Assembly: GCF_008693385.1 (NCBI RefSeq)
Contig: NZ_CP044065.1
Coordinates: forward strand, 1,364,001-1,428,000
DNA length: 64,000 nucleotides
DNA from: Cupriavidus pauculus
Lineage (GTDB): Bacteria > Pseudomonadota > Gammaproteobacteria > Burkholderiales > Burkholderiaceae
Direction of reading: 5' to 3'
In this document: positions 1-64,000 of the stretch, one piece after another
How the letters are laid out: every line of letters starts with the position of its first letter
Numbering within the stretch: position 1 is the first letter of the stretch
Notes under the pieces: generated by a model
Told to the model about the DNA's origin: nothing
Seen by the model: only the letters and a program-made list of their open reading frames with translations
Databases searched by the model: none
Program-made: the position numbers and the translations under genes

Positions 1-692
1 GCCACGAAGTGAGGCACGACCAGCCGGATGTCGCGCTCCACGCCCGATCGCTTCATCGTCTCGTCGGCAACACCGTGCCCCGAACCCGCCGAGACTACGA
101 CCACATGCTTGGCCGCGCAAAATTCCTCGCGCGTCAGCGTGCCCTTGTCCAGCGCGTGCCCCTTGCGAAAAAGGCAGACATAGCTGTGACGTAGAATCCG
201 GCGCTGCATGAAGCCCGTCTTCATGTCCGGTATCCAGCCGACGGCCAGGTCCACACGGCCGGCCTCCATCTCGTCGCGCAGATTCACGGTCGCGTTTCGC
301 ACCGTGCTGATGGTCACGCCAGGCGCGATCTTCTCGAGCAACCCCGTCAGCGTCGGCAGTATATAAATCTCGCCGATATCGGTCATCGCAATCGTGAACG
401 CGCGCTTGCTGGTCATCGGATCGAACTTGACCTGTTGATTCAGCGTGCTGTGAATCGTGCTGAGCGCGTAGCTGATGGGCTCCGCAAGCTGCTGGGCATA
501 GGGCGTCGGCTCCATGCCACGCGAGGTGCGCAGAAACAGTTCGTCCCCGAGAAGTTTTCTCAGTCTGTTCAAGGCGTTACTGACGCCAGGCTGCGAGATG
601 CCGAGCGTCTCCGCGACCCTGGACGCGCGGCGCTGCTTGAGCAACTCCGAAAATACGAGCAGCAGATTCAGGTCGACGTCCTTCAGATCCAT
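1..692 (-). CDS. nagR: NahR/NagR-type LysR regulator (partial, 3' end outside window)
   Basis: About 230 codons of a LysR-type activator are visible; the rest lies beyond base 1. The N-terminal winged helix-turn-helix (residues about 1-65, with SRVAETLGISQPGVSNAL) is followed by the start of the effector domain, whose AFTIAMTDIGEIYILP stretch is characteristic of the NahR/NagR/DntR branch that responds to salicylate. The ATG at 692 has AGGAGG about 9 nt upstream. It diverges from the salicylate-hydroxylase genes that start at 831, the arrangement of nagR and the nag operon. The branch assignment is confident; salicylate as effector is inferred from family and neighbours. Confidence 0.85.
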   Translation of the reverse strand, partial: MDLKDVDLNLLLVFSELLKQRRASRVAETLGISQPGVSNALNRLRKLLGDELFLRTSRGMEPTPYAQQLAEPISYALSTIHSTLNQQVKFDPMTSKRAFTIAMTDIGEIYILPTLTGLLEKIAPGVTISTVRNATVNLRDEMEAGRVDLAVGWIPDMKTGFMQRRILRHSYVCLFRKGHALDKGTLTREEFCAAKHVVVVSAGSGHGVADETMKRSGVERDIRLVVPHFV

Positions 693-722
693 GGTCCTTG
701 GCCTCCTGAGGCGTTGGGCTAT

Positions 723-737
723 ATCACGCGCAGTGAT
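723..737. promoter_or_regulatory. LysR operator in the nagR-nagAa divergent promoter
   Basis: ATCAC-GCGCA-GTGAT is a perfect 5-bp inverted repeat with a T-N11-A core, the classical LysR box. It lies 31 bp upstream of the regulator start and 94 bp upstream of the reductase start, in the only gap between them. Similarity to NahR sites is suggestive. An AT-rich stretch at 741-769 downstream is the likely core promoter of the operon. Confidence 0.6.
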
Positions 738-830
738 TCATTGTATTGCTGCCTTTCTATTTATTAATAGCGGGGCTTCTACCAACATTCAGTCCGACAA
801 CCCAACACGTCGGACCGAGGTAGACGCAAT

Positions 831-1817
831 ATGGAGCTGACCGTTCTCCCCACAGACCACAGGATTCCGATCGAATCCGGATCGAATCTGCTCGAGCTGC
901 TGCGCAAGCACGGTGTACCCGTGTCATACAGCTGCCTGGCCGGCCGCTGCGGCACCTGCCGCTGCAGGGTCACCGAAGGCAAGGTAGTCGAATCCGGGCG
1001 CGACGTACTCTCGGCGTCGGTCAACGACGGCCAGTTCGTGCTCGCCTGCCAGACGACGCTGACAGGCAGTTGTGCCATCGAAATCCCCGAGGCGGACGAG
1101 GTCGTCGTGCATCCGGCGAAGCTGCTCAAAGGCGTCGTCACCGGCATCGACGCGCTCACGCATGACATCCGTCGGCTGCGCCTGCGCACCAACAAGCCGC
1201 TTTCGTTCTCGCCGGGCCAATACGCCACGCTCCAGTTCGCCTCCGGCCACATCCGGCCCTACTCGATGGCAAACATCGAGGGCGATGACGAGCTCGAGTT
1301 CCATGTGCGGCTCGTACCGGGCGGTCGCGCTTCGACCTATATCGCCGAGACGCTCAGGGAAGGAGACACCGTGCGCGTGAGCGGTCCGCTCGGCACCGCC
1401 TACCTGCGTCGCCTGCACAAGGGGCCGATGTTATGCGTGGCCGGTGGCACCGGGCTGGCGCCAGTGCTGTCGATCGTGCGTGGCGCGCTGGCAGCGGATA
1501 TGGACAACCCCATCCGCCTTTATTTCGGCGTGCGTAGTCCGCGGGACCTGTACGGCGCCGACATGTTGCGGGACCTCGCAACGAGGCACCCGGGACTCGA
1601 TGTGCACATCGTCGTCAGCGAGGATGCGGACGGCTCCGGCTATCGCGGTGGCCTGGTCACCGATGCCGTGGCGCAGGACCTGCCCGACCTGACGGGCTGG
1701 CGAGCCTATGTCTGTGGGGCCCCGCCGATGGTGGAGGCGGCGCAGATCCTGATGCGGCAGCGAGGATTGCCCCTCGAACGCATCTATGCGGATGCGTTCT
1801 ACGCAACCGGCATCTAA
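831..1817 (+). CDS. nagAa: Ferredoxin reductase component of the salicylate hydroxylase
   Basis: A 328-residue electron-transfer protein that passes NAD(P)H electrons to the Rieske ferredoxin. Residues 1-90 are a plant-type 2Fe-2S domain with Cys35, Cys40, Cys43 and Cys73. An FAD-binding domain follows (RPYSMAN near residue 140), then an NAD-binding domain (GGTGLAPVLSIV). This order is that of NagAa/NahAa-type reductases. GAGG lies about 10 nt upstream of the ATG. It is first in an operon with the oxygenase subunits and ferredoxin. NagAa is the best match by architecture and gene order, but related ring-hydroxylating systems use similar reductases. Confidence 0.85.
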   Translation: MELTVLPTDHRIPIESGSNLLELLRKHGVPVSYSCLAGRCGTCRCRVTEGKVVESGRDVLSASVNDGQFVLACQTTLTGSCAIEIPEADEVVVHPAKLLKGVVTGIDALTHDIRRLRLRTNKPLSFSPGQYATLQFASGHIRPYSMANIEGDDELEFHVRLVPGGRASTYIAETLREGDTVRVSGPLGTAYLRRLHKGPMLCVAGGTGLAPVLSIVRGALAADMDNPIRLYFGVRSPRDLYGADMLRDLATRHPGLDVHIVVSEDADGSGYRGGLVTDAVAQDLPDLTGWRAYVCGAPPMVEAAQILMRQRGLPLERIYADAFYATGI

Positions 1818-1839
1818 GACTTTTACCCCCAAGAGAAAC

Positions 1840-1866
1840 AGGGCGCTCCCACGCATAGGACGCCCT
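1840..1866 (+). other. Stem-loop between nagAa and nagG
   Basis: AGGGCG-C-TCC pairs with GGA-CGCCCT around an 8-nt loop (9 bp, one bulged C). It fills much of the 63-bp spacer just before the nagG ribosome-binding site. There is no U-run, so an RNA-processing or attenuation element inside the operon is likelier than a full terminator. This is inference from pairing only. Confidence 0.4.
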
Positions 1867-1883
1867 ATTCGGAGACGACCGTG

Positions 1884-3143
1884 ATGTCCGAACAACCCAT
1901 CCAATTTGTCGATCGCAGGGCCTGGAAGCAGGACGGTTCAAGCCGCGTCCCTTTCTGGGCCTACACCGACGACGATCTGTATCGCCGCGAGCTCGATCGC
2001 ATCTTCTACGGCAAGCACTGGAGCTATGTCGGCCTCGAAGCCGAGATTCCCGAGCACGGCGACTTCAAGCGCACCGAGATCGGCGAACGCTCTGTGATCA
2101 TGGTTCGCGACAAGGACGGTTCGATCAACGTCGTGGAGAACGTCTGCGCGCACCGCGGCGTCGCGTTTTGCCGCGATCGCAACGGCAACCGCAAGGATCT
2201 CGTCTGCCCGTATCACCAGTGGAGCTATGACCTCAAAGGCAACCTGCAGGGCGTGCCGTTTCGGCGCGGCCTGAAGCAGGATGGCAAGGTCAACGGCGGC
2301 ATGCCAAAGGACTTCTGTCCGGACAACCATGGTTTGACCAGGCTCGGCGTCGCGGTGCGCAATGGCGTGGTGTTCGCGTCGTTCGATCACGACGTCGAGC
2401 CGCTCGAGGAATTTCTGGGGCCCGACATCGTGCGGTATTTCGACCGCGTGTTCGACGGGCGCAAGCTGGTGATTCACGGCTACTCGCGCCAGCGCATTCC
2501 GGCGAACTGGAAACTGATGCTGGAGAACATCAAGGATCCGTATCACGCGGGTCTTCTGCATACCTGGTTCGTGACTTTCGGACTGTGGCGTGCGGATCAG
2601 AAGTCGGCCACGGTGATGGATGTGCACCGGCGTCACGGCGCGATGATGTCGCGCCGCAACTCGGGCGGATCGAGCGCCGTCACGCAGGGCATCACGAGCT
2701 TCAAGGAAAGCATGGCCCTGGAGGACGATCGCCTGCTCGACGTCGTGCAGGAAGACTGGTGGGGCGACCACACGGTCGTGATGATGACGCTGTTCCCGAG
2801 CGTGATCATCCAGCAGCAGGTCAATTGCATGTCGACGCGCCAGATTATCCCGAGCGGCCCCGATGCATTCGATTTCGTCTGGACGCACTTCGGCTTCGAG
2901 TCCGACAGCGAAGAAATGAAACGCCGGCGTCTGCGGCAGGCAAATCTCTTCGGTCCGGCGGGATTCGTCTCCGCGGACGACGGGGAGGTGATCGAGTTCT
3001 CGCAGGAAGGTTTCACGCAAAAACCGGGGCAGGAAACGATCGCGGAACTTGGCGGGGTCGACTACGAGAACACCGACCACATGGTGACCGAAGGTTTGAT
3101 TCGCGGCATGTACGCCTACTGGCGCCGCGTGATGGAGGTATGA
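1884..3143 (+). CDS. nagG: Salicylate 5-hydroxylase, large (Rieske oxygenase alpha) subunit
   Basis: A 419-residue Rieske non-haem iron oxygenase alpha subunit, expected to hydroxylate salicylate to gentisate with the small subunit. The Rieske cluster ligands are Cys88, His90, Cys108 and His111. The catalytic domain carries DPYHAGLLH, with Asp218, His221 and His226 placed for bridging and mononuclear iron binding. The stretches PFWAY, YVGLEAEIP, KVNGGMPKDF and ENIKDPYH closely resemble NagG. GGAG precedes both a GTG at 1881 and the ATG at 1884; the ATG is preferred. The GTG start of the small subunit follows one base after the stop, so the two are likely translated together. Confidence 0.87.
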   Translation: MSEQPIQFVDRRAWKQDGSSRVPFWAYTDDDLYRRELDRIFYGKHWSYVGLEAEIPEHGDFKRTEIGERSVIMVRDKDGSINVVENVCAHRGVAFCRDRNGNRKDLVCPYHQWSYDLKGNLQGVPFRRGLKQDGKVNGGMPKDFCPDNHGLTRLGVAVRNGVVFASFDHDVEPLEEFLGPDIVRYFDRVFDGRKLVIHGYSRQRIPANWKLMLENIKDPYHAGLLHTWFVTFGLWRADQKSATVMDVHRRHGAMMSRRNSGGSSAVTQGITSFKESMALEDDRLLDVVQEDWWGDHTVVMMTLFPSVIIQQQVNCMSTRQIIPSGPDAFDFVWTHFGFESDSEEMKRRRLRQANLFGPAGFVSADDGEVIEFSQEGFTQKPGQETIAELGGVDYENTDHMVTEGLIRGMYAYWRRVMEV

Positions 3144-3144
3144 C

Positions 3145-3618
3145 GTGCTCGATTTCCCGACTTATTCCCAACTGACCGGACTGTACGCCGACTATGCGGC
3201 TGCGCTGGATAACGGCGAATGGGACCGCTGGCCCGAGTTCTTCATGGAAGAGTGTGTCTACAAGCTGCAGCCGCGCGAGAACTTCGACCGAGGCTTTCCG
3301 CTAGCGACGATGTCGCTCGAAAGCAAGGGCATGCTGAAGGACCGTGTGTTCGGTGTTCGCGAGACGCTGTTCCACGATCCGTACTATCAGCGGCACGTCG
3401 TCGGCGCGCCACGCGTACTGGGCGACGACGGCTCCCTCATTCGCGCCGAGGCGAACTACGCCGTGTTTCGTACCAAGCAGAGCAAGCTCTCCGAGGTCTT
3501 CAACACCGGCCGCTATGTCGATGTCGTACAGCGCACGCCGCAGGGGCTCCGGTTCGCATCCCGCATTTGCGTGTTCGACTCCGAGATGATTCCTAACTCC
3601 ATCATTTATCCGATCTGA
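3145..3618 (+). CDS. nagH: Salicylate 5-hydroxylase, small (beta) subunit
   Basis: A 157-residue beta subunit of a ring-hydroxylating oxygenase, with an SnoaL-like cone fold and no redox centre; it supports the alpha-subunit hexamer. Sequence typical of the family includes YADYAAALDNGEWDRWPEFF near the N-terminus. Translation begins at a GTG one base after the alpha-subunit stop. Its ribosome-binding site (GGAGG, 3134-3138) lies inside the alpha gene, indicating coupling. The length is normal for NagH. Confidence 0.85.
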   Translation: MLDFPTYSQLTGLYADYAAALDNGEWDRWPEFFMEECVYKLQPRENFDRGFPLATMSLESKGMLKDRVFGVRETLFHDPYYQRHVVGAPRVLGDDGSLIRAEANYAVFRTKQSKLSEVFNTGRYVDVVQRTPQGLRFASRICVFDSEMIPNSIIYPI

Positions 3619-3628
3619 GGTATCCGGC

Positions 3629-3943
3629 ATGACTATCCATTGGCTGGTTGTCGCACCGCGCAGCGCGGTGCCGGAAGGCGACGTCATCGGCGTCCAGATC
3701 GAAGGGCGCGATATCGCGCTATATGACGTGGACGGCGAGGTATATGCGACGGACAACGTCTGCACCCATGGCAATGCCCGTCTTTGCGACGGCTTTGTCG
3801 ACGGACACGAGATCGAATGTCCGTTGCATCAGGGCAAGTTCGACGTCCGCAACGGTCATCCCACCTGCGAACCCGTGACGGAGAAGCTCCGGACCTACGA
3901 GGTTCGTATCGAGGACGGCCAGGTGATGGTCGGAATCGATTGA
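3629..3943 (+). CDS. nagAb: Rieske-type ferredoxin of the hydroxylase
   Basis: A 104-residue Rieske ferredoxin. The ligands are Cys45-x-His47 (CTH) and Cys64-x2-His67 (CPLH), 17 residues apart. It would carry electrons from the reductase to the oxygenase. GAGG lies 8 nt upstream of the ATG. Its place directly after the oxygenase subunits completes the three-component system in the order reductase, alpha, beta, ferredoxin. No naphthalene-dioxygenase subunits (Ac/Ad) follow, so this operon seems to begin at salicylate. Confidence 0.87.
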   Translation: MTIHWLVVAPRSAVPEGDVIGVQIEGRDIALYDVDGEVYATDNVCTHGNARLCDGFVDGHEIECPLHQGKFDVRNGHPTCEPVTEKLRTYEVRIEDGQVMVGID

Positions 3944-3956
3944 TCGGGGCCTCATC

Positions 3957-5408
3957 ATGACGCATTCCAACGACGCGGCATACAACGTGCCGCAGCAGTA
4001 CATCGACGGCATCTGGCGCGAGGGGACGGCCACCACCGCAACGCGTATCGTGAATCCGGCAACGGAGGCTGTGCTGGGCGAGTTGAGCCACGCATCCTCA
4101 TCCGATCTCGACGAGGCCATTCTGGCCGCGAAAGCCGGCTTCGCGCTGTGGCGCAAGGTGACACCCTACGAGCGGGGCAGGCTCATCGAGCGAGCCGTGG
4201 CGCTGATGCTCGAACGTCGCGAGCACATTGCCCGCCTGATCACGCTGGAGCAAGGCAAGCCGCTCGTGCAGGCGCGCGCGGAAGTCACCGTTGCCGCGGA
4301 CATGATCAAGTGGTACGGGGAGCAGGCGCGGCGGATCTATGGGCGCATTGTGCCGTCCCAGTTTGCAGGCGCCCAGATCTTCGTGCAGAAGGAGCCGGTG
4401 GGCCCATGCGCGCTGTTCTCGCCTTGGAACATGCCGGTGCTGCTGGCAGGCCGGAAGCTAGGCGGTGCACTGGCCGCGGGTTGCTCATGCGTCATCAAGC
4501 CCGCGGAAGAGACGCCTGCGGGCGTCGCGGCGATGGTGGCATGTTTTGTCGAGGCCGGCGTGCCCGCCGGCGTGATCAATCTCGTCTTTGGACAGCCCGC
4601 CGATGTTTCCTCTCGGCTGCTGGCCTCCCCGGTCATCCGGAAGGTCTCGTTCACCGGCTCCGTCGCGGTGGGCAAGCTGCTGGCGCGGCAAGGGGCCGAC
4701 AACCTCAAGCAGGTGACGCTCGAGCTCGGAGGGCATGCGCCGGTCATCGTGATGGGCGACGCGGATATCGATAGTGCGGTCGCACAGACCGCGGCGGCCA
4801 AGTTTCGCAATGCTGGCCAGGTCTGTCTCTCGCCGACCCGCTTCTTCGTTCAGTCGTCTGTCTACGAACGGTTCGTCGATGCGTTCGGCAAATACGCCTC
4901 GCAACTGCGCGTCGGCAATGGGCTAGACCCAGAAACGCAAATGGGGCCGCTGGCCAGCGATCGCCGGCTTCTGGGTGTCCAGAGTCTGGTCGACGATGCC
5001 GTGCAGCAGGGCAGCACCATCGTGAGTGGCGGCACGCGCATCGGCGATCGCGGGTTCTTCTACGCGCCCACCGTGCTGTGCGATGTGCCCGCCAGCGCCC
5101 GCGCAACGTGCGAGGAGGCGTTCGGCCCCATCGCACTGATCACGCCGGTGGCCGATGTCGACGAGGCGATCTCTGCTGCCAACGCGTCCGAACTGGGGCT
5201 CGCATCGTATGCATTCACCGATTCCGCCGCCGCGCAGGCGCGTCTGGCCAGCGAGATCGAGGCGGGCGTGCTGGCGATCAACAACATCGCGGTGTCGGTC
5301 GCGGAGGCGCCGTTCGGCGGAGTGAAGGACAGTGGCTATGGCTACGAGAGCGGTGAGGAGGGACTCGAAGGGTACCTCCATACCAAGACGATTCACCGGC
5401 AGGCCTGA
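3957..5408 (+). CDS. NAD(P)-dependent aldehyde dehydrogenase
   Basis: A 483-residue aldehyde dehydrogenase, full length for the family. The catalytic residues are visible: Asn158 (PWNMP), Glu256 (LELGG) and Cys290 (GQVCLSP). The sequence resembles succinate-semialdehyde dehydrogenases of the GabD type (AEAPFGGVKDSGYG near the C-terminus) more than NahF salicylaldehyde dehydrogenase. It starts 14 bp after the ferredoxin gene, so it is co-transcribed. A role in oxidising an aromatic aldehyde such as salicylaldehyde to the acid is inference from context; succinate semialdehyde remains possible. Confidence 0.8.
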   Translation: MTHSNDAAYNVPQQYIDGIWREGTATTATRIVNPATEAVLGELSHASSSDLDEAILAAKAGFALWRKVTPYERGRLIERAVALMLERREHIARLITLEQGKPLVQARAEVTVAADMIKWYGEQARRIYGRIVPSQFAGAQIFVQKEPVGPCALFSPWNMPVLLAGRKLGGALAAGCSCVIKPAEETPAGVAAMVACFVEAGVPAGVINLVFGQPADVSSRLLASPVIRKVSFTGSVAVGKLLARQGADNLKQVTLELGGHAPVIVMGDADIDSAVAQTAAAKFRNAGQVCLSPTRFFVQSSVYERFVDAFGKYASQLRVGNGLDPETQMGPLASDRRLLGVQSLVDDAVQQGSTIVSGGTRIGDRGFFYAPTVLCDVPASARATCEEAFGPIALITPVADVDEAISAANASELGLASYAFTDSAAAQARLASEIEAGVLAINNIAVSVAEAPFGGVKDSGYGYESGEEGLEGYLHTKTIHRQA

Positions 5409-5429
5409 CGCCGTTGCCCATACCTATCG

Positions 5430-6248
5430 ATGCAGAACATGAACGAGACCGAATTCCCCGCTCATCGACCCGTTGTTGCCATCACCGGCGCGGCATCGGG
5501 CATCGGCGCACAGACCGCCCGGCTGCTGTCCGATCGCGACGCCATCATCATCTCGCTGGATCGCGTAAAGCCGGCATTCGCCGTCGATTACCACATCGCC
5601 GTCGATCTGGGCAACCCGGCGTCGATCGATGAGGCAATCGACGAGCTGCCATCGGGGCTTGACGCGCTATGCAATGTCGCGGGCGTGCCCGGAACCGCCG
5701 GCGCGGATCTGGTCGCGCGCGTGAATTATCTTGGGCTTCGCCACTTGACCGAGCGCGCCTTGCCCAGGCTCCGGCGCGGCGCCGCGATCGTAAACGTTGC
5801 ATCGACGGCGGGTCAGGGCTGGCAGCAGCGGCTGCCCCAGCATCTGGCGCTTGCCCGCACCGAAGGCTTCGCGGAGGGCATGGCCTGGCTCGCGCGCCAT
5901 CCGGTAACCGACGCGCAGGCCTATCCGTACTTCAAGGAAGCATTGATCGTCTGGGCGATGCATCACGCATCGAAATTCCGCGACGAGAACCATGTACGCA
6001 TGAACTGCGTGAGCCCCGGGCCGACCGACACGCCGATTCTCAATGATTTTCGCGAATCGCTGGGTCAGGCGAACGTCGAGGATGCGATTCGCCGCGCGGG
6101 TGGGCTAGGGCGTCCGGAAGATATCGCGCCGGTGATTGCCTTCCTGCTGGCACCGGAGAGTGCCTGGGTCGTGGGCACAAACGTCATGGCGGATGGTGGG
6201 CTCGTGTCGTCGCGCCTTCTCGATATGCCATCCGGTCTGGTTCGGTAA
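5430..6248 (+). CDS. Short-chain dehydrogenase of the coniferyl-alcohol/3-alpha-hydroxysteroid dehydrogenase type
   Basis: A 272-residue classical SDR. The NAD site is TG-AAS-GIG (residues 19-26) and the catalytic pair is Tyr165/Lys169 in YPYFKEALIVW. The stretches CNVAGVPGT and VNYLGLRHLTE match coniferyl-alcohol dehydrogenase and Comamonas-type 3-alpha-hydroxysteroid dehydrogenase. The gene follows the aldehyde dehydrogenase by 21 bp. A plausible job is oxidising an aromatic alcohol (for example salicyl alcohol) to the aldehyde used by that enzyme; this pairing is inference. No clear ribosome-binding site precedes either ATG (5430 or 5439). Confidence 0.75.
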   Translation: MQNMNETEFPAHRPVVAITGAASGIGAQTARLLSDRDAIIISLDRVKPAFAVDYHIAVDLGNPASIDEAIDELPSGLDALCNVAGVPGTAGADLVARVNYLGLRHLTERALPRLRRGAAIVNVASTAGQGWQQRLPQHLALARTEGFAEGMAWLARHPVTDAQAYPYFKEALIVWAMHHASKFRDENHVRMNCVSPGPTDTPILNDFRESLGQANVEDAIRRAGGLGRPEDIAPVIAFLLAPESAWVVGTNVMADGGLVSSRLLDMPSGLVR

Positions 6249-6339
6249 CGCGGGGCACGCTGCGCAACCTGGGAAAGCGGGGCGAGCCATCGGAGCATGG
6301 ACGTACCTGCTGAATTTGAAAAACATGGAGGAGACAATC

Positions 6340-7707
6340 ATGGCAAGCCCCCGCATCGATATCCGGACGTTCATCGACGAACGTCCATTCAGCAGATACC
6401 AGCTGCTGGTTGTGGCACTCTGCACGCTCATCGTATTCCTTGATGGATTCGATACGCAGGCCATTGGTTTCGTGGCACCAGCCATCAGCAAGGAGTTCCT
6501 GATCAGCCGGGCCGAGTTGAGTCCCGTGTTCTCGGCGAGCCTGGTCGGCATGATGCTGGGTGCGTTGGCGGGCGGTCCGGTCTCGGATCGTTTCGGTCGT
6601 CGTCCGGTCCTCTTGGCCGGACTTTTCTACTTCGGCGTCATGTCGCTGCTGACGGCGCTTGCGCCTGACGTCAAATGGCTGCTCATTCTCCGGCTGATGA
6701 CCGGCCTGGGCCTCGGATGCGTGATGCCGAACGCGATCGCGCTGACCAGCGAGTTCGCGCCGGAGCGCGTGCGTGCGACGACCGTCATGCTGATGTTCTG
6801 CGGATTCTCGCTCGGCGCGGCCCTGGGCGGGTTCGTCGCCGCAGCGCTGATTCGCGATCTTGGATGGCAGTCCGTGTTCATCGTCGGCGGCGTGCTGCCG
6901 TGCCTGGCGGCGGTGGCCGCGTGGTATCTGTTGCCCGAGTCGCCAAGCTTCCTCGTGGTCAGGAATGCGCAGAAGGCGCGCGTGCTACGCATTCTTCGCA
7001 AGTTCGGCACGCCCATCGCCGACGACGCCGTATTCACGGTACGAGCCGACGAGAAGCAATCGCAGAAATCACCGGTGCGCCAGCTGTTCGCGGAGAAGCG
7101 TGCATGGCTCACGGTGCTGTTGTGGATCGTGTTCTTCATGAGCCTGATGGACATGTACTTCCTGGCCAACTGGCTGCCGACCGTCATCAGCGATACCGGC
7201 GTGCCGGTGGAGTCGGCTGCGCTAATCACTTCCATGCTGCAGATCGGCGGTACGGTCGGCACGCTGGTATTGGGGCGCGTATTCGACAGGGTGTCCCCGT
7301 TCCGCGCACTCGCGGCGATCTATCTGCTTGCGGCCGTTTTCATCGTACTGGTGGGCGGCGCGGGGCAGTCGGTCCCCATGCTGGTGGTGACGATCTTTGG
7401 AGCAGGCTTCTGCGTCATCGGCGGGCAGATCGGTGCCAATGCGCTCGCCGCGCAGTCGTATCCCACGGCCATGCGCGTGACCGGCGTGGGCTGGGCCCTC
7501 GGTATCGGTCGAGCCGGCTCGGTGGTGGGGCCCGTGGTGGGTGGCCTTCTCCTCTCCCAGCAATGGGAGGTGAAACATCTCTTCATGGTCGCGGCCGTCC
7601 CGGTAGTGATTGCATCGGTCGCGTCATTCGCCATCAGTCTGTCCAAACGGCAGGCGGCAGAGCCCAGGGCGCTCGACGACGCCAGCTCGCCATCCGGCGC
7701 GGGCTGA
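6340..7707 (+). CDS. MFS transporter, aromatic acid:H+ symporter family
   Basis: A 455-residue transporter with about 12 predicted membrane segments. Hallmarks of the aromatic acid:H+ symporter (AAHS/PcaK/BenK) group are LDGFDTQAIGFVAPAI in the first segment and GGPVSDRFGRRPVLL in the loop between segments 2 and 3. The ATG at 6340 is chosen because GGAGGA lies 7 nt upstream; longer in-frame extensions have no such site. Its position in the salicylate operon suggests uptake of salicylate or a related hydroxybenzoate. The substrate is inferred. Confidence 0.8.
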   Translation: MASPRIDIRTFIDERPFSRYQLLVVALCTLIVFLDGFDTQAIGFVAPAISKEFLISRAELSPVFSASLVGMMLGALAGGPVSDRFGRRPVLLAGLFYFGVMSLLTALAPDVKWLLILRLMTGLGLGCVMPNAIALTSEFAPERVRATTVMLMFCGFSLGAALGGFVAAALIRDLGWQSVFIVGGVLPCLAAVAAWYLLPESPSFLVVRNAQKARVLRILRKFGTPIADDAVFTVRADEKQSQKSPVRQLFAEKRAWLTVLLWIVFFMSLMDMYFLANWLPTVISDTGVPVESAALITSMLQIGGTVGTLVLGRVFDRVSPFRALAAIYLLAAVFIVLVGGAGQSVPMLVVTIFGAGFCVIGGQIGANALAAQSYPTAMRVTGVGWALGIGRAGSVVGPVVGGLLLSQQWEVKHLFMVAAVPVVIASVASFAISLSKRQAAEPRALDDASSPSGAG

Positions 7708-7746
7708 TCGCCCACGCGCCGTCCATCGCAGTAGTTCCCGCATGAG

Positions 7747-7769
7747 CGGGCACCCACAAGAGGTGCCCG
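7747..7769 (+). terminator. Hairpin between transporter and porin genes
   Basis: CGGGCACC and GGTGCCCG form a perfect 8-bp stem around a 7-nt loop, about 40 bp after the transporter stop and 80 bp before the porin start. No U-run follows. It may end or attenuate the operon before the porin gene; this is a structural inference. Confidence 0.45.
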
Positions 7770-7847
7770 TGTGGATGCGCTCGTCCGTGCCACCTCTCAT
7801 GCCGGCCGAGCCATCCGCGCCATACAACAAAGACAGGAGACATCGAA

Positions 7848-8957
7848 ATGAACCGCTCGCATCTGTTATATCGATCGTTGCTGACAGGCGTTGCACTGGC
7901 GGCGACCCCAGTGGCCGTTCTGGCGCAGTCCGTGACGCTGTACGGCGTGATCGACACCGGCGTCGAATACATGAACGGCATTGGTCCGGCACGCCACAGC
8001 GTCACCAAGGTGCCAAACCTGACGGGCACCGTGCCGTCGCGCTGGGGCATGCGCGGCACCGAAGACCTTGGTGGCGGCCTCAAGAGCGTCTTCGTTCTTG
8101 AGTCGGGCTTTGCGCCCGATGCCGGCACGTCCGGGCAAGGCAACCGGCTGTTCGGACGCCAGGCGTATGTGGGTCTTGCGGACAGCTGGGGCCAGGTCGC
8201 GGTGGGCCGGCAATACACGATGCTGTTCTGGGCCACGCTTGACGCCGATGTGTTCGGACCAAACGTCTATGGCACGGGCTCGCTCGACAGCTACCTGCCC
8301 AATGCCCGGGCCGATAACGCCATCTCGTACAAAGGAAAGTTCGGAGGGCTGACGCTCGGGGCCACCTACAGCTTCGGGCGGGACAGCGTCAACGCCGGTC
8401 CGAGCCCCGTAGGTACCAACTGTGCGGGCGAGAATGCGGCCGACAAGCGGGCGTGCCGCGAATGGTCTGCACTGGTCCTGTACGAAACGTCCAGGTTCGG
8501 CGTGTCCGCAGCCTACGACTCGTTGCGGGGCGGCCCCGGTGCATTCGGCGGGTTGACGCGCAGCAGTCTTCGTGACGATCGACTGTCGCTGGGCGGCTAC
8601 ATGCTGATCGACCGGGCCAAGCTGGGCGCGGGCTGGATCCGGCGCGACAATCGCGGCAGCGTTACCCCGCGTAGCGATCTCTGGTATGCGGGCGCACTCT
8701 ACGACATCACGCCAGTCATCAATATCGGCGCACAGGTCAACTATCTGCGCTTCCACGACAGCGGCAACAAGGCGGTTCTATATGCCTTGCGCGGCGTCTA
8801 CAGCCTGTCCAAACGCACATCGCTTTACGCTACCGCGGGCTATATCGACAACGGCGGCCAGGCCGCGTTCTCGGTCAGCCTCAATGCGGCTGGCGCGACG
8901 CCGGGGCCGGGTCGCGGTCAATTCGGGACCATGCTGGGCATCAAGCATACGTTCTGA
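7848..8957 (+). CDS. Outer-membrane porin (Gram-negative porin, Burkholderiales type)
   Basis: A 369-residue trimeric-type beta-barrel porin. The signal peptide ends near residue 25 (VAVLA-Q), followed by the usual mature start SVTLYGVIDTGVEY. SRWGMRGTEDLGGGLKSVFVLE and the C-terminal ...GIKHTF, ending in phenylalanine, are family hallmarks. GACAGGAGAC supplies a ribosome-binding site. It lies downstream of the salicylate operon and probably lets small aromatic acids across the outer membrane. Selectivity cannot be read from the sequence. Confidence 0.87.
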   Translation: MNRSHLLYRSLLTGVALAATPVAVLAQSVTLYGVIDTGVEYMNGIGPARHSVTKVPNLTGTVPSRWGMRGTEDLGGGLKSVFVLESGFAPDAGTSGQGNRLFGRQAYVGLADSWGQVAVGRQYTMLFWATLDADVFGPNVYGTGSLDSYLPNARADNAISYKGKFGGLTLGATYSFGRDSVNAGPSPVGTNCAGENAADKRACREWSALVLYETSRFGVSAAYDSLRGGPGAFGGLTRSSLRDDRLSLGGYMLIDRAKLGAGWIRRDNRGSVTPRSDLWYAGALYDITPVINIGAQVNYLRFHDSGNKAVLYALRGVYSLSKRTSLYATAGYIDNGGQAAFSVSLNAAGATPGPGRGQFGTMLGIKHTF

Positions 8958-9009
8958 TCGCACTCATTGGCCGCGCCACTACCTGGGTGGATTGAGCGGC
9001 AATGGGTCT

Positions 9010-9024
9010 CGTTACTGCGTAACG
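9010..9024. repeat. 15-bp palindromic repeat, copy 1
   Basis: CGTTACTGCGTAACG has a 6-bp stem (CGTTAC/GTAACG) around TGC. It lies in the 79-bp gap between the convergent porin and AhpD-like genes. The same 15-mer occurs at 11671-11685 (opposite orientation) and 34336-34350, each time just after the end of a gene. It could be a REP-like element, a short terminator or a protein site. Confidence 0.6.
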
Positions 9025-9036
9025 ATGATCGTAGCT

Positions 9037-9558
9037 TCAGCCCGGCGGGCCCGCTGGCTTCGATGGTGCGATCAATCTCGGATAAGCGGACGTGTTAGCG
9101 ATACCGATCGACGAAGTCACGCCGCCGGGTTCGATGGCCGCGACCATGTTGACCAGCGAAAGGTTCAGATTGACCTGCGCAATGACTTCGAGAATGGCAT
9201 CTTGCCGATATCCCGCGTCCGACATCCGTTGCAGATCATTGCGCAGCGGCACATCCGGGTTGTCGAGCAGGGAGCGCACGAACGCGAGACAGACCGCATC
9301 CTTGGCAACATCGCTGTTCCCCATTCGATTGGCGGCCATTTCGACCCCATTGAGGCCTTCGGCGCGACCGCTTTCGCACAGGCCGGCGATCGAGAAGATC
9401 GACAAGCCGAGTTGCGCAAGGAAGAGCGTGATGCGCAATGTCGTCTGTCTGCCTAGCAGCCCGTCGTCGGCCAGATCGGAGAGCAGGGCGACGGTGCCGG
9501 CGCCGGCCTGTGTTTCGAGCACCTCCGTTACGGCGCGCGCATGATGAGTCGAGTCCAT
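9037..9558 (-). CDS. AhpD-like (carboxymuconolactone decarboxylase fold) protein lacking the CxxC motif
   Basis: A 173-residue helical protein. The pattern GLNGVEMAAN...AKDAVCLAFVRSLL...AGYRQDAILEVIAQVNLN resembles AhpD/CMD-fold proteins. In AhpD peroxidases a CxxC pair lies in the helix before this region; here it reads LAQLGLSIFSIAGL, with no cysteines, so peroxidase chemistry by the usual route seems excluded. The protein at 17449-17952 is a clear paralogue with the same change. The ATG at 9558 matches the paralogue's start; a GTG at 9570 is possible. It follows the split-barrel flavoprotein gene by 37 bp, so the two form an operon. Function unknown. Confidence 0.65.
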   Translation of the reverse strand: MDSTHHARAVTEVLETQAGAGTVALLSDLADDGLLGRQTTLRITLFLAQLGLSIFSIAGLCESGRAEGLNGVEMAANRMGNSDVAKDAVCLAFVRSLLDNPDVPLRNDLQRMSDAGYRQDAILEVIAQVNLNLSLVNMVAAIEPGGVTSSIGIANTSAYPRLIAPSKPAGPPG

Positions 9559-9595
9559 GATGACAGTCACGTGAGCTGCGGTCGTCGCTACGACG

Positions 9596-10471
9596 CTAGT
9601 CGGGCCCGACGCGCAGCATATTGCTGGCAATCGCCGCGGGCGCCGCTGAGATTGGCGCCAATGGCTGGGCAATGTCGCGAAGAATCCATTTGCCCACGCG
9701 AAAGTCCCACGAACGAGCCGCCAGATTTGCGTCCGGGCGGACCGACATCGTGCCGGTGAGCTGCAGAATCTGCTTGCGCCCGACGTCAGCGATGCACAGC
9801 CCAGCGGCAATCGCCTCGGGACCGCTGGCGCATGCGTTGTTGAAGCTCGGGTCCGCCGGCGCGTCGATACGGAGCGTCGTCTGGTCCGTGACACCGATAA
9901 AGCCGGCGGCACCGCTGAATGCGGAGATGACGGGACCGACTGCTGACTGGCAAACGACGTAGGCGCAGTCCGCGCCTCGGGCAATGATCTGGACCGAGCC
10001 GCGAAGATCCAGACCGGCGGCGGATTGGACTGGCAAGCATGGGTTCCCCACCTCAAACGATGTTTCATCGAGTCTCGTCGGCGGGGCACCGGCCGATGCC
10101 CGGGTGATGACGATTTCCGCGCCTCGCGCATCCAAACTCGAGATCTCGCCACCGAGGTGACAGGCCCCGCCGTGCCCCATGGCCCGGATTGCCACCTGAT
10201 TGTTGTGGCCGACATTTTTCCAGAGCGGATCGTCGTCGTCGCGGTATCGTTTCGGCACGCTGATCGTCAGCGATGCATTGCCGAGTCGTGCAAAGCCGCC
10301 CGGCCCGAACAGTGGGGAGGCCCACAGGTTCCCGGAAGCATCGGTGCTTCCCAACACGACCATCTGTAGCGAGGAAAGGACCAGATCGGGCCTGAGGTTG
10401 CGAGCGTCCGTCGTTCTCGGCCCTAATTCCGGAACATTGTTTTGTGAGTGGAATTGACCTTTGTCGCCCAT
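9596..10471 (-). CDS. PNPOx-like split-barrel flavoprotein
   Basis: A 291-residue protein that resembles large pyridoxamine-phosphate-oxidase-like FMN-binding proteins: an N-terminal barrel with DASGNLWASPLFG and a later DPLWKN motif typical of this group. The second half also resembles a split barrel, as in two-barrel members. The ATG at 10471 is preferred; a GTG lies nine bases further upstream, and neither has a good ribosome-binding site. It is the first gene of an operon with the AhpD-like gene and diverges from the LysR gene at 10743, its probable regulator. The substrate is unknown. Confidence 0.6.
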   Translation of the reverse strand: MGDKGQFHSQNNVPELGPRTTDARNLRPDLVLSSLQMVVLGSTDASGNLWASPLFGPGGFARLGNASLTISVPKRYRDDDDPLWKNVGHNNQVAIRAMGHGGACHLGGEISSLDARGAEIVITRASAGAPPTRLDETSFEVGNPCLPVQSAAGLDLRGSVQIIARGADCAYVVCQSAVGPVISAFSGAAGFIGVTDQTTLRIDAPADPSFNNACASGPEAIAAGLCIADVGRKQILQLTGTMSVRPDANLAARSWDFRVGKWILRDIAQPLAPISAAPAAIASNMLRVGPD

Positions 10472-10742
10472 AAAATTCACGCGCGAAATTTAAAGCAGAA
10501 TATGCAAGAAATCGTTCTATTTTACAATGCTCAGGTCGGCATCTTGTAAGTCTGGACTTCCATAATCGAATAATAAAGGAAGAGGGTTGCTATAGTACGG
10601 AATCGTGTTCAATTCAAGTCGCCAGCCAAACGATTGATGTTGGAAAGGTTTCGTGTGTATTGCCGATCCGGAAATTCTGCGAAATAATTTGTAAAACAAG
10701 AATAGATGCAGGGTGCAACACATAATTTCGCAGGGAGTAATA

Positions 10743-11642
10743 ATGGATCACGTGCATTTAATGACCGTTTTTGTGGCGGTCGGGGAGGATGAAAGTTTTG
10801 CTGGTGCAGCCCGCCGACTCGATCTCTCGCCCGCGGCGATTACTCGCGCGATTGCCTGCCTCGAGGGGCGCCTGGGCGTGAAGCTGCTATTGCGGACGAC
10901 CCGCAGCGTACGGCTGACCGAGGCCGGCCGGCGTTATCTCGACGATGCCAAAAATATCCTCGCGAGCATCGTCGAAGCCAATGAGGCGGCAGCCGGTATC
11001 AACGCGTCGCCAAGGGGGAACTTGTCGGTGACGGCGTCGGTGCTGTTCGGCAAGGCGTTCGTGATGCCGTGCATCGTCCATTTCCTGCGCGAATACCCGG
11101 AAGTCGAAGTGTCGGCCATGTTTCTGGACCGCACGGTGAACCTCATGGATGAGGGCATCGATGTGGCCGTGCGGATCGGGAACCTGCCTGACTCGAGCCT
11201 TAAAGCTCTGCGCGTGGGGCAGGTGCGTCGCGTGTTGTGTGCGTCGCCGGACTATCTTCGCAAGCATGGCATTCCTCAGCACCCCGCCGATCTGCTGCGT
11301 CACACGATCATCGCGGCAACGAGCGTTTCCCGAAGAGCGGAGTGGAAGTTCGGTGCCGCCGAAGAGCCGACCCTGGTTCGCACCACGCCGCGACTTACCG
11401 TGACCAGCAATGATGCCGCGGTGGAGGCCGCCGTTGCCGGCGTTGGCATTTGCCGGCTGCTCTCGTACATGGTCTCGGACGAACTCCATAATGGGAGCCT
11501 CAAGATCGTTCTGGAGGAGTATGAGGAGACGCCGTGGCCCATTCACGTCGTTCACCGGGAGAGTCGCCTCGGATCCACCAAGGTCCGCAACTTTATCGAC
11601 CTGCTCGTGCATCGGCTTCGCGCGCATCAACATCTAAATTGA
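10743..11642 (+). CDS. LysR-family transcriptional regulator (CrgA-like)
   Basis: A 299-residue LysR regulator. The N-terminal helix-turn-helix includes ESFAGAARRLDLSPAAITRAIACLE, and the effector domain carries MDEGIDVAVRIGNLPDSSL and VACCVR-like CASPDYLRKHG segments of the CrgA subgroup. The ATG at 10743 is chosen over an upstream alternative because AGGGAG sits 5 nt before it. The 271-bp gap to the divergent flavoprotein gene is markedly AT-rich compared with its surroundings. It contains no credible gene and probably holds both promoters. Control of the flavoprotein/AhpD-like pair is inferred. Confidence 0.82.
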   Translation: MDHVHLMTVFVAVGEDESFAGAARRLDLSPAAITRAIACLEGRLGVKLLLRTTRSVRLTEAGRRYLDDAKNILASIVEANEAAAGINASPRGNLSVTASVLFGKAFVMPCIVHFLREYPEVEVSAMFLDRTVNLMDEGIDVAVRIGNLPDSSLKALRVGQVRRVLCASPDYLRKHGIPQHPADLLRHTIIAATSVSRRAEWKFGAAEEPTLVRTTPRLTVTSNDAAVEAAVAGVGICRLLSYMVSDELHNGSLKIVLEEYEETPWPIHVVHRESRLGSTKVRNFIDLLVHRLRAHQHLN

Positions 11643-11670
11643 GAGGCCGAAAATCGGCTAAATGCGTTTG

Positions 11671-11685
11671 CGTTACGCAGTAACG
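11671..11685. repeat. 15-bp palindromic repeat, copy 2
   Basis: CGTTACGCAGTAACG is the reverse complement of the repeats at 9010 and 34336. It sits between the ends of the convergent LysR and alpha/beta-hydrolase genes. The near-identical placement of all three copies at gene 3' ends points to a shared role. Confidence 0.6.
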
Positions 11686-11724
11686 AGGCTCCCCATGAAT
11701 ACGGCAAAGCAGCGATGACTGCCG

Positions 11725-12693
11725 CTACCTCTGCTGGGCCGCGGATTCGACGCGTGCGCCCGATTGGGCGCGTCCAGGCTTCTGCATGAAGGCATCGGTG
11801 AGCGTCACCACGTCATCCAGCCTCGTGTCCATGACGAAGTGCCCGCCGTCCAGCACGTGCACTTCGGCTGCCGGATTGTCACGCCGGAATGCCTCGGCGC
11901 CAGCCACCGTAAACGCCAGGTCGTGCTTGCCCCAGACCACGAGGGTAGGGAGTTGCTGCTTTCGCAGCCATGCCTGCCAGCGCGGGTACGCCGCTATGTT
12001 GGATTGATAGTCGTAGATCAGGTCTGCCTGAATGCGGGCCTGGCCCTGCCGATTCAGATAGGCGTACTCGTCCATCCACAAATCCGGATCGTAGGCCGCG
12101 ACATTGGGGTCGCTGCCAATATGGCGCGCGCGCGTGGCGGCCACCGACTGATGCACGCGGACGACTTCGCCTTCGTGCGATGCGCGGTCCGTCCAGAAGG
12201 CCTTGCGCTGTGACCACATTGCGCCAAGGCCCGCTTCGTACACGTTCCCATTCTGGAAGACGAGCGCTCGCACGGCCTGCGGACGTGCCTCGGCCATCCG
12301 CATGCCGACGGGCGCGCCGTAGTCTTGCATGAAGAGCACGTATCGCTGCAAGCCGAGGGTGTCGGTGAACGCCTGCATGACCTTCGAAAGATTGTCGAAG
12401 GTATAGGAAAACGTCGCCGGATCGGGCGCGTCGCTATTGCCAAAGCCTGGGTAGTCGGGGGCCACGAGGTGGTACTTGTCCCCGAGCCTGCGCATCAGTG
12501 CGTCGTACATGCGTGAAGAGCTGGGAACGCCATGGAGAAGCAGGATGGCGGGTTTCGCCTGATCCCCCGACTCCCGGTAGGCGATGTTGACGCCATCGAT
12601 GGCTACCGTCTGGTAGCTGACGGTGGCCGCCTGTGCGGCGTCGGTGACGGCGATGGCAGCTGCAAGCGCGCATGCGGCGGCGATGCGATTCAT
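11725..12693 (-). CDS. Exported alpha/beta hydrolase with Asp nucleophile (epoxide hydrolase/haloalkane dehalogenase-like)
   Basis: A 322-residue alpha/beta hydrolase. Residues 1-22 form a signal peptide (alanine-rich, ending AAQA), so it should act in the periplasm. HGVPSSS provides the oxyanion-hole region. The nucleophile elbow is QDYGAP, with aspartate as in epoxide hydrolases and haloalkane dehalogenases rather than serine. WGKHD and GGHFVMD supply the likely acid and histidine. The cap domain lies between. It is transcribed alone, converging on the LysR gene. Epoxide or haloalkane as substrate is family-level inference. Confidence 0.75.
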   Translation of the reverse strand: MNRIAAACALAAAIAVTDAAQAATVSYQTVAIDGVNIAYRESGDQAKPAILLLHGVPSSSRMYDALMRRLGDKYHLVAPDYPGFGNSDAPDPATFSYTFDNLSKVMQAFTDTLGLQRYVLFMQDYGAPVGMRMAEARPQAVRALVFQNGNVYEAGLGAMWSQRKAFWTDRASHEGEVVRVHQSVAATRARHIGSDPNVAAYDPDLWMDEYAYLNRQGQARIQADLIYDYQSNIAAYPRWQAWLRKQQLPTLVVWGKHDLAFTVAGAEAFRRDNPAAEVHVLDGGHFVMDTRLDDVVTLTDAFMQKPGRAQSGARVESAAQQR

Positions 12694-12909
12694 GACTTCC
12701 CCTGAGCGTCGTTGAGTGATGCGACTCTAGGGGAATGAGTGGCCGGCCCGATATGTCGTGCAGCGAAATTATGTTTTACGCGTCGCGAATGCGGTCGCCG
12801 TCAAGAGCCGATTGTCCCATCGATGGATCAAAGGTCTCCACTTTCTGTCTTTATTTGTGATGTGAGGAGGAACATCATACGCGTCAGGTGAACGGAGGGG
12901 GGGCGCCGA

Positions 12910-13656
12910 ATGTCGGTCATAGGTGAGCTTCAGCGGGTGAGAGAGGGTTCGCACTACCGCGCATTTTCGCTCTGCGGCCTCAAGTCGGCGATGGCGCCTT
13001 TCGTCAACGTCGACCACGTCTGGATATGCGGTCCCGCAGGGCCGGTTTGCCAGCATACGAACGCCCCTTATGTGTCCTATCTTTTCCCGGACTCCGAAAC
13101 GGGGCTTCGTATCAGGGAGGTGTCGGGTGTCGAGCGCGTCGTGCGTCCCGGCGGAATCAGCTGGACCACGAGCGGACAGCATGCGCTCGCGGAGCAGGCG
13201 CCCCTCGAGCCAGGGAAGACCGTGCATGCCGTCCACGTCGGCGTGTCGCTGACCAGCGTTCGCGACCGTATGGCCACCGCGCCGTGTCAACTGGCGCCGG
13301 AGGATATTCCTGCAGACCTGCCGCCGGGTGGGATAGTCCGCGTCCTGGCCGGGGCCCACGGTGCCACGCGATCGTCGCTCGAGCTCGCCGCGGAGATCAC
13401 CATGCTCGATATCGCATTGAACGACATGGCCGAGGTATCCATACCCGTGCCTCCAGATCATTGCGCGATGCTGCTCCCGGTCTCGGGGACCATGATCGTC
13501 GATGGCCAGAGCTTCGACCCTGCCGAACTGCAGTTGCCAATATTGCCGGCGCGCGAAGAGCCTTACGCTGCGTGTGTCGGGGCCCGACATGGCGCAGCGC
13601 AGGTGATGTTGCTCATGGGCTGTCCGTCTCCGCGGATCCGACGCTTTGCCGGGTGA
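12910..13656 (+). CDS. Divergent pirin-family protein with altered metal site
   Basis: A 248-residue bicupin of the pirin type, paralogous to the protein at 15523-16257: PYVSYLFPDSETG and RPGGISWTTSGQ align with AVSYLFLDSETS and RPGALHWTTAGS. Classical pirins bind iron through H-x-H in the first cupin and H-x-E in the second strand pair. Here the first site reads CQHTN, so the first His is Cys, and the GSGIxH segment has become GQHALAE, losing that His. Iron-dependent quercetinase-like activity is therefore doubtful. A G-rich ribosome-binding site (GGAGGGG) precedes the ATG. It lies just upstream of the FAH-hydrolase operon but has its own promoter region. Confidence 0.65.
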   Translation: MSVIGELQRVREGSHYRAFSLCGLKSAMAPFVNVDHVWICGPAGPVCQHTNAPYVSYLFPDSETGLRIREVSGVERVVRPGGISWTTSGQHALAEQAPLEPGKTVHAVHVGVSLTSVRDRMATAPCQLAPEDIPADLPPGGIVRVLAGAHGATRSSLELAAEITMLDIALNDMAEVSIPVPPDHCAMLLPVSGTMIVDGQSFDPAELQLPILPAREEPYAACVGARHGAAQVMLLMGCPSPRIRRFAG

Positions 13657-13687
13657 CGCCGTAACACCGACGTGGTGCCATTATTTT

Positions 13688-13701
13688 GGCAGACGTCTGC
13701 C
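13688..13701. promoter_or_regulatory. Operator palindrome upstream of FAH/extradiol operon
   Basis: GGCAGACGTCTGCC is a perfect 14-bp palindrome, 48 bp upstream of the FAH-hydrolase ATG. Its CAGACGTCTG core recurs twice at 24293-24332, starting 46 bp upstream of the PhzS-like monooxygenase. Size and symmetry fit a MarR- or TetR-family dimer. The MarR protein encoded at 24515 is the nearest candidate. Confidence 0.7.
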
Positions 13702-13748
13702 TAAATTGAAGAGAGAAGCGGTATTCACGACAACACTACGGAGATTCT

Positions 13749-14597
13749 ATGAAGCTTGTCAGCTTTGTTCATGGCGGCCATCCTGGCTTTGGTGTAGTAA
13801 TGGGCGACAAGGTTCTCGACCTTGCCCCTTACCGGGCGCAGGTGGGCGCCACCCTTCGCGAAGCGCTTTCGACGGGGGCCCTGGTCCGTATCGGTGAGCT
13901 TGCGTCGACTGTGCCGGCGACGATCCCGCTCGCGGACATCACGTATCTGCCGGTCGTCGTCGACCCGGGGAAGATCCTGTGTGTCGGTATCAACTATGCA
14001 TCGCACGTTCGCGAGACCGGTCGCGAGATGCCCCAGTATCCGATGTTCTTTACGCGGTTCGCCGACTCCCAGGTTGCACACGAACAACCGATCGTGCGGC
14101 CCACGGCCTCGCACAAGCTCGACTTCGAAGGCGAGCTGGCGGTTGTCATCGGCAAGACCGCGCGTCATGTACCGGCCGCCGACGCACTTGACTACGTGGC
14201 CGGCTACGCCTGCTACAACGACGGGAGCGTACGCGACTGGCAGAAGCACACCATCCAGTTCATTCCAGGCAAGAACTTTCCCCTCACAGGGGGCTTCGGT
14301 CCGTGGCTCGTGACGACGGACGAGATCCCCGATCCGTCCCGGCTCACGCTGACCACGCGCCTCAATGGCGAGATCGTGCAAGAGGCCCGTACCGACGACC
14401 TGATCTTCAGCGTTGGCGATGTCATCGCCTATTGCTCGACGTTCACGGAACTCCGGCCCGGAGACGTGATCATTACCGGCACGACGGGCGGCGTCGGTGC
14501 GTTCCGCAATCCTCCGCTGTGGATGCGCCCAGGCGATATCGTGGAGGTGGAAATCTCGGGAATCGGCATCCTGCGGAACGGGATCCGCGACGAATAA
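13749..14597 (+). CDS. FAH-family hydrolase (acylpyruvate hydrolase type)
   Basis: A 282-residue fumarylacetoacetate-hydrolase-family protein that would split a beta-diketo or acylpyruvate-like product of ring cleavage. The N-terminal domain precedes the conserved ILCVGINYASHV. The metal-binding region is DFEGELAVVIGK, followed by CYNDGSVRDWQ and GKNFPLTGGFGPW. PGDVIITGTTGGVG closes the active site. It is the first gene of an operon with an extradiol-dioxygenase-like gene 14 bp downstream, which supports a ring-cleavage pathway. The exact substrate is unknown. A palindromic operator lies 48 bp upstream. Confidence 0.8.
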   Translation: MKLVSFVHGGHPGFGVVMGDKVLDLAPYRAQVGATLREALSTGALVRIGELASTVPATIPLADITYLPVVVDPGKILCVGINYASHVRETGREMPQYPMFFTRFADSQVAHEQPIVRPTASHKLDFEGELAVVIGKTARHVPAADALDYVAGYACYNDGSVRDWQKHTIQFIPGKNFPLTGGFGPWLVTTDEIPDPSRLTLTTRLNGEIVQEARTDDLIFSVGDVIAYCSTFTELRPGDVIITGTTGGVGAFRNPPLWMRPGDIVEVEISGIGILRNGIRDE

Positions 14598-14611
14598 CGG
14601 GGGCGAGCACG

Positions 14612-15451
14612 ATGACGACCTTGCAGAGTACCACTCCGCTCCAGCTGCATCATTTGCATCTGCATAGCGAGTCCCCCGGGCAACTGGCCGAGTTCTATCG
14701 GAACTTGTTCGAGTTGGATGCCGTCGCGGCGCCGGACGGCATCTACGGGCTGACGGGCGGCGAGCGCGCCATAGTGATTCATCCCGGGGCGAGCGGCGAG
14801 CTCGCGATGGCGGCGTATGCGGCGCGAACGCGCGAGGAACTATCCGTGTTGCGCGAGAGGCTTTCCGACGTCGCCCGGGATGGCGGCATCGGTTCCGAGG
14901 TGTTCTTCGAGCCCGGCGCCTTCTCGGTAACCGATCCGCAAGGCCGGCGTTTGCTGTTCGGCGTTCCGCGTACAAGGCGCCGACCGGATCGGATGGCCGC
15001 GCGGCTGCAGCATACCGTGTTCCAGACCACGGACCTCGCGACAATCGTGGACTTCTACGTGAATCGCGTGGGTTTTGCCATCTCCGACGAAGTCGTCGCC
15101 GACGATGGTTCCATCACGACCTGCTTCCTGCGATCCGACGACGAGCACCATACGCTCGCGTTCTTCCAGGGCTCGAACAACGTTTGGGATCATCACTGCT
15201 ACGAAACCGGCTCCTGGAACGATATCCGGGACTGGGGCGATCGCTTTGCCAAGGTCCGTCGCGGCATCTTCTTCGGCCCGGGCCGGCATGGTCCAGGCAA
15301 TAACCTGTTCTTCATGATTACCGATCCCGATGGAAACCGCGTCGAGCTGTCGGCGGAACTCGAACATGTCCGCGCCGGGCAGTCGCCGGGGGTGTGGCCG
15401 CACGAGGAGCACACACTGAATTCGTGGGGACGTGGCTGGATCCGGACGTAA
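14612..15451 (+). CDS. Two-domain VOC protein, type I extradiol dioxygenase-like
   Basis: A 279-residue protein of two glyoxalase/VOC modules, like catechol 2,3-dioxygenase and BphC. In the C-terminal module, LQHTVFQT (His), WDHHCYE (His) and DPDGNRVELSAE (Glu) fit the 2-His-1-carboxylate iron site, and GRHGPGNN matches the conserved outer His region. A short GGGGGCGAG serves as ribosome-binding site. It is co-transcribed with the FAH hydrolase, so it likely opens the ring to give that enzyme's substrate. The phenolic substrate is unknown. Confidence 0.75.
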   Translation: MTTLQSTTPLQLHHLHLHSESPGQLAEFYRNLFELDAVAAPDGIYGLTGGERAIVIHPGASGELAMAAYAARTREELSVLRERLSDVARDGGIGSEVFFEPGAFSVTDPQGRRLLFGVPRTRRRPDRMAARLQHTVFQTTDLATIVDFYVNRVGFAISDEVVADDGSITTCFLRSDDEHHTLAFFQGSNNVWDHHCYETGSWNDIRDWGDRFAKVRRGIFFGPGRHGPGNNLFFMITDPDGNRVELSAELEHVRAGQSPGVWPHEEHTLNSWGRGWIRT

Positions 15452-15457
15452 ATGACA

Positions 15458-15490
15458 ATGCGCGGGTCCGGCTGGCGCCGGCCCGCGCAT
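15458..15490. terminator. Bidirectional terminator hairpin
   Basis: ATGCGCGGG-T-CCGGC pairs with GCCGG-CCCGCGCAT (14 bp, one bulged T) around loop TGGC. It fills the gap between the ends of the convergent extradiol-dioxygenase and pirin genes. It lacks a strong U-run on either side. Confidence 0.7.
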
Positions 15491-15522
15491 GAGGCGTGGA
15501 TCAGCATCGCGGAAGTTTGCTG

Positions 15523-16257
15523 CTAGCGCGATCGAGGCTGAAGCGACGGACCGGTGAAAAACATGACCTGTGCGCCGTAGGGAGCATGGAGCATGGCATG
15601 CCGCGCGGTTTCCTGCGCGAGGTAGACCGGAACACGAAGATCGCTGGCATCGTACGATTCTTCCTCGAGCGTCACCATCCCCGAGATCGGAAGAAAAAAT
15701 GCCCGCTCGCCGGCTGCGATCGGAATCGCCAGTGACCGGCCCGGACGCACGGTGATGTCCAGCAATGTGACATCGGTCGGCGGCACGAGAGGCGAGCGAG
15801 TTTTCCCAAAGCCGCCCACCGGGATACGAACGGTGGCATCGACGGTTTGCACCACAGGGATGTCTTCCGGTTCCAGCGTCAGCGTGAAGGCATCTATGTT
15901 TCGACGCTCGGGTGCGAGGTCGACGAAGATCTGCAGCGAGTGGACAATTTTTCCTGTCTCGACAGGCTGCCCCTCGTGGTCGATGCCGGAGCCCGCGGTC
16001 GTCCAGTGCAGCGCGCCCGGGCGGATCAGATGACGGGCACCGAGCGAGTCGTGGTTGTCCACGCTCGTTTCGGAGTCAAGGAACAGGTACGAAACGGCCG
16101 ACATCCCCTCATGATGATGCATGGGAAACGTCGGACCGCTCATCCACGCATGATCGACCCCGAGAAACGGGTCGATCAGCGAGGCCGCCCCTCGTAATGC
16201 GTTGGCGCGGAAGTGATTGCCGTGCCGGAACGGCTTGAGGTGGGTCGTGATCAGCAT
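15523..16257 (-). CDS. Pirin family protein
   Basis: A 244-residue bicupin. The metal site looks complete: HHHEGMSAVSYL supplies the H-x-H pair and GSGIDHEG the next His and Glu region. Pirins include iron-dependent quercetin dioxygenases and redox-sensing regulators; which applies here is not visible. The ATG at 16257 lies 7 bp after the Old Yellow Enzyme stop, so the two genes are an operon. This points to a role in electrophile or quinone metabolism, as inference. Confidence 0.8.
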   Translation of the reverse strand: MLITTHLKPFRHGNHFRANALRGAASLIDPFLGVDHAWMSGPTFPMHHHEGMSAVSYLFLDSETSVDNHDSLGARHLIRPGALHWTTAGSGIDHEGQPVETGKIVHSLQIFVDLAPERRNIDAFTLTLEPEDIPVVQTVDATVRIPVGGFGKTRSPLVPPTDVTLLDITVRPGRSLAIPIAAGERAFFLPISGMVTLEEESYDASDLRVPVYLAQETARHAMLHAPYGAQVMFFTGPSLQPRSR

Positions 16258-16264
16258 GCCGGAC

Positions 16265-17338
16265 TCACGCCGCCTTGGATTCCGCCAGCGTCGGATAGTC
16301 GGTGTAGCCCTGCGCCGTACCGCCATAGTAGCCTGCGCGCTGAGGTTCGTTCAGCGGCGCATCAGCCTTCACGCGTTCGAGGAAGTCGGGGTTCGCAAGG
16401 ACCATCTGGCCATAGGCTTCGAGATCGGCCAGACCGTTGGAGATGTCCTTGCCAATATCGGCCCGCGCCCGACCGGGGCGATTGAGCATCAGCACACCTT
16501 GCCAGAGCTTGTGAATGTCCGCCAGCAGCTGCTCGTTGCCGAGGTGCATGACATGGATGTAGGCCAGGTCGAGCGAGTCCAGTTCCTTCACGAGATAACG
16601 ATACAGATCCGGGCCTTCACTCCCTTCGTCGATGCCCCCCATCTTGTTTCCCGGGGAGAGGCGGATGGCGGTGCGGTTCGCGCCGATTTCCTCGGCGATG
16701 GCCCTGGTCACCTCGATGGCGAAGCGCGCGCGGTTTTCGATCGAGCCACCGTATTCGTCGGTACGGGTGTTGGCGCTGGGCGCGAAGAACTGGTGAATCA
16801 GATACGAGTTGGCACCGTGAATTTCGACGCCATCCGCGCCGGCCTCGATCGCGCGGCGCGCCGCGGTCCGGAAATCCTGGATGGTCTGGCGGATATCGTC
16901 CTGCGTCATCGCGCGCGGCACGGGGATATCCAGCATGCCCTTGAGCGTGAACATCTGCGCGCCCGGCGCGATTGCCGAGGGGGCCACGGGCTGGCGATGA
17001 TGGGGCGTGTTGTCGGGATGGGACATGCGGCCCACGTGCATCAGCTGGATGAACAGGCGGCTGCCTTTCGCGTGCACCGCCTCGGCCGTTTTTTTCCAGC
17101 CGGCAACGTGCGCGTCGGTGTAGATGCCGGGCGTCGAGATATAGCCCTGACCATCGTCGGATGGTTGAGTGCCTTCGCTGATGATGAGGCCCACCCCAGC
17201 GCGTTGGCCGTAGTACAGCGGCGCCAGATCGCCCGGCGTGCCATCGGGCAGTGCGCGCGAACGTGTCATCGGTGCCATCACCACACGATTCTTCAGCGTG
17301 TAGCCGCCAACGTGGATCGGGTCGAACATGGTCTTCAT
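16265..17338 (-). CDS. Old Yellow Enzyme family ene-reductase (NemA-like)
   Basis: A 357-residue FMN-dependent NAD(P)H ene-reductase that reduces activated C=C bonds, quinones or nitro compounds. Family marks are MAPMTRSRALPDG, GVGLIISEGTQP, FIQLMHVGRMSHP, GADGVEIHGANSYLIHQFF and the C-terminal GGTAQGYTDYPTL. The ATG at 17338 has GAGGAG about 6 nt upstream; longer in-frame starts lack one. It is followed by the pirin gene and preceded, after 110 bp, by an AhpD-like gene on the same strand. A second homologue lies at 35200-36273. Confidence 0.88.
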   Translation of the reverse strand: MKTMFDPIHVGGYTLKNRVVMAPMTRSRALPDGTPGDLAPLYYGQRAGVGLIISEGTQPSDDGQGYISTPGIYTDAHVAGWKKTAEAVHAKGSRLFIQLMHVGRMSHPDNTPHHRQPVAPSAIAPGAQMFTLKGMLDIPVPRAMTQDDIRQTIQDFRTAARRAIEAGADGVEIHGANSYLIHQFFAPSANTRTDEYGGSIENRARFAIEVTRAIAEEIGANRTAIRLSPGNKMGGIDEGSEGPDLYRYLVKELDSLDLAYIHVMHLGNEQLLADIHKLWQGVLMLNRPGRARADIGKDISNGLADLEAYGQMVLANPDFLERVKADAPLNEPQRAGYYGGTAQGYTDYPTLAESKAA

Positions 17339-17448
17339 AACGAACTCCTCGTAGATGGGATGATGATGAATAATGGTCTGCGCCCGATGCTGGATAAAGG
17401 GCATTTCCGGCAGCAGATTGTTCCATTCGCGCAGCAATGCGCGCATGG

Positions 17449-17952
17449 TCATCGGGATGACGATTCTTGGGACGCGATCATGAAGGGGAGGGCGGCGCCT
17501 GGATGCTCGACGCGCTCGCCGGGCGGAACCGCCACCGCGGTCATCCGGCACAGCAACCTGCTCAGGCTGACCTGCGCCATGACCTCCAGCACTTCTGCCT
17601 GGCTATAGCCCGCCTCGGACATATGCCGGACGCTTGCCGCAAACGCGGTGGGCTCTCGGTGCCGGATAAGTGCGGACACGAATTGCAGGCATACGGTGGC
17701 TTTTGCGTCGTAGCTATCGCCCTGCTGGTTGGCGGTCATTTCGGCCCCGTTGAGGCCGAGCGTGCGCCCGGACTCGCGCAACGTGTCGATGGTAAAGATA
17801 GATAGCCCTGTCTGAGCCAGATATAGCGCGATTCGCAGCGTTGTCCGTTTGCCCAGCGCGCCATCCTGCGCGAGACCCGACATGAGCGCAATGGTCTTGG
17901 CGCCTGCCTTCGTGTTACTGACGAAAAGTCTGCGACGCTCCTGGGAATCCAT
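17449..17952 (-). CDS. AhpD-like protein lacking the CxxC motif (second paralogue)
   Basis: A 167-residue paralogue of the protein at 9037-9558, sharing RTTLRIALYLAQTGLSIF, GLNGAEMTANQQGDSYDAKA and AGYSQAEVLEVMAQVSL. As in the paralogue, the helix where AhpD peroxidases carry CxxC has none (LAQTGLSIFTIDTL). The ATG at 17952 (MDSQ) matches the paralogue's MDST start; an upstream start at 17997 is possible. It precedes the Old Yellow Enzyme and pirin genes on the same strand. Function unknown. Confidence 0.65.
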   Translation of the reverse strand: MDSQERRRLFVSNTKAGAKTIALMSGLAQDGALGKRTTLRIALYLAQTGLSIFTIDTLRESGRTLGLNGAEMTANQQGDSYDAKATVCLQFVSALIRHREPTAFAASVRHMSEAGYSQAEVLEVMAQVSLSRLLCRMTAVAVPPGERVEHPGAALPFMIASQESSSR

Positions 17953-18085
17953 ACGAGATACCGCCAAAGATCGTTCCACACGGAACCATTCTGGCAAATG
18001 ACGCAGGACTCAGGAACGATTCATCGAGCAAGTCACCATTTCGCTGCACGCAATGCGTGATCGCTTCGGGCGCTGGCTCCGAAAC

Positions 18086-19018
18086 TCACGCCATGACGTC
18101 AGGAATGGAACGATTTCCGGCATGGCGCAGGCACTCGAGCATGTTCGTGACCGCCGAGCGCCGCATGCCGTCTTCCCGCCAGTACATCGATACCGATCCG
18201 AAACCCGAGAGGCGAAGCGGCACGATGCGCAACGCGCCGAGCGCCTCCAGCCGGAGCGCGGTCCGATGCGAGGCCAGGCCGATCATGTCGCTATTGCTCA
18301 GCAGCGTGAGGTTGAGGATGGTGCTATTGCTCTCCACCGTATCGACAGGAAACGCGCATCCCACCTCCGCGAGCGCTGCCTCCATGGCGTGTCGGATCGG
18401 TGTGCCGCGCGGCCATACGACCCAGCGGTAGGCCAGCAAATCGGACCACGACAGATCGCTGCGCGCGGCCAGCGGATGGCGTGGCCGCGCGACGAAGTGC
18501 AGGGGTTCCATGTACAGCGATTCCGCGCGGATGTGCGCTTCCTGCAGTTCCGGCGCGGAGCGGCCGACCACGATGTCCAGTTCGCTACGCGCCAGTTGCT
18601 GCATCAGGCGATCCATGGTCGCCTCGATCACGCGTACCTGCGCGCGGGGCATTCGCTGCAGCAGGCTCAGCACGGCGAGCGGCACGGTATCCGCCGCGGA
18701 TGCCCCCGAGGTGCCGACGACGACGAGGCCGCTGCCGCCTTCGCTCAGCGTTTGCAGGTCGTCGCGCGCGCTGTCGAGCTGGCCCTGGATGCGCCGCGCA
18801 TGCTCGATGAGGGCGATGCCGGCGGGGGTCGGCTGCAGGCCGCGGGCCAGCCGTTCGAACAGCGGTGTTCCGATGTCGTCTTCCAGCTCTCTGAGCCATT
18901 TGGAAAGACCTGGCTGAGTCGTATTGAGCAGCGCGGCGGACTGGCTCATGTTCCCTGTCTCGGACAGCGCCAGCAGCATATGCAGATGCCTGAGGCGCAA
19001 ACGGTGCGTCCAGTCCAT
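18086..19018 (-). CDS. LysR-family regulator divergent from gentisate genes
   Basis: A 310-residue LysR regulator. Its helix-turn-helix includes LALSETGNMSQSAALLNTTQP, and the effector domain follows. The style (GTPLFERLARGLQPTPAG) resembles GbpR/PcaQ-type members. The ATG at 19018 is preferred because AGGTG lies 6 nt upstream; a GTG at 19027 overlaps that site. It diverges from the gentisate dioxygenase gene across 126 bp, so it is the probable regulator of the nagIKL operon. The effector is unknown. Confidence 0.8.
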   Translation of the reverse strand: MDWTHRLRLRHLHMLLALSETGNMSQSAALLNTTQPGLSKWLRELEDDIGTPLFERLARGLQPTPAGIALIEHARRIQGQLDSARDDLQTLSEGGSGLVVVGTSGASAADTVPLAVLSLLQRMPRAQVRVIEATMDRLMQQLARSELDIVVGRSAPELQEAHIRAESLYMEPLHFVARPRHPLAARSDLSWSDLLAYRWVVWPRGTPIRHAMEAALAEVGCAFPVDTVESNSTILNLTLLSNSDMIGLASHRTALRLEALGALRIVPLRLSGFGSVSMYWREDGMRRSAVTNMLECLRHAGNRSIPDVMA

Positions 19019-19076
19019 GATGCTCACCTATATGTTTTTTAGTATCGAACCAAGCGAAAATTCATTTCAAATAGTA

Positions 19077-19113
19077 TAGAGCGGCGCGTATAAAAGCGAG
19101 GTAGAGCGGCGCG
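19077..19113. promoter_or_regulatory. Direct repeats in the LysR-nagI promoter gap
   Basis: TAGAGCGGCGCG occurs at 19077-19088 and 19102-19113, 25 bp apart, in the intergenic region just upstream of nagI. Spacing by more than two helical turns could fit regulator binding, or the copies may result from slippage. AT-rich sequence at 19030-19080 probably holds the core promoters. Confidence 0.35.
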
Positions 19114-19144
19114 ACCGAAGCGCCGCGGAACATTCGGAGACGAC

Positions 19145-20197
19145 ATGTCAGAACATCGAGAGGAAACGCGCGCCACGCGGGCGGATTACTACGCGCGTAT
19201 CGGGCTAAGCAACATGGCTCCGCTCTGGGAGTCGCTGCACGCGCTGGTGCCGCGCGAACCGCATCCGCAAGTCATTCCGGCCATCTGGAAGTACGAAGCG
19301 GTGCGGCCGCTGGTCATGCAGGCGGGTGGCCTGATCAGCGCGGAGGAGGCCGTGCGCCGCGTGCTGGTGCTCGAAAATCCGGGCATCCCCGGCAAGTCGA
19401 GCATCACGTCCACGCTGTACGCGGGATTGCAGTTGATTCTTCCCGGCGAGGTGGCGCCGAGTCACCGCCATACACAATCCGCATTGCGCTTCATCGTCGA
19501 AGGCAAGGGCGCCTGGACCGCCGTCAATGGCGAACGGACCACCATGCATCCCGGCGATTTCATCATTACGCCTTCCTGGACGTGGCACGACCATGGCAAT
19601 CCCTCGCTCGACGACGGGGGCGAGCCAGTGGTCTGGCTGGACGGCCTCGACATTCCGCTCGTGCAGCAATTCGACGCCGGGTTCGCCGAAACCTATCCGG
19701 AAGCCCAGCAGCCGGTGCTGCGTCCCGAAGGGGATAGCCTCGCGCGCTTCGGCCACAACATGGTGCCAGTGCGTCACCGGGTCACGGACCCGACCTCGCC
19801 GCTGTTCAGCTACCCGTATGCGCGGTCGCGCGAGGCACTGGACCGGTTGCTCCGCCACGGCGAACTCGATGCGTGGGATGGCGTGAAGCTGCGCTACGTC
19901 AATCCCGCCACCGGCGGCTGGCCGATGCCGACGATTGCGACCTTTATGCAGCTGCTGCCCGCCGGCTTTCAGGGCAAGACGTATCGCAGTACCGACGCCA
20001 CCGTGTACAGCGTGGTGGAAGGGCGCGGTACGGTGCGTATCGGCGAAGCGCAGTTCCAGTTCGAGCCGCGCGACACGTTTGTCGTGCCATCGTGGGCACC
20101 GGTACAACTCGCCGCGCGCGACGACGCCGTGCTGTTCAGCTTCTCCGATCGTCCGGTGCTGTCCGCACTGAATCTGCTGCGCGAAGCGCGCACCTGA
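19145..20197 (+). CDS. nagI: Gentisate 1,2-dioxygenase
   Basis: A 350-residue bicupin that cleaves gentisate to maleylpyruvate with Fe(II). The N-terminal cupin carries SHRHT (His107, His109) and TWHDHGN (His148, His150), typical of gentisate dioxygenases, as are RALVLENP-like [11 protein letters not shown] and DGLDIPLVQ. The length matches the family. It is the first gene of the lower pathway, followed by hydrolase and isomerase. The ring-opening substrate would be supplied by the NagGH hydroxylase at 1884-3618. Confidence 0.88.
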
Positions 20198-20280
20198 TTG
20201 CACCCAAGTTCGCCTGCAGCGGCGCGCGCCTGACGGACGCGCCGGGGCGGCACTCACCCTTCTTATCCGGAAACCTGACC

Positions 20281-20979
20281 ATGAAGTTCGTTTTTACGCC
20301 TCCCGCCACCGTATCCGTGCCCGTCGCCGGTACCGATGAAGCCTTCGCCATTCGCCGCGTCTACTGTGTGGGCCGCAATTACGCCGCCCATGCGCGCGAG
20401 ATGGGTTTCGATCCGGACCGCGAACCGCCGTTCTTCTTCTGCAAGCCGGCGGACGCGGTACTGCCCGTGCTGGACGGCCAGACACTCGAATTGCCGTACC
20501 CGTCGCAGACCGGGAATTACCACTATGAGGCCGAACTGGTGGCCGTGATCGGCAAGTCCGGCTCGGACATTGCCGTCGAAGACGCGCTTGACCATGTCTA
20601 TGGTTATGCCGTGGGCCTCGATATGACGCGGCGGGACCTGCAGATGAAGATGCGCGAAATGGGCCGCCCCTGGGAAATCGGCAAGGCGTTCGACGCGTCG
20701 GCGCCGATCGGTCCGATCCATCGCGCCGCCGATGTCGGACATCCGCAGAAGGCCGCGCTTACGCTGACGGTGAATGGAGAAACCCGCCAGTCGAGCAACG
20801 TGACGCATCTGATCTGGTCGGTACCCGAGACGGTGGCCTACCTGTCGCAGTTCTTCCGCCTCGAACCGGGCGACGTCATCTACACGGGGACGCCCGAAGG
20901 CGTCGGTGCCGTGGTGAAAGGCGACCTCATGGTGACCGCCGTGGAGGGACTTGGCGAACTGAACGTTCGGGTCATCTGA
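20281..20979 (+). CDS. nagK: Fumarylpyruvate hydrolase (FAH family)
   Basis: A 232-residue FAH-family enzyme that splits fumarylpyruvate into fumarate and pyruvate. YCVGRNYAAHAREMG, YHYEAELVAVIGKSG (metal-binding glutamates), GYAVGLDMTRRDLQ and PGDVIYTGTPEGVG are the conserved blocks, and the short single-domain length is that of NagK. It lies between gentisate dioxygenase and the isomerase gene, the usual order in nag/gentisate operons. It is distinct from the longer FAH proteins at 13749 and 27102. Confidence 0.87.
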   Translation: MKFVFTPPATVSVPVAGTDEAFAIRRVYCVGRNYAAHAREMGFDPDREPPFFFCKPADAVLPVLDGQTLELPYPSQTGNYHYEAELVAVIGKSGSDIAVEDALDHVYGYAVGLDMTRRDLQMKMREMGRPWEIGKAFDASAPIGPIHRAADVGHPQKAALTLTVNGETRQSSNVTHLIWSVPETVAYLSQFFRLEPGDVIYTGTPEGVGAVVKGDLMVTAVEGLGELNVRVI

Positions 20980-20995
20980 GGTACGGAGGCCTATT

Positions 20996-21637
20996 GTGCA
21001 GCTCTACAGCTTCTTCAACAGTTCCACGTCGTACCGGGTGCGCATCGTGCTCGGCCTGAAGGGTCTGCCGTACGACTACCTGCCGGTCAATATCCGTGCC
21101 CTGCAGCATCAGGAGTCGGAGTACGTCGATGCCGTCAATCCGTCGGCATGCGTGCCGGCGATCGCGGATGGCGATTTTCGGCTCGGCCAGTCGATGGCGA
21201 TCATCGACTGGCTCGATGCCCGCTATCCCGTACCGCGGATGATTCCCGAAGAGCTCCATCAGCGTAGCCGCGTGCTGGAGCTGGCCAATCTCATCGGCAG
21301 CGATATCCACCCGGTCAACAACCTGCGCGTGCTGCGTTACCTCGAGACTGTGCTCAAGGTTTCGCCCGAGCAGAAGAGCGCCTGGTACCGGCACTGGATC
21401 GACGAGGGCATGCGGGGCGTGGAACGGTTGCTGGAGCGGCATGGCCACGGTGTTTACTGTTTTGGCGACGCGCCCACGCTTGCCGATGTGTGCCTGGTAC
21501 CGCAGATGGCAAACGCCATGCGCATGGGGTGCGACCTGAGCGTGTATCCGCATGCGCTCGGGGTCTACGAACACGCCTCGCTGCACCCGGCGTTCGCCGC
21601 GGCCGTGCCGTCCCAGCAACCGGACTACATCGCCTGA
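20996..21637 (+). CDS. nagL: Maleylpyruvate isomerase (zeta-class GST type)
   Basis: A 213-residue glutathione-S-transferase-fold protein that isomerises maleylpyruvate to fumarylpyruvate, probably with glutathione. The N-terminal thioredoxin-like part has SSTSYRVRIVLGLKGLPYDY, with the SSxxxRVR motif of zeta-class maleylacetoacetate/maleylpyruvate isomerases, followed by GQSMAIIDWLD. Translation starts at GTG, 16 bp after nagK, with ACGGAGG as ribosome-binding site. Gene context favours maleylpyruvate over maleylacetoacetate. Confidence 0.86.
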   Translation: MQLYSFFNSSTSYRVRIVLGLKGLPYDYLPVNIRALQHQESEYVDAVNPSACVPAIADGDFRLGQSMAIIDWLDARYPVPRMIPEELHQRSRVLELANLIGSDIHPVNNLRVLRYLETVLKVSPEQKSAWYRHWIDEGMRGVERLLERHGHGVYCFGDAPTLADVCLVPQMANAMRMGCDLSVYPHALGVYEHASLHPAFAAAVPSQQPDYIA

Positions 21638-21738
21638 ACCGCACGCTGCGGGCAAGACACTGTTTCGCTGCACGCTATACCGGGAATGCCTTCGACTCCC
21701 TAGAGTTGTAGCTCAATGCAACGCCAGGGAGCGGCATC

Positions 21739-22965
21739 TTGGATTCACATGCATCGCCGCACGTATCCGCGGCATCGCGCGAGCGCCTGTTGCGGGTGCT
21801 TGCCGCCACCACGTTCATCATTTTCTTTCAGGGTTACATGGTGGCCCCGATCATTCCCGCGCTGTCCACGCTGTTTCATACCAGCGAGCAGCACGCCGGA
21901 TTGATCGTGCCCGCCTATCTCATCCCCTACGGCGTCGCGACACTCGTGTACGGTCTGCTGGCCGACCGGCTCGGCATTCACCGCATCATGCTGGGGTCGC
22001 TGGCCGCCTTCGTCATTCTCACCGCGCTTACCGCCACCGCGACGTCCATCGATCAGTTGGCATGGTGGCGCGTGGCGACAGGACTGGGCGCAAGCGGAGT
22101 GGTGCCGCTTGGTCTGGCGCTGGTGGGCCGCCTGTTTCCCTACGAGCAACGCGGCCGTCCGCTGGGCTGGATGTTCGGGGCCATGGCGGGTGGCATGGCG
22201 TTCGGTTCGCCGCTCGGCGCACTGCTGGTGCCGTCGATCGGCTGGCGCGGGCTGTTCCTGGTGGTCGCGCTCGGTGGCGCGGCCATGTTCCTGACGCTGC
22301 TTCCCTTTCGCCGCATCATCGCGGCGGCCGCGATGCCCGTTGCCGGCACGCTGGCCGACGTGATGCGCGGCTTCAAGGCCCTGTTTGCCACACCGCGCGG
22401 GCGAACGACGTATGGCTACGTGCTCGTCAACTCGATCTTCCATTCCGGCGTCTTCACCTGGCTGGGTGTTTATTTCACGCACCGATATGGCATGAGCGCG
22501 GGGCAGGTGGGCCTTGCGCTGCTCGGCTATGGCGTGCCGGGGTTCCTGCTCGGCCCCTATATCGGCCGCATGGCGGATCGATGGGGCCGTGCGAGGCTGG
22601 TACCGGTGGGACTGGCGATCAGCGGGATCGCGGCGATCGTGCTGCTGACGGGTTTTCCTGCCGGCTTTGCGCCGCTGGTCGCCATGGGCCTGTCGCTTGG
22701 CTATGACATGACGCAGCCCCTGTTCGGCGGCATCGTGACATCGCTGGGCGGCCAACGGCCGGGGCAGGCCATGGGACTCAACGTATTCATGTTATTCGTC
22801 GGCTTCGGGCTCGGCAGCCTGATATTCGGCGCGCTGCTGCACTACGGGTTCGGACCCGCACTGATGGCCTTCGCCGCCATCGAGCTCGCCGCCGCCGCGC
22901 TCTCCGTCAAGCTCTTCCGCACGGAGCTGCCGCCCGCGGCGGCGGCGCCGAACCCGGGGCGATAA
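21739..22965 (+). CDS. MFS transporter downstream of the gentisate operon
   Basis: A 408-residue MFS protein with about 12 membrane segments. LLADRLGIHRIMLG is the loop 2-3 motif, and GYMVAPIIPALSTLF lies in segment 1. It resembles small drug/metabolite exporters more than AAHS-type aromatic uptake proteins. A TTG at 21739 is the likely start, with AGGGAG 7 nt upstream; the next in-frame ATG would remove segment 1. It follows nagL by about 100 bp. Transport of gentisate or a related acid, or export of an intermediate, cannot be decided. Confidence 0.72.
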   Translation: MDSHASPHVSAASRERLLRVLAATTFIIFFQGYMVAPIIPALSTLFHTSEQHAGLIVPAYLIPYGVATLVYGLLADRLGIHRIMLGSLAAFVILTALTATATSIDQLAWWRVATGLGASGVVPLGLALVGRLFPYEQRGRPLGWMFGAMAGGMAFGSPLGALLVPSIGWRGLFLVVALGGAAMFLTLLPFRRIIAAAAMPVAGTLADVMRGFKALFATPRGRTTYGYVLVNSIFHSGVFTWLGVYFTHRYGMSAGQVGLALLGYGVPGFLLGPYIGRMADRWGRARLVPVGLAISGIAAIVLLTGFPAGFAPLVAMGLSLGYDMTQPLFGGIVTSLGGQRPGQAMGLNVFMLFVGFGLGSLIFGALLHYGFGPALMAFAAIELAAAALSVKLFRTELPPAAAAPNPGR

Positions 22966-22975
22966 CGCCCAGTGC

Positions 22976-24247
22976 CTACGCGCCGTTTGCGTTCCCCGTT
23001 GCGGCCTTCAGGCCTTCGACCGTATAGCCGGCGACTTGCTTGTAGTTCGCGGTAATGCCGCGGAGCTCGGCCTCGTCGATGATGCCCTCGAGCGTGGTAA
23101 ACGGCTTGCCCTGGGTACGCTCGTGCACGACATTGAGAATCTTGTCGGGCGGCGCCTTGCGGTTGGTCAGCACGACATCGGTGGTTGCCTTGACGCGCTC
23201 CTTGTCGTAGGCAAGCAGGGCTTCCGGGCCCACCCCGTATTGCACGAACTTGTTGCGCAGCACATCGGCGTCGAGAATCGACTGACCGGCGCCGTTCGAG
23301 CCGCGCGGCACCATGGGGTGCGCGGCGTCGCCAAGCAGCGTGAGGCGGCCGAACGTCCAGGTCGGCAGCGGGTCCTGATCGACCATCGGGAACTGGAGGA
23401 TGCCAGTCGTCGCTTCCATCATGGCGGTCACGTCGAGCCAGTCGAAGTGCCAGTCCTTGAAGGCGTGGATAAAGTCTTCGAGGCGGCCCGCCTTGTTCCA
23501 GTCACGCTGGGCCGGTTGTGGCGACTCGATTTCCGCGACCCAGTTCACCAGCTGGCGTCCCTGTGCATCCACGTTGTCGCGGATCGGGTAGATCACCATC
23601 TTGCCGACGCCGGGCATCAGCGCGCCGGCGCGTACCATCGTTGCACCCGAGAGAAACGCATCCCAGTGCACGGCCCCTCGCCACATGTTGATACCGGAGT
23701 ACTTCGGTGCGCCTTCATTAGGGTAGAACTGCTTGCGCAATGCAGAGTGCAGGCCTTCGCACGACACCGCGACCGTTGCCTTCACCACATGCGTCTGTTC
23801 GGCTGCGTCAACGAACGTGACGGTGGCTTCGGTGTCGTCGGAAGCCGCGCTGACGCAGCGACGATCGAGAACGACGGCATCCTTGCCGAGACGCTCCTGC
23901 ACGGCCGCAAGCAGTGCCATCTGCAGATCGCCGCGATGGATCGAGAATTGCGGCGTGGCATAGCCGGCCGCGACGCCGGCGGGCTCGCGGAAAATCAGTT
24001 GCCCGTGCACGTTGAAGAACGCGGCTTCCTTCGTGGCGATGCCGATCTTGCCCAATGTGTCGTTCATGCCAAGCTGGCCCAGCACGCGCGTCGCGTGCGG
24101 CAGGATATTGATGCCCACCCCCAGCGGGCGGAGTTCCGGGGCAGCTTCATAGACACGGCAGTCGATGCCGGCGTCATGTAGCGCCAGGGCCAGCGTCAGG
24201 CCGCCGATCCCGCCACCGATGATCATTACTTCGCATTCCTTGGACAT
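22976..24247 (-). CDS. PhzS-like FAD-dependent aromatic monooxygenase
   Basis: A 423-residue flavoprotein hydroxylase of the PHBH/PhzS class. GGGIGG (residues 11-16) binds FAD; RPLGVGINILPHA, IHRGDLQMALLAAV and LLGDAAHPMVPRGSNGAGQ follow, and the RGSNGAGQ form is typical of PhzS-type enzymes. The ATG at 24247 has GAGGAG about 7 nt upstream. It converges on the MFS gene with only 10 bp between. Paired palindromes start 46 bp upstream and match the operator of the FAH/extradiol operon at 13688. It may therefore hydroxylate the aromatic compound which that operon cleaves. This link is inference. Confidence 0.78.
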   Translation of the reverse strand: MSKECEVMIIGGGIGGLTLALALHDAGIDCRVYEAAPELRPLGVGINILPHATRVLGQLGMNDTLGKIGIATKEAAFFNVHGQLIFREPAGVAAGYATPQFSIHRGDLQMALLAAVQERLGKDAVVLDRRCVSAASDDTEATVTFVDAAEQTHVVKATVAVSCEGLHSALRKQFYPNEGAPKYSGINMWRGAVHWDAFLSGATMVRAGALMPGVGKMVIYPIRDNVDAQGRQLVNWVAEIESPQPAQRDWNKAGRLEDFIHAFKDWHFDWLDVTAMMEATTGILQFPMVDQDPLPTWTFGRLTLLGDAAHPMVPRGSNGAGQSILDADVLRNKFVQYGVGPEALLAYDKERVKATTDVVLTNRKAPPDKILNVVHERTQGKPFTTLEGIIDEAELRGITANYKQVAGYTVEGLKAATGNANGA

Positions 24248-24287
24248 CTTCGCTCCTCGCACGACGTTATGGATTCAAGCCTTTAAA

Positions 24288-24336
24288 TTAAGCAGACGTC
24301 TGTCTAAATAGGGTTGATATGACAGACGTCTGCCGA
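24288..24336. promoter_or_regulatory. Paired CAGACGTCTG operators
   Basis: Two copies of the palindrome CAGACGTCTG (24293-24302 and 24323-24332) are centred 30 bp apart, about three helical turns. Both lie between the monooxygenase gene and the divergent marR-like gene, near the monooxygenase side. A degenerate third half-site (ACGTCTGTC) is at 24389-24397. Same core as 13688-13701. Binding by the MarR protein encoded next door is the simplest reading. Confidence 0.7.
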
Positions 24337-24514
24337 ATACTAGGGCGCGTATTCCATGCTGTCAACCGTCATCGCGCACCGTAGCGTAACGTCTGTCGCC
24401 ACGTATCGGGGTGGGGCGGCTCTACGCTAGAATCGCCCCGTCATCCCTCGCGTCACGCCTGGTTTTCCCCGTTTTCGTTACGCAGCTCGTACAGACCCAA
24501 TCGATAAGTGGAAG

Positions 24515-25021
24515 ATGAATAGACCGATCGAGTCACCAACATTGGCCGCGGATCCCCGCCTGGAGACGCTGTACCGGCGACCCGGCTTTCTGATTCGCCG
24601 CGCGCATCAGATCGCGATGGACATGTTCATCGAGGCCTGCGCGCCCGTCGATATGACGCCCAGCCAGTACGGCGTGCTTTACATCCTGCAGCACATCGGG
24701 CCGCTGAGCCAGATCGGCGTGGCGCGCCTGATCGGTCTGGACCGGTCCACGGCGGCGCTCGTCGTCAAGCTGCTGACCGAACGCGGGCACGTCATGAAGG
24801 CGCCGAGCGCGCTCGATGCGCGCAAGGTGGAGATCGCGATCACGCCGGCGGGCTCGCAGGTGCTCAAGCAGGCGGCAAAGCTCGCCAATCGCGAAATGAA
24901 GCAACTGCTGGCGCCGTTCTCGGAGAGCGAAGGGCAGATGTTCCTGTCGCTGCTGGAGAAGTTCGTCGCCCACCATAACGACACCACGCGCGTCAGCATC
25001 GTGGGCCGGTCGGACGCCTGA
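24515..25021 (+). CDS. MarR-family transcriptional regulator
   Basis: A 168-residue MarR protein. The winged helix spans about residues 45-115: TPSQYGVLYILQHIGPLSQIGVARLIGLDRSTAALVVKLL is followed by the wing DARKVEIAITPAG. The N- and C-terminal helices would form the dimer. It diverges from the PhzS-like monooxygenase across 267 bp containing two palindromes, so it probably represses that gene and, by shared operator, the operon at 13749. MarR proteins of this type often respond to phenolic ligands. The targets are inferred. Confidence 0.82.
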   Translation: MNRPIESPTLAADPRLETLYRRPGFLIRRAHQIAMDMFIEACAPVDMTPSQYGVLYILQHIGPLSQIGVARLIGLDRSTAALVVKLLTERGHVMKAPSALDARKVEIAITPAGSQVLKQAAKLANREMKQLLAPFSESEGQMFLSLLEKFVAHHNDTTRVSIVGRSDA

Positions 25022-25031
25022 GCCGGCTGGG

Positions 25032-26087
25032 TCAGAAGCGGTGCACGATGCCGACCTGGAGGCCTCGCACGGTGGCGCCGGGATAGGCGACCGGTACCCC
25101 CGCCGTGGTTGCGCCGTTCATCGCGAACGTGGCCTGCCGCTTGTTGCCGATCCATGCCGCCGCGGCGTAGAGGTTGGTCCGTTTGGAGAATGCATAGTCG
25201 TACATCGCGCCGGCCTGTTGCGCATTGTTCCCTTGTCCCGATTTGTCATGCGCGTACGCGAAGCCCAGCGCGACGTATGCAGCGTTGCCGAGGGGATACT
25301 TGACCGATGCCAGGAACACGTCGCGATTGAGCGGCGTGTGGGTCTGCCAGTTGCCGTTGTAACCGAGGTAGACCGACGCGACGCCAAAGTCGTACGACCC
25401 GCCGACGAATAGCGCCTTGAGCGTGGTGCCCGCGCTCGCACCCGGATAGGTGATGCCGATGGGGTTCTCCACCTTCTGGTAACCCGCCACGGCGCGCACC
25501 GGTCCGCTCGCGTACTCGAGTGTGGCGTGATAACTGCCAATGCCGTCGTTAGTCGCGTCGTTGCCGTCGCGCAGGCCGATCATCAGTTGCGACCGCAGCC
25601 CGCCAAACTCGGGACTCTGATAGGAGATGGCGTTACTCACGCGGGGCACGATCGTCAGAAAGCTGTCCATGCCCGACGCGATGGACGCGCCGTTGAAGGC
25701 GTCCAGCGCACCGGACACCGGGATGTACACCGGCGAATTCTGTCGCCCGAACCTCATCCCTCCCAGATTGGGCGTGGTCAGGCCGATCCATGCCTGCCGC
25801 GAGAAGGCCAGCCCCGATACCGTGCCGGCACCGGTGTTGGTCAGGACCCCCTGTTCCAGCATGAAGCTCACGGTGTACCCGGAGCCGAGCTCCTCGGTAC
25901 CCCGCATGCCCCAGCGCGAACCCAGGTATTGCCCGGGATTCATTCGCACGACGGTATGGCCGCCGTTGTCGACGAACTGCACACTGTTGTCGATCAGGCC
26001 GAACAGCGTCAGGCCCTGCTGGGCCTGTGCGCTCGTTGCGGTTGCCAACAGCAGGCATGCCATGCCTGCCAGGCGTTTTGTCTCCAT
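25032..26087 (-). CDS. Outer-membrane porin
   Basis: A 351-residue Gram-negative porin. A signal peptide of about 23 residues (ending TSAQAQ) precedes GLTLFGLIDNSVQF. SRWGMRGTEELGSGYTVSFMLE and the C-terminal VGIVHRF, ending in Phe, are porin hallmarks. The ATG at 26087 is preferred because AGGAG lies 6 nt upstream, although an in-frame ATG at 26102 exists. It diverges from the tautomerase-led operon across a region with GntR-type palindromes, so the porin may share its control. The porin at 7848 is a paralogue. Confidence 0.85.
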   Translation of the reverse strand: METKRLAGMACLLLATATSAQAQQGLTLFGLIDNSVQFVDNGGHTVVRMNPGQYLGSRWGMRGTEELGSGYTVSFMLEQGVLTNTGAGTVSGLAFSRQAWIGLTTPNLGGMRFGRQNSPVYIPVSGALDAFNGASIASGMDSFLTIVPRVSNAISYQSPEFGGLRSQLMIGLRDGNDATNDGIGSYHATLEYASGPVRAVAGYQKVENPIGITYPGASAGTTLKALFVGGSYDFGVASVYLGYNGNWQTHTPLNRDVFLASVKYPLGNAAYVALGFAYAHDKSGQGNNAQQAGAMYDYAFSKRTNLYAAAAWIGNKRQATFAMNGATTAGVPVAYPGATVRGLQVGIVHRF

Positions 26088-26125
26088 GCTCCACTCCTGC
26101 AACTAGGGTCGGATTGTGTTTTTCT

Positions 26126-26310
26126 TTTGTCCACAAATTTTATGTTTGTGCACAAAAAATCCGACATCGGGGTAGACCCTAGAACCAGCAAGAAACTTTG
26201 CAGGGAGTTTGTGTGCGGGCGAAGGCCTCTATATCCCGTATCCATTCGCACGTTCGCCTATGTTTACGGGAAACCCCTAACATTGCACAAGAATATTTTT
26301 TGTGCATAAT
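26126..26310. promoter_or_regulatory. Cluster of GntR-type palindromes in a divergent promoter
   Basis: TTTGTCCACAAA (26126-26137) and the perfect palindrome TTTGTGCACAAA (26145-26156) are 19 bp apart. TTTGTGCATAAT (26299-26310) and the half-site TTGCACAA (26283-26290) lie nearer the tautomerase gene. The GT-GC-AC core fits the general GntR/FadR-type pattern. The GntR protein at 29124-29858 is the likely binder, controlling both the porin and the catabolic operon. Confidence 0.6.
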
Positions 26311-26334
26311 TTGTCAAGCGCTAAGGAGACAAAC

Positions 26335-26595
26335 ATGCCAATCGTGGCGGTTCAGCATCTTGCAGGAGCATTCACTCGCGAGCAGCAGGTCGAGATCATG
26401 TGCGACATCGTCGACGCGATCGTGCGGCAGGGCGGCGAGGGGATTCGGGCAGCGACCATCGTGACGGTCACCGAGGTCGCGGACGGCCTGTGGTCGAACG
26501 GCGGTCAATGTCTGACGCTTTCCGAGATCGAGCGCCGGCGCGCAGCGCGCGCCGCCAGCGGCGGTGGCGGTGACGCCCCCGCGCAGAGCATCTAG
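26335..26595 (+). CDS. 4-oxalocrotonate tautomerase-family protein
   Basis: An 86-residue tautomerase-superfamily protein. Pro2, exposed after Met removal (MPIVAV), would be the catalytic base. The rest, with TREQQVEIMCDIVDAIV and VTEVADGLWSNGG, fits the 4-OT fold, with a longer Gly/Ala-rich tail than usual. AAGGAGAC precedes the ATG. It heads an operon with a hydrolase, an MDR protein and others, and such tautomerases act on dienol products of meta-cleavage. The substrate is unknown. Confidence 0.78.
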   Translation: MPIVAVQHLAGAFTREQQVEIMCDIVDAIVRQGGEGIRAATIVTVTEVADGLWSNGGQCLTLSEIERRRAARAASGGGGDAPAQSI

Positions 26596-26620
26596 ACCAT
26601 TCCGAATTGGAGACCAAGCG

Positions 26621-27082
26621 ATGTACGCGATTTCAGCCAGCTTCGACGTCAACCCTGCCAGCGAGGCGATTCGTCTGACCCGAGCCCAGATGTGGAAAGG
26701 CCTCGTGCAGAAGGCCGAGTATGCGGTGCCCTTCGTTCCCGCAATGGAAGACTGTGTAGTGCAGGAACGTTTCGACGACGGTTTCATTCGTCAGATCACG
26801 CTGCGCAACATGACCGTGCGCGAGCGCATCACGTTCACGCCGGAAGTGCAGGTGCTGTTCGAGCGCATCGAGTCGGCGGACAACGGCTGGATCACCAACG
26901 TGCTGAGCGATGCCGAGCAAGGTCTCGTGCTGACGTTCACCTTCGCGCTGTGCTTCGACGGCGTGGAGGCCGGCTCGGCGGAAGAGCGCCGCAAGGGTGA
27001 GGAAGTGCGCGAGAGCTATATCGCCGCCGTCGGCGCAACGATCGCCGAGACGCGCCGCCGCGTCGCGGCAGGCGAGATCTGA
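26621..27082 (+). CDS. SRPBCC/AtaL-like protein (DUF1857 type)
   Basis: A 153-residue protein resembling AtaL-like/DUF1857 members of the START/SRPBCC superfamily, which bind hydrophobic ligands or act in polyketide and aromatic pathways. LTRAQMWKGLVQKAEYAVPFVPAMEDC near the N-terminus is the clearest family block. GGAG lies 8 nt before the ATG. It is 25 bp from the tautomerase gene and 19 bp from the FAH gene, so it is in the operon. No catalytic residues can be named. Confidence 0.65.
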   Translation: MYAISASFDVNPASEAIRLTRAQMWKGLVQKAEYAVPFVPAMEDCVVQERFDDGFIRQITLRNMTVRERITFTPEVQVLFERIESADNGWITNVLSDAEQGLVLTFTFALCFDGVEAGSAEERRKGEEVRESYIAAVGATIAETRRRVAAGEI

Positions 27083-27101
27083 GACGCGGAGCCGGAACAA
27101 G

Positions 27102-28046
27102 ATGATCAATCACGCATCCGCCAGCGAGCCCAGCCGTCCGGTCCTCGTTTCATACGAGGGGGGGCGCGGAACGCGGGTCGGCATTCTGGTGCGGCAGCAG
27201 GTCTTCGATCTTGCCGAAGTCAGCGCGACGCCCCGCTATGCGGAGATGTCCGAAGTGCTCGGCGACTGGAGCCTCGTGAAGGACCTGCTGCGACGCTTCG
27301 ACGCCTCGGCCACGAATGGCACCACGCCACTCGCACTGGCCGAAGTGCGCCTGCTCGCGCCGGTCGGCACACCGGGCGCGATCTATGGCGCAGGTGCAAA
27401 CTATGCCGACCATGCCGCGGAAATGGCGCGAGTCAACAATACCGTGATGTCTGGCAAGCGGGGCGAGCGTTCGTGGCATTTCGTGAAGAGCTCCCATTCG
27501 GTGGTCGGCCCCGACGCCGTGGTGAAGCTGCCCGAGGGTGCGTCGTCCGTGGATTGGGAAGTGGAACTGGCGGCGGTCATCGGCAGGCAGGGGAAGAATC
27601 TTTCTCTCGAGGAAGCACTGGACTACGTCGCCGCGTATGCCGTCTCGATCGATCTCTCCGCGCGCGATCTGAGCCGCCGCGTGGACCTGCCCGAAAAGTC
27701 GCCGTTCCGCATGGACTGGCTGTCGCACAAGAGCTTCGACGGCGCGTGTCCCATCGGGCCCTGGCTGGTGCCGGCGGAGTACGTCAAAGACCCGCAGCAG
27801 CTCGACCTCGCGTTGTCGGTCAATGGCGAAACCAAGCAGGACTCCAACACGAACCAGATGATCTTCTCGCTGGCCGAGCAGATCCGTGACCTGTCGGCGC
27901 GCATCACGCTGTGGCCCGGCGACGTCGTCCTGACGGGAACGCCCGCGGGCGTCGGCAGCAGCCATGGTCACTTTCTGCGCAAGGGCGACCGCGTGTCTGC
28001 CAGCGTGGCGGGGCTTGGCGTCCTGGAAGTCAGTATCGAGGCCTGA
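27102..28046 (+). CDS. FAH-family hydrolase
   Basis: A 314-residue FAH-family protein, two-domain form. IYGAGANYADHAAEMA, VDWEVELAAVIGRQG (metal-binding glutamates), YAVSIDLSARDLSRR and PGDVVLTGTPAGVG are the conserved blocks. A flexible N-terminal extension begins MINHASASEPSRP. It would hydrolyse an acylpyruvate-like or 2-hydroxymuconate-type intermediate. Its operon also has a tautomerase and, further on, an extradiol-dioxygenase-like gene, mirroring the FAH/extradiol pair at 13749-15451. Confidence 0.8.
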   Translation: MINHASASEPSRPVLVSYEGGRGTRVGILVRQQVFDLAEVSATPRYAEMSEVLGDWSLVKDLLRRFDASATNGTTPLALAEVRLLAPVGTPGAIYGAGANYADHAAEMARVNNTVMSGKRGERSWHFVKSSHSVVGPDAVVKLPEGASSVDWEVELAAVIGRQGKNLSLEEALDYVAAYAVSIDLSARDLSRRVDLPEKSPFRMDWLSHKSFDGACPIGPWLVPAEYVKDPQQLDLALSVNGETKQDSNTNQMIFSLAEQIRDLSARITLWPGDVVLTGTPAGVGSSHGHFLRKGDRVSASVAGLGVLEVSIEA

Positions 28047-28057
28047 GAGGGGCAGCC

Positions 28058-29080
28058 ATGAGCAAGACGATGAATGCAGTGATGATGCGCGAGTTCGGCG
28101 GTCCGGAAGTGCTCGAACTGGTGAATGTCCCGCGTCCCGTGCCTGGGCCGGACGAAGTCCTGATCCGGGTCCACGCGGTGACGGTCAACCGGACGCTCGA
28201 CCTGGCCGTGCGCGCGGGCCGCTATGGCCGGCCTGTCAAGCTGCCTCATGTGCTGGGGGCCGATCCGGTGGGCGTGATCGAGGACATCGGGCGTGACGTG
28301 ACCGATCGCCAGGCGGGCGATCGCGTTGCCACCATGCCGGTGCTGCGTCCCGCCACCGCGACCACGCCGCCCACACTGCTTGGCGTATCGGTGTGGGGTG
28401 GCTATGCCGAATTCGTCGTCGTGCCGGCAAGCGCCACACAGCGCGTGCCCGAAGCGCTGGACTTTGCCAGCGCCGCGGTGATCGGCCGTCATGCACCGAT
28501 GGCGCTCCACCTGCTTGAGACCAAGGCAAAGGTGCGACCTGGCGAGACGGTGCTGGTCATGGGCGCCAGCGGAGGGCTGGGAATGGCGGGCGTGCAGATC
28601 GCCAAGTCCCTGGGCGCCACGGTCATCGCGGGTGCCGGTAGCATCGAGCGCGTCCAGCGGGCCATGGCGGCTGGCGCCGATTACGGTGTCGACTATCGGG
28701 CCCACGACCTCGTCGCCGAGATCAAGGCCATCACGGAAGGGCGCGGTGTCGACGTGGTGTTCGAGAACATCGCCGATCCGGAACTCTTTCCCAAGGCTTT
28801 CGCGTCGCTGGCGCGCGGTGGCCGGCTTGTCACGGCGGGCTCCCACGGCGGCGGCACGGTGCCGTTGAATGTGACCGAGCTTTACCAGAAGCAGCTCACG
28901 ATCCACGGGTCCACCGGCCTGACCGCCGGCGACCTCGTCAAGTCGCTGGAGCTTGGCGCCACCGGCAAGATCCGGGCGGAGTTCGCACGCTCCATGCCGC
29001 TGGCCGATGCGGCGCTCGCGCACAGGGGCTTGGAGGACGGCGACATTGAAGGGAAAATTGTCCTGTCGCCAGCGCAGTGA
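28058..29080 (+). CDS. MDR-family zinc-free oxidoreductase (quinone reductase-like)
   Basis: A 340-residue medium-chain dehydrogenase/reductase. The N-terminal GroES-like domain has EVLIRVHAVTVNRTLDLAV and HVLGADPVGVIEDIG, and the NADPH-binding domain has VLVMGASGGLGMAGVQIAK. The usual catalytic zinc Cys/His set is absent, so a quinone reductase/crotonyl-CoA-reductase-like ene-reductase is likelier than an alcohol dehydrogenase. GAGAGGGG precedes the ATG, 11 bp after the FAH stop. The substrate in the pathway is unknown. Confidence 0.75.
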   Translation: MSKTMNAVMMREFGGPEVLELVNVPRPVPGPDEVLIRVHAVTVNRTLDLAVRAGRYGRPVKLPHVLGADPVGVIEDIGRDVTDRQAGDRVATMPVLRPATATTPPTLLGVSVWGGYAEFVVVPASATQRVPEALDFASAAVIGRHAPMALHLLETKAKVRPGETVLVMGASGGLGMAGVQIAKSLGATVIAGAGSIERVQRAMAAGADYGVDYRAHDLVAEIKAITEGRGVDVVFENIADPELFPKAFASLARGGRLVTAGSHGGGTVPLNVTELYQKQLTIHGSTGLTAGDLVKSLELGATGKIRAEFARSMPLADAALAHRGLEDGDIEGKIVLSPAQ

Positions 29081-29123
29081 GAAGAGGGTGCGCCGGCAAG
29101 CCCATCCATAGGTCGAAGACATC

Positions 29124-29858
29124 ATGAAAATCGAAGAGCTAGTTCCCGCCCAGTCAGCCCGATCGGTACCGTCCACCGCGAAAGGCCGGCCGCTATCGGA
29201 ACAGGCGTTCATCACGCTGCGTCGCCGTATCCTGCGCGGAGAAATCCCGCCGGGAACCAAGCTGCGCATCGAAGTCCTGCAACAGGAACACTCGCTGTCG
29301 AGTAGCCCGTTGCGTGAGGCGCTGAACCGGCTGGTGGCCGAAGGGCTCGTGACGAACGACGACAACAAGGGCTTTCGCGCGGCGGCCATGTCGCCCGCGG
29401 ATCTGAACGACATCACCAACTTCCGGCTGCTGGTGGAGCCCGCCGCGCTGGCGCAGTCCATCGCGAGCGGCGACGTCGCTTGGGAAGGGCGCATCGTCGC
29501 GGAGTTTCACCAGCTGGAGCGCTTGCGGGCACGGGCATTGGCCAGCGGTCAGGGCCCCGACGAGGAATGGACCGAGCGGCACAAGATGTTTCATATGGCG
29601 CTGCTCTCGGCAGCGGATTCGCCACGGCTGCTGGCGACGTGTTCGAGCCTTTTCGACCAGTCGGAACGGTATCGGCGATTCTCCGTGATGAATCGCAAGG
29701 AACCCCGCAACATCGACGACGAGCACCGCCGCATGATGGACGCGGCGCTCGACCGGAAAACAGAACTGGCCTGCGCAATCCTGCGCGACCATATCAATCA
29801 GACCGCGCGCAACGTGGTGATGATTGCGACGGCCGAACAAGGCCGCACGGAAGCCTAG
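29124..29858 (+). CDS. GntR-family regulator with FCD (FadR C-terminal) domain
   Basis: A 244-residue regulator. The N-terminal GntR winged helix covers residues about 25-95 (SEQAFITLRRRILRGEIPPG, SSSPLREALNRLVAEGLV). The C-terminal all-helical FCD domain (ITNFRLLVEPAALAQS) binds small carboxylates, often with a metal. It sits inside the catabolic operon. The TTTGTGCACAAA palindromes at 26126-26310 fit a GntR site, making this the likely repressor of porin and operon. The effector is unknown. Confidence 0.83.
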   Translation: MKIEELVPAQSARSVPSTAKGRPLSEQAFITLRRRILRGEIPPGTKLRIEVLQQEHSLSSSPLREALNRLVAEGLVTNDDNKGFRAAAMSPADLNDITNFRLLVEPAALAQSIASGDVAWEGRIVAEFHQLERLRARALASGQGPDEEWTERHKMFHMALLSAADSPRLLATCSSLFDQSERYRRFSVMNRKEPRNIDDEHRRMMDAALDRKTELACAILRDHINQTARNVVMIATAEQGRTEA

Positions 29859-29906
29859 CGGCAGCACTCGACGCGCCGACGGCTTCCACATCAGGAGGAA
29901 GACGCT

Positions 29907-31298
29907 ATGCCTATGAACGAAAGTTCACAGTTGGCCCAACTCGCGCCCGCGCGCGACATTGGTGCCGTTTCCGCCTCGCCACGGGCCGTGGAGGAGCCGG
30001 GCCGGCCCGCGCTGTTTCGGGCCTACATGACGCTTTCCATCCTCATCCTCGCCTACATCATTTCGCTCGTCGACCGGCAGGTGATGGCGCTGATGGTGGG
30101 GCCGATCAAGCAATCGCTGCAGATCGACGACGTGCAGATCGGCTTGCTCCAGGGCTTCTCGTTCGCGCTGTTCTACTGCATTCTGGGATTGCCGCTTGGA
30201 CGCGTGGCTGACAAGAGCAGCCGGCGCGTGTTGATCGCGGCGGGCATGGCGTTCTGGAGCGCGGCCACGGTCGCGTGCGCGTTCGCCGAGACCTTCGGTG
30301 AACTGTTCCTGGCGCGTATGTGTGTCGGGATCGGCGAAGCCGCGCTCGCCCCCGCCGCGTACTCGCTGCTCGCCGATCTGTTCCCGGGCAAGCGCCTGGT
30401 GCGGGCCAATGCGTTGTTCTCGATGGGGGCCATGCTGGGTGGCAGCCTCGCGCTGCTGGTAGGCGGCACCGCGCTCGACTACGCTTCAAAGTTCGCCGGG
30501 CATGCGCTGGGCGGACAGTTCAGTGCGTGGCAGCTGGTGTTCATTGCGGTTGGGCTCCCGGGGATCCTGCTGACCGTCGTGTTGCTCGCTGCCGTGCGTG
30601 AACCGAAACGGCTCGACGACAGTCCACTGCCGACCGTGCGCGAGGCGTACGGACAGATCTGGGCGCTGCGCCGCCATCTGACGCCGCTCTATACCTGCGC
30701 CGCGCTGCTGTCGATCGTGATGTTCGCCAATCTCGGCTGGCTGCCGAGCCACTTCATCCGCACCTATCACATGACGCCGAGCGCGACGGGGCAGGGGCTT
30801 GGCATCGCGCTCGTGCTTGGTTCGGTGGCGGGCACATTCCTTGGACCGACGCTGACCAACTGGCTGCTGCGCAAGGGATATGCGGACGCGCATATGCGCA
30901 CCGTGCTCATCGCCTCCGTGCTGATCCTCGTGCCGCTGTTCGGGCCCATGCTCGAGACGCCGCGCGGGGCACTGGTAGCCGCGTTCTTCTATTTCCTGGT
31001 GCAGAACTCCTACTTCGGTGCCATCACCGCTTCGGCGCAGATGGTGACGCCGAATCGTGTGCGGGCCATCAACTCGGGCATCCTGTTCCTGCTGATGAAT
31101 CTGATCGGACTGGGCGGTGCCTCCGTCGTGGTCGCGTGGGTATCGGTGCATGTCTTCGGCGGACAGGCCAACGCCATCGGACACGCGATCATCCTCGTCT
31201 GCACGCTGGCTTCGCTGGCGTCCGCGATCGTTGCCGCGGCGACGCTGAAGCGCTATCGCGCCGCGCCGCTGACGGTCGTGCAGGGAGCAAGCCGATGA
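29907..31298 (+). CDS. MFS transporter (Spns-like)
   Basis: A 463-residue MFS transporter with about 12 membrane segments. The N-terminal 40 residues are polar, then AYIISLVDRQVMALMVGPIK and GVADKSSRR-like LGRVADKSSRRVLI appear. The segment-1 DRQ motif and overall style resemble Spinster-like bacterial MFS proteins. AGGAGGAAG gives a strong ribosome-binding site. Its stop overlaps the SDR start (ATGA), so the two are translationally coupled. Uptake of the pathway's aromatic substrate is plausible but not shown. Confidence 0.78.
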   Translation: MPMNESSQLAQLAPARDIGAVSASPRAVEEPGRPALFRAYMTLSILILAYIISLVDRQVMALMVGPIKQSLQIDDVQIGLLQGFSFALFYCILGLPLGRVADKSSRRVLIAAGMAFWSAATVACAFAETFGELFLARMCVGIGEAALAPAAYSLLADLFPGKRLVRANALFSMGAMLGGSLALLVGGTALDYASKFAGHALGGQFSAWQLVFIAVGLPGILLTVVLLAAVREPKRLDDSPLPTVREAYGQIWALRRHLTPLYTCAALLSIVMFANLGWLPSHFIRTYHMTPSATGQGLGIALVLGSVAGTFLGPTLTNWLLRKGYADAHMRTVLIASVLILVPLFGPMLETPRGALVAAFFYFLVQNSYFGAITASAQMVTPNRVRAINSGILFLLMNLIGLGGASVVVAWVSVHVFGGQANAIGHAIILVCTLASLASAIVAAATLKRYRAAPLTVVQGASR

Positions 31299-32107
31299 CA
31301 TCCACGGCAGAATCCACGCTCGCGGACATTTCCTACGAGCGTCTGGCACCGCCGGCGCGGTTCCGGCTGGTGGTCGTCGGCAGCCACGGCGGCATCGGTT
31401 CCGAACTGTGCCGCGCAGCCGAAGCGATCGGTGTGCACGTCTACGGTGTCGATACCGAGCGGGCGATCGCGGCCAGGCCCGATCACCTCGCCGGCTATTG
31501 CTCGGCAATCGACGTGCGCAGCGATACATCGGTGGAAGACGCATTTGCGCGGATCGGGCGCGAGTGGGACGGTATCGATGGCATCGCCTATGTGACGGGC
31601 GTCGGCGAGCGGCCGATGCCGGCCCTCGATCACGCGCCCGCGCAGTGGGATCTCACGATGGATGTGAATCTGCGTGGGGCGTTTCTCGTCGCGCGATGCG
31701 CGCGTCCGCTACTGAAAGACCATGCCTCCGTCGTGTTCGTGGCGTCGGGTCTCGGGGTCTCGCCAGAACCCGGCTTTGCCGCCTATAGCGCGTCGAAAGC
31801 GGGACTGATCTCGTTTGCACGCACGCTCGCGAAAGAGTGGGCGCCGATACGCGTGAACTGCGTGGCCCCGGGACTGGTCAACACGGCGTTCCTCGCGGGC
31901 GGTACCGGCAACGATGCGCCCAGCGAAGTCGACCTCCAGCAGTGGTTCGGCGCGGAGCGCGCGCGCGGCATCCTCGACGCGATTCCGATGCGGCGTATCG
32001 CGGTGCCGGCCGATGTCGTCGCGCCGCTGCTGTTCCTGCTCGGCTCCGGATCCCGTTTCATCACGGGGCAGACGCTGCATGTCAACGGCGGCAAGCTCTC
32101 CCAGTAA
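31295..32107 (+). CDS. Short-chain dehydrogenase/reductase
   Basis: A 270-residue SDR. The cofactor site reads VVVGSHGGIGSEL rather than the standard TGxxxGIG, and the active site is Ser (VASGLG) with Tyr-x3-Lys in YSASKAGL. GQTLHVNGGK closes the fold. Start ATG 31295 overlaps the MFS stop, with AGGGAG about 9 nt upstream. It lies between the transporter and the extradiol-dioxygenase-like gene. It could form a catechol-type diol from a dihydrodiol or oxidise an alcohol. The substrate is unknown. Confidence 0.78.
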   Translation: MTSTAESTLADISYERLAPPARFRLVVVGSHGGIGSELCRAAEAIGVHVYGVDTERAIAARPDHLAGYCSAIDVRSDTSVEDAFARIGREWDGIDGIAYVTGVGERPMPALDHAPAQWDLTMDVNLRGAFLVARCARPLLKDHASVVFVASGLGVSPEPGFAAYSASKAGLISFARTLAKEWAPIRVNCVAPGLVNTAFLAGGTGNDAPSEVDLQQWFGAERARGILDAIPMRRIAVPADVVAPLLFLLGSGSRFITGQTLHVNGGKLSQ

Positions 32108-32131
32108 TCTTTATCAGCTACAGGCATCGGC

Positions 32132-33073
32132 ATGAGCATCATCAAGTGTAATGAGCTGCTGTACATTCGCCGCAGCGTTCCCGACGTCTCGAAAATCGAG
32201 GCGTTCCTCGTGGACTTCGGATTGATTCCGGCGGCTCGCCAGGGTTCGAGCGTCTATCTGCGCGGCACGGACCCCGTCCATCACTGCTACATCCTCGAGG
32301 AAGGGCCCGCGCGACTGCTGGGGTTTGCCTTCGCGGCGAAGAGCGAGGCCGATCTCCATACGCTGGCCAAGGCGACCGGTTGTGCCGTCGAGGCCATCGA
32401 CGAGCCCGGTGGCGGCCAGCGCGTGCGTCTGCAAGAGCCCAATGGCTATGCGGTGGACATCGTGTTCGGCATGGCGACACCGGCAGCCATCGCGGTAGCG
32501 CGTCAGCCCGTCAACACCGGCAGCGAGCCGCTCCGGCGCAGGGAGCTGCTGCGCTTGCCGCGGGGCAAGGCCACGCCGTTGAAGCGCATTGCGCACGTCG
32601 TGCTGGGCACGCCGAGGGTCGCCGAGACCGCGGCCTGGTTCCGCGACACCCTTGGCATGCTACCGTCCGACGAAGTGTTCCGCGCCACCGGCGAGGCGCA
32701 GATTGCGTCGTTCCTGCGTGTGGACAAGGGAGACGAATATGTAGACCACCACGCGTTTCTGCCCATGCGCTCGGACGACGTCGGCCTGCAGCACGTCTCG
32801 TTCGAATCGCAGGATATCGACGCGGTGATGGCGGACCACCACTTCCTGCAGTCGCTCGGCTACGAACATCTATGGGGGATTGGCCGCCATCTGCTGGGCA
32901 GCCAGTTGTTCGACTACTGGAACGATCCGCTGGGGTATGCGCACGAGCACTGGGCGGACTCGGACCGGCTGTCGGCGAGCGCGCCGACCGGCGTCTGGGA
33001 AGCGAAGGAGGGGATGGTGACGCAATGGGGCGAACCCGCGACCGAACGGTTCCGCCATAACGTCAAGCCCTAA
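32132..33073 (+). CDS. Two-domain VOC protein, type I extradiol dioxygenase-like
   Basis: A 313-residue protein with two VOC modules. In the C-terminal module, RIAHVVLGT (His), GLQHVSFESQD (His) and YAHEHWAD (Glu) suggest the 2-His-1-Glu iron site of type I extradiol dioxygenases, and GRHLLGSQ resembles the conserved second-sphere region. It is the last gene of the operon that begins at 26335, 24 bp after the SDR gene. It is paralogous in design to 14612-15451 but diverged. It would cleave a catechol-like intermediate; the identity is unknown. Confidence 0.72.
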   Translation: MSIIKCNELLYIRRSVPDVSKIEAFLVDFGLIPAARQGSSVYLRGTDPVHHCYILEEGPARLLGFAFAAKSEADLHTLAKATGCAVEAIDEPGGGQRVRLQEPNGYAVDIVFGMATPAAIAVARQPVNTGSEPLRRRELLRLPRGKATPLKRIAHVVLGTPRVAETAAWFRDTLGMLPSDEVFRATGEAQIASFLRVDKGDEYVDHHAFLPMRSDDVGLQHVSFESQDIDAVMADHHFLQSLGYEHLWGIGRHLLGSQLFDYWNDPLGYAHEHWADSDRLSASAPTGVWEAKEGMVTQWGEPATERFRHNVKP

Positions 33074-33084
33074 CCGGGTATCGT

Positions 33085-33957
33085 CTACGCCAGCCGTTCC
33101 CGCAGAAAGTCGATGAAACGCTGAGTTTTCGCGGGAAGCAGGCGTGTCTCGGTGATCGCGTACACCGTCTGTGGCAGCCCGTGCCAATCCGGCAGAATTC
33201 TCCGCAGCTTGCCGCTTGCGACCTCGTCCGCCATCACGCCCTTCGACGTCATCGCGATGCCCAGGTCCAGTGTCGCGAAGCGCCGCAGCAAGCCGACATT
33301 GTTGAGCGTGAACCGGCCGCCCACGGGCACGGTGATGCTGTTTCCGCCGTCGGTGAGCGTCCAGGTGGAAGCCCGTAACATCGTGAGGCATTGATGGGAG
33401 CTGAGGTCTTCGGGCCTGGTCGGCTCCCCATGCTTCTTCAGGTAGTCTGGCGAGGCGAACAGTTCGGGGATCAGCGTCGTGATGGGGCGTGCAATCAGTT
33501 GCGAGTCGCCGGACTCGCCCATGCGGATTGCCACATCGAAAGGGTCGCTGACCATATCCACCCGACGCGGCGTCAAGTCGAAGTCGAACGAAATGGCGGG
33601 ATAAAGCCGCGAGAACTCCGCGATCAGCGGTGCCAGATAGGTCTGGGAGAAGTCCACCGACATGGAGGCGCGCAGCAGGCCACTGGGCTGCGCCAGCATC
33701 TCGCCCAGATGTTCGTGGGCCAGTCGCGCTTCGTCGACGATGCGCTTGCAGCGCGCAAAGTAGATCTGACCCGCTTCGGTGAGTTCCAGCTTGCGCGTGG
33801 TGCGGTGGAGCAGGCGCAGGCCAATGGCTTTCTCGAGGATGGTGATCCGGCGCGATAGCGTCGAATTGGGCATCCGTACCGTCTCTGCAGCTTTCCGAAA
33901 TCCCTTGGCTTTGACGACCTCCACGAAGAGAGCCATGTCGTTTAGGTAGTCATCCAT
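33085..33957 (-). CDS. LysR-family regulator (CrgA-like)
   Basis: A 290-residue LysR regulator. The helix-turn-helix includes GFRKAAETVRMPNSTLSRRITILE, and PFDVAIRMGESGDSQLIAR lies in the effector domain, as in CrgA-type members. It converges on the extradiol-dioxygenase gene with 11 bp between, and diverges from the small DNA-binding-like gene at 34039. Its target is not evident: unlike most LysR genes here, no catabolic operon diverges directly from it. Confidence 0.8.
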   Translation of the reverse strand: MDDYLNDMALFVEVVKAKGFRKAAETVRMPNSTLSRRITILEKAIGLRLLHRTTRKLELTEAGQIYFARCKRIVDEARLAHEHLGEMLAQPSGLLRASMSVDFSQTYLAPLIAEFSRLYPAISFDFDLTPRRVDMVSDPFDVAIRMGESGDSQLIARPITTLIPELFASPDYLKKHGEPTRPEDLSSHQCLTMLRASTWTLTDGGNSITVPVGGRFTLNNVGLLRRFATLDLGIAMTSKGVMADEVASGKLRRILPDWHGLPQTVYAITETRLLPAKTQRFIDFLRERLA

Positions 33958-34038
33958 GTGATTGCTTCATTGTTGGATCAATACTTTCCAAAATACCATA
34001 TTTATCCGCGTTGAAAAGGCGATGATCATCGCTGCATC

Positions 34039-34329
34039 ATGGCAAAAACCAACGCAGAACGGCAACGCATCTACCGGTCGAAAAGAACCGGCACGGGAGG
34101 GCGGCACGAGCGCATCAACTGCTACGTTTCGATCTCGACGAAGCGAAACGTGGAGCGGCTTGCGTGTTACTACCATCTCACGCTTGCCGAGACGCTGGAG
34201 AAGATCATCAACGAGCGCGCGGCGACGCTGCTCGAACGGCTCAGCGAGGAAGAGCGTGAAATGTTTTTCGAGGAGCGGGCGGGTGCGCAACATACACCAG
34301 AACCGGAAGACATCAGTTCGGGGGCGTGA
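34039..34329 (+). CDS. Small putative DNA-binding protein (ribbon-helix-helix-like)
   Basis: A 96-residue basic protein. MAKTNAERQRIYRSKR, then a strand-like INCYVSISTKRNVERLACYY and a helical LAETLEKIINERAATLLERL, resemble small RHH-type proteins common on plasmids and genomic islands. An acidic tail follows. No partner toxin or replication gene is adjacent, so it is an orphan. The 15-bp palindrome repeat follows its stop by 6 bp. Its function is unknown, and the RHH call is a pattern-based inference. Confidence 0.5.
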   Translation: MAKTNAERQRIYRSKRTGTGGRHERINCYVSISTKRNVERLACYYHLTLAETLEKIINERAATLLERLSEEEREMFFEERAGAQHTPEPEDISSGA

Positions 34330-34335
34330 GAGTAC

Positions 34336-34350
34336 CGTTACTGCGTAACG
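34336..34350. repeat. 15-bp palindromic repeat, copy 3
   Basis: CGTTACTGCGTAACG, here extended by one more C-G pair on each side (34335-34351), identical to 9010-9024. It lies just after the small DNA-binding-like gene, in the 240-bp gap to the convergent DUF1348 gene. The rest of that gap is AT-richer than its surroundings and shows no gene. Confidence 0.6.
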
Positions 34351-34569
34351 GCATCCGGGCGACAAGTGATTGCATCGAGTTGGATCGTCTTTCGATATTT
34401 TTTTAAAAGATTGTTATATCTCGATCGTCTCTCTCGGACAGCAATTCGCGTAACGTGCCCGCCATGCGAGGCGTTGCGGAAGCAGGCATCAAAAAGGAGC
34501 GATGTCCGACTGCTCGTCGGGAGGGGGTACGCCGATCCGGACATCGCCAAAGCTCACGACGGTGTGACG

Positions 34570-35046
34570 TTAGAGGCCGAGATCCGTCAGCCCTGCATGA
34601 TCGTCGGGCCGCCGGCCCAGGGGCCAATGAAACTTGCGATCGGTCTCCTTGATGGGCAGATCGTTGATGCAGGCAAAACGCCGTTGCATCAGACCGTTCT
34701 CGTCGAACTCCCAGTTTTCGTTGCCGTACGAACGGTACCAGTGGCCGGAGTCGTCGTGCCATTCATACGCATAGCGAACGGCGATCCGGTTACCTTCGAA
34801 CGCCCACAGTTCCTTGATCAGCCGGTAGTCCAGCTCCTTGTTCCATTTGCGCGTCAGGAAGTCGACGATTTCCTTGCGCCCGTTGGCGAACTCGGCGCGG
34901 TTACGCCAGGCACTATCCTTCGTGTAGGCGAGCGACACCTTTTCCGGATCTCGGGTGTTCCAGCCATCTTCCGCGAGGCGGACCTTGACCAGGGCAGTTT
35001 CCCGGGTGAAGGGCGGGACAGGTTGGCGGACTTCGGTGTTCGACAT
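34570..35046 (-). CDS. DUF1348 nuclear-transport-factor-2-like protein
   Basis: A 158-residue SnoaL/NTF2-like cone-fold protein of the DUF1348 family. [36 protein letters not shown] and [19 protein letters not shown] are highly typical blocks. AAGGAGCC precedes the ATG. It follows the Old Yellow Enzyme gene (153 bp) on the same strand, a pairing consistent with oxidative or electrophile stress. The biochemical role of the family is not established. Confidence 0.82.
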
Positions 35047-35199
35047 GAGGGCTCCTTGAATGGAAACGACTACAGAGAAACGACTCCCGGTTACTGCGTG
35101 AAGGCATCTGCGATAGTAGTCGGGTGGAAAAAACTTGGGCGCCGAGGAGCGGACCGTCGACGCCGTCTGCCCGCTGCGCCGATATCGACATCCCGCTTG

Positions 35200-36273
35200 T
35201 CAGAAGTACTGCGGCATGCGCATCGTCGGATAGTCCGTGTATCCCATCGCCGAACCTCCGTAGAACGTCGAGCGCTGCGCCTCGTTCATCGGCGCTCCCG
35301 TCCGGAGGCGCTCGACGAAGTCCGGATTGGCGAGGATGGGACGCCCATAGGCTTCCATGTCTGCCCGAGAGGATTTGACGTCGATGCCGATCTCGGCAAG
35401 GGGCCGTCCCGGTCGGTTGAGGATCAGTATCCGGCGCCAGCGCTGGCGGATATCCTCGAGCATCGCGTCGTCGCCGTGATGAACGATGTGCAGGTAAGCG
35501 AGACCGAGCCGGTCGAGTTCTGTAACCAGATAACGATAGAGTGCCGGTGCCTCGGCACCTTCATCGATACCGCGCGTCCTGAGCCCCGGCGACAGTCGGA
35601 TCGCAGTCCTGTCCGGACCGATTTCGTCGGCGATGGCGGTGGCGATCTCTATTGCGAAGCGCGCGCGATGCTGGAGGGATCCGCCATAGGCATCGGTACG
35701 GATATTGGCGCTTGGCGCGAGGAACTGTTGGAGGAGCAGACCTTCCGCCCCGTGAATTTCCACCCCGTCGCTGCCGGCATCCATTGCACGGCGCGCCGCG
35801 TGGCGGAAATCCCGGATCGTTTGCTGAATCTCCCCGATATCGAGTGGACGGGGCGTGGGGATGTCCTGCACGCCTTTCCGTGTGAACATCTGCGCCTGCG
35901 GAGCGATCGCGGACGGCGCCACACCCGGCCGGTGGTGTGGTGTGTCATCGGGGTGCGACATGCGCCCCGCATGCATGAGCTGGATGAAAAGGCGCCCGCC
36001 TTGCGCGCGGATCGCGCGCGTCGTCTTTTGCCATCCAGCCACATGGGCATCGGTATAGATACCTGGCGTGGCACGATATCCCTGCGCGTCGGCGCAAGGC
36101 TGAGTGCCTTCGGAGACGATGAGGCCAACGCTCGCGCGCTGGCTGTAATACCTGGCGGAGAGTTCCCCGGGCGTGCCATCGGGCAAGGCACGGCACCGTG
36201 TCATGGGTGCCATGACGATACGGTTCTGAAGTCTGTAACGGCCCAGTTCCACCCCGTCAAACAGATCCGCCAT
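35200..36273 (-). CDS. Old Yellow Enzyme family ene-reductase (second copy)
   Basis: A 357-residue paralogue of the protein at 16265-17338, of the same length. MAPMTRCRALPDG, SVGLIVSEGTQP, FIQLMHAGRMSHP and the C-terminal GGSAMGYTDYPTM are conserved. The ATG at 36273 is preferred; a GTG nine bases upstream is possible. FMN-dependent reduction of activated alkenes or quinones is the family activity. The 238 bp upstream of it, up to the YcaC-like gene, contain no clear gene. Confidence 0.85.
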   Translation of the reverse strand: MADLFDGVELGRYRLQNRIVMAPMTRCRALPDGTPGELSARYYSQRASVGLIVSEGTQPCADAQGYRATPGIYTDAHVAGWQKTTRAIRAQGGRLFIQLMHAGRMSHPDDTPHHRPGVAPSAIAPQAQMFTRKGVQDIPTPRPLDIGEIQQTIRDFRHAARRAMDAGSDGVEIHGAEGLLLQQFLAPSANIRTDAYGGSLQHRARFAIEIATAIADEIGPDRTAIRLSPGLRTRGIDEGAEAPALYRYLVTELDRLGLAYLHIVHHGDDAMLEDIRQRWRRILILNRPGRPLAEIGIDVKSSRADMEAYGRPILANPDFVERLRTGAPMNEAQRSTFYGGSAMGYTDYPTMRMPQYF

Positions 36274-36511
36274 TCCCGCCACCCTCCCGACTCGTGCGCA
36301 TCTTATTGGATAAGGCTACTCGTACGGTCGAGAGCGCCACCACCGTTCGCGTGATTCAGTGGTACGGTTATGGTCGCCGATTCAAGCGTCGGGCACATCC
36401 ACTCGCTGCGAAAGGCAGTATTTCCCTCCGATCAAGAGTGGGGATGCGCAAGGGCAAAGGAGGCTGCGTTGCCCCCGCGACTTTTCGGAGGACGGGTTTC
36501 GCGAATTCGCT

Positions 36512-37135
36512 TCAGCTGCGCTTCGATGCGGCTTCAAAGGTCGCGACGACGTTCGCGTGGAAGGGCAGGTGCGCGCCCATGACGCCTTCCATCTGCTTGC
36601 TCACAGGATTGCGCCAGTCGGCCTGCAATTCGGCTGCCACCGCAACCCAGGTAACAGGTACGACGCCAGCCTGAGCCATGCGGGCGATGGCCACTTCCTG
36701 TACGAGCTTGCTCCAGGTGCCCGAGGCATCGATGACGGCGTAGGCGTCGTAGCCTGCCTTGACGGCGGACATGGCAACGAAGGCCAGGCAAACCTCGGTG
36801 GAGACGCCGGCAATGATCAGTTTCTTTCGGCCCGTCTTTTCGACCGCCGCGACGAACTCTCGGTTGTCCCACGCGTTGATCTCGCCCGGACGATGGATCA
36901 CGGGCGCCTCCGGCAAGAGTTCCGTGATGATCGGAAGCACCGGGCCGTTGGGGCCATCCGCGGCGCTCGTCGTGACGATGGTGGGCAACGCGAAGGTCTT
37001 TGCGAGCTTGGCCAGCGCGGTGACTGCCGAATTGAATTCGGTGAGGCTTTGATCCTGGATGCCATTGCACAGGCCCGTCTGATGGTCGACCAGCAGGACG
37101 GCGGCGTTATCGGGAGTGAATCGTTCATAGGTCAT
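36512..37135 (-). CDS. YcaC-like isochorismatase-family hydrolase
   Basis: A 207-residue cysteine hydrolase. Asp17 (LLVDHQTGL), GVSTEVCLAF with Cys116, and RPGEINAWDNREF match YcaC. YcaC-type proteins form octamers of unknown substrate. The ATG at 37135 gives the normal family length; the frame stays open far upstream but only as an antisense to the LysR gene. It diverges from that LysR gene across 117 bp with a 16-bp palindrome, so the LysR protein likely controls it. Confidence 0.83.
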   Translation of the reverse strand: MTYERFTPDNAAVLLVDHQTGLCNGIQDQSLTEFNSAVTALAKLAKTFALPTIVTTSAADGPNGPVLPIITELLPEAPVIHRPGEINAWDNREFVAAVEKTGRKKLIIAGVSTEVCLAFVAMSAVKAGYDAYAVIDASGTWSKLVQEVAIARMAQAGVVPVTWVAVAAELQADWRNPVSKQMEGVMGAHLPFHANVVATFEAASKRS

Positions 37136-37226
37136 GGCGTTTCTCCTTGAGTTGCCAGGCTGAGGGTTAGTCATTAGCCTAAATTCCCCACACGTTCCTG
37201 ATAAGTCCTCCGGAACGCCAAACACC

Positions 37227-37242
37227 GGTGCATGCATGCACC
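37227..37242. promoter_or_regulatory. 16-bp palindrome in LysR-ycaC promoter gap
   Basis: GGTGCATGCATGCACC is a perfect palindrome ending 10 bp before the LysR ATG at 37253, in the gap shared with the divergent YcaC-like gene. It may be an autoregulatory operator, or an mRNA hairpin close to the ribosome-binding site. Confidence 0.5.
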
Positions 37243-37252
37243 AATCGGACTC

Positions 37253-38218
37253 ATGCACGAAGACCTGAATGACCTCGCGTACTTTGCCGCCGTCGTCGAG
37301 CACGATGGATTCTCGGCTGCCGCCCGCGCCACGGGCATCGAGAAGACCCGCCTGAGCAGACGGGTCGCGTCGCTCGAGACACGCCTTGGTGTGCGGCTGC
37401 TGCTTCGTACGACACGGCGCATCGCGTTGACCGAAGCGGGGCAACGCTTTCACGAGCACTGTCATGCGACGCTCGAGCGCGCACGGGCGGCCTACGAAAG
37501 CGTCGAGGCGTTGCGTACCGAGCCAGCCGGAACCGTGCGAATCAGCTGCCCGCAAGTCATGGCGCAGAGCTACCTCGCACCGATACTCGCCGGCTTTCTG
37601 GCCGCGCATCCCAAGGTCAACGTCGTCCTCGAGGCAACGGATCGCGATGTCGATCTGGTCGCCGAGCGGTTCGACATCGCATTGCGCGCCTCGTCCGGCG
37701 GCCTGATCGCCGACAGCCTCGTCGTGCGCAAGCTGGCGACTGCCCGGCAGATCCTCGTTGCCAGCCCCGCGTTCCTGAATCGCCATGGCAGGCCCACATC
37801 CCCCGAAGATGTCTCGCAGCTGCACACGCTGTGCAGGCCTGGTGACGTCCATGACGACCAATGCCGATGGACATTGACTGGCCCCGGTGGCGAGGCGGTG
37901 GCGATCGCGCATATCGCGCGACTGCAGTCCAATGATCTGCGGGTTCTGCTGGAAGCCGCCGTGCAGGGAATTGGCATCGCCATGCTGCCTGAACCGATCG
38001 TTGCCGGACCGTTGCGAGAGGGCCTGGTCGAATCCGTATTGCCCGCGTGGACCGGGCCCGATCATCTCATCGAGTTGTTCTATCACCGTCCGCGCGGGCG
38101 GCTGCCATCGGTGCGCAGTCTCATCGGCTATCTGGTCGCGCACCTGCCTGTCACGCAATGGCGACGTACCCGCGCCTCGCATACGGGGGCGCCCTCCTCA
38201 GCTCCATTACATCTGTAA
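37253..38218 (+). CDS. LysR-family regulator (CrgA-like)
   Basis: A 321-residue LysR regulator. The N-terminal helix-turn-helix includes GFSAAARATGIEKTRLSRRVASLE; the effector domain has VAERFDIALRASSGGLIADS. The ATG at 37253 (MHEDLNDLAYF) gives the usual N-terminus; an in-frame ATG at 37232 overlaps the palindrome. It diverges from the YcaC-like hydrolase, a common pairing, and is followed by the truncated fumarase gene. Confidence 0.8.
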   Translation: MHEDLNDLAYFAAVVEHDGFSAAARATGIEKTRLSRRVASLETRLGVRLLLRTTRRIALTEAGQRFHEHCHATLERARAAYESVEALRTEPAGTVRISCPQVMAQSYLAPILAGFLAAHPKVNVVLEATDRDVDLVAERFDIALRASSGGLIADSLVVRKLATARQILVASPAFLNRHGRPTSPEDVSQLHTLCRPGDVHDDQCRWTLTGPGGEAVAIAHIARLQSNDLRVLLEAAVQGIGIAMLPEPIVAGPLREGLVESVLPAWTGPDHLIELFYHRPRGRLPSVRSLIGYLVAHLPVTQWRRTRASHTGAPSSAPLHL

Positions 38219-38302
38219 TACGCGATGCAACTGTCGGGTAACTGGGGGTTGGTGAAATGCAATCGACCGGATGTCGATGACACCAACCTTCAGGAGCAGA
38301 AA

Positions 38303-39395
38303 ATGAACCGCAGACAAATGATGCAGTCGACCGTGCTTGCCTCTCTCGCCGTGGCGGGCAGTTCGGCTTTGGCCACCACGGTGCAGCCCGCTGCGGCGGC
38401 GGGATTTCGCGATGAAACGGATAGTCTGGGCGTGGTGAAGGTGCCCGCCGACAAGCTTTGGGGGCCGCAAACGCAGCGCTCACTCGAGCACTTCAGCATC
38501 GGTGGCGATTTGATGCCACGGGAAATGATCGTCACGTACGCGATCCTGAAGAAGGCCGCCGCGAACGTGAACTTCGCGGACCGCAGGCTCGGCGAGGTGC
38601 AGCACAGGCTCATCGTCCAGGTCTGCGACGAAATCATTGCTGGGCAGCATCACGACATGTTCCCGCTGCACGTCTGGATGACAGGCAGCGGGACCCAGTT
38701 CAACATGAACGTGAACGAGGTCATCTCCAACCGGTGCAGCCAGATCGCGGGCACACCGCTGGGCAGCAAGACGCCGGTGCACCCGAACGATCACGTCAAC
38801 ATGGCGCAATCTTCCAATGACTCGTTCCCCAGCGCGATGTACATGGCCGCCGCCATGAACGTCAGGCAACGCCTGATGCCCGCCGTGTCGGCGCTCCGCG
38901 ATGCCATCGGCATCAAGGCCAAGGCATGGATGGACATCGTGAAGATCGGACGCACGCACATGCAGGACGCCACGCCCATCACGCTCGGCCAGGAATGGTC
39001 CGGCTACGAGGGCATGCTGAGCGACAACCTCGAGCGGCTCGACGATGCCCTCAAGGGCGTCTACCGGCTTGCCCTGGGCGGCACGGCCGTGGGTACGGGG
39101 CTGAACTCCACGCCGGACTTCGCGCGCAATGCCGCCGCGGAAATCGCACGTTTGACCGGCCTTCCGTTCGTGACGGCACCGAACAAGTTCACCGTGCAGG
39201 GTGCGCACGACGCGCTGGTGCACCTGTCGGGCACCATGCGCACGCTGGCGGTTTCCCTCTTCAAGATCGCCAACGATATTCGGCTGATGTCGTGCGGCCC
39301 GCGGGCAGGCTTCGCCGAACTGATCATCCCGACCAACGAGCCGGGGTCCTCCATCATGCCGGGCAAGGTCAATCCCACGCAGGCCGAGGCATTGG
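38303..39395 (+). pseudogene. Exported class II fumarase, truncated at its C-terminus
   Basis: The first 364 codons encode a class II fumarase-like lyase behind a signal peptide with twin arginines (MNRRQMM...[13 protein letters not shown]). [17 protein letters not shown] carries the catalytic-region His, and [13 protein letters not shown] is the family signature. Homology stops at residue 364 (QAEAL). The same frame then runs on to a stop at 39691 with about 98 unrelated residues, because LacI-type sequence in another frame begins at about 39399. The C-terminal fumarase domain is missing, so activity is unlikely. CAGGAG precedes the ATG at 38303. An exported fumarase is itself unusual. Confidence 0.78.
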
Positions 39396-39398
39396 CCG

Positions 39399-40214
39399 AA
39401 CCTGGTCGGCCTGATCATCCCCAGCCTCAGGAACGCGTTGTATGCGGAGACGATCCAGGGCATCTCCGATGTCCTGCAGCGCCATGGCCTGCACCTGATG
39501 ATTTCGGACAGCGGGTATTCGCTGGAGCGCGAGGAAGCATTGATCTCCGCCTACCTGTCACAGCGACCCTGCGGCCTCATCCTGCACAACACCACGCACA
39601 CGGAAGCGGCCCGCCATCTGCTCCAGGATGCCGGCGTGCCATGCGTCGAAACGGGCAACCTGACGACGCAGCCGATCGATATGGCCGTTAGCTACTCGAA
39701 TCGGGAAGCGGGGCGGGCCATGGCGGACCACCTGTTATCGCGGGGATATCGCAGGTTTGGTTTTGCGAGTCTTCCCGTCAGCGGTAACGAGCGCCTGCGC
39801 GAGCGGCGCGACGGGTTTTTCGAAGGGCTGCGCGTGGCGGGCATCGAGATCGATCCGGCGATGGTGCTGGAAGTGGACGAGGGCCTGGAGAACGGTAGCC
39901 GTGCGCTGGCGGAACTCATGCGCCGCGATACCTCGGTACAGGCCCTGTTCCTGGCCGGCGATGTGCTCGCGGCCGGTGCGATTCTCGAATGCACACGCCG
40001 TGGGTTGCGTGTGCCGGAGGATATTGCCATCGCGGGGTCCGACGACAACGAACTCATGCAGCAGTCGGTGCCGCCGATCACCACGGTGCGTTTTCCGCGT
40101 TACCGCATTGGCGTGCGGAGCGCGGAGCTGATCGTGGCGCGGCAGGAGGAAGCGCGCACACAGTCCTTGGCCGAGGACCTCGGTTTCGAGATCGTGCCGC
40201 GCGGCAGCACCTAA
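39399..40214 (+). pseudogene. LacI-family regulator remnant, effector domain only
   Basis: The frame from 39399 encodes [17 protein letters not shown], the normal start of a LacI/GalR periplasmic-binding-like effector domain, through ...VRSAELIVARQEE to a stop at 40214. The DNA-binding helix-turn-helix and hinge (about 60 residues) are absent. Upstream sequence is fumarase in a different frame. The junction at 39395-39399 is the scar of a deletion or recombination. A TTG at 39438 could start a product, but without a DNA-binding domain it would not be a repressor. The effector resembles GntR-of-gluconate-type sugar-acid sensors; the ligand is unknown. Confidence 0.78.
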
Positions 40215-41119
40215 CCCCACACCCTCGTCAGCGGATCCAGCGCCGCCACGATCAACGGTTCGTTCTGGCGGGAAGCCAGGCAGACGAACTGCAGCTGGCA
40301 GCCGATGCGGACACGATCCGCCACGACCAGCCCTGACGTCTGGCTCTCGCGTATGGCGGTGGCATCGCGGACGAGGCCAAGTCCGACACCCGATTTGATC
40401 AGATCGAGCATGGACGCCTCCTGATCCACCAGCGCCGTGCGGCGCGGCGCCAGTCCCCTGGGATCGAAGACGCGCGCAAGCAGGCGCGCATGCACGGATT
40501 CCGGCGGCGTCGCCAGCCAGGGGAGGTTCGCGAGGGCTTCCCAGTCGGCCCCCGTTACCTGAGACCCCCAGCCCGCCGGCGCGACCACCCGGTATTCGAA
40601 GCGCGTCAGCGTGCGGACCATGAGATCCGGCTGCAGCCGCTCCGTGGTCTCCAGATCCGGACTCAGGTAGAAGCAGACATCGAGGCTGCCTTGCTGCACT
40701 TGCGCGAGCACGCTGCCGCTCATCCCGTGGCGCAGTTCCGTTTCGATCTGCGGCGCCGACTGGACCAGTTGCCCAAGCCAGTCGCCCAGGCGAATAAATG
40801 ACGGCTCCAGTATCGTGCCCACGCGCAGCGCGCCGCGCACGGTGCCGTGCAGGCGGTTGACGGCATTGGCGAAGTCCTGGACGGCATGCAATGCGCGCTC
40901 GGCCTGCGGCAGCAGCGCGGCGCCATCGACGCTCAGGACCAGCCCATGCGCGGTGCGCTGGAACAGCGTCAGACCCGTGATTTCGGCCAGCCGCTTGAGC
41001 TGGAGGCTGACCGCGGGTTGCGATCGGTGCATCAGTTCCGCGGCCCGCGACACGCTTCCCTCGCGCGCCACGGCAACGAACAAGCGAAGCGTCTGCAGGT
41101 CGAGATTGGCTGGGTTCAT
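40211..41119 (-). CDS. LysR-family regulator divergent from GMC oxidoreductase
   Basis: A 302-residue LysR regulator. The helix-turn-helix includes EGSVSRAAELMHRSQPAVSLQLKRL, and the effector domain has PWLATPPESVHA. Its stop overlaps the LacI-remnant stop by 4 bp on the opposite strand, as though the deletion that made the remnant left this gene intact. It diverges from the GMC gene across 120 bp and probably controls it. Confidence 0.8.
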   Translation of the reverse strand: MNPANLDLQTLRLFVAVAREGSVSRAAELMHRSQPAVSLQLKRLAEITGLTLFQRTAHGLVLSVDGAALLPQAERALHAVQDFANAVNRLHGTVRGALRVGTILEPSFIRLGDWLGQLVQSAPQIETELRHGMSGSVLAQVQQGSLDVCFYLSPDLETTERLQPDLMVRTLTRFEYRVVAPAGWGSQVTGADWEALANLPWLATPPESVHARLLARVFDPRGLAPRRTALVDQEASMLDLIKSGVGLGLVRDATAIRESQTSGLVVADRVRIGCQLQFVCLASRQNEPLIVAALDPLTRVWG

Positions 41120-41239
41120 ATTTGCGCAATTTATATCTTTGATTGCGGAAACTCAATGGATCCATCGGCATTCCGGGGACACACTGCACGCACTCGCCAT
41201 CTCAAGAGCGATTCAAGCTGATTCCGGAGACGCCGCATC

Positions 41240-42928
41240 GTGCAGACCAACGCCACCCCCGCACCCACCTTCGACTACATCGTGATCGGCGCCGGCACCG
41301 CCGGTGCTCTGATGGCCAACCGGCTCAGCGCGGACAAGACCCGGCGCGTGCTGCTGATCGAAGCCGGCGGCAAGGACGACTATCACTGGATCCACATCCC
41401 GGTCGGTTACCTCTCCTGCATCGGCAACCCGCGCACCGACTGGCTCTACAACACCGAACCCGACCCGGGCCTGAACGGCCGGCAGCTCCGCTATCCGCGC
41501 GGCAAGACGCTCGGCGGCAGTTCCAGCATCAACGGCATGATCTACATGCGCGGCCAGGCGCGTGACTATGACCAATGGGCCGAGCTCACTGGCGACGCCA
41601 CCTGGCGGTGGTCCAACGTGTTGCCGGCGTTCAGGCGGCACGAGGATCATTACCTCGGCGATACCGGGGGCGACGATCCGGATTTCGCCGAACACCATGG
41701 CCACGGCGGCGAGTGGAGGGTGGAAAAGCAGCGCCTGCGCTGGGACATCCTCGATGCCTTCGCCGAAGCCGCCGTTCAGGCCGGCGTGCCACATACGGCG
41801 GACTTCAACCGCGGCAACAACGAGGGGGTCGGGTATTTCCAGGTCAACCAGAAAGCCGGCTGGCGGTGGAATACCGCCAAGGCATTCCTGCGGCCCACCT
41901 GCCACGACAGGCCGAACTTCGAACTGTGGACCGGCGCACAGGTGTCGCGCCTGCTCGTCGAGCGGCAGCCGGATGGGCGCCTGCGGTGTACAGGCGCGCG
42001 GGTGTGGGATGGACGGCAGTTCGTCGTCGTGCGTGCGACGCGCGAGGTGCTGCTGTGCGCGGGGAGCATCGGCTCGCCGCAGATACTGCAATGCTCGGGC
42101 GTCGGCCCCGCCGGACTGCTGCGCGAACACGGGATCGAGGTCCTTGCGGATCTGCCCGGGGTAGGCGAAAACCTGCAGGACCATCTGCAGATTCGAGCGG
42201 TCTACAGGATCGCGGGCGCACCCACGCTCAACATGCTGGCGTCCAGCCTCTGGGGCAAGGCGCGCATCGGCCTGGAATACCTGCTGTCGCGAAGCGGCCC
42301 GATGAGCATGGCGCCTTCGCAGCTCGGTGCGTTCACCCGGAGCTCGCCGGCGCATGTCTGGCCGAATATTCAGTTCCATGTGCAGCCGCTCTCGCTGGAG
42401 GCCTTCGGCGAACCGCTGCACACGTTCCCGGCCATCACCGCCAGTGTCTGCAACCTGAATCCCACCAGCCGAGGCACCGTGCGCATCCGCAGTGCGGATT
42501 TCCGGCAGGCACCGGCGATCGCGCCGAACTATCTGTCGACGGCTGGTGACCGGCAGGTGGCCGCGGACTCGCTGCGCGTGACGCGGCGCATCGTCGGGCA
42601 GCCGGCGCTGGCCCGCTACAAGCCGGAGGAATACAAACCCGGCCCGCGATATCAGACGGACGAGGATCTGGCCCGGCTGGCGGGAGATATCGCCACCACG
42701 ATCTTCCATCCCGTCGGCACGGCGGCAATGGGCGCGGATGGCGATCCGAAGGCCGTGCTCGACAGCCGGATGCGGGTGCGCGACGGGCAGGGCGGCCGCA
42801 TCGCCGGGCTGCGCGTGGTCGATGCCAGCGCCATGCCGTTGATTACGAGCGGCAATACCAACAGCCCGACGCTGATGATGGCCGAGAAGGCGGCGGAATG
42901 GGTGCGCGCGGACGGTGGGCGCGCCTAG
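41240..42928 (+). CDS. GMC-family FAD-dependent alcohol oxidoreductase (choline dehydrogenase-like)
   Basis: A 562-residue GMC oxidoreductase. The N-terminal FAD site is VIGAGTAGALMANRLS, followed by PRGKTLGGSSSINGMIYMRG (GMC signature 1). Near the C-terminus FHPVGTAAMG supplies the catalytic His, and VVDASAMPLITSGNTNSPT the second active-site region. It is of full family length. Translation starts at GTG with GGAG about 10 nt upstream. The alcohol substrate, and membrane or quinone coupling, cannot be read. Regulation by the divergent LysR gene is inferred. Confidence 0.83.
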   Translation: MQTNATPAPTFDYIVIGAGTAGALMANRLSADKTRRVLLIEAGGKDDYHWIHIPVGYLSCIGNPRTDWLYNTEPDPGLNGRQLRYPRGKTLGGSSSINGMIYMRGQARDYDQWAELTGDATWRWSNVLPAFRRHEDHYLGDTGGDDPDFAEHHGHGGEWRVEKQRLRWDILDAFAEAAVQAGVPHTADFNRGNNEGVGYFQVNQKAGWRWNTAKAFLRPTCHDRPNFELWTGAQVSRLLVERQPDGRLRCTGARVWDGRQFVVVRATREVLLCAGSIGSPQILQCSGVGPAGLLREHGIEVLADLPGVGENLQDHLQIRAVYRIAGAPTLNMLASSLWGKARIGLEYLLSRSGPMSMAPSQLGAFTRSSPAHVWPNIQFHVQPLSLEAFGEPLHTFPAITASVCNLNPTSRGTVRIRSADFRQAPAIAPNYLSTAGDRQVAADSLRVTRRIVGQPALARYKPEEYKPGPRYQTDEDLARLAGDIATTIFHPVGTAAMGADGDPKAVLDSRMRVRDGQGGRIAGLRVVDASAMPLITSGNTNSPTLMMAEKAAEWVRADGGRA

Positions 42929-42937
42929 GGAAAAGAC

Positions 42938-42964
42938 CGGAGCGGGCCGGCGCTACCGGCTCCG
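42938..42964. terminator. Hairpin between GMC and rpoD-like genes
   Basis: CGGAG-(CGGG)-CCGG pairs with CCGG-CTCCG around loop CGCTA, in the 43-bp gap between the convergent GMC and sigma-factor genes. It is GC-rich and interrupted by a 4-nt bulge. A bidirectional terminator is likely by position. Confidence 0.45.
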
Positions 42965-42971
42965 CCCCCCT

Positions 42972-44987
42972 TCAGCGTTCGAGAAACAGCCTCAGCTTGT
43001 CGGCACGGCTCGGATGCTTCAGCTTGCGCATCGCCTTGGCCTCGATCTGCCGGATCCGCTCCCGCGTCACGTCGAACTGCTTGCCGACCTCTTCCAGCGT
43101 GTGCTCGGAATTGGTATCGAGCCCGAACCGCATCCGCACGACCTTGGCTTCGCGCGGCGACAAGTCGCCGAGCGCCGCATCGATCTGCGCGCGCAGGCCT
43201 GCCAGCACGGCCGCATCGGCCGGTGAACTCGTCGCGCTATCCTCGATCATGTCGCCGAGCGTCGTGTCGCCTTCTTCGCCCACCGGCGTCTCGAGCGAGA
43301 TAGGCTGCTTGGCGATCTTGAGAATGCCGCGCACCTTCTCTTCGGACAACTCCATGCGTTCGGCGAGCACGGCCGGATCGGGTTCTTGCCCCGTCTGCTG
43401 CAGGATTTCGCGGGAAATCCGGTTCAGCTTGTTGATCGTCTCGATCATGTGCACGGGGACGCGAATGGTCCGCGCCTGATCGGCAAGGGCCCGCGTCACG
43501 GCTTGCCGGACCCACCACGTCGCGTACGTGGAGAATTTCCAGCCGCGCCGGTACTCGAACTTGTCCACCGCCTTCATCAGGCCGATATTGCCCTCCTGGA
43601 TCAGATCCAGGAACTGCATGCCGCGGTTCACATACTTCTTGGCGATGGAAATGACCAGCCGCAGGTTGGCCTCGATCATTTCGGCCTTGGCTTGCCGCAT
43701 CTTCCGCTCGGCGGCACCCATCAGACGGTTGATCTGCTTGAGTTGCTGGAGCGGCAGGGCGGCCTTCGCCTCGATGTCGATGAGTTTCTGCTGGCTCGTC
43801 TGAATGGAAGGCAGATGCCGCAGGAGCGCCGGGCCATACTGGTCCGAGGTCGCAGCCGCGCGGTGGGTCCACTCCAGGTCCGTCTCGTGTCCCGGGAAGG
43901 ACTCGATAAACGCCTCGCGGGGCATGCCGCATCGCTCGACCGCGATCTCCAGGATCGCGCGTTCGATTGCACGCACTTCCGCCACCTGATCCTGCACGCT
44001 CACGCACAGGCGATCGATCATCTTCGCCGTAAAGCGGATCGGCACGAGTTCGCGCTGGATTTCGGCGCGCACGCTTTCCACCGCCGCCGAGCGCGTCTCG
44101 CCGGTGACGGGTACCTTGGGCATCTGCTCGAACAATGCGCGCACGCGCGCAAAGATCGCCAGACTGTCGGCCGTGAGCTGTTCCAGGCGGGCGGCGTTCG
44201 CTTTCTCCGAGTCACCGGCGCCGGCATCGTCATCGTCCGATGCATCGTCGACATCGGACGTGTCGGCGTCGGCATCGTCTGCCTCGGCAACTGCCTCGTC
44301 GGACGCAGGGGTCGTGTCGCCTGCATCCACGACTTCGCCGTCGATGGCTTCGCTGATGCCATCGACGAGCTCGTCGATGCGCAGCTCTCCGGCGACGATG
44401 CGGTCCACATCGGCCAGGATCAGGGAGACGACGGACGGACAGGCGGCAATGGCCTGAATCATGTCGTGCAGGCCACTTTCGATGCGTTTGGCCACCTCGA
44501 TCTCGCCGGCGCGGGTCAGGAGCTCGCTGGAGCCCATTTCGCGCATATACATCCGGACCGGATCCGTGGTGCGGCCAAATTCGGAGTCGACGGTCGACAG
44601 GGCGGCCTCGGCCTCCTCGTCCGCCTGATCGTCGGAGGCCGCGGTGGGCACGACGTCACTCAACAGCAGCGTCTCGGCGTCCGGGGCCTGCTCGTAGATC
44701 GTCACGCCCATGTCGCTGAACGTGCTGACGATGGTATCCATCGCCGCAGGCGTCACGTTATCGGGCAGATGATCGTTGATATCCGCGTGGGTAAGGTAGC
44801 CGCGCTCGCGCCCCAGCGCGATCAGCGCACGCATCTGGGCCTGGCGCTCGGGGTCCTGGCGGGCGAGGGATGCCTTGTCCGATAGTGCCGCTGCCGCCTG
44901 CGTCTTGCCCGCCGGCCGGCGGCGGCTGGGCTTTTCAATGCTCGAAATCAAACTCGAGGCGTCAAAGTCACGATCTGGATCACTCAA
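42972..44987 (-). CDS. rpoD: RpoD-type sigma-70 factor (second, accessory copy)
   Basis: A 671-residue primary-type sigma factor. An N-terminal region 1.1-like domain is followed by an acidic insertion rich in Asp and Ser (about residues 225-260), then region 2 ([19 protein letters not shown]; region 2.4 [17 protein letters not shown]), region 3 and region 4.2 ([21 protein letters not shown]). All regions are intact. A TTG at 44987 is the probable start, because AGGAG lies 6 nt upstream; a further 15 in-frame codons reach a TTG at 45032. Beta-proteobacteria with two chromosomes often have a second rpoD. Next to it, divergently, lies proQ. Whether this is the housekeeping factor is unknown. 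Confidence 0.85.
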
Positions 44988-45207
44988 TACATGCTCCTGG
45001 CTATGTGGCCAATCATCCGCGAACGGCCACAACCATCAGTGTGCGTAAAAATTTGGAATCGCGCATGATACGGGCGGCGGTGTTGCGGTGCAACGGAGAT
45101 GCAGTGATTTCTCGGCCGCCTTGCATTTGAGGCGGCGGAAGTGCGTTCGCCGCCCACCGACACGCCAGCCTGCTATAGTCCCGCGATATTCTCAAGTTTT
45201 AGACGCA

Positions 45208-45894
45208 ATGGGCTTCGAACAACTAGCAGCACTCAAGGCAAAACTGACCGAACAGGCGAAGAACGAGGCGCGGGCAAAGGCGCCTCGTCCGTCACGCCGT
45301 CCGCCGCTGGCCAGGGACGCGAAGGACGCCCGGGCCGCCCAGGACGGTCAAAACGCTCGTGACGCTCGAGATGTGAAGGGCGGCAGTGGCGGCAAGCGCA
45401 CGAAACCGGCCGGCGCGCAGGGCAATGCCCCGAAGGCTGCGAAACCCGGCGCGCCCGTCGATCCGGTCGTACGGACGTTCGGCAAGCTGCAGAAGCGCTT
45501 TCCGATCGCCTTCCCGAAGAATCCCGCCCCCAAGGTGCCGCTCAAGATCGGTATTTTCGAGGATGTGCTGGCGCATGCGACGGAACTCGGCCTGACCGAG
45601 GCCGAATTGCGCGATGCCATTCGTACGTGGTGCCGTGGCGCGCGCTATTGGGCGTGCCTGACCGTCGGTGCGCAGCGGGTGGATCTGGACGGCCAGCCGG
45701 TCGGCGCGGTCACCGAAGCCGACGCGCGTCGCAGCAAGCAGCTGCTTTCCGGTCGCCCCAAACAGGGACCGGCGAAGGGCAAGGCCAAGGCGCCGGCGAA
45801 ATCCGCTGCCGCCGAGCCGGCAACGGCTGCCACGCCGCCCGTGGAGCCGTCGCAGCCAGACCCGGCGCAGCCCGAGTCGTCCGGCGACGCCTGA
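45208..45894 (+). CDS. proQ: ProQ/FinO-family RNA chaperone
   Basis: A 228-residue protein. A long basic, Ala/Lys-rich, probably disordered N-terminal part (residues 1-85) precedes the ProQ/FinO core (about 86-170), with FGKLQKRFPIAFP, PLKIGIFEDVLAHA, WCRGARYWACL and GAQRVDLDGQPVGAVT. A basic, Pro-rich tail follows. The core binds structured RNAs and sRNA-mRNA pairs. It diverges from the rpoD paralogue across 220 bp. Plasmid and accessory-chromosome ProQ/FinO proteins may regulate transfer or copy number; the RNA targets here are unknown. Confidence 0.85.
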   Translation: MGFEQLAALKAKLTEQAKNEARAKAPRPSRRPPLARDAKDARAAQDGQNARDARDVKGGSGGKRTKPAGAQGNAPKAAKPGAPVDPVVRTFGKLQKRFPIAFPKNPAPKVPLKIGIFEDVLAHATELGLTEAELRDAIRTWCRGARYWACLTVGAQRVDLDGQPVGAVTEADARRSKQLLSGRPKQGPAKGKAKAPAKSAAAEPATAATPPVEPSQPDPAQPESSGDA

Positions 45895-45899
45895 AGGGC

Positions 45900-45920
45900 G
45901 ATCCCGCCCGGGGCGGGATC
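45900..45920. terminator. Bidirectional terminator between proQ and hipA
   Basis: GATCCCGCCC and GGGCGGGATC form a near-perfect palindrome with a stem of at least 8 bp. It begins just after the proQ stop and overlaps the hipA stop codon on the other strand, so it can end both transcripts. Confidence 0.7.
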
Positions 45921-47280
45921 AGCGCCGGATTTCCGCCTCGAGCCCGGCACTCGCGATGTCCGCGAGGGGCCGGATTGCCTGCTCGAGGGCCGCAATGAGC
46001 GTCGGCGTCGCCCCCACGCCTTCATAGACACCTTTCCACGCCCTGACCGCACTCCACACCTTTCGAACGATCGAAATGGCGGCAGGCCGGTCGCTGACGA
46101 ACGCCCGATACTCGCTCATGGCGTTGTCCAGGGTGGCCAGTTTCCCTTCGGCGCCGACGTTCAGATGCAACCGCCTGTCTTGTGAGACGGAAGGGCGGGG
46201 CACGACGTCATAGAGAGGACTCAGGCGCCAGCCTTTGATTTCGGTGTCGTAAGAGAACGCATGATTGCGCAGGTGGTCATCATCGTTCGTGAGAAAGATG
46301 TTCAACACCAGCCGGGCAAACAGTTCTTCCGTGTCTCGCACGACGCAGCGCGGATGCACTCGCTCACGGATGGTTTGCGCGAGATCCCTGTAGCCTTTGG
46401 TGATGGACTCCATTTCCGAGCAGCCCATCAGGGTGAGCGCACTGACTTGCGCGATGCGCCCCTCGGTCCATCCATCGCGCGGGTCGGTATCGTAGCCGCG
46501 GGCCATGGCGGCCAGAGGCTCTCCGGCGCGGGCCCAGTATCGATCGAACCTGCGAATCAGGAGCACCGGTTGTTTCGCGACCTGCATCACCTTCACGGGC
46601 GGTACGGTCAGGCCAGCCGCCCGGGCCAGCTCAAGCGCCCCCGCTTCCAATACGGCCATATCCATCCGATCGTTCTTCGACGGGAATTTGGCCAGCCATA
46701 GCACGCCGGATTCGTCTCGCACGGAAGCCTTGGGCCGCGCGCCGCCCGCCGACGGTGCGCCGGCAAGGTAGGGCACGAGCTTTCTGGGGATGGGTTCCCC
46801 TTCTTCGACCGCTGCGGCAGCCTGCAGCAGATACTCGAGATCGAAAAAACTCCCCGCGACGTTCGAGGCCGGCGCCGTCAGCGTTTGCCGCACATCCAGC
46901 GCACCGACGCGATCGCTGCCCGCCTCCAGAAGGTATGTAAATTCGTCCAGCGAGTTCGGCGGTACGTTGAGCTTTGCCTCGATGACGCGGCGGCCCCAGG
47001 AGTCCGGGGCCGCGTCTCGGATGCCGCCGAACTCTTCGAGGTTGGGCAATGGCGACCACGGACTTCCGGGCGCCTGCCGCGCGCGTTCCAGCGGCAACGC
47101 TACGGGGTCGACTTCGATGGCTTCCGCGCGGTTGACGTACCGCGTGCCATAGGCAAAGGAAAGTGCCATTTCGCGATGGCGGCTCAGGATGCCTGCCGGT
47201 ACGAAATGGTGACGGCCTTCCAGTCGGTCGGCGACATGGGCGAACACGGCCACCTCACTCACTGCGCGACGAGTTACCAC
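45919..47280 (-). CDS. hipA: HipA-like Ser/Thr kinase toxin
   Basis: A 453-residue HipA-family kinase, the toxin of a type II toxin-antitoxin pair. AGSDRVGALDV, GGARPKASVRDESGVLWLAKFPS (ATP-binding P-loop region), LLIRRFDRYW and the catalytic NDDDHLRNHAFSYD follow in the normal order. The GTG at 47280 is chosen because AAGGGG lies 4 nt upstream and only 10 nt separate it from the antitoxin stop. Known HipA proteins phosphorylate glutamyl-tRNA synthetase or related targets; the target here is unknown. Confidence 0.83.
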   Translation of the reverse strand: MVTRRAVSEVAVFAHVADRLEGRHHFVPAGILSRHREMALSFAYGTRYVNRAEAIEVDPVALPLERARQAPGSPWSPLPNLEEFGGIRDAAPDSWGRRVIEAKLNVPPNSLDEFTYLLEAGSDRVGALDVRQTLTAPASNVAGSFFDLEYLLQAAAAVEEGEPIPRKLVPYLAGAPSAGGARPKASVRDESGVLWLAKFPSKNDRMDMAVLEAGALELARAAGLTVPPVKVMQVAKQPVLLIRRFDRYWARAGEPLAAMARGYDTDPRDGWTEGRIAQVSALTLMGCSEMESITKGYRDLAQTIRERVHPRCVVRDTEELFARLVLNIFLTNDDDHLRNHAFSYDTEIKGWRLSPLYDVVPRPSVSQDRRLHLNVGAEGKLATLDNAMSEYRAFVSDRPAAISIVRKVWSAVRAWKGVYEGVGATPTLIAALEQAIRPLADIASAGLEAEIRR

Positions 47281-47290
47281 GTTTCCCCTT

Positions 47291-47632
47291 TCAGAAATCG
47301 AGCTTGCGAAGGTCGGCCTTGGTCGGCGCGCGAACGCGCTGCGGCAGGCTGTTCGCCTGCAGAGCCACCAGCGCGGGGATGTCCCCCGAGAGCAAAGCGC
47401 CGAGGGAGACGGTGGGCGCCATGGCATGGACATAGCGAAGAATCTGGGCGAGCGTTCTGCCGGGGTCTCCCTTCTCGATCAGGACCGCGGTCGAGCGGGA
47501 CAACCCTGCGCGGATCGCGACGTCGGCCTGCCTTAATTTCAGTGCCTGGCGCAATTGCACGATGCGGTCGCCGAGCTGCCGGGCTTCGGCAAGGCGCGGG
47601 GGCGGAACAAGCGGGATTTCGTTATGTTTCAT
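47291..47632 (-). CDS. hipB: HipB-like Xre-family antitoxin
   Basis: A 113-residue Xre-type helix-turn-helix protein (RIVQLRQALKLRQADVAIRAGLSRSTAVLIEKG), directly upstream of hipA. It should repress the operon and neutralise the kinase. The ATG at 47632 lies at the edge of the first inverted repeat, so repressor bound there would block transcription across the start. A GTG at 47644 is a possible longer start. The C-terminal part is variable, as in other HipB proteins. Confidence 0.8.
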   Translation of the reverse strand: MKHNEIPLVPPPRLAEARQLGDRIVQLRQALKLRQADVAIRAGLSRSTAVLIEKGDPGRTLAQILRYVHAMAPTVSLGALLSGDIPALVALQANSLPQRVRAPTKADLRKLDF

Positions 47633-47760
47633 GTCTGCAATCACAGTCCTAAAGTGAGTTATGGACTGAGATTGCAGACATTATGGGCGATGAACGGCAT
47701 GACGGCAATATTGTCTGCAATCCCAGTCGCTAAATTGGTTAAGGACTGGGATTGCAGACA
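47632..47760. promoter_or_regulatory. Two HipB-type operators (large inverted repeats)
   Basis: O1: TGTCTGCAATCACAGTCC (47632-47649) and GGACTGAGATTGCAGACA (47663-47680). O2: TGTCTGCAATCCCAGTC (47712-47728) and GGACTGGGATTGCAGACA (47743-47760). Arms are 17-18 bp with 13-14 bp spacers, and the two centres lie 80 bp apart. They cover the whole hipBA promoter. The pattern fits cooperative HipB binding. Confidence 0.75.
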
Positions 47761-47799
47761 TCATCGGTGTTGGGAAGGCGCCGCGCGCGATCGCTTGTT

Positions 47800-47840
47800 A
47801 TGCAACAAAGTTGCATTTATCATAAGCGCAACCAAGTTGC
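47800..47840. promoter_or_regulatory. Tandem palindromes upstream of COG0523 GTPase (possible Zur sites)
   Basis: ATGCAAC-AAA-GTTGCAT (47800-47816, perfect) and GCAAC-CAA-GTTGC (47828-47840) are centred 26 bp apart and end 24 bp before the ATG of the metal-chaperone gene. COG0523 genes are often controlled by Zur or another Fur-family protein. The sequence does not closely match a Zur box known to me, so the regulator is inferred. Confidence 0.55.
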
Positions 47841-47864
47841 ATTTACCGTCCTCCACCCTATCCC

Positions 47865-49058
47865 ATGCTCCCCGCCAAACTTCCCGTCACCGTTCTCTCC
47901 GGCTTCCTCGGCGCCGGCAAGACCACCTTGCTCAACCATATCCTCAACAACCGCGAGGGGCGTCGCGTGGCGGTCATCGTCAACGACATGTCCGACGTGA
48001 ATATCGATGCCGCGCTGGTTCGGGGCGGGGGTGCGAATCTGTCGCGGACGGAGGAGAAGCTTGTCGAGATGAGCAATGGGTGTATCTGCTGCACGCTGCG
48101 CGAGGACCTGCTGGTCGAGGTCGATCGGCTGGCCAGGGAAGGGCGGTTCGATCAGCTGGTGATCGAGTCGACGGGGATTTCGGAGCCGTTGCCGGTGGCG
48201 GAGACCTTTACCTTCGAGGGGGAGGACGGGCGCAGTCTCAATGAGGTGGCGCATCTGGACACGATGGTCACCGTCGTCGATGCCTTCAATTTCCTGCGTG
48301 ACTACGCGTCGCGCGACAACCTCCAGGCGCGCGGGGAGTCGCTGGGCGACGAGGATGAACGCACGGTTGTGGATCTGCTGATCAATCAGGTCGAGTTCTG
48401 CGACGTGCTCGTGGTCAACAAGATCGACCTCGTCACCGGCGAAGCGCGCGAGCGGTTGATGGCGATGCTGCGCACGCTCAATCCGCGGGCGCGTATCGAG
48501 GTTTCCGAGTTCGGCCGCGTTCCGCTGGACCGTGTTCTCGGTACCGGGCTGTTCGACTTCGACGAAGCCGCGAAGGCGCCTGGGTGGCTGCAGGAAATGC
48601 GAGGGGCTCATATCCCGGAGACGGAGGAATACGGGATTCGCAGCTTTGTCTACGCGGCCCGTCGGCCGTTTCATCCGCAGCGGTTCAGCGATTTCGTTGA
48701 CGCCGAGTGGCCGGGCGTCGTGCGGTCCAAAGGGTTTTTCTGGCTGGCCAGCCATCCGACGCTCGCGGGGATGTGGTCTCAGGCGGGGGCCGCAGCCCGG
48801 CATGGTCCGGCCGGGCATTGGTGGGCCGCGGTGCCGCGCGCGCAGTGGCCGGAAGACCCCGAGGCCGTCGCCGTGATTCGCGCGAAATGGGACGATGGTG
48901 TCGGCGATGCGCGTCAGGAGATCGTGCTGATCGGCATGGGCATGGATGAACGCGAACTACGCGCAAGCCTCGACGCCTGCCTGCTGACCGACGACGAGAT
49001 GGAACAGGGCCCCGACGTCTGGATCGGCTGGCGCAACCCTTTTCCCGACTGGCCCTGA
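47865..49058 (+). CDS. COG0523/CobW-family metal-chaperone GTPase
   Basis: A 397-residue G3E GTPase. The Walker A is GFLGAGKTT (residues 13-21); the metal-binding motif is CICC (Cys73, Cys75, Cys76) in [20 protein letters not shown] and VVNKIDLV follow. A CobW C-terminal domain with WLASHP and IGMGMDE closes the protein. Members deliver zinc or cobalt to target enzymes, often under zinc starvation (ZigA/ZagA type). No obvious ribosome-binding site precedes the ATG, so it may be leaderless or weakly translated. It converges on the LysR gene with 6 bp between. Confidence 0.8.
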
Positions 49059-49064
49059 TATCCG

Positions 49065-50012
49065 CTACCAGCTCACCCCGTAGCGTTCGTACGCCGCGCC
49101 ACGCAATGCCTCCACCATCCGTTCCGCCGCCGGCGACAGCAACCGATCCGTTCGCGTGATCAGGCCATAGTCGTCCATATGGCACGGCACCTCGAGGGGC
49201 AGGATATCGAGCGTGCCGTGGCGCGCATAGTATTCGGCGACGTCCGCCGCCAGCACGGCCAGCATGTCGCTGAGTTCCAGCATGCGCGTCACGAACAGCA
49301 GCGCGGAGGTTTCCACGACGTCGCGCGGCGGGACCAGGCTCGCGCGGCGAAACATGACCTCGAAGCGGTGACGCAGCACCGTGCCGTCGGGCGGCACGAT
49401 CCACTGGGCGTTTTCCACGCTCGCCAGCGATAACGCTTTCTCTCGCAGTAACGGATGGTCCGGCCGCGCGACCACACATACGGGCTCGTCCGAGATCGGC
49501 GCGTAGCGCAACGGCAGCTTGTCGTGTTCCGCCGACAGGCGGCCGACGACCAGATCCAGTTTCTCCTGCGCCAGGCGGTCCAGCAGGACGTTGCTGTTCT
49601 CGATCTCCAGCGATACGCGCACGCCCGGGTTGTCGCGCTTGAGCGCGGCGATCGCGGGCGGCAGCAGCGTTACCGCGGGAGAGGTGATCACGCCCACCGA
49701 CACATGGCCGCGCTGGCCGGCCTTCAGCCCCATGACTTCTTCCTGCGCCTGATCGAGGCTGCCGACCACCGCGCGCGCATGGCGGATCATCGCTTCGCCG
49801 TAGAGCGTGGCGCGCATGCCGCGCGGCAGGCGTTCGAACAGCGGCACGTCGAGCATGGTTTCCAGTTCGCGCAACAGCTTCGATGCCGCGGGCTGCGTCA
49901 TGTTCAGCGCATCCGCGGCGCGATGGATATTGCCTTCTTCGTCCAGCGCGACCAGCAGCATCAGCTGGCGGGTTTTCAGGCGGGCGCGGACATACCACGG
50001 AGATGTGCTCAT
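49065..50012 (-). CDS. LysR-family regulator of the sugar-acid operon (GbpR-like)
   Basis: A 315-residue LysR regulator. The helix-turn-helix includes EEGNIHRAADALNMTQPAASKLLRELE, and the GDVPLFERLPRG-like DVPLFERLPRGMRATLYGE stretch is typical of GbpR (galactose-binding-protein regulator) members. ATG 50012 gives the normal N-terminus; a longer in-frame start at 50084 exists, and neither has a clear ribosome-binding site. It diverges from the dehydratase operon across 132 bp, so sugar acids are probable effectors. Confidence 0.8.
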   Translation of the reverse strand: MSTSPWYVRARLKTRQLMLLVALDEEGNIHRAADALNMTQPAASKLLRELETMLDVPLFERLPRGMRATLYGEAMIRHARAVVGSLDQAQEEVMGLKAGQRGHVSVGVITSPAVTLLPPAIAALKRDNPGVRVSLEIENSNVLLDRLAQEKLDLVVGRLSAEHDKLPLRYAPISDEPVCVVARPDHPLLREKALSLASVENAQWIVPPDGTVLRHRFEVMFRRASLVPPRDVVETSALLFVTRMLELSDMLAVLAADVAEYYARHGTLDILPLEVPCHMDDYGLITRTDRLLSPAAERMVEALRGAAYERYGVSW

Positions 50013-50144
50013 ACGGGGGGGCCGGGGGGCGACTAGGGTTACCACCAATGCTGAAAACGATATCGCAAGCGCGCGAATCTTCATTAGAAGGATATTCGTC
50101 GCGTTTGTACACTGCCGCAACCCCAAAGTTCGTCAGGAATCCCC

Positions 50145-51887
50145 ATGCCGGAATCGAAGAAAAAGCTCCGTTCAGCCGAATGGTTCGGCACCGCCGACAA
50201 GAACGGCTTCATGTACCGCAGCTGGATGAAGAACCAGGGCATTCCCAATCACGAGTTCGATGGCCGGCCGATCATCGGTATCTGCAATACGTGGTCGGAA
50301 CTCACACCCTGCAACGCGCATTTCCGCAAGATCGCGGAGCACGTCAAGCGCGGCATCTACGAGGCCGGCGGGTTTCCGGTGGAGTTTCCCGTGTTCTCCA
50401 ACGGCGAATCGAACCTGCGCCCCTCCGCGATGCTCACGCGCAATCTGGCGGCGATGGACGTCGAGGAGGCCATTCGCGGCAATCCGATCGACGCCGTGGT
50501 GCTGCTCGCCGGCTGCGACAAGACCACGCCCGCGCTGCTGATGGGCGCGGCCAGCTGCGACGTGCCCGCCATCGTCGTCAGCGGCGGCCCGATGCTCAAC
50601 GGCAAGCTCGACGGCAAGGACATCGGCTCCGGCACGGCGGTCTGGCAACTGCATGAATCGCTGAAGGCCGGCGAAATCGATCTGCATCATTTCCTGTCGG
50701 CGGAGGCGGGCATGTCGCGCTCGGCCGGTACCTGCAACACGATGGGCACGGCGTCCACGATGGCGTGCATGGCCGAGGCGCTCGGCGTCACGCTGCCGCA
50801 CAACGCCGCCATTCCGGCCGTCGATGCGCGCCGCTACGTGCTCGCGCATATGTCCGGCATTCGCATCGTCGAGATGGCCACGGAGGGTCTCACGCTGTCG
50901 AAGATCCTCACACGGGAAGCGTTCGAGAACGCGATTCGCGCCAACGCCGCGATTGGCGGGTCCACCAATGCGGTGATCCACCTCAAGGCGATTGCAGGAC
51001 GCATCGGCGTGCCGCTGGAGCTCGAGGACTGGACGCGCATCGGCCGCGATACGCCGACCATCGTCGACCTCATGCCGTCGGGCCGCTTTCTGATGGAAGA
51101 GTTCTATTACGCGGGCGGGCTGCCGGCCGTGCTGCGCCGGCTCGGCGAGGCCAGCCTGCTGCCGCATCCGGATGCGCTGACCGTCAACGGCCAGTCGCTC
51201 TGGGACAACGTGAAGACCGCGCCCAATTTCAATGACGAGGTCATTCGCACGCTGGACAACCCGTTGATCGAGGACGGTGGCATCCGCGTGCTGCGCGGCA
51301 ATCTGGCGCCGCGCGGCGCGGTGCTCAAGCCTTCGGCCGCCACGCCTTCGCTGCTCAAGCATCGCGGCCGCGCGGTGGTCTTCGAGAACCTCGAGCACTA
51401 CAAGGCGCGCATCGTCGATGAATCGCTCGATGTCGATGCCGACTCCATCCTCGTGATGAAGAACTGCGGACCCAAGGGTTATCCGGGCATGGCCGAGGTG
51501 GGCAATATGGGCCTGCCGCCAAAGCTGCTGCGTCAGGGCGTCAAGGACATGGTGCGGATTTCCGATGCGCGCATGAGCGGCACGGCCTATGGCACGGTGG
51601 TCCTGCACGTTGCACCGGAAGCCGCGGCCGGCGGCCCCCTCGCGGCCGTGCGCGATGGCGACTGGATCGAGCTCGATTGCGAGGCCGGCAGGCTGCACCT
51701 CGACGTCACGCAGGAAGAACTGGCCGACCGCATGGAGGGCTTCAGGCCGCCGCAGCCGGACACGCGCGCGGGGCAGGGGGGCTATCAGCGGCTGTACGTG
51801 GAGCACGTGCTGCAGGCCGATGAAGGCTGCGATCTCGATTTTCTTGTGGGATGCCGCGGGGCGGATGTGCCCCGGCACTCTCACTGA
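50145..51887 (+). CDS. IlvD/Edd-family dehydratase, L-arabinonate dehydratase-like
   Basis: A 580-residue Fe-S dehydratase. The cluster cysteines lie in ICNTWSELTPCNAH, LLAGCDKTTPALLMG and SAGTCNTMGTASTMAC. The length and GFPVEFPVFSNGESNLRP fit sugar-acid dehydratases such as L-arabinonate dehydratase (AraC of Azospirillum) rather than IlvD of amino-acid synthesis. It would convert an aldonate to its 2-keto-3-deoxy form. The downstream AraD-like dehydratase would act next. The exact aldonate (L-arabinonate or another pentonate) is inferred. Confidence 0.78.
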   Translation: MPESKKKLRSAEWFGTADKNGFMYRSWMKNQGIPNHEFDGRPIIGICNTWSELTPCNAHFRKIAEHVKRGIYEAGGFPVEFPVFSNGESNLRPSAMLTRNLAAMDVEEAIRGNPIDAVVLLAGCDKTTPALLMGAASCDVPAIVVSGGPMLNGKLDGKDIGSGTAVWQLHESLKAGEIDLHHFLSAEAGMSRSAGTCNTMGTASTMACMAEALGVTLPHNAAIPAVDARRYVLAHMSGIRIVEMATEGLTLSKILTREAFENAIRANAAIGGSTNAVIHLKAIAGRIGVPLELEDWTRIGRDTPTIVDLMPSGRFLMEEFYYAGGLPAVLRRLGEASLLPHPDALTVNGQSLWDNVKTAPNFNDEVIRTLDNPLIEDGGIRVLRGNLAPRGAVLKPSAATPSLLKHRGRAVVFENLEHYKARIVDESLDVDADSILVMKNCGPKGYPGMAEVGNMGLPPKLLRQGVKDMVRISDARMSGTAYGTVVLHVAPEAAAGGPLAAVRDGDWIELDCEAGRLHLDVTQEELADRMEGFRPPQPDTRAGQGGYQRLYVEHVLQADEGCDLDFLVGCRGADVPRHSH

Positions 51888-51898
51888 CCGATTGCCAG

Positions 51899-51930
51899 AA
51901 CAACGACGACAACAACGACGACAACAACGA
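51899..51930 (+). repeat. 12-bp microsatellite-like repeat (AACAACGACGAC)
   Basis: AACAACGACGAC is repeated 2.67 times just upstream of the transporter's ribosome-binding site, in the 53-bp gap between dehydratase and transporter genes. Change in copy number by slippage would alter the spacing before the next gene. Confidence 0.6.
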
Positions 51931-51940
51931 GGAGACCAGA

Positions 51941-53281
51941 ATGCGTAGCCAATCCAATCCCGGGGTACCGCTTCCCCTGCCCGACGACACCGCCACCGCC
52001 GCCCCCGATGAGGAATCCCGCATCATCGGCATGCTCACCCGCAAGCTGATTCCGTTTCTCGCGCTGATCTATGTGGTGGCGTATATCGATCGCTCGGTGG
52101 TCGGCTTTGCCAAGCTACACATGAACGCGGCCATCGGCATCAGCGATGCGGCCTACGGGCTCGGTGCCGGACTGTTCTTCATCGGCTACTTCCTCTGCGA
52201 AGTTCCCAGCAATCTCGCGCTCGAGCGGTTTGGCGCGCGCCGCTGGTTCGCGCGCATCCTGTTCACGTGGGGCGTCATCACGATGGCGATGGCGCTGATC
52301 CATAACGCGACCACGTTCTATCTGCTGCGCTTTCTGCTGGGCGCGGCGGAGGCGGGCCTGTATCCGGGCATTCTCTATTTTCTGACCAAATGGTTCCCGA
52401 TGCGCCATCGCGCGCGCATCATCGGCCTGCTGGTGCTGGCGCAGCCGATTGCGCTGATCGTCACCGGTCCAATCGCCGGATGGATCCTGTCGATGCCCGG
52501 CGCCTTCGGCCTGTCCAACTGGCAGACGCTGTTTATCGTCAGCGGTTTGCCGGCGGTGCTGCTGTGCCTGCCCACGCTGCGCCTGATTCCGGAATCGCCG
52601 GCCGATGCGAAGTGGCTGCCGGCAAAGGATCGCGCATGGATCGAGCGCGAATTGTCGGCGGACAGCAAGACCTTCGCGCTGAAGGCACACGGCAATCCGC
52701 TGTCCGCGCTGAAGGACAAGCGCGTACTGCTGCTGTCGTTGCTGTTTCTGCCGTTTCCGCTCAGTATCTATGGGTTGTCGCTGTGGCTGCCGACCATCAT
52801 CAAGCAGTTCGGCGTGACCGATGCCATGACGGGCCTGCTGTCCGCGGTGCCGTATCTGTTCGCCGTAGTGGGGCTGTATCTGGTGCCGCGCCATTCGGAC
52901 CGCAAGGGGGAGCGCTACTGGCATATCGTCGTGGTATCGGCCGCCGCGGCGGTGACGATGGCCGCCAGTGCGTGGGTGCAGACGCCGGCCCTGCAGTTCC
53001 TGTTCATCTGCCTGACCGCGTTCTCGATCTACTCGATCCAGGCCGTGGTGTGGGCGTTGCCGGGTCAGTTCCTGACGGGCGCGAGCGCGGCGGTGGGCAT
53101 CGCCACCATCAACTCGCTGGCCAACCTTGGCGGGTATCTGGGGCCGTTCGGGATCGGCGTGATCAAGGATATGACGGGGAGCATTGCGGCCGGGCTATAT
53201 TTTCTGGCGGCGATGCTCGTCTTCGCGGTGGTCATGACGTTCGTGGTGCGGGCGGCATTGGATAAACAGGAGACCAAATGA
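51941..53281 (+). CDS. MFS transporter, anion:cation symporter family
   Basis: A 446-residue transporter with about 12 membrane segments, like GudP/tartrate-type anion:cation symporters. IYVVAYIDRSVVGFAKLHMN in segment 1 and GYFLCEVPSNLALERFGARRW in the loop 2-3 region are typical. GAGGAGACC precedes the ATG at 51941. The stop overlaps the next gene's start (ATGA). Its place between two sugar-acid dehydratases suggests aldonate uptake; the substrate is inferred. Confidence 0.8.
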   Translation: MRSQSNPGVPLPLPDDTATAAPDEESRIIGMLTRKLIPFLALIYVVAYIDRSVVGFAKLHMNAAIGISDAAYGLGAGLFFIGYFLCEVPSNLALERFGARRWFARILFTWGVITMAMALIHNATTFYLLRFLLGAAEAGLYPGILYFLTKWFPMRHRARIIGLLVLAQPIALIVTGPIAGWILSMPGAFGLSNWQTLFIVSGLPAVLLCLPTLRLIPESPADAKWLPAKDRAWIERELSADSKTFALKAHGNPLSALKDKRVLLLSLLFLPFPLSIYGLSLWLPTIIKQFGVTDAMTGLLSAVPYLFAVVGLYLVPRHSDRKGERYWHIVVVSAAAAVTMAASAWVQTPALQFLFICLTAFSIYSIQAVVWALPGQFLTGASAAVGIATINSLANLGGYLGPFGIGVIKDMTGSIAAGLYFLAAMLVFAVVMTFVVRAALDKQETK

Positions 53282-54207
53282 TTCACAACCCGCAGCCCCC
53301 CCGATATCGGGGCATTTTCCCGGTCGTGCCGACCACGTTCACCGACTCCGGCGAGCTGGACCTTGCGAGCCAAAAGCGCGCGGTCGACTTCATGATCGAC
53401 GCGGGTTCCGATGGGCTCTGCATCCTCGCCAATTTCTCCGAGCAGTTCGCGCTCTCGGACGAGGAGCGGGACGTCCTCACGCGTACGGTGCTCGAGCATG
53501 TGGCCGGGCGCGTCCCGGTGATCGTGACGACCACGCACTACAGCACGCAGATCTGCATCGCGCGCAGCCGGCAGGCGCAGGCCCTCGGGGCCGCGATGGT
53601 CATGGTCATGCCGCCGTACCACGGCGCCACGTTCCGCGTGCCGGAGCCGAAGATTTACGAGTTCTTCGGCAAGCTGTCCGATGCGATCGATATCCCGATC
53701 ATGATCCAGGACGCGCCGGCCAGTGGCACCGTGCTGTCGGCACCGTTTCTCGCGCGCATGGCGATCGAGATCGAGCAGGTGTCGTACTTCAAGATCGAAA
53801 CGCCGGGCGCCGCCAACAAGCTCAGGGAACTGATCGCGCTGGGCGGCCATGCCGTGGAAGGGCCGTGGGATGGGGAAGAGGCCATCACGCTGCTTGCGGA
53901 CCTCGCGGCGGGGGCCACGGGCGCGATGACGGGCGGGGGCTTCCCCGATGGCATTCGGCCGATCATCGAGGCGCATCGCGAGGGGAACGCCGATCTGGCG
54001 TTCGAGCGCTACCAGCGCTGGCTGCCGCTGATCAATCACGAGAACCGGCAGGGCGGCATTCTGACGGCCAAGGCGTTGATGAAGGCCGGCGGCATCATTG
54101 CCTCCGAGGCCCCGAGGCACCCCATGCCGACGATGCCCGCGGCGACGCGCGCCGAGCTATTGCAGATCGCGAAGCGGCTCGACCCGCTGGTGCTGCGCTG
54201 GGCATAA
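53278..54207 (+). CDS. DHDPS-family dehydratase, L-2-keto-3-deoxyarabonate dehydratase-like
   Basis: A 309-residue class I aldolase-fold protein. Lys172 (YFKIETPG) is the Schiff-base lysine. The stretches RAVDFMIDAGSDGLCILANF, MVMVMPPYHGATFRVPE and IMIQDAPASGTVLSAPF closely resemble AraD of Azospirillum, which converts L-2-keto-3-deoxyarabonate to alpha-ketoglutarate semialdehyde. Its start overlaps the MFS stop. No alpha-ketoglutarate-semialdehyde dehydrogenase gene is in this operon; the aldehyde dehydrogenase at 3957 is distant. Function by homology is good, but the true substrate could be a related keto-acid. Confidence 0.8.
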   Translation: MIHNPQPPRYRGIFPVVPTTFTDSGELDLASQKRAVDFMIDAGSDGLCILANFSEQFALSDEERDVLTRTVLEHVAGRVPVIVTTTHYSTQICIARSRQAQALGAAMVMVMPPYHGATFRVPEPKIYEFFGKLSDAIDIPIMIQDAPASGTVLSAPFLARMAIEIEQVSYFKIETPGAANKLRELIALGGHAVEGPWDGEEAITLLADLAAGATGAMTGGGFPDGIRPIIEAHREGNADLAFERYQRWLPLINHENRQGGILTAKALMKAGGIIASEAPRHPMPTMPAATRAELLQIAKRLDPLVLRWA

Positions 54208-54337
54208 GCGCGGCAAGGCGTCCTCGGCAATTGATGAAATTCAGGAACGAATGAATTGATTCCGGCCGCATTGCGGCGTCGGATTCAGGTGCTAGCATCT
54301 CCTTCATAACAAGCCGTACCCACAGAAGGAGACATTC

Positions 54338-55300
54338 ATGAAGCTCGTCCGTCTTACCGCCGCATGCCTGGCGTATGCCGCCATGATGACGACTGCCTCG
54401 GCGCAGTCGTTCCCGCAGCGCCCGATCCGTCTGATCGTGCCGTACGCACCGGGTGGCAGCGCCGATATCGCGGCGCGGCTCGTCACCGATGCGTGGTCCA
54501 AGAGTCTCGGCGGCACGATCGTCGTCGATAACCGCGCGGGCGCCGGCGGCAATATCGGTGTGGATGCGGTAGCAAAATCCCCGGCCGATGGCTACACCAT
54601 CGGCCTGCAAACGGTCTCGCTGGCCATCAATCCGGGACTCTTCCCGAAGATGCCGTACGACACGCTCAAGGATCTGGCGCCCATCGGCATGGTGGCCGGT
54701 TCGCAGCACGTGCTCGTGATCAACAACAAGGTGCCGGCAAAGAACCTGCAGGAGCTGATCTCGCTCGCCAGGGCGAAGCCGGACAAGATGACCTACGGCT
54801 CCGCGGGGAATGGCAGCACGTTCCATATGTCGGCCGAACTGTTCAAGTCCGTCGCCAATGTCTCGATCGTCCACGTGCCGTATCGCGGCGGTGGCCCGGC
54901 GCTCGTGGACACCATCGCGGGACAGGTCGATATGAGCTTCCCGGTCATCTCGGCCGCGCAGCAGCATGTGCTGGCCGGCAAGCTGACGGCGCTGGCGGTC
55001 ACGGGGTCGAAGCGTTCGCCGCTGCTCCCGAATGTGCCCCCCGCCGCGGAAGCCGGCCTGCCCGGATACAACTTCGAGACGTGGTTCATGGTCTTCGCGC
55101 CGGCTGGCACGCCGAAGGCCGTGATCGACAGGCTCAACACCACCCTGAACGCGGCGCTGAACGGCGACGCGAAGGACCGGATGGTCAAGGAGGGCTTCGA
55201 TCCGATGCCCACCACACCGGAAGCCGCCCGCGCCCGCCTGGAGAAGGAGTTGCCGATGTGGGCGCAACTGATCAAGCAGCGCGGCATCACCGCCGAATAA
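54338..55300 (+). CDS. Bug/TctC-family periplasmic solute-binding protein
   Basis: A 320-residue tripartite tricarboxylate transport receptor. A signal peptide of about 23 residues (ending TASAQS) precedes FPQRPIRLIVPYAPGGSADIAAR, the classic Bug start. The protein ends normally. AGAAGGAGAC is the ribosome-binding site. No TctA/TctB membrane genes are near, so it is an orphan, as many Bug genes in Burkholderiales are. It is flanked by sugar-acid and LeuCD-like genes, which suggests a carboxylate ligand. Confidence 0.84.
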   Translation: MKLVRLTAACLAYAAMMTTASAQSFPQRPIRLIVPYAPGGSADIAARLVTDAWSKSLGGTIVVDNRAGAGGNIGVDAVAKSPADGYTIGLQTVSLAINPGLFPKMPYDTLKDLAPIGMVAGSQHVLVINNKVPAKNLQELISLARAKPDKMTYGSAGNGSTFHMSAELFKSVANVSIVHVPYRGGGPALVDTIAGQVDMSFPVISAAQQHVLAGKLTALAVTGSKRSPLLPNVPPAAEAGLPGYNFETWFMVFAPAGTPKAVIDRLNTTLNAALNGDAKDRMVKEGFDPMPTTPEAARARLEKELPMWAQLIKQRGITAE

Positions 55301-55337
55301 TCGTCGCTCAACAACCTGCGAACCCCAGGTAGTCCTT

Positions 55338-56756
55338 ATGTCCCCACGCACCCTCTACAACAAGCTCGTCGACTCGCACACCGTCACGCGGATCGACGAC
55401 GACAACGTCCTGCTGTTCTGCGACCTGCACCTGATGAACGAGTACACGAGTCCCCAGGCGTTCGCGGGTTTGCATGAACAGGGCCGGGACGTGTTGATCC
55501 CGGGCCAGAACGTCTCCGTCGTCAGCCACATCATTCCGACGCATCCGACGAAGATTCGCGTGATTGCCGATCCCGCGTCGTCGCTGCAGGCCACGAACCT
55601 GCGCGCGAACTGCGAGCGGCACGCGATTCCGCTGTTCGATACCAACGACACGCTGCAGGGTATCGAGCACGTGATCGCACCCGAGCACGGCATGATCCGC
55701 CCGGGCATGGTCGTGATCTGCGGTGACAGCCATACCACCACGTATGGGGCGCTGGGGGCGCTGGGCTTCGGCATCGGCACGTCGGAAGTCGAACACGTGC
55801 TGGCGACGCAGACGCTGGTCTACCGGATGGCGAAGACCATGCGGATTCGCGTGGACGGCAAGCTCCCGGCCGGCACCACGGCGAAGGACCTGATCCTGAT
55901 GATCATCGGCCAGATCGGCGCGCAGGGCGCGCGTGGCTACGTCGTGGAGTATTGCGGCGAGGCGATTCGCGACCTCAGCGTCGAGGCGCGCTTCACGCTC
56001 TGCAATATGACCGTCGAAGCGGCCGCGCGCGGTGCGCTGATCGCGCCGGATGCCGTGTCCACGGACTACGTGCTCCGTCGCGCGCCGGACATGGACGAGG
56101 CGCAACGCAGCGCGGCGCTGGCGTACTGGGACACGCTGAAGAGCGATACCGATGCCGTGTTCGATCTGGACTTCGTGTTCGATGCCAGCGATATCGAACC
56201 GTACGTGACATGGGGCACGAGTCCCGATCAGGTCGTACCCGTCTCCGGCCGCATTCCGTTTGCCGAGGACCAGATGGACGAGGCAGACCAGCGCTCCGTC
56301 GAGCGCGCGCTGTCCTATACGCATCTGGTGCCGGGCGCGGTGCTCGAGGGCACGCCGATCCAGCATGTGTTTATCGGCTCGTGCACGAACGGGCGGATCG
56401 AGGACCTGCGGGCCGTCGCGGGCGTCGTGCGCGGCAGGCATGTGGCGTCGGGCGTGCGGGCGATGGTCGTGCCGGGCTCGGGCGCGGTCAAGGCGCAGGC
56501 CGAGCGGGAAGGTATCGCGGAGATTTTGACCACCGCGGGCTTCGAATGGCGGCAGCCCGGCTGCTCGATGTGCCTGGCCATGAACGACGACGTACTGGCC
56601 GATGGAGTGCGGTGCGCGTCCACCACGAACCGGAATTTCGAAGGGCGGCAGGGGCGGGGGGCCATTACCCACCTGATGAGTCCGGCGATGGCGGCCGCAG
56701 CGGCCATTACCGGAAAGATTACCGACGTCCGCAAACTGGAGATCGCCCATGTCTGA
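55338..56756 (+). CDS. leuC: LeuC-like aconitase-family hydro-lyase, large subunit
   Basis: A 472-residue aconitase-superfamily large subunit. DSHTTTYGALGALGFGIGTSEVEHVLATQTL is the main signature region; the [4Fe-4S] cysteines are in IGSCTNGRIEDL and PGCSMCLAMNDD. The length fits bacterial LeuC. The gene overlaps the LeuD-like gene by 8 bp. It sits in a catabolic operon rather than with leuB, so this is probably a paralogue acting on a different hydroxy acid. The true substrate (isopropylmalate, or a methyl- or dimethyl-malate type) cannot be read. Confidence 0.82.
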   Translation: MSPRTLYNKLVDSHTVTRIDDDNVLLFCDLHLMNEYTSPQAFAGLHEQGRDVLIPGQNVSVVSHIIPTHPTKIRVIADPASSLQATNLRANCERHAIPLFDTNDTLQGIEHVIAPEHGMIRPGMVVICGDSHTTTYGALGALGFGIGTSEVEHVLATQTLVYRMAKTMRIRVDGKLPAGTTAKDLILMIIGQIGAQGARGYVVEYCGEAIRDLSVEARFTLCNMTVEAAARGALIAPDAVSTDYVLRRAPDMDEAQRSAALAYWDTLKSDTDAVFDLDFVFDASDIEPYVTWGTSPDQVVPVSGRIPFAEDQMDEADQRSVERALSYTHLVPGAVLEGTPIQHVFIGSCTNGRIEDLRAVAGVVRGRHVASGVRAMVVPGSGAVKAQAEREGIAEILTTAGFEWRQPGCSMCLAMNDDVLADGVRCASTTNRNFEGRQGRGAITHLMSPAMAAAAAITGKITDVRKLEIAHV

Positions 56757-57405
56757 TCACGCGCCCGACCATTCCCATATTGCCGGCAAGGCGGCCGCCA
56801 TCCGCTTCGAGAACCTCGATACCGACCAGATCATTCCAAAGCAATTCCTGCGCGGCATCGACAAGGCGGGGCTCGACAAGGGCATCCTTTACGACCATCG
56901 GTTCGATGCCAGCGGGCAACCGCGCCCGGACTTCGTGCTCAATCGTCCCGAGTATGCGGGCACGAGCATTCTCGTGAGCGGCGCGAACTTCGGCTGCGGG
57001 TCCAGCCGCGAGCATGCGGTGTGGGGGCTGCAGCAATTCGGCATCCGTGCCGTGCTGGCGCCCAGCTATGGAGAGATCTTCTACTCCAACGCGATGAACA
57101 ACCGGCTGCTGCTGATCATGCTGCCGCGCGAGGTCATCGAGTCCCTGATGAATGCCGTGGATGCGGACAGCGCCAACGAGATCGCCATCGATATCGGGAC
57201 GATGCATGTGAAGACGCCCGTGGGCGAGTTCGATTTCCAGCTTTCCGATCGGCACCGTCATATGTTCCTCGAGGGGCTCGACATGATTGGCCTGTCGCTC
57301 CGGCACAAGGCCGAGATCGAGCGGTTCGCGGACGGATACTGGTCTGCGTACCCGTGGACCCAGAATGTCGCGCGCCGCACACGCGACCGGCTGGGCGCCA
57401 CCTGA
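56749..57405 (+). CDS. leuD: LeuD-like aconitase-family hydro-lyase, small subunit
   Basis: A 218-residue swivelling-domain subunit. NFGCGSSREHAVWGLQQFG and SYGEIFYSNAMNN are the family signatures. It pairs with the LeuC-like protein; the ATG lies 8 bp inside the end of that gene. The C-terminus reads ...RLGAT-stop, and the 15 bp spanning this end are present three times in tandem (57392-57436), the extra copies after the first stop. Confidence 0.83.
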   Translation: MSDHAPDHSHIAGKAAAIRFENLDTDQIIPKQFLRGIDKAGLDKGILYDHRFDASGQPRPDFVLNRPEYAGTSILVSGANFGCGSSREHAVWGLQQFGIRAVLAPSYGEIFYSNAMNNRLLLIMLPREVIESLMNAVDADSANEIAIDIGTMHVKTPVGEFDFQLSDRHRHMFLEGLDMIGLSLRHKAEIERFADGYWSAYPWTQNVARRTRDRLGAT

Positions 57406-57436
57406 ATGGGCGCCACCTGAATGGGCGTCACCTGAA
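57392..57436 (+). repeat. Three tandem 15-bp copies of the LeuD 3' end
   Basis: TGGGCGCCACCTGAA at 57392-57406 and 57407-57421, then TGGGCGTCACCTGAA at 57422-57436. Each unit carries the Gly-Ala-Thr-stop codons (Gly-Val-Thr in the third). The first stop ends the protein, so the array is after the reading frame. It looks like slippage at the gene end. Confidence 0.85.
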
Positions 57437-57454
57437 GGCTGAATGTATCGCTCC

Positions 57455-57473
57455 GGCCCGCTCCATGCGGGCC
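57455..57473 (+). terminator. Terminator hairpin of the sugar-acid operon
   Basis: GGCCCGC and GCGGGCC form a perfect 7-bp stem around TCCAT, followed by the T-rich GCTTGCTTT. It lies 50 bp after the LeuD-like stop and fits a rho-independent terminator for the operon that starts at 50145. Confidence 0.75.
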
Positions 57474-57628
57474 GCTTGCTTTACGCGCCGAAGCCGATAT
57501 CTGGCTGGAACACGCGGCAAAACCCGGCATCGCGCGCATCACCTTCCAGCATTGTCCTGTTATTAAAACATTCAACCCTGACACATCCTGTCTGTGTCGC
57601 GGCCACAACGCCATGTGACGCGAATTGA

Positions 57629-57647
57629 AATGAGAACGGTACGCATT
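57629..57647. promoter_or_regulatory. Fur-box-like site
   Basis: AATGAGAACGGTACGCATT; its reverse complement AATGCGTACCGTTCTCATT resembles the 19-bp Fur consensus with four mismatches by my alignment to AATGATAATCGTTCTCATT. It lies 48 bp upstream of the siderophore-receptor start. Iron-dependent control of the receptor and the downstream hydroxylase follows by inference. Confidence 0.6.
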
Positions 57648-57694
57648 TATATTCCGTTTCGCCTCATCTCTCCCTTGCCCCCGACACCGACACC

Positions 57695-59917
57695 ATGATT
57701 CGCCGCACGCCTGTTGCGACCGCGCTGCTCGCTTTGTTCGCCGCGCCCACTGCCTTTGCCCAACAGGCCCCGACGCCGCCCGCCGCGGAGGCGAGCGCCC
57801 CGGTGCTCAAGCCCGTGACCGTGCAGGGCGCCGCGTCGCGCGACGACTTCAATGCGGGTACCACGTCGCTCTCGAAGCTGCCCGAGGATCTGCGCGACGT
57901 GCCGCAATCGGTCACGGTCGTGAACAAGGCGCTGATGGAATCGCAGGGCGTGAGTTCGCTCGCCGACGCGCTGCGCAATGTGCCCGGCATCACCATCGGC
58001 GGTGCGGAAGGCGGGCAGATTGGCAACAACATCAACCTGAACGGCTTCTCCGCGCGGACCGATATCTACCTCGACGGTTTCCGCGATCGCGGCCAGTACT
58101 ATCGCGACACGTTCGCGCTGGACCAGGTGGAAGTGCTGATGGGGCCGTCGTCGATGCTGTTCGGGCGCGGGTCCACGGGTGGCGTGATCAATCAGGTCAC
58201 GAAGAAGCCGAAGCTGCAGGCGGCCACGGAAGTGACCGGCTCGGTCACGACCAACGGCCTCGTGCGGGCCACGGCCGATGTGAACACGCCGACCGGCGAT
58301 ACCTCGGCCTTCCGCATTTCGGCGATGGCGCAGGATGGCAAGCCGAGCACGCGCGACGAGATGACCGTGCAGGACTTCGGTATCGCGCCGTCGTGGCGCT
58401 ATGGCATCGGCACCTCGACCGAGATCACGCTGTCCGCGCTGCTCCAGCACAACGAGGACATGCCCGACTACGGCCTGCCCGCGATCAACGGCCATCCGGT
58501 CAAGGTGGACCGCAACACGTACTACGGCTTCAACAACGACCATACGCGCCAGAACATCGTGTCGCTGAACGGCGGCATCGATCACAAGTTCTCGCCGAAC
58601 CTGCGGCTGCGCAACTACACCGCGTTCAACTATGTGGAGACCGATGCGCGCGAGACCGCGCCGAATGCGGTCGGCACGATCAATGGGGCAGGCGCCTTTA
58701 CCGCGCTCACCACGACGAATCTGCCGCTGTCGCAGCTCTACGTGCGCCAGCAGAGCCATGACCGCAGCATCCGCGACTACTCGATCTACAACCAGACCGA
58801 GCTGACCGCGAAGTTCGACACCGGCCCCGTCAATCACACGCTGCTGACCGGCGTCGAGTTTGGCCACGACGGCTACAACAACCAGAACTACTATCGCAAC
58901 GGCAGCTGCGGCGCGACGCCGCTGAACCCGGCCACGGGTACGTCGGGCTTTGTCGCCTGCACGCCGGTCGTCGATCCGACGTATCAGGACTCGCCGGGCA
59001 GCGTGCCCACGCGAACCGGCAACCTGCAGGGCGGCTCGGCCAATACGGTGGCGGTCTACGCCAACGACTCCATCGAGTTCACCAAGCAGTGGAAGGCGGT
59101 GGCCGGCGTGCGCTACGACAAGTACATCGCAAGCATCAGCAACTCCGTCAACTCGCTCAACACGGCGGCCAGTACCGCGCTGGCCAATGCGAACCAGGAC
59201 GTCCACTTCACGAGCGTGCGGCTGGGCGGCATCTGGCAGCCGACGGAGCAGCAGTCCTACTACGTGTCGTACGGCACGTCGTTCAATCCGTCGCTGGAGC
59301 AGCTGGTGGGTACGGTCGGCCAGCAATCGCTGGACCCGGAAAAGAACAAGGCCTACGAGGCGGGCGGCAAGTGGGATCTGATGGGCGGCGACCTGTCGCT
59401 GACGTCGGCTATCTTCCGCATCACGAAGGACAATGCGCGTAGCCAGATCGATGCCACCACGTATGCGCTGACGGGCAAGATCCAGGTGGATGGCTTCCGT
59501 GCCGGCGTCACGGGTCGCATTACGCCGAAGTGGCAGGTGTTCGCGGGCTACACGTACCTCGATGCCGAGATCAAGGACGGTATCGCGGCCAACACGCAGG
59601 GCAAGGTGCCGACCAACACGCCCAAGCACACGGCCACGGCATGGACCAGCTATTCGGTCCTGCCGAACTGGGAGGTGGGCGGCGGGGCGTTCTACATGTC
59701 GCAGCGCTATGCCAACAACACCAACACCGTGCAGGTCGGCGGGTTCGTGCGCTGGGACGGCATGATCGCGTTCCATCAGCCGAAGTACGATGTGCGCCTG
59801 AACCTGTTCAATATCTTCGACAAGAAGTACTACGATGCGCTGATCCAGTCGGATGGCGGCCGTTCGGTACCGGGAACGGGCCGCACCGCCATGTTGTCCT
59901 TCACGTATCGGATGTAA
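57695..59917 (+). CDS. TonB-dependent catecholate siderophore receptor (Fiu/PiuA-like)
   Basis: A 740-residue TonB-dependent receptor. A signal peptide of about 23 residues (ending PTAFAQ) precedes a TonB-box region and the plug domain (DVPQSVTVVNKALMESQGV, ALRNVPGITIGG, GPSSMLFGRGSTGGVINQVTKKP). A 22-strand barrel follows. The pairing with a PiuC/YbiX hydroxylase 35 bp downstream is that of Fiu and PiuA, receptors for monomeric catechols and catechol-type siderophores. A Fur-box-like site lies upstream. No strong ribosome-binding site precedes the ATG. Confidence 0.83.
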   Translation: MIRRTPVATALLALFAAPTAFAQQAPTPPAAEASAPVLKPVTVQGAASRDDFNAGTTSLSKLPEDLRDVPQSVTVVNKALMESQGVSSLADALRNVPGITIGGAEGGQIGNNINLNGFSARTDIYLDGFRDRGQYYRDTFALDQVEVLMGPSSMLFGRGSTGGVINQVTKKPKLQAATEVTGSVTTNGLVRATADVNTPTGDTSAFRISAMAQDGKPSTRDEMTVQDFGIAPSWRYGIGTSTEITLSALLQHNEDMPDYGLPAINGHPVKVDRNTYYGFNNDHTRQNIVSLNGGIDHKFSPNLRLRNYTAFNYVETDARETAPNAVGTINGAGAFTALTTTNLPLSQLYVRQQSHDRSIRDYSIYNQTELTAKFDTGPVNHTLLTGVEFGHDGYNNQNYYRNGSCGATPLNPATGTSGFVACTPVVDPTYQDSPGSVPTRTGNLQGGSANTVAVYANDSIEFTKQWKAVAGVRYDKYIASISNSVNSLNTAASTALANANQDVHFTSVRLGGIWQPTEQQSYYVSYGTSFNPSLEQLVGTVGQQSLDPEKNKAYEAGGKWDLMGGDLSLTSAIFRITKDNARSQIDATTYALTGKIQVDGFRAGVTGRITPKWQVFAGYTYLDAEIKDGIAANTQGKVPTNTPKHTATAWTSYSVLPNWEVGGGAFYMSQRYANNTNTVQVGGFVRWDGMIAFHQPKYDVRLNLFNIFDKKYYDALIQSDGGRSVPGTGRTAMLSFTYRM

Positions 59918-59952
59918 AGTATCGGGCGAACCCCCGGTACCAGGAACAACCC

Positions 59953-60639
59953 ATGCTCGTCTGCATTCCCAAGGTCCTCCATTCCGAACAGCTGGCCGTC
60001 CTCGTCCAGCAGCTCGAACATGCGGGCGATGCATGGGTCGATGGCCGCGTCACCGCGGGCTATTCGGGGGCGCCGGTCAAGTTCAACCAGCAGATCGACG
60101 AGCGGTCCGAGGTGGCGGCCCAGTGCCAGAACCTGATCCTGTCCGCGCTCGAGCGCAATCCGCTGTTTATCAGCGCGGCGCTGCCCAATATCGTCTACCC
60201 GCCGATGTTCAACCGTTACAGCGAGGGCATGACGTTCGGCGCGCATGTGGATGGCAGCGTGCGCATCCATCCGCACAACGGCCGCAAGCTGCGCACGGAC
60301 ATCTCGGCGACGCTGTTCCTGTCGGATCCCGCGAGTTACGACGGCGGCGAACTGCAGGTGGAAGACACCTACGGCGTGCACGCGGTCAAGCTGGCCGCCG
60401 GCGACATGGTGGTCTATCCGGCCACCAGCCTGCACCAGGTCACCCCCATCACGCGCGGCACGCGCCTCGCCAGCTTCTTCTGGATCCAGAGCCTGATCCG
60501 CGACGACACGCAGCGCGCGCTGCTGTTCGACATGGACAATGCGATCCAGACGCTGAACCAGACCAACGCCGACGAACGCGCACGGCGCAGCCTGGTGGGT
60601 TGCTATCACAACCTGCTACGCCAGTGGAGCGAGACTTGA
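59953..60639 (+). CDS. piuC: PKHD-type Fe(II)/2-oxoglutarate hydroxylase (PiuC/YbiX)
   Basis: A 228-residue Fe(II)/2-oxoglutarate dioxygenase. The iron ligands are His98-x-Asp100 (GAHVDG) and His161 (LHQVTP), with Arg171 for 2-oxoglutarate. PNIVYPPMFNRYSEGMTFG, RTDISATLFL and GGELQVEDTYG match PiuC/YbiX, which accompanies Fiu-type receptors. Its substrate in other bacteria is uncertain. Its 3' end overlaps the convergent DapA-like gene by 24 bp (60616-60639). Confidence 0.86.
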   Translation: MLVCIPKVLHSEQLAVLVQQLEHAGDAWVDGRVTAGYSGAPVKFNQQIDERSEVAAQCQNLILSALERNPLFISAALPNIVYPPMFNRYSEGMTFGAHVDGSVRIHPHNGRKLRTDISATLFLSDPASYDGGELQVEDTYGVHAVKLAAGDMVVYPATSLHQVTPITRGTRLASFFWIQSLIRDDTQRALLFDMDNAIQTLNQTNADERARRSLVGCYHNLLRQWSET

Positions 60640-61500
60640 GCGCAGCCGCTCGGTGAGCGCTGCCGAGGCCGGCGTCATCGGTGCGCGCAGTTCGTTCGTC
60701 AGCCATCCCTGTGCCGCCAGCAGGGCCTTGAGCGGGCCCGGGTTCGGTTCGGCGAATAGCAGTCCGATCGTCGGCATTAACGCGTGAAAGTGGTGTCTGG
60801 CGACGTCGAGTTGCTGTTCGGTGACCGCGCGCCATAGCGCGACGAAGCGCTCCGGGTGGATGTGGGCCGATGCGATGATGGCGCCCCGGCCGCCCAGGCT
60901 TAATGTGGAAAGCAGCTGATGGTCTTCGCCCGCGAGGACGGCCAGGCGGCCGTCGGCGATCAGCGTCTGCGTGGTGCCGGCGTTGCCGCCGCAATCCTTG
61001 ATCGCGCGGATATTGGCGTGGCTGGCCAGCGAGAGGATCGTTTCCGCGGTCAGCGTGGCGCCGGTGCGATAGGGGATGTCGTACAGCACCAGCGGCGCGC
61101 GCGAGCGATCGGCCAGGGTCCGGAAGTAGGCCTGCGATCCCGCCTGCGACGGGCGGATGTAATACGGTGCGGGCGCGAGGATGCCCGCCACGGGACGTTC
61201 GTTGATCCGGTCCAGACGGGCCAGCACATGCCGGACGTTATTGCCGGCCAACCCCATGATGACCGGCAACGTGCCGGCCTCGGCCAGCACCGTGTCGAGA
61301 ACGGCCAGTTGTTCGGCTTCGTCGAGCGCCGCGGCTTCGCCCGTGCTGCCGCATACAACGAACCCCGCCATTCCGCTGTCGCGATAATGGCCGACGAGTC
61401 GCCGCAGCGCGGCGTGATCGACCTCGTCACGGCGAAAGGGCGTGACGAGGGGCAGCCAGATGCCGTCGTAATCTGTTTCAAGCGATTCCACTTCCTGCAT
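60616..61500 (-). CDS. DapA-like dihydrodipicolinate synthase-family lyase
   Basis: A 294-residue class I aldolase-fold protein. GSTGEAAALDEAEQ, LYDIPYRTGATL (Tyr) and IRAIKDCGGN (Schiff-base Lys) match the DapA family. The ATG at 61500 has GGAG 8 nt upstream. A longer in-frame start at 61641 is possible but would run through the 61609-61640 inverted repeat. It is not in a lysine-synthesis context. A paralogue of the true DapA, acting on another keto-acid, is likely. It overlaps piuC by 24 bp, tail to tail. Confidence 0.77.
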   Translation of the reverse strand: MQEVESLETDYDGIWLPLVTPFRRDEVDHAALRRLVGHYRDSGMAGFVVCGSTGEAAALDEAEQLAVLDTVLAEAGTLPVIMGLAGNNVRHVLARLDRINERPVAGILAPAPYYIRPSQAGSQAYFRTLADRSRAPLVLYDIPYRTGATLTAETILSLASHANIRAIKDCGGNAGTTQTLIADGRLAVLAGEDHQLLSTLSLGGRGAIIASAHIHPERFVALWRAVTEQQLDVARHHFHALMPTIGLLFAEPNPGPLKALLAAQGWLTNELRAPMTPASAALTERLRSSLAPLA

Positions 61501-61822
61501 TGTTTGCTCCGGATCGACCGATTCGGAAACCGCACAGGCAAGCGGCAGAGCAGGGGAGGCGCTCGAGACGGCAATACGAGGGGGATGGATGACCGTCTTC
61601 CGCACTGATGCTGTTCCGTCGCTCATCTGACGGAACAGCACGCTCCGGTCAGGTGAGCGACTGTTTTTTGGCTTTGGCGCGCGCGTCGACGGTGTCCCGC
61701 TGCGGCAGCGAATACGCGGCAGATTCAGGACGAAGCGAGGCGGGACGGCGGCTCATGATTCCCGCAATGTAGCGGCATCCCGGGAATCCCGTCAAGACGC
61801 CGCCTTCCCCACGCGACGGCGA
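61501..61822. other. Intergenic stretch with no clear gene
   Basis: These 322 bases separate the dapA-like start from the 3' end of the second TonB receptor, both on the minus strand. The only clear structure is the 12-bp inverted repeat at 61609-61640. An upstream extension of the DapA-like frame (to 61641) has no good ribosome-binding site. The rest probably holds the dapA-like promoter. Confidence 0.5.
61609..61640. other. 12-bp inverted repeat (hairpin or operator)
   Basis: TGCTGTTCCGTC (61609-61620) and GACGGAACAGCA (61629-61640) are perfectly complementary, with loop GCTCATCT. No U-run follows on either side. It may be a rho-independent-like terminator for the receptor gene or an operator for the dapA-like gene; the sequence does not decide. 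Confidence 0.55.
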
Positions 61823-64000
61823 TCAGAACTTGTAGCTGACCGTCCCCAGCACCGTGCGCCGGCTGCCGAAGTAGCAACCGGTCGACGAGATACACGTGCT
61901 GACGTAGCGGCGATCGAACAGGTTCGTCGCGTTGACGGCCACCTTCACACCGCGCAGCTGCAGCACCGACTTGCTCAGATCGTAGCTCAGCGCCGCATCG
62001 AACAATGTGGCGGCCGGCACGCGATAGACGTTGGCCGCATCGCCATACGACCGGCCGATATACCGCACGCCCAGACCCATCCCCAGTCCTTGCAGCGGCG
62101 TCTGCTGGAACTGGTAGTACGTCCACAGCGAAGCCTGATGCTCGGGCACGAACGGCAATGCGTTGCCGGCGATCGTCACGCCCCGTGCATTGGCATTGGC
62201 CTTGAGCACCTCGGTATTCGAGTACGCATACGATGCCACCACATCCAGCCCGCGCATCGGGCTGGCCTTGCCCTCGAGTTCCACGCCGCGCACCCGCGCC
62301 TCGCCGCTCTGCGTGTTGAAGTTGGTGTTCAGCGGATCGGGCGTTAGCACATTGGTCTGCCGAAGATCGAACGCCGACAGCGTGACGAACGCGTTGATGC
62401 CATTGGGCTGGTACTTCACGCCCACCTCGGTCTGGCGCCCGCGCGTGGGCTCGAACGGCGTGCCCGTGCGCCCCGTGCCCGCCTGCGGCTGGAACGACGT
62501 GGCAAAGCTTGCAAACGGCGCAATGCCGTTGTCGAAGCGATAGCTCACGCCAGCGCGTCCCGTAAAGGCGTTGTCGCTCTGCCGCGTGCTCACCGTGTTG
62601 CCCGTTTGCGCCGTGAGCGTATCGGTATCGCTGCCGGCCCAGTCATAGCGGCCGCTCAGCAGAAACGTCCAGCGGTCGATCGCAAGGCTGTCCTGCAGAT
62701 AGCCGCCCACCTGATGGCGCGACTGGTCCACGCGCGTGCCCAGCGGCGGGCGGGTGACCGGCGCGCCGTACACGGGATTGAACACGTCGAGCGCCCGCAC
62801 CAGTACCAGCTGCGACTCCTCGTAACGCGCATCTTCATACTGATAATCGACCCCCATCAGCAACGTATGCCTGATGGGACCGGTACGGAAATTCGCTTCC
62901 GCCTGATTGTCGATGGAGAACACGCCGCTACGCTCGGGGAACGCCCAGCCGTATCGGCTCTCCGTGCGCAGGTCGGGGTTCATGGCCAGCCCCTGCACGC
63001 GCTGCGAATCCGTATCGATATAGCTGTAGCGCGCGTTCTGCCGGAACTGCCACGTATCGTTGGCGCGATGCTCGAACTTGTAGCCGAACATCATCTGCTC
63101 GCTCTCGAACTTGTCGTAGCCGGGCTCGCCGATAAAGCGGCTAGTCGGAATGCTGCCGTTCGGGTTCGGCAGCAGCGTGCCGGCCGCGGGCAGGGCGGGC
63201 GGCGCGCCGCCGCCATCGGAGCGGATCTTCTGGTACTGCGCCATCAGCGTCAGCGACGTATCGGTGCTGGGCCGCCACGTCAGGCTGGGCGCGACCATCA
63301 CGCGGCGCTCGTCGATGTAGTCGATCTCCGTATTGGTATCGCGCGCGAGCCCCACCACGCGATACAGCAGCTTGCCTTCCTCGTCGACGGGGCCCGTGAA
63401 GTCGAACGCGCCCTGTGCGCGGTCATGGCTGCCCGTCTGCAGCACGACCTCGCGCGAGGCCTGCGCCTGCGGCAGCTTGCTGACCAGATTCAGCAGGCCG
63501 CCCGGCGAGCTTTGTCCATAGAGCACCGACGCCGGCCCCTTCAGTACCTCGACGCTTTCCAGCGCGTAGGGGTCGATACGCGGCTGCGAATAGCCGCGCG
63601 CCCCATAGGGCAGGCGCAGGCCGTCGAGGTAGCGCAACGGCACAAAGCCGCGCACCGCCAGCCAGTCATAGCGCAGGTCGGTGTCGCCATACTGGTTGAC
63701 CACGCCCGGCGTGTACTGCAGCGCCTGCATGACGCTCTGCACGCCCTGTTCGTCCATCTGCTCCCGCGTGACCACGTTGATGGTCTGCGGTGTGTCGATG
63801 AGCGGCGTGCTCGTCTTGCTCCCGCTGGCGCGGAGCGGCACCACGCCGTCCGCGTAACCGGACAGATCCGCCGCGCTGGCGCTGACCGTGACCATCGGCA
63901 ACGTGGCGGCACTGGTATCGGCGGGCGCCTGCACCACGGTAAAGGTACGCGGGCCGTTGCTGACGACGCGCAGGCGCGATCCGGCCAGCATGCGGGCGAG
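61823..64000 (-). CDS. TonB-dependent siderophore receptor with STN domain (partial, 5' end outside window)
   Basis: More than 720 residues of a TonB receptor. The visible start, RMLAGSRLRVVSNGPRTF, is the end of a secretin/TonB short N-terminal (STN) domain, so the true start lies beyond 64000. The receptor therefore probably belongs to the FpvA/FhuE/FoxA class that signals to an ECF sigma factor. DTPQTINVVTREQM, GPASVLYGQSSPGG and LNLVSKLPQ mark the plug domain, and the barrel ends ...GTVSYKF with Phe. A matching FecI/FecR pair, if present, would be outside the window. The siderophore is unknown. Confidence 0.83.
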   Translation of the reverse strand, partial: LARMLAGSRLRVVSNGPRTFTVVQAPADTSAATLPMVTVSASAADLSGYADGVVPLRASGSKTSTPLIDTPQTINVVTREQMDEQGVQSVMQALQYTPGVVNQYGDTDLRYDWLAVRGFVPLRYLDGLRLPYGARGYSQPRIDPYALESVEVLKGPASVLYGQSSPGGLLNLVSKLPQAQASREVVLQTGSHDRAQGAFDFTGPVDEEGKLLYRVVGLARDTNTEIDYIDERRVMVAPSLTWRPSTDTSLTLMAQYQKIRSDGGGAPPALPAAGTLLPNPNGSIPTSRFIGEPGYDKFESEQMMFGYKFEHRANDTWQFRQNARYSYIDTDSQRVQGLAMNPDLRTESRYGWAFPERSGVFSIDNQAEANFRTGPIRHTLLMGVDYQYEDARYEESQLVLVRALDVFNPVYGAPVTRPPLGTRVDQSRHQVGGYLQDSLAIDRWTFLLSGRYDWAGSDTDTLTAQTGNTVSTRQSDNAFTGRAGVSYRFDNGIAPFASFATSFQPQAGTGRTGTPFEPTRGRQTEVGVKYQPNGINAFVTLSAFDLRQTNVLTPDPLNTNFNTQSGEARVRGVELEGKASPMRGLDVVASYAYSNTEVLKANANARGVTIAGNALPFVPEHQASLWTYYQFQQTPLQGLGMGLGVRYIGRSYGDAANVYRVPAATLFDAALSYDLSKSVLQLRGVKVAVNATNLFDRRYVSTCISSTGCYFGSRRTVLGTVSYKF

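Follow-up and report, generated by a model that had tools for sequence, protein, structure and literature searches.

The locus raises the question of which regulator recognizes a palindrome shared by two operons of aromatic metabolism, and whether the enzymes encoded behind it serve a common pathway. In the analysed stretch of Cupriavidus pauculus DNA (64,000 nucleotides, hereafter the window), one of these operons encodes an FAH-family hydrolase of 282 aa (13749..14597, + strand; PF01557), a likely acylpyruvate hydrolase for which no NCBIfam equivalog cut-off is reached. It is followed after 14 bp by a glyoxalase-fold (VOC) extradiol dioxygenase of 279 aa (14612..15451, + strand; start assigned by homology). 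The dioxygenase falls well below the cut-offs for HpaD (72.6 against 321 bits) and catechol 2,3-dioxygenase (66.9 against 320), both scored on the frame with the longer start. Its QH, DHH and SAE positions, which we take to be the iron ligands (two His, one Glu) of a VOC-type extradiol dioxygenase, are invariant in six aligned sequences. The second promoter belongs to a PhzS-like class A flavin monooxygenase (FMO; 22976..24247, - strand; start by homology), which passes the PRK07538 subfamily cut-off (552 bits, cut-off 400) and has the PhzS entries 2rgj and 3c96 as its best PDB matches. Its assignment as a 3-hydroxybenzoate 6-monooxygenase (PRK08163) fails, at 139.9 bits against a cut-off of 459.

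Palindromes in the two promoters

The window contains CAGACGTCTG exactly three times, at 13690-13699, 24293-24302 and 24323-24332, as the first-pass annotation had reported. It had described them as perfect palindromes with a common core; the core is indeed shared by all three, but perfection over 14 bp (GGCAGACGTCTGCC) is found only at 13688-13701, and at the other two places it is limited to 10 bp. The near-equal spacing to the start codons also stands: 47 bases separate the 14-mer from the FAH ATG (13749), and 45 bases separate the 24293 site from the FMO ATG (24247). We refer to the three sites as operators O1 (13683..13706, an inverted repeat of 24 bp in which one pair is mismatched), O2 (24286..24309) and O3 (24316..24339).

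The bare 10-mer is not rare, since CAGACGTCTG occurs 7 times in the 7.06-Mb genome versus 5 times for a reversed control. The four copies outside the window lie inside ORFs read as unrelated genes and lack AT flanks. With those flanks, i.e. as the pattern WTWNRRCAGACGTCTGYYNWAW derived from the window's three sites, the genome-wide search proposed earlier returns these three sites and no others, and none for the control. Three flanked copies, all in the promoters of two aromatic operons, are far beyond chance. None of 59 congeners and none of 397 further family genomes contains WTWNRRCAGACGTCTGYYNWAW, which is too strict to catch relatives; a looser flanked pattern was used for finding them.

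When the window was scanned with a matrix of 13 sites, O1 itself among them, O1 scored highest of all positions (37.4 bits), and the next non-site reached 8.5. Scores were negative at the other nearby promoters, namely those of the pirin-like genes, OYE, an AhpD-like gene, an MFS gene and a porin. The window has no Rfam match. In the literature the core string turns up in 16 papers, none of them about a regulator as judged by title.

A sigma-70 promoter (TTGACA-N17-TAGTAT; 24337..24365, - strand) is predicted for FMO, with its -10 box overlapping the edge of O3. The site in the FMO promoter of relatives lines up with O3, the distal site at 24323, while the proximal site at 24293 (O2) is extra; the promoter geometry is kept across 5 aligned loci. 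For the FAH operon, a search of its own strand gave no sigma-70 promoter.

The MarR protein and its predicted operator

A palindromic site is present in the divergent promoter that adjoins a gene for a MarR-family repressor (24515..25021, + strand; PF12802, 36.8 bits, cut-off 27; PF01047, 32.5 bits, cut-off 24.6) with the recognition helix GLDRST. The exact core stands upstream of FMO in all ten examined genomes that have a close relative of this MarR (its own genome, six named loci, a Caballeronia plasmid, and genomes G139 and G196). Among 398 family genomes, close MarR relatives occur in 5 and the looser flanked pattern in 4, all of them within the 5; the fifth MarR-bearing genome, G196, has the core. 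Because some of the loci behind the flanked pattern had come from the MarR search itself, the association was also computed without the three genomes used to build it (1/2 vs. 0/393, p 0.005).

More distant MarR loci show the same relationship at the level of the recognition helix. The core is found in 18 of 39 loci with a 'DRST' helix compared to 0 of 35 with another helix (p 9e-7, a Fisher value that overstates independence because the loci are related by descent); the remaining 21 DRST loci have no exact core within the locus DNA covered. This contrast ranks the core first of 1024 palindromes, with the runner-up at 9e-4, but only under the contrast is it first: by raw enrichment across the 74 distant loci it is fourth, and by locus count it falls outside the top eight. 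Of the 31 sites in 80 loci, 27 are intergenic, versus 14% of the bases in site-holding loci, as called with a crude codon-position gene filter; longest-frame calls are unreliable in GC-rich DNA. If the same sites are written as CAGN4CTG, an ACGT centre occurs 31 times in the 45 DRST loci and 0 times in the 35 others. The first-pass proposal of this MarR as the likely regulator thus gains support, in that the core tracks both its close relatives and the DRST helix type. The LysR-type regulator encoded at 18086..19027 (- strand) was rejected for this role, since the sites persist in a Caballeronia plasmid that has no annotated LysR gene near its gentisate operon, and since the window's own LysR/gentisate promoter lacks a site, its matrix scores peaking at -7.4.

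Against the PDB, the MarR profile matches best to PcaV of Streptomyces coelicolor (PDB 4fht), a protocatechuate-responsive MarR repressor with which it has the GLDRST helix in common. PcaV is reported to repress its target until hydroxyl-substituted benzoic acids release it, and its probe contains CTCAGTGCCCTGACT, with the CAG-N4-CTG arrangement of the palindrome here (PMC6882365). PcaV differs from the present MarR in phylum, in the central bases of its site and in its regulon. On the strength of the helix and the CAG/CTG half sites, the MarR described here fits what we call the PcaV-like operator class (CAG-N4-CTG), a name coined in this work. The best NCBIfam match is the family of Saro_0803 (NF053777), a resveratrol-responsive MarR of Novosphingobium, but membership was rejected at 75.4 bits against a cut-off of 200; the inverted repeat of the Saro_0803 promoter is given as GCAATA------TATTGC (PMC10046596). 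The nicotinate regulators NicR and BpsR are pointed to by automatic names of MarR relatives only.

Gentisate genes and the origin of the FAH/dioxygenase operon

Between the two operons, and divergent from the LysR gene, lie genes for gentisate 1,2-dioxygenase (19145..20197; TIGR02272, 591 bits, cut-off 442), an FAH-family, likely fumarylpyruvate hydrolase (20281..20979; nagK-like), a GST-fold maleylpyruvate/maleylacetoacetate isomerase (20996..21637; TIGR01262, 249 bits, cut-off 171; the model's own name is maleylacetoacetate isomerase) and an MFS transporter (21739..22965), all on the + strand. The dioxygenase and the isomerase, both above equivalog cut-offs, place these genes in the gentisate pathway. 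Their promoter in this genome, next to the LysR gene, has no operator site in the matrix scan. Eight of nine relatives have either an exact or single-mismatch site ahead of the gentisate genes or these genes placed after FMO on the same strand. The view of this block as a separate bystander therefore does not hold for most relatives, where it is under the same operator. Likewise, the proposed regulon of hydroxylase, extradiol dioxygenase and acylpyruvate hydrolase is incomplete, as it omits the gentisate genes; that the three form one functional set is what we infer from the fact that two lineages independently moved the dioxygenase/FAH pair under the operator without a hydroxylase of its own, as described below.

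Related systems are known. The gtdA operon of Cupriavidus necator H16 is reported to comprise genes for gentisate dioxygenase, maleylpyruvate isomerase, fumarylpyruvate hydrolase, an MFS transporter and a LysR regulator (PMC11603403), a set in common with the gentisate genes here. The nag genes of Ralstonia sp. U2 are another gentisate operon. H16 has a 3-hydroxybenzoate 6-monooxygenase and the LysR regulator GtdR, whereas this locus has a PhzS-like hydroxylase, predicted MarR control and an added extradiol branch. Literature searches for this gene set, for gentisate with MarR and the palindrome, and for PhzS with gentisate found no described system.

The relatives of the FAH/dioxygenase operon indicate its ancestry. 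Among 11 related operons without the site (dioxygenase 54-79% identical), 10 keep FAH, an MhpA-type hydroxylase, the dioxygenase and an IclR gene. The operons at L149 and L178-L186, from congeners and other family members (FAH 71-84% and dioxygenase 56-79% identical), differ from the one here in that hydroxylase and IclR gene are kept and the MarR operator is absent. In the eleventh (genome G108, L189), a short hydroxylase match remains in a 1-kb gap and there is no IclR match on the 10-kb contig; hydroxylase loss is therefore possible without this operator. A different gene order and no IclR match are seen in two operons that are more distant (dioxygenase 43-44%). In plasmid pBAM2 of Aminobacter sp. 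MSH1, a VOC dioxygenase gene adjoins an FAH gene (40% and 52% identical, respectively, to the pair here), beside Rieske and glutathione S-transferase genes, unlike here; pBAM2 as a whole is tied to 2,6-dichlorobenzoate breakdown (PMC8460812). No described pathway was found in the literature for the FAH/MhpA-type/dioxygenase/IclR operons, nor a function for the Ax-1724-type operon.

In the C. pauculus genome there is no MhpA match at E 1e-40, and neither the window nor three Caballeronia loci contain an IclR or MhpA match. In all three Caballeronia genomes, the FAH/dioxygenase operon lies about 15 kb from marR with CAGACGTATG upstream, a site with one mismatch that is meaningful by its position only, given about 3 single-mismatch hits per genome in the control. 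A tree in which the captured operons here and in Caballeronia share one origin is rejected (AU p 2e-60). The two captures therefore look separate in origin and convergent, and the pattern suggests that FMO would have taken the place of the lost MhpA-type hydroxylase.

Predicted control of the regulon

We consider it probable that the palindrome is the MarR operator; that FMO and the gentisate genes are the core regulon; that the FAH/dioxygenase operon was recruited to it with loss of the hydroxylase and IclR genes, the operator being gained independently in Caballeronia; and that the dioxygenase substrate most likely comes from FMO or a different regulon enzyme. Operator conservation, co-occurrence with the MarR clade and helix type, gene content and the separate origins of capture are read from sequence; MarR binding, repression, the inducer and the metabolic link between FMO and the dioxygenase are what we infer. 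In the absence of inducer, a MarR dimer would sit on the operator across the FMO promoter's -10/start region, and another in front of the FAH/dioxygenase operon, such that transcription of both is blocked; an aromatic acid or its metabolite would then release MarR. Judging from relatives, the core regulon would consist of FMO and the gentisate 1,2-dioxygenase pathway. The recruited operon would descend from one with genes for FAH, an MhpA-type hydroxylase and the dioxygenase and with an adjacent IclR gene; both here and, independently, in Caballeronia it would have lost the hydroxylase and IclR genes and gained a MarR operator. With the hydroxylase gone, FMO or another regulon enzyme most likely feeds the dioxygenase.

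The main rival, to which we give somewhat less than an even chance, is that MarR controls both operons for different compounds: FMO would feed gentisate dioxygenase, and the FAH/dioxygenase pair would be fed by another hydroxylase, e.g. the Rieske system at 831-3143, with shared control reflecting a shared inducer only. Of 45 DRST-MarR loci, 10 have both FMO and gentisate dioxygenase (identity at least 40%), and none has the extradiol dioxygenase within about 10 kb; the window does encode a Rieske alpha subunit and reductase; and in G108 the hydroxylase is down to a remnant with no MarR site. This rival is weakened by the absence of a dedicated hydroxylase together with operator gain in two lineages, and by the Caballeronia loci tested: none matches the Rieske alpha subunit or reductase encoded in the window, although in one of them a separate Rieske alpha gene is annotated.

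Other dimeric regulators, such as an unlinked TetR-type protein, could also recognize a perfect, AT-flanked 10-bp core, with MarR a chance neighbour; this is very unlikely, as close MarR relatives and the core occur together in every examined genome, even at loci with some 3-10 kb between marR and the sites, and the core follows the MarR helix type. That only the FMO sites are functional and O1 is a chance resemblance, as the four unflanked genomic copies of the bare 10-mer might allow, is highly improbable in view of O1's leading matrix score (itself among the 13 sites) and the near-identical site at the equivalent Caballeronia operon.

A stronger version of the preferred reading, i.e. regulon capture with enzyme replacement, is a tentative proposal that we regard as possible but on balance doubtful. 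Here, a PhzS-like monooxygenase would twice, convergently, have taken over from an MhpA-type hydroxylase the role of feeding the same extradiol dioxygenase and acylpyruvate hydrolase, each time with the hydroxylase and IclR genes shed and a MarR operator gained. PhzS catalyses a decarboxylating hydroxylation, and in one variant FMO would convert gentisate to hydroxyquinol in this manner. If so, one regulon would hold two alternative ring-opening routes from gentisate.

What is new is the pairing of operator and regulator and the apparently convergent regulon capture; the kind of system is already known. The MarR/operator pair may serve as a biosensor once its inducer is known. The analysis assigns a predicted operator to an uncharacterised MarR subfamily across Alpha- and Betaproteobacteria, so that its target genes become readable from genome sequence, and it offers a testable case in which evolution would twice, in parallel, have given a ring-cleavage operon a new regulator and a new hydroxylase.

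Distribution of the palindrome in the host genome and at FMO promoters

The host genome (7.06 Mb, 3 contigs) belongs to one of 60 species of the genus compared. Three exact copies of the 10-bp palindrome CAGACGTCTG (the core) are found in the window, namely: one upstream of the operon encoding an FAH-family hydrolase and an extradiol dioxygenase (13749-15451). The other two are in the intergenic stretch that separates the minus-strand gene of a PhzS-like flavin monooxygenase (FMO; 22976-24247) from the divergent marR gene (24515-25021). The gentisate 1,2-dioxygenase operon (19145-22965), which includes hydrolase, isomerase and MFS transporter genes and has a divergent LysR gene, lies between the FAH/dioxygenase operon and FMO. 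Two pirin-like genes (12910-13656, with a Pfam match only below cut-off, and 15523-16266) flank the FAH/dioxygenase operon, both directed towards it.

The first-pass annotation held that the palindrome is confined to these two operons. In a genome-wide search this is true of the core with its AT-rich flanks, found only at the three window sites, but not of the bare 10-mer, which is not rare (7 copies in the genome vs. 5 for the reversed control); the other four copies are inside ORFs read as unrelated genes and lack AT flanks. The flanked pattern, derived from the three window sites themselves, is absent from all 59 congeners and from the 397 other family genomes. AGACGTCT is found at 20 places in the genome vs. 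70 for its reversed control, i.e. it is rarer.

MarR relatives at 56-76% identity are found in Paraburkholderia and Caballeronia. All six of the nearest named loci have an FMO gene with the exact core upstream, as do the Caballeronia zhejiangensis plasmid and family genomes G139 and G196; the total is 10/10 genomes examined, own genome included (two of the named loci, listed as Burkholderia turbans and Caballeronia cordobensis, correspond to family genomes G198 and G289, and each enters the total once). The most conserved stretch in five aligned FMO promoters is TATTCGGCAGACGTCTGTC, in which one letter varies, and it is preceded by TTGACA-like and TAnTAT boxes. A promoter scan of the window gives TTGACA-N17-TAGTAT, which runs up to the operator, a position at which a bound repressor would prevent initiation.

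A second aromatic block at 831-8957 encodes a Rieske reductase and alpha subunit (AndAc-like, score below cut-off), an aldehyde dehydrogenase, an SDR (coniferyl-alcohol-dehydrogenase-type, score above cut-off), an aromatic acid MFS protein and a porin. In three relatives, an SDR with 63-64% identity to it is encoded within 10 kb of marR. Furthermore, three Caballeronia loci have, at ~6 kb from marR, an FAH-family hydrolase gene that is 66-67% identical to the third such gene of the window (26997-28046), and thus the island shares more than the two operons.

The predicted reader of the palindrome

The MarR protein (E 1e-40) is encoded in 5/398 family genomes, and a looser flanked pattern occurs in 4/398, all four among those five; in the fifth, G196, the flanks of the core deviate slightly. 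Since three of the MarR genomes also shaped the pattern, the independent part of this association is 1/2 vs. 0/393 (p 0.005). A stronger test is provided by 74 distant MarR loci (36-46% identity), none of them used in building the pattern. The core is present in 18 of the 39 loci whose recognition helix carries DRST vs. none of the 35 with other helices (DKVT 29, DRVT 4, DKST 1, NKVS 1). In this contrast it ranks first of 1024 ten-base palindromes (p 9e-7; runner-up 9e-4); by raw enrichment, disregarding helix type, it is only fourth. By a crude codon-position filter, 27 of the 31 core sites in all 80 loci are intergenic, vs. 14% of the bases of site-holding loci. Viewed as CAGN4CTG, the motif has an ACGT centre 31 times in 45 DRST loci but in none of the 35 others; the 31 sites are those already counted as core sites. 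Kinship among the loci inflates all these association values, although the loci span Alpha- and Betaproteobacteria. PcaV, the nearest solved relative, has the same recognition helix, and its probe, as published in PMC6882365, has the CAG-N4-CTG layout of the window palindrome. From the helix-type contrast, the co-occurrence and the likeness to PcaV, we conclude that the MarR protein at 24515-25021 is the predicted reader of the palindrome, in agreement with the regulator first proposed.

The neighbours of the core were also read in three alphaproteobacterial loci. It lies between a leftward amidohydrolase-type gene (Pfam-checked in this locus only) and a rightward FMO in L036, and between a leftward amidohydrolase-type gene and a rightward TPP-enzyme gene followed by FMO in L044; the setting is similar in L054, with neighbours judged by first residues only.

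Putative captured and ancestral forms of the FAH/dioxygenase operon

All three Caballeronia genomes with the operon (turbans, cordobensis and the zhejiangensis plasmid) carry it at a distance of ~15 kb from marR, and CAGACGTATG precedes its FAH start codon by ~20 bp. A one-mismatch match of this type is not significant genome-wide (control ~3 per genome); its position just before the operon is significant.

The dioxygenase (E 1e-60) is found in 15/398 family genomes. Our comparison set (n=13) consisted of the 12 besides own and two Caballeronia, all examined, plus the relative locus Ax-1724. MarR was found in none of the 12. Among 11 operons with 54-79% dioxygenase identity, ten (nine of the twelve family genomes and Ax-1724) have the order FAH, MhpA-type hydroxylase, dioxygenase, with an IclR gene nearby, and the core (≤1 mismatch) is absent before FAH in all ten. 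At locus L184 the hydroxylase match is split in two pieces. The eleventh operon, in G108, has FAH and dioxygenase genes with a ~1-kb gap holding only a short hydroxylase match (at 2429-3446 of its locus, an apparent MhpA-type remnant whose long frame is gone); its contig, 10 kb long, gave no IclR match, and the operon lacks an operator site. The hydroxylase can therefore decay without this operator. G025 and G239 (dioxygenase 43-44%) have the three genes in a different order, with neither an IclR match nor an operator site.

The captured form, found in own genome and Caballeronia, has no hydroxylase gene between FAH and dioxygenase, which are 14 and 48 bp apart, respectively. Searches of the window and of the three Caballeronia loci gave neither an IclR nor an MhpA match. 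At E 1e-40, own genome, G198 and the zhejiangensis plasmid are also free of MhpA matches; G289 has one, at 34%.

In a tree of 15 concatenated FAH and dioxygenase sequences, which leaves out G108, G025 and G239, the window pair groups with congeners G042 and G024 (support 98/84). The Caballeronia pair falls beside Ax-1724 and G381, a second species of its genus (99/99). All four neighbours retain hydroxylase and IclR. A tree constrained to unite the two captured operons is worse by 176 log units (AU p 2e-60). As they fall in separate clades and a common origin is rejected, the regulatory switch appears to have occurred at least twice; several back-rearrangements of the operon would be the less likely alternative.

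A 33-bp palindrome that differs in kind from the core, CTGCATTATTCGCATATTATGCGAATAATGCAG, lies upstream of FAH, on the side of the IclR gene, at L178 and, with one letter changed, at L179; it is a candidate IclR operator. At L182 (G033) the FAH-MhpA-dioxygenase-IclR operon has a cluster of gentisate isomerase, hydrolase and dioxygenase genes ~2.5 kb away, and this MarR is absent there.

The predicted core regulon and the proposed pathway

In relatives, the predicted MarR operator also precedes the MFS gene heading the gentisate genes in the three Caballeronia. It also precedes the gentisate dioxygenase gene, exactly in G139 and with one mismatch in P. fungorum, P. polaris and G196, while in Ax-1724 the gentisate genes are downstream of FMO on the same strand. 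P. oxyphila is the sole relative lacking a gentisate dioxygenase gene in the stretch examined. Based on these arrangements, the predicted core regulon combines FMO with the gentisate pathway in 8/9 relatives, whereas the initial view took the gentisate genes for a separate block. In own genome their operon has no operator site. A 189-base-period repeat with five evenly spaced weak matches lies between marR and the gentisate genes of G196 (7496-8252 of its locus).

We propose that MarR would repress FMO and the captured operon until an aromatic acid relieves repression; FMO would then hydroxylate its substrate, and the product would enter gentisate cleavage, the route through the extradiol dioxygenase and FAH, or both routes. 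FMO, or another regulon member, probably now supplies the captured operon, mainly because both captured forms lack their own hydroxylase. A less likely but plausible rival is that the two operons have only an inducer in common. This rival likewise assumes MarR control, so the confidence placed in the two readings need not add up to one.

Control of aromatic catabolism by MarR proteins belongs to an already known kind. What would be new here, and was not found in print in the open-licence literature searched, is the predicted operator of this MarR subfamily, its apparent tie to helix type, and the putative convergent capture of an operon.
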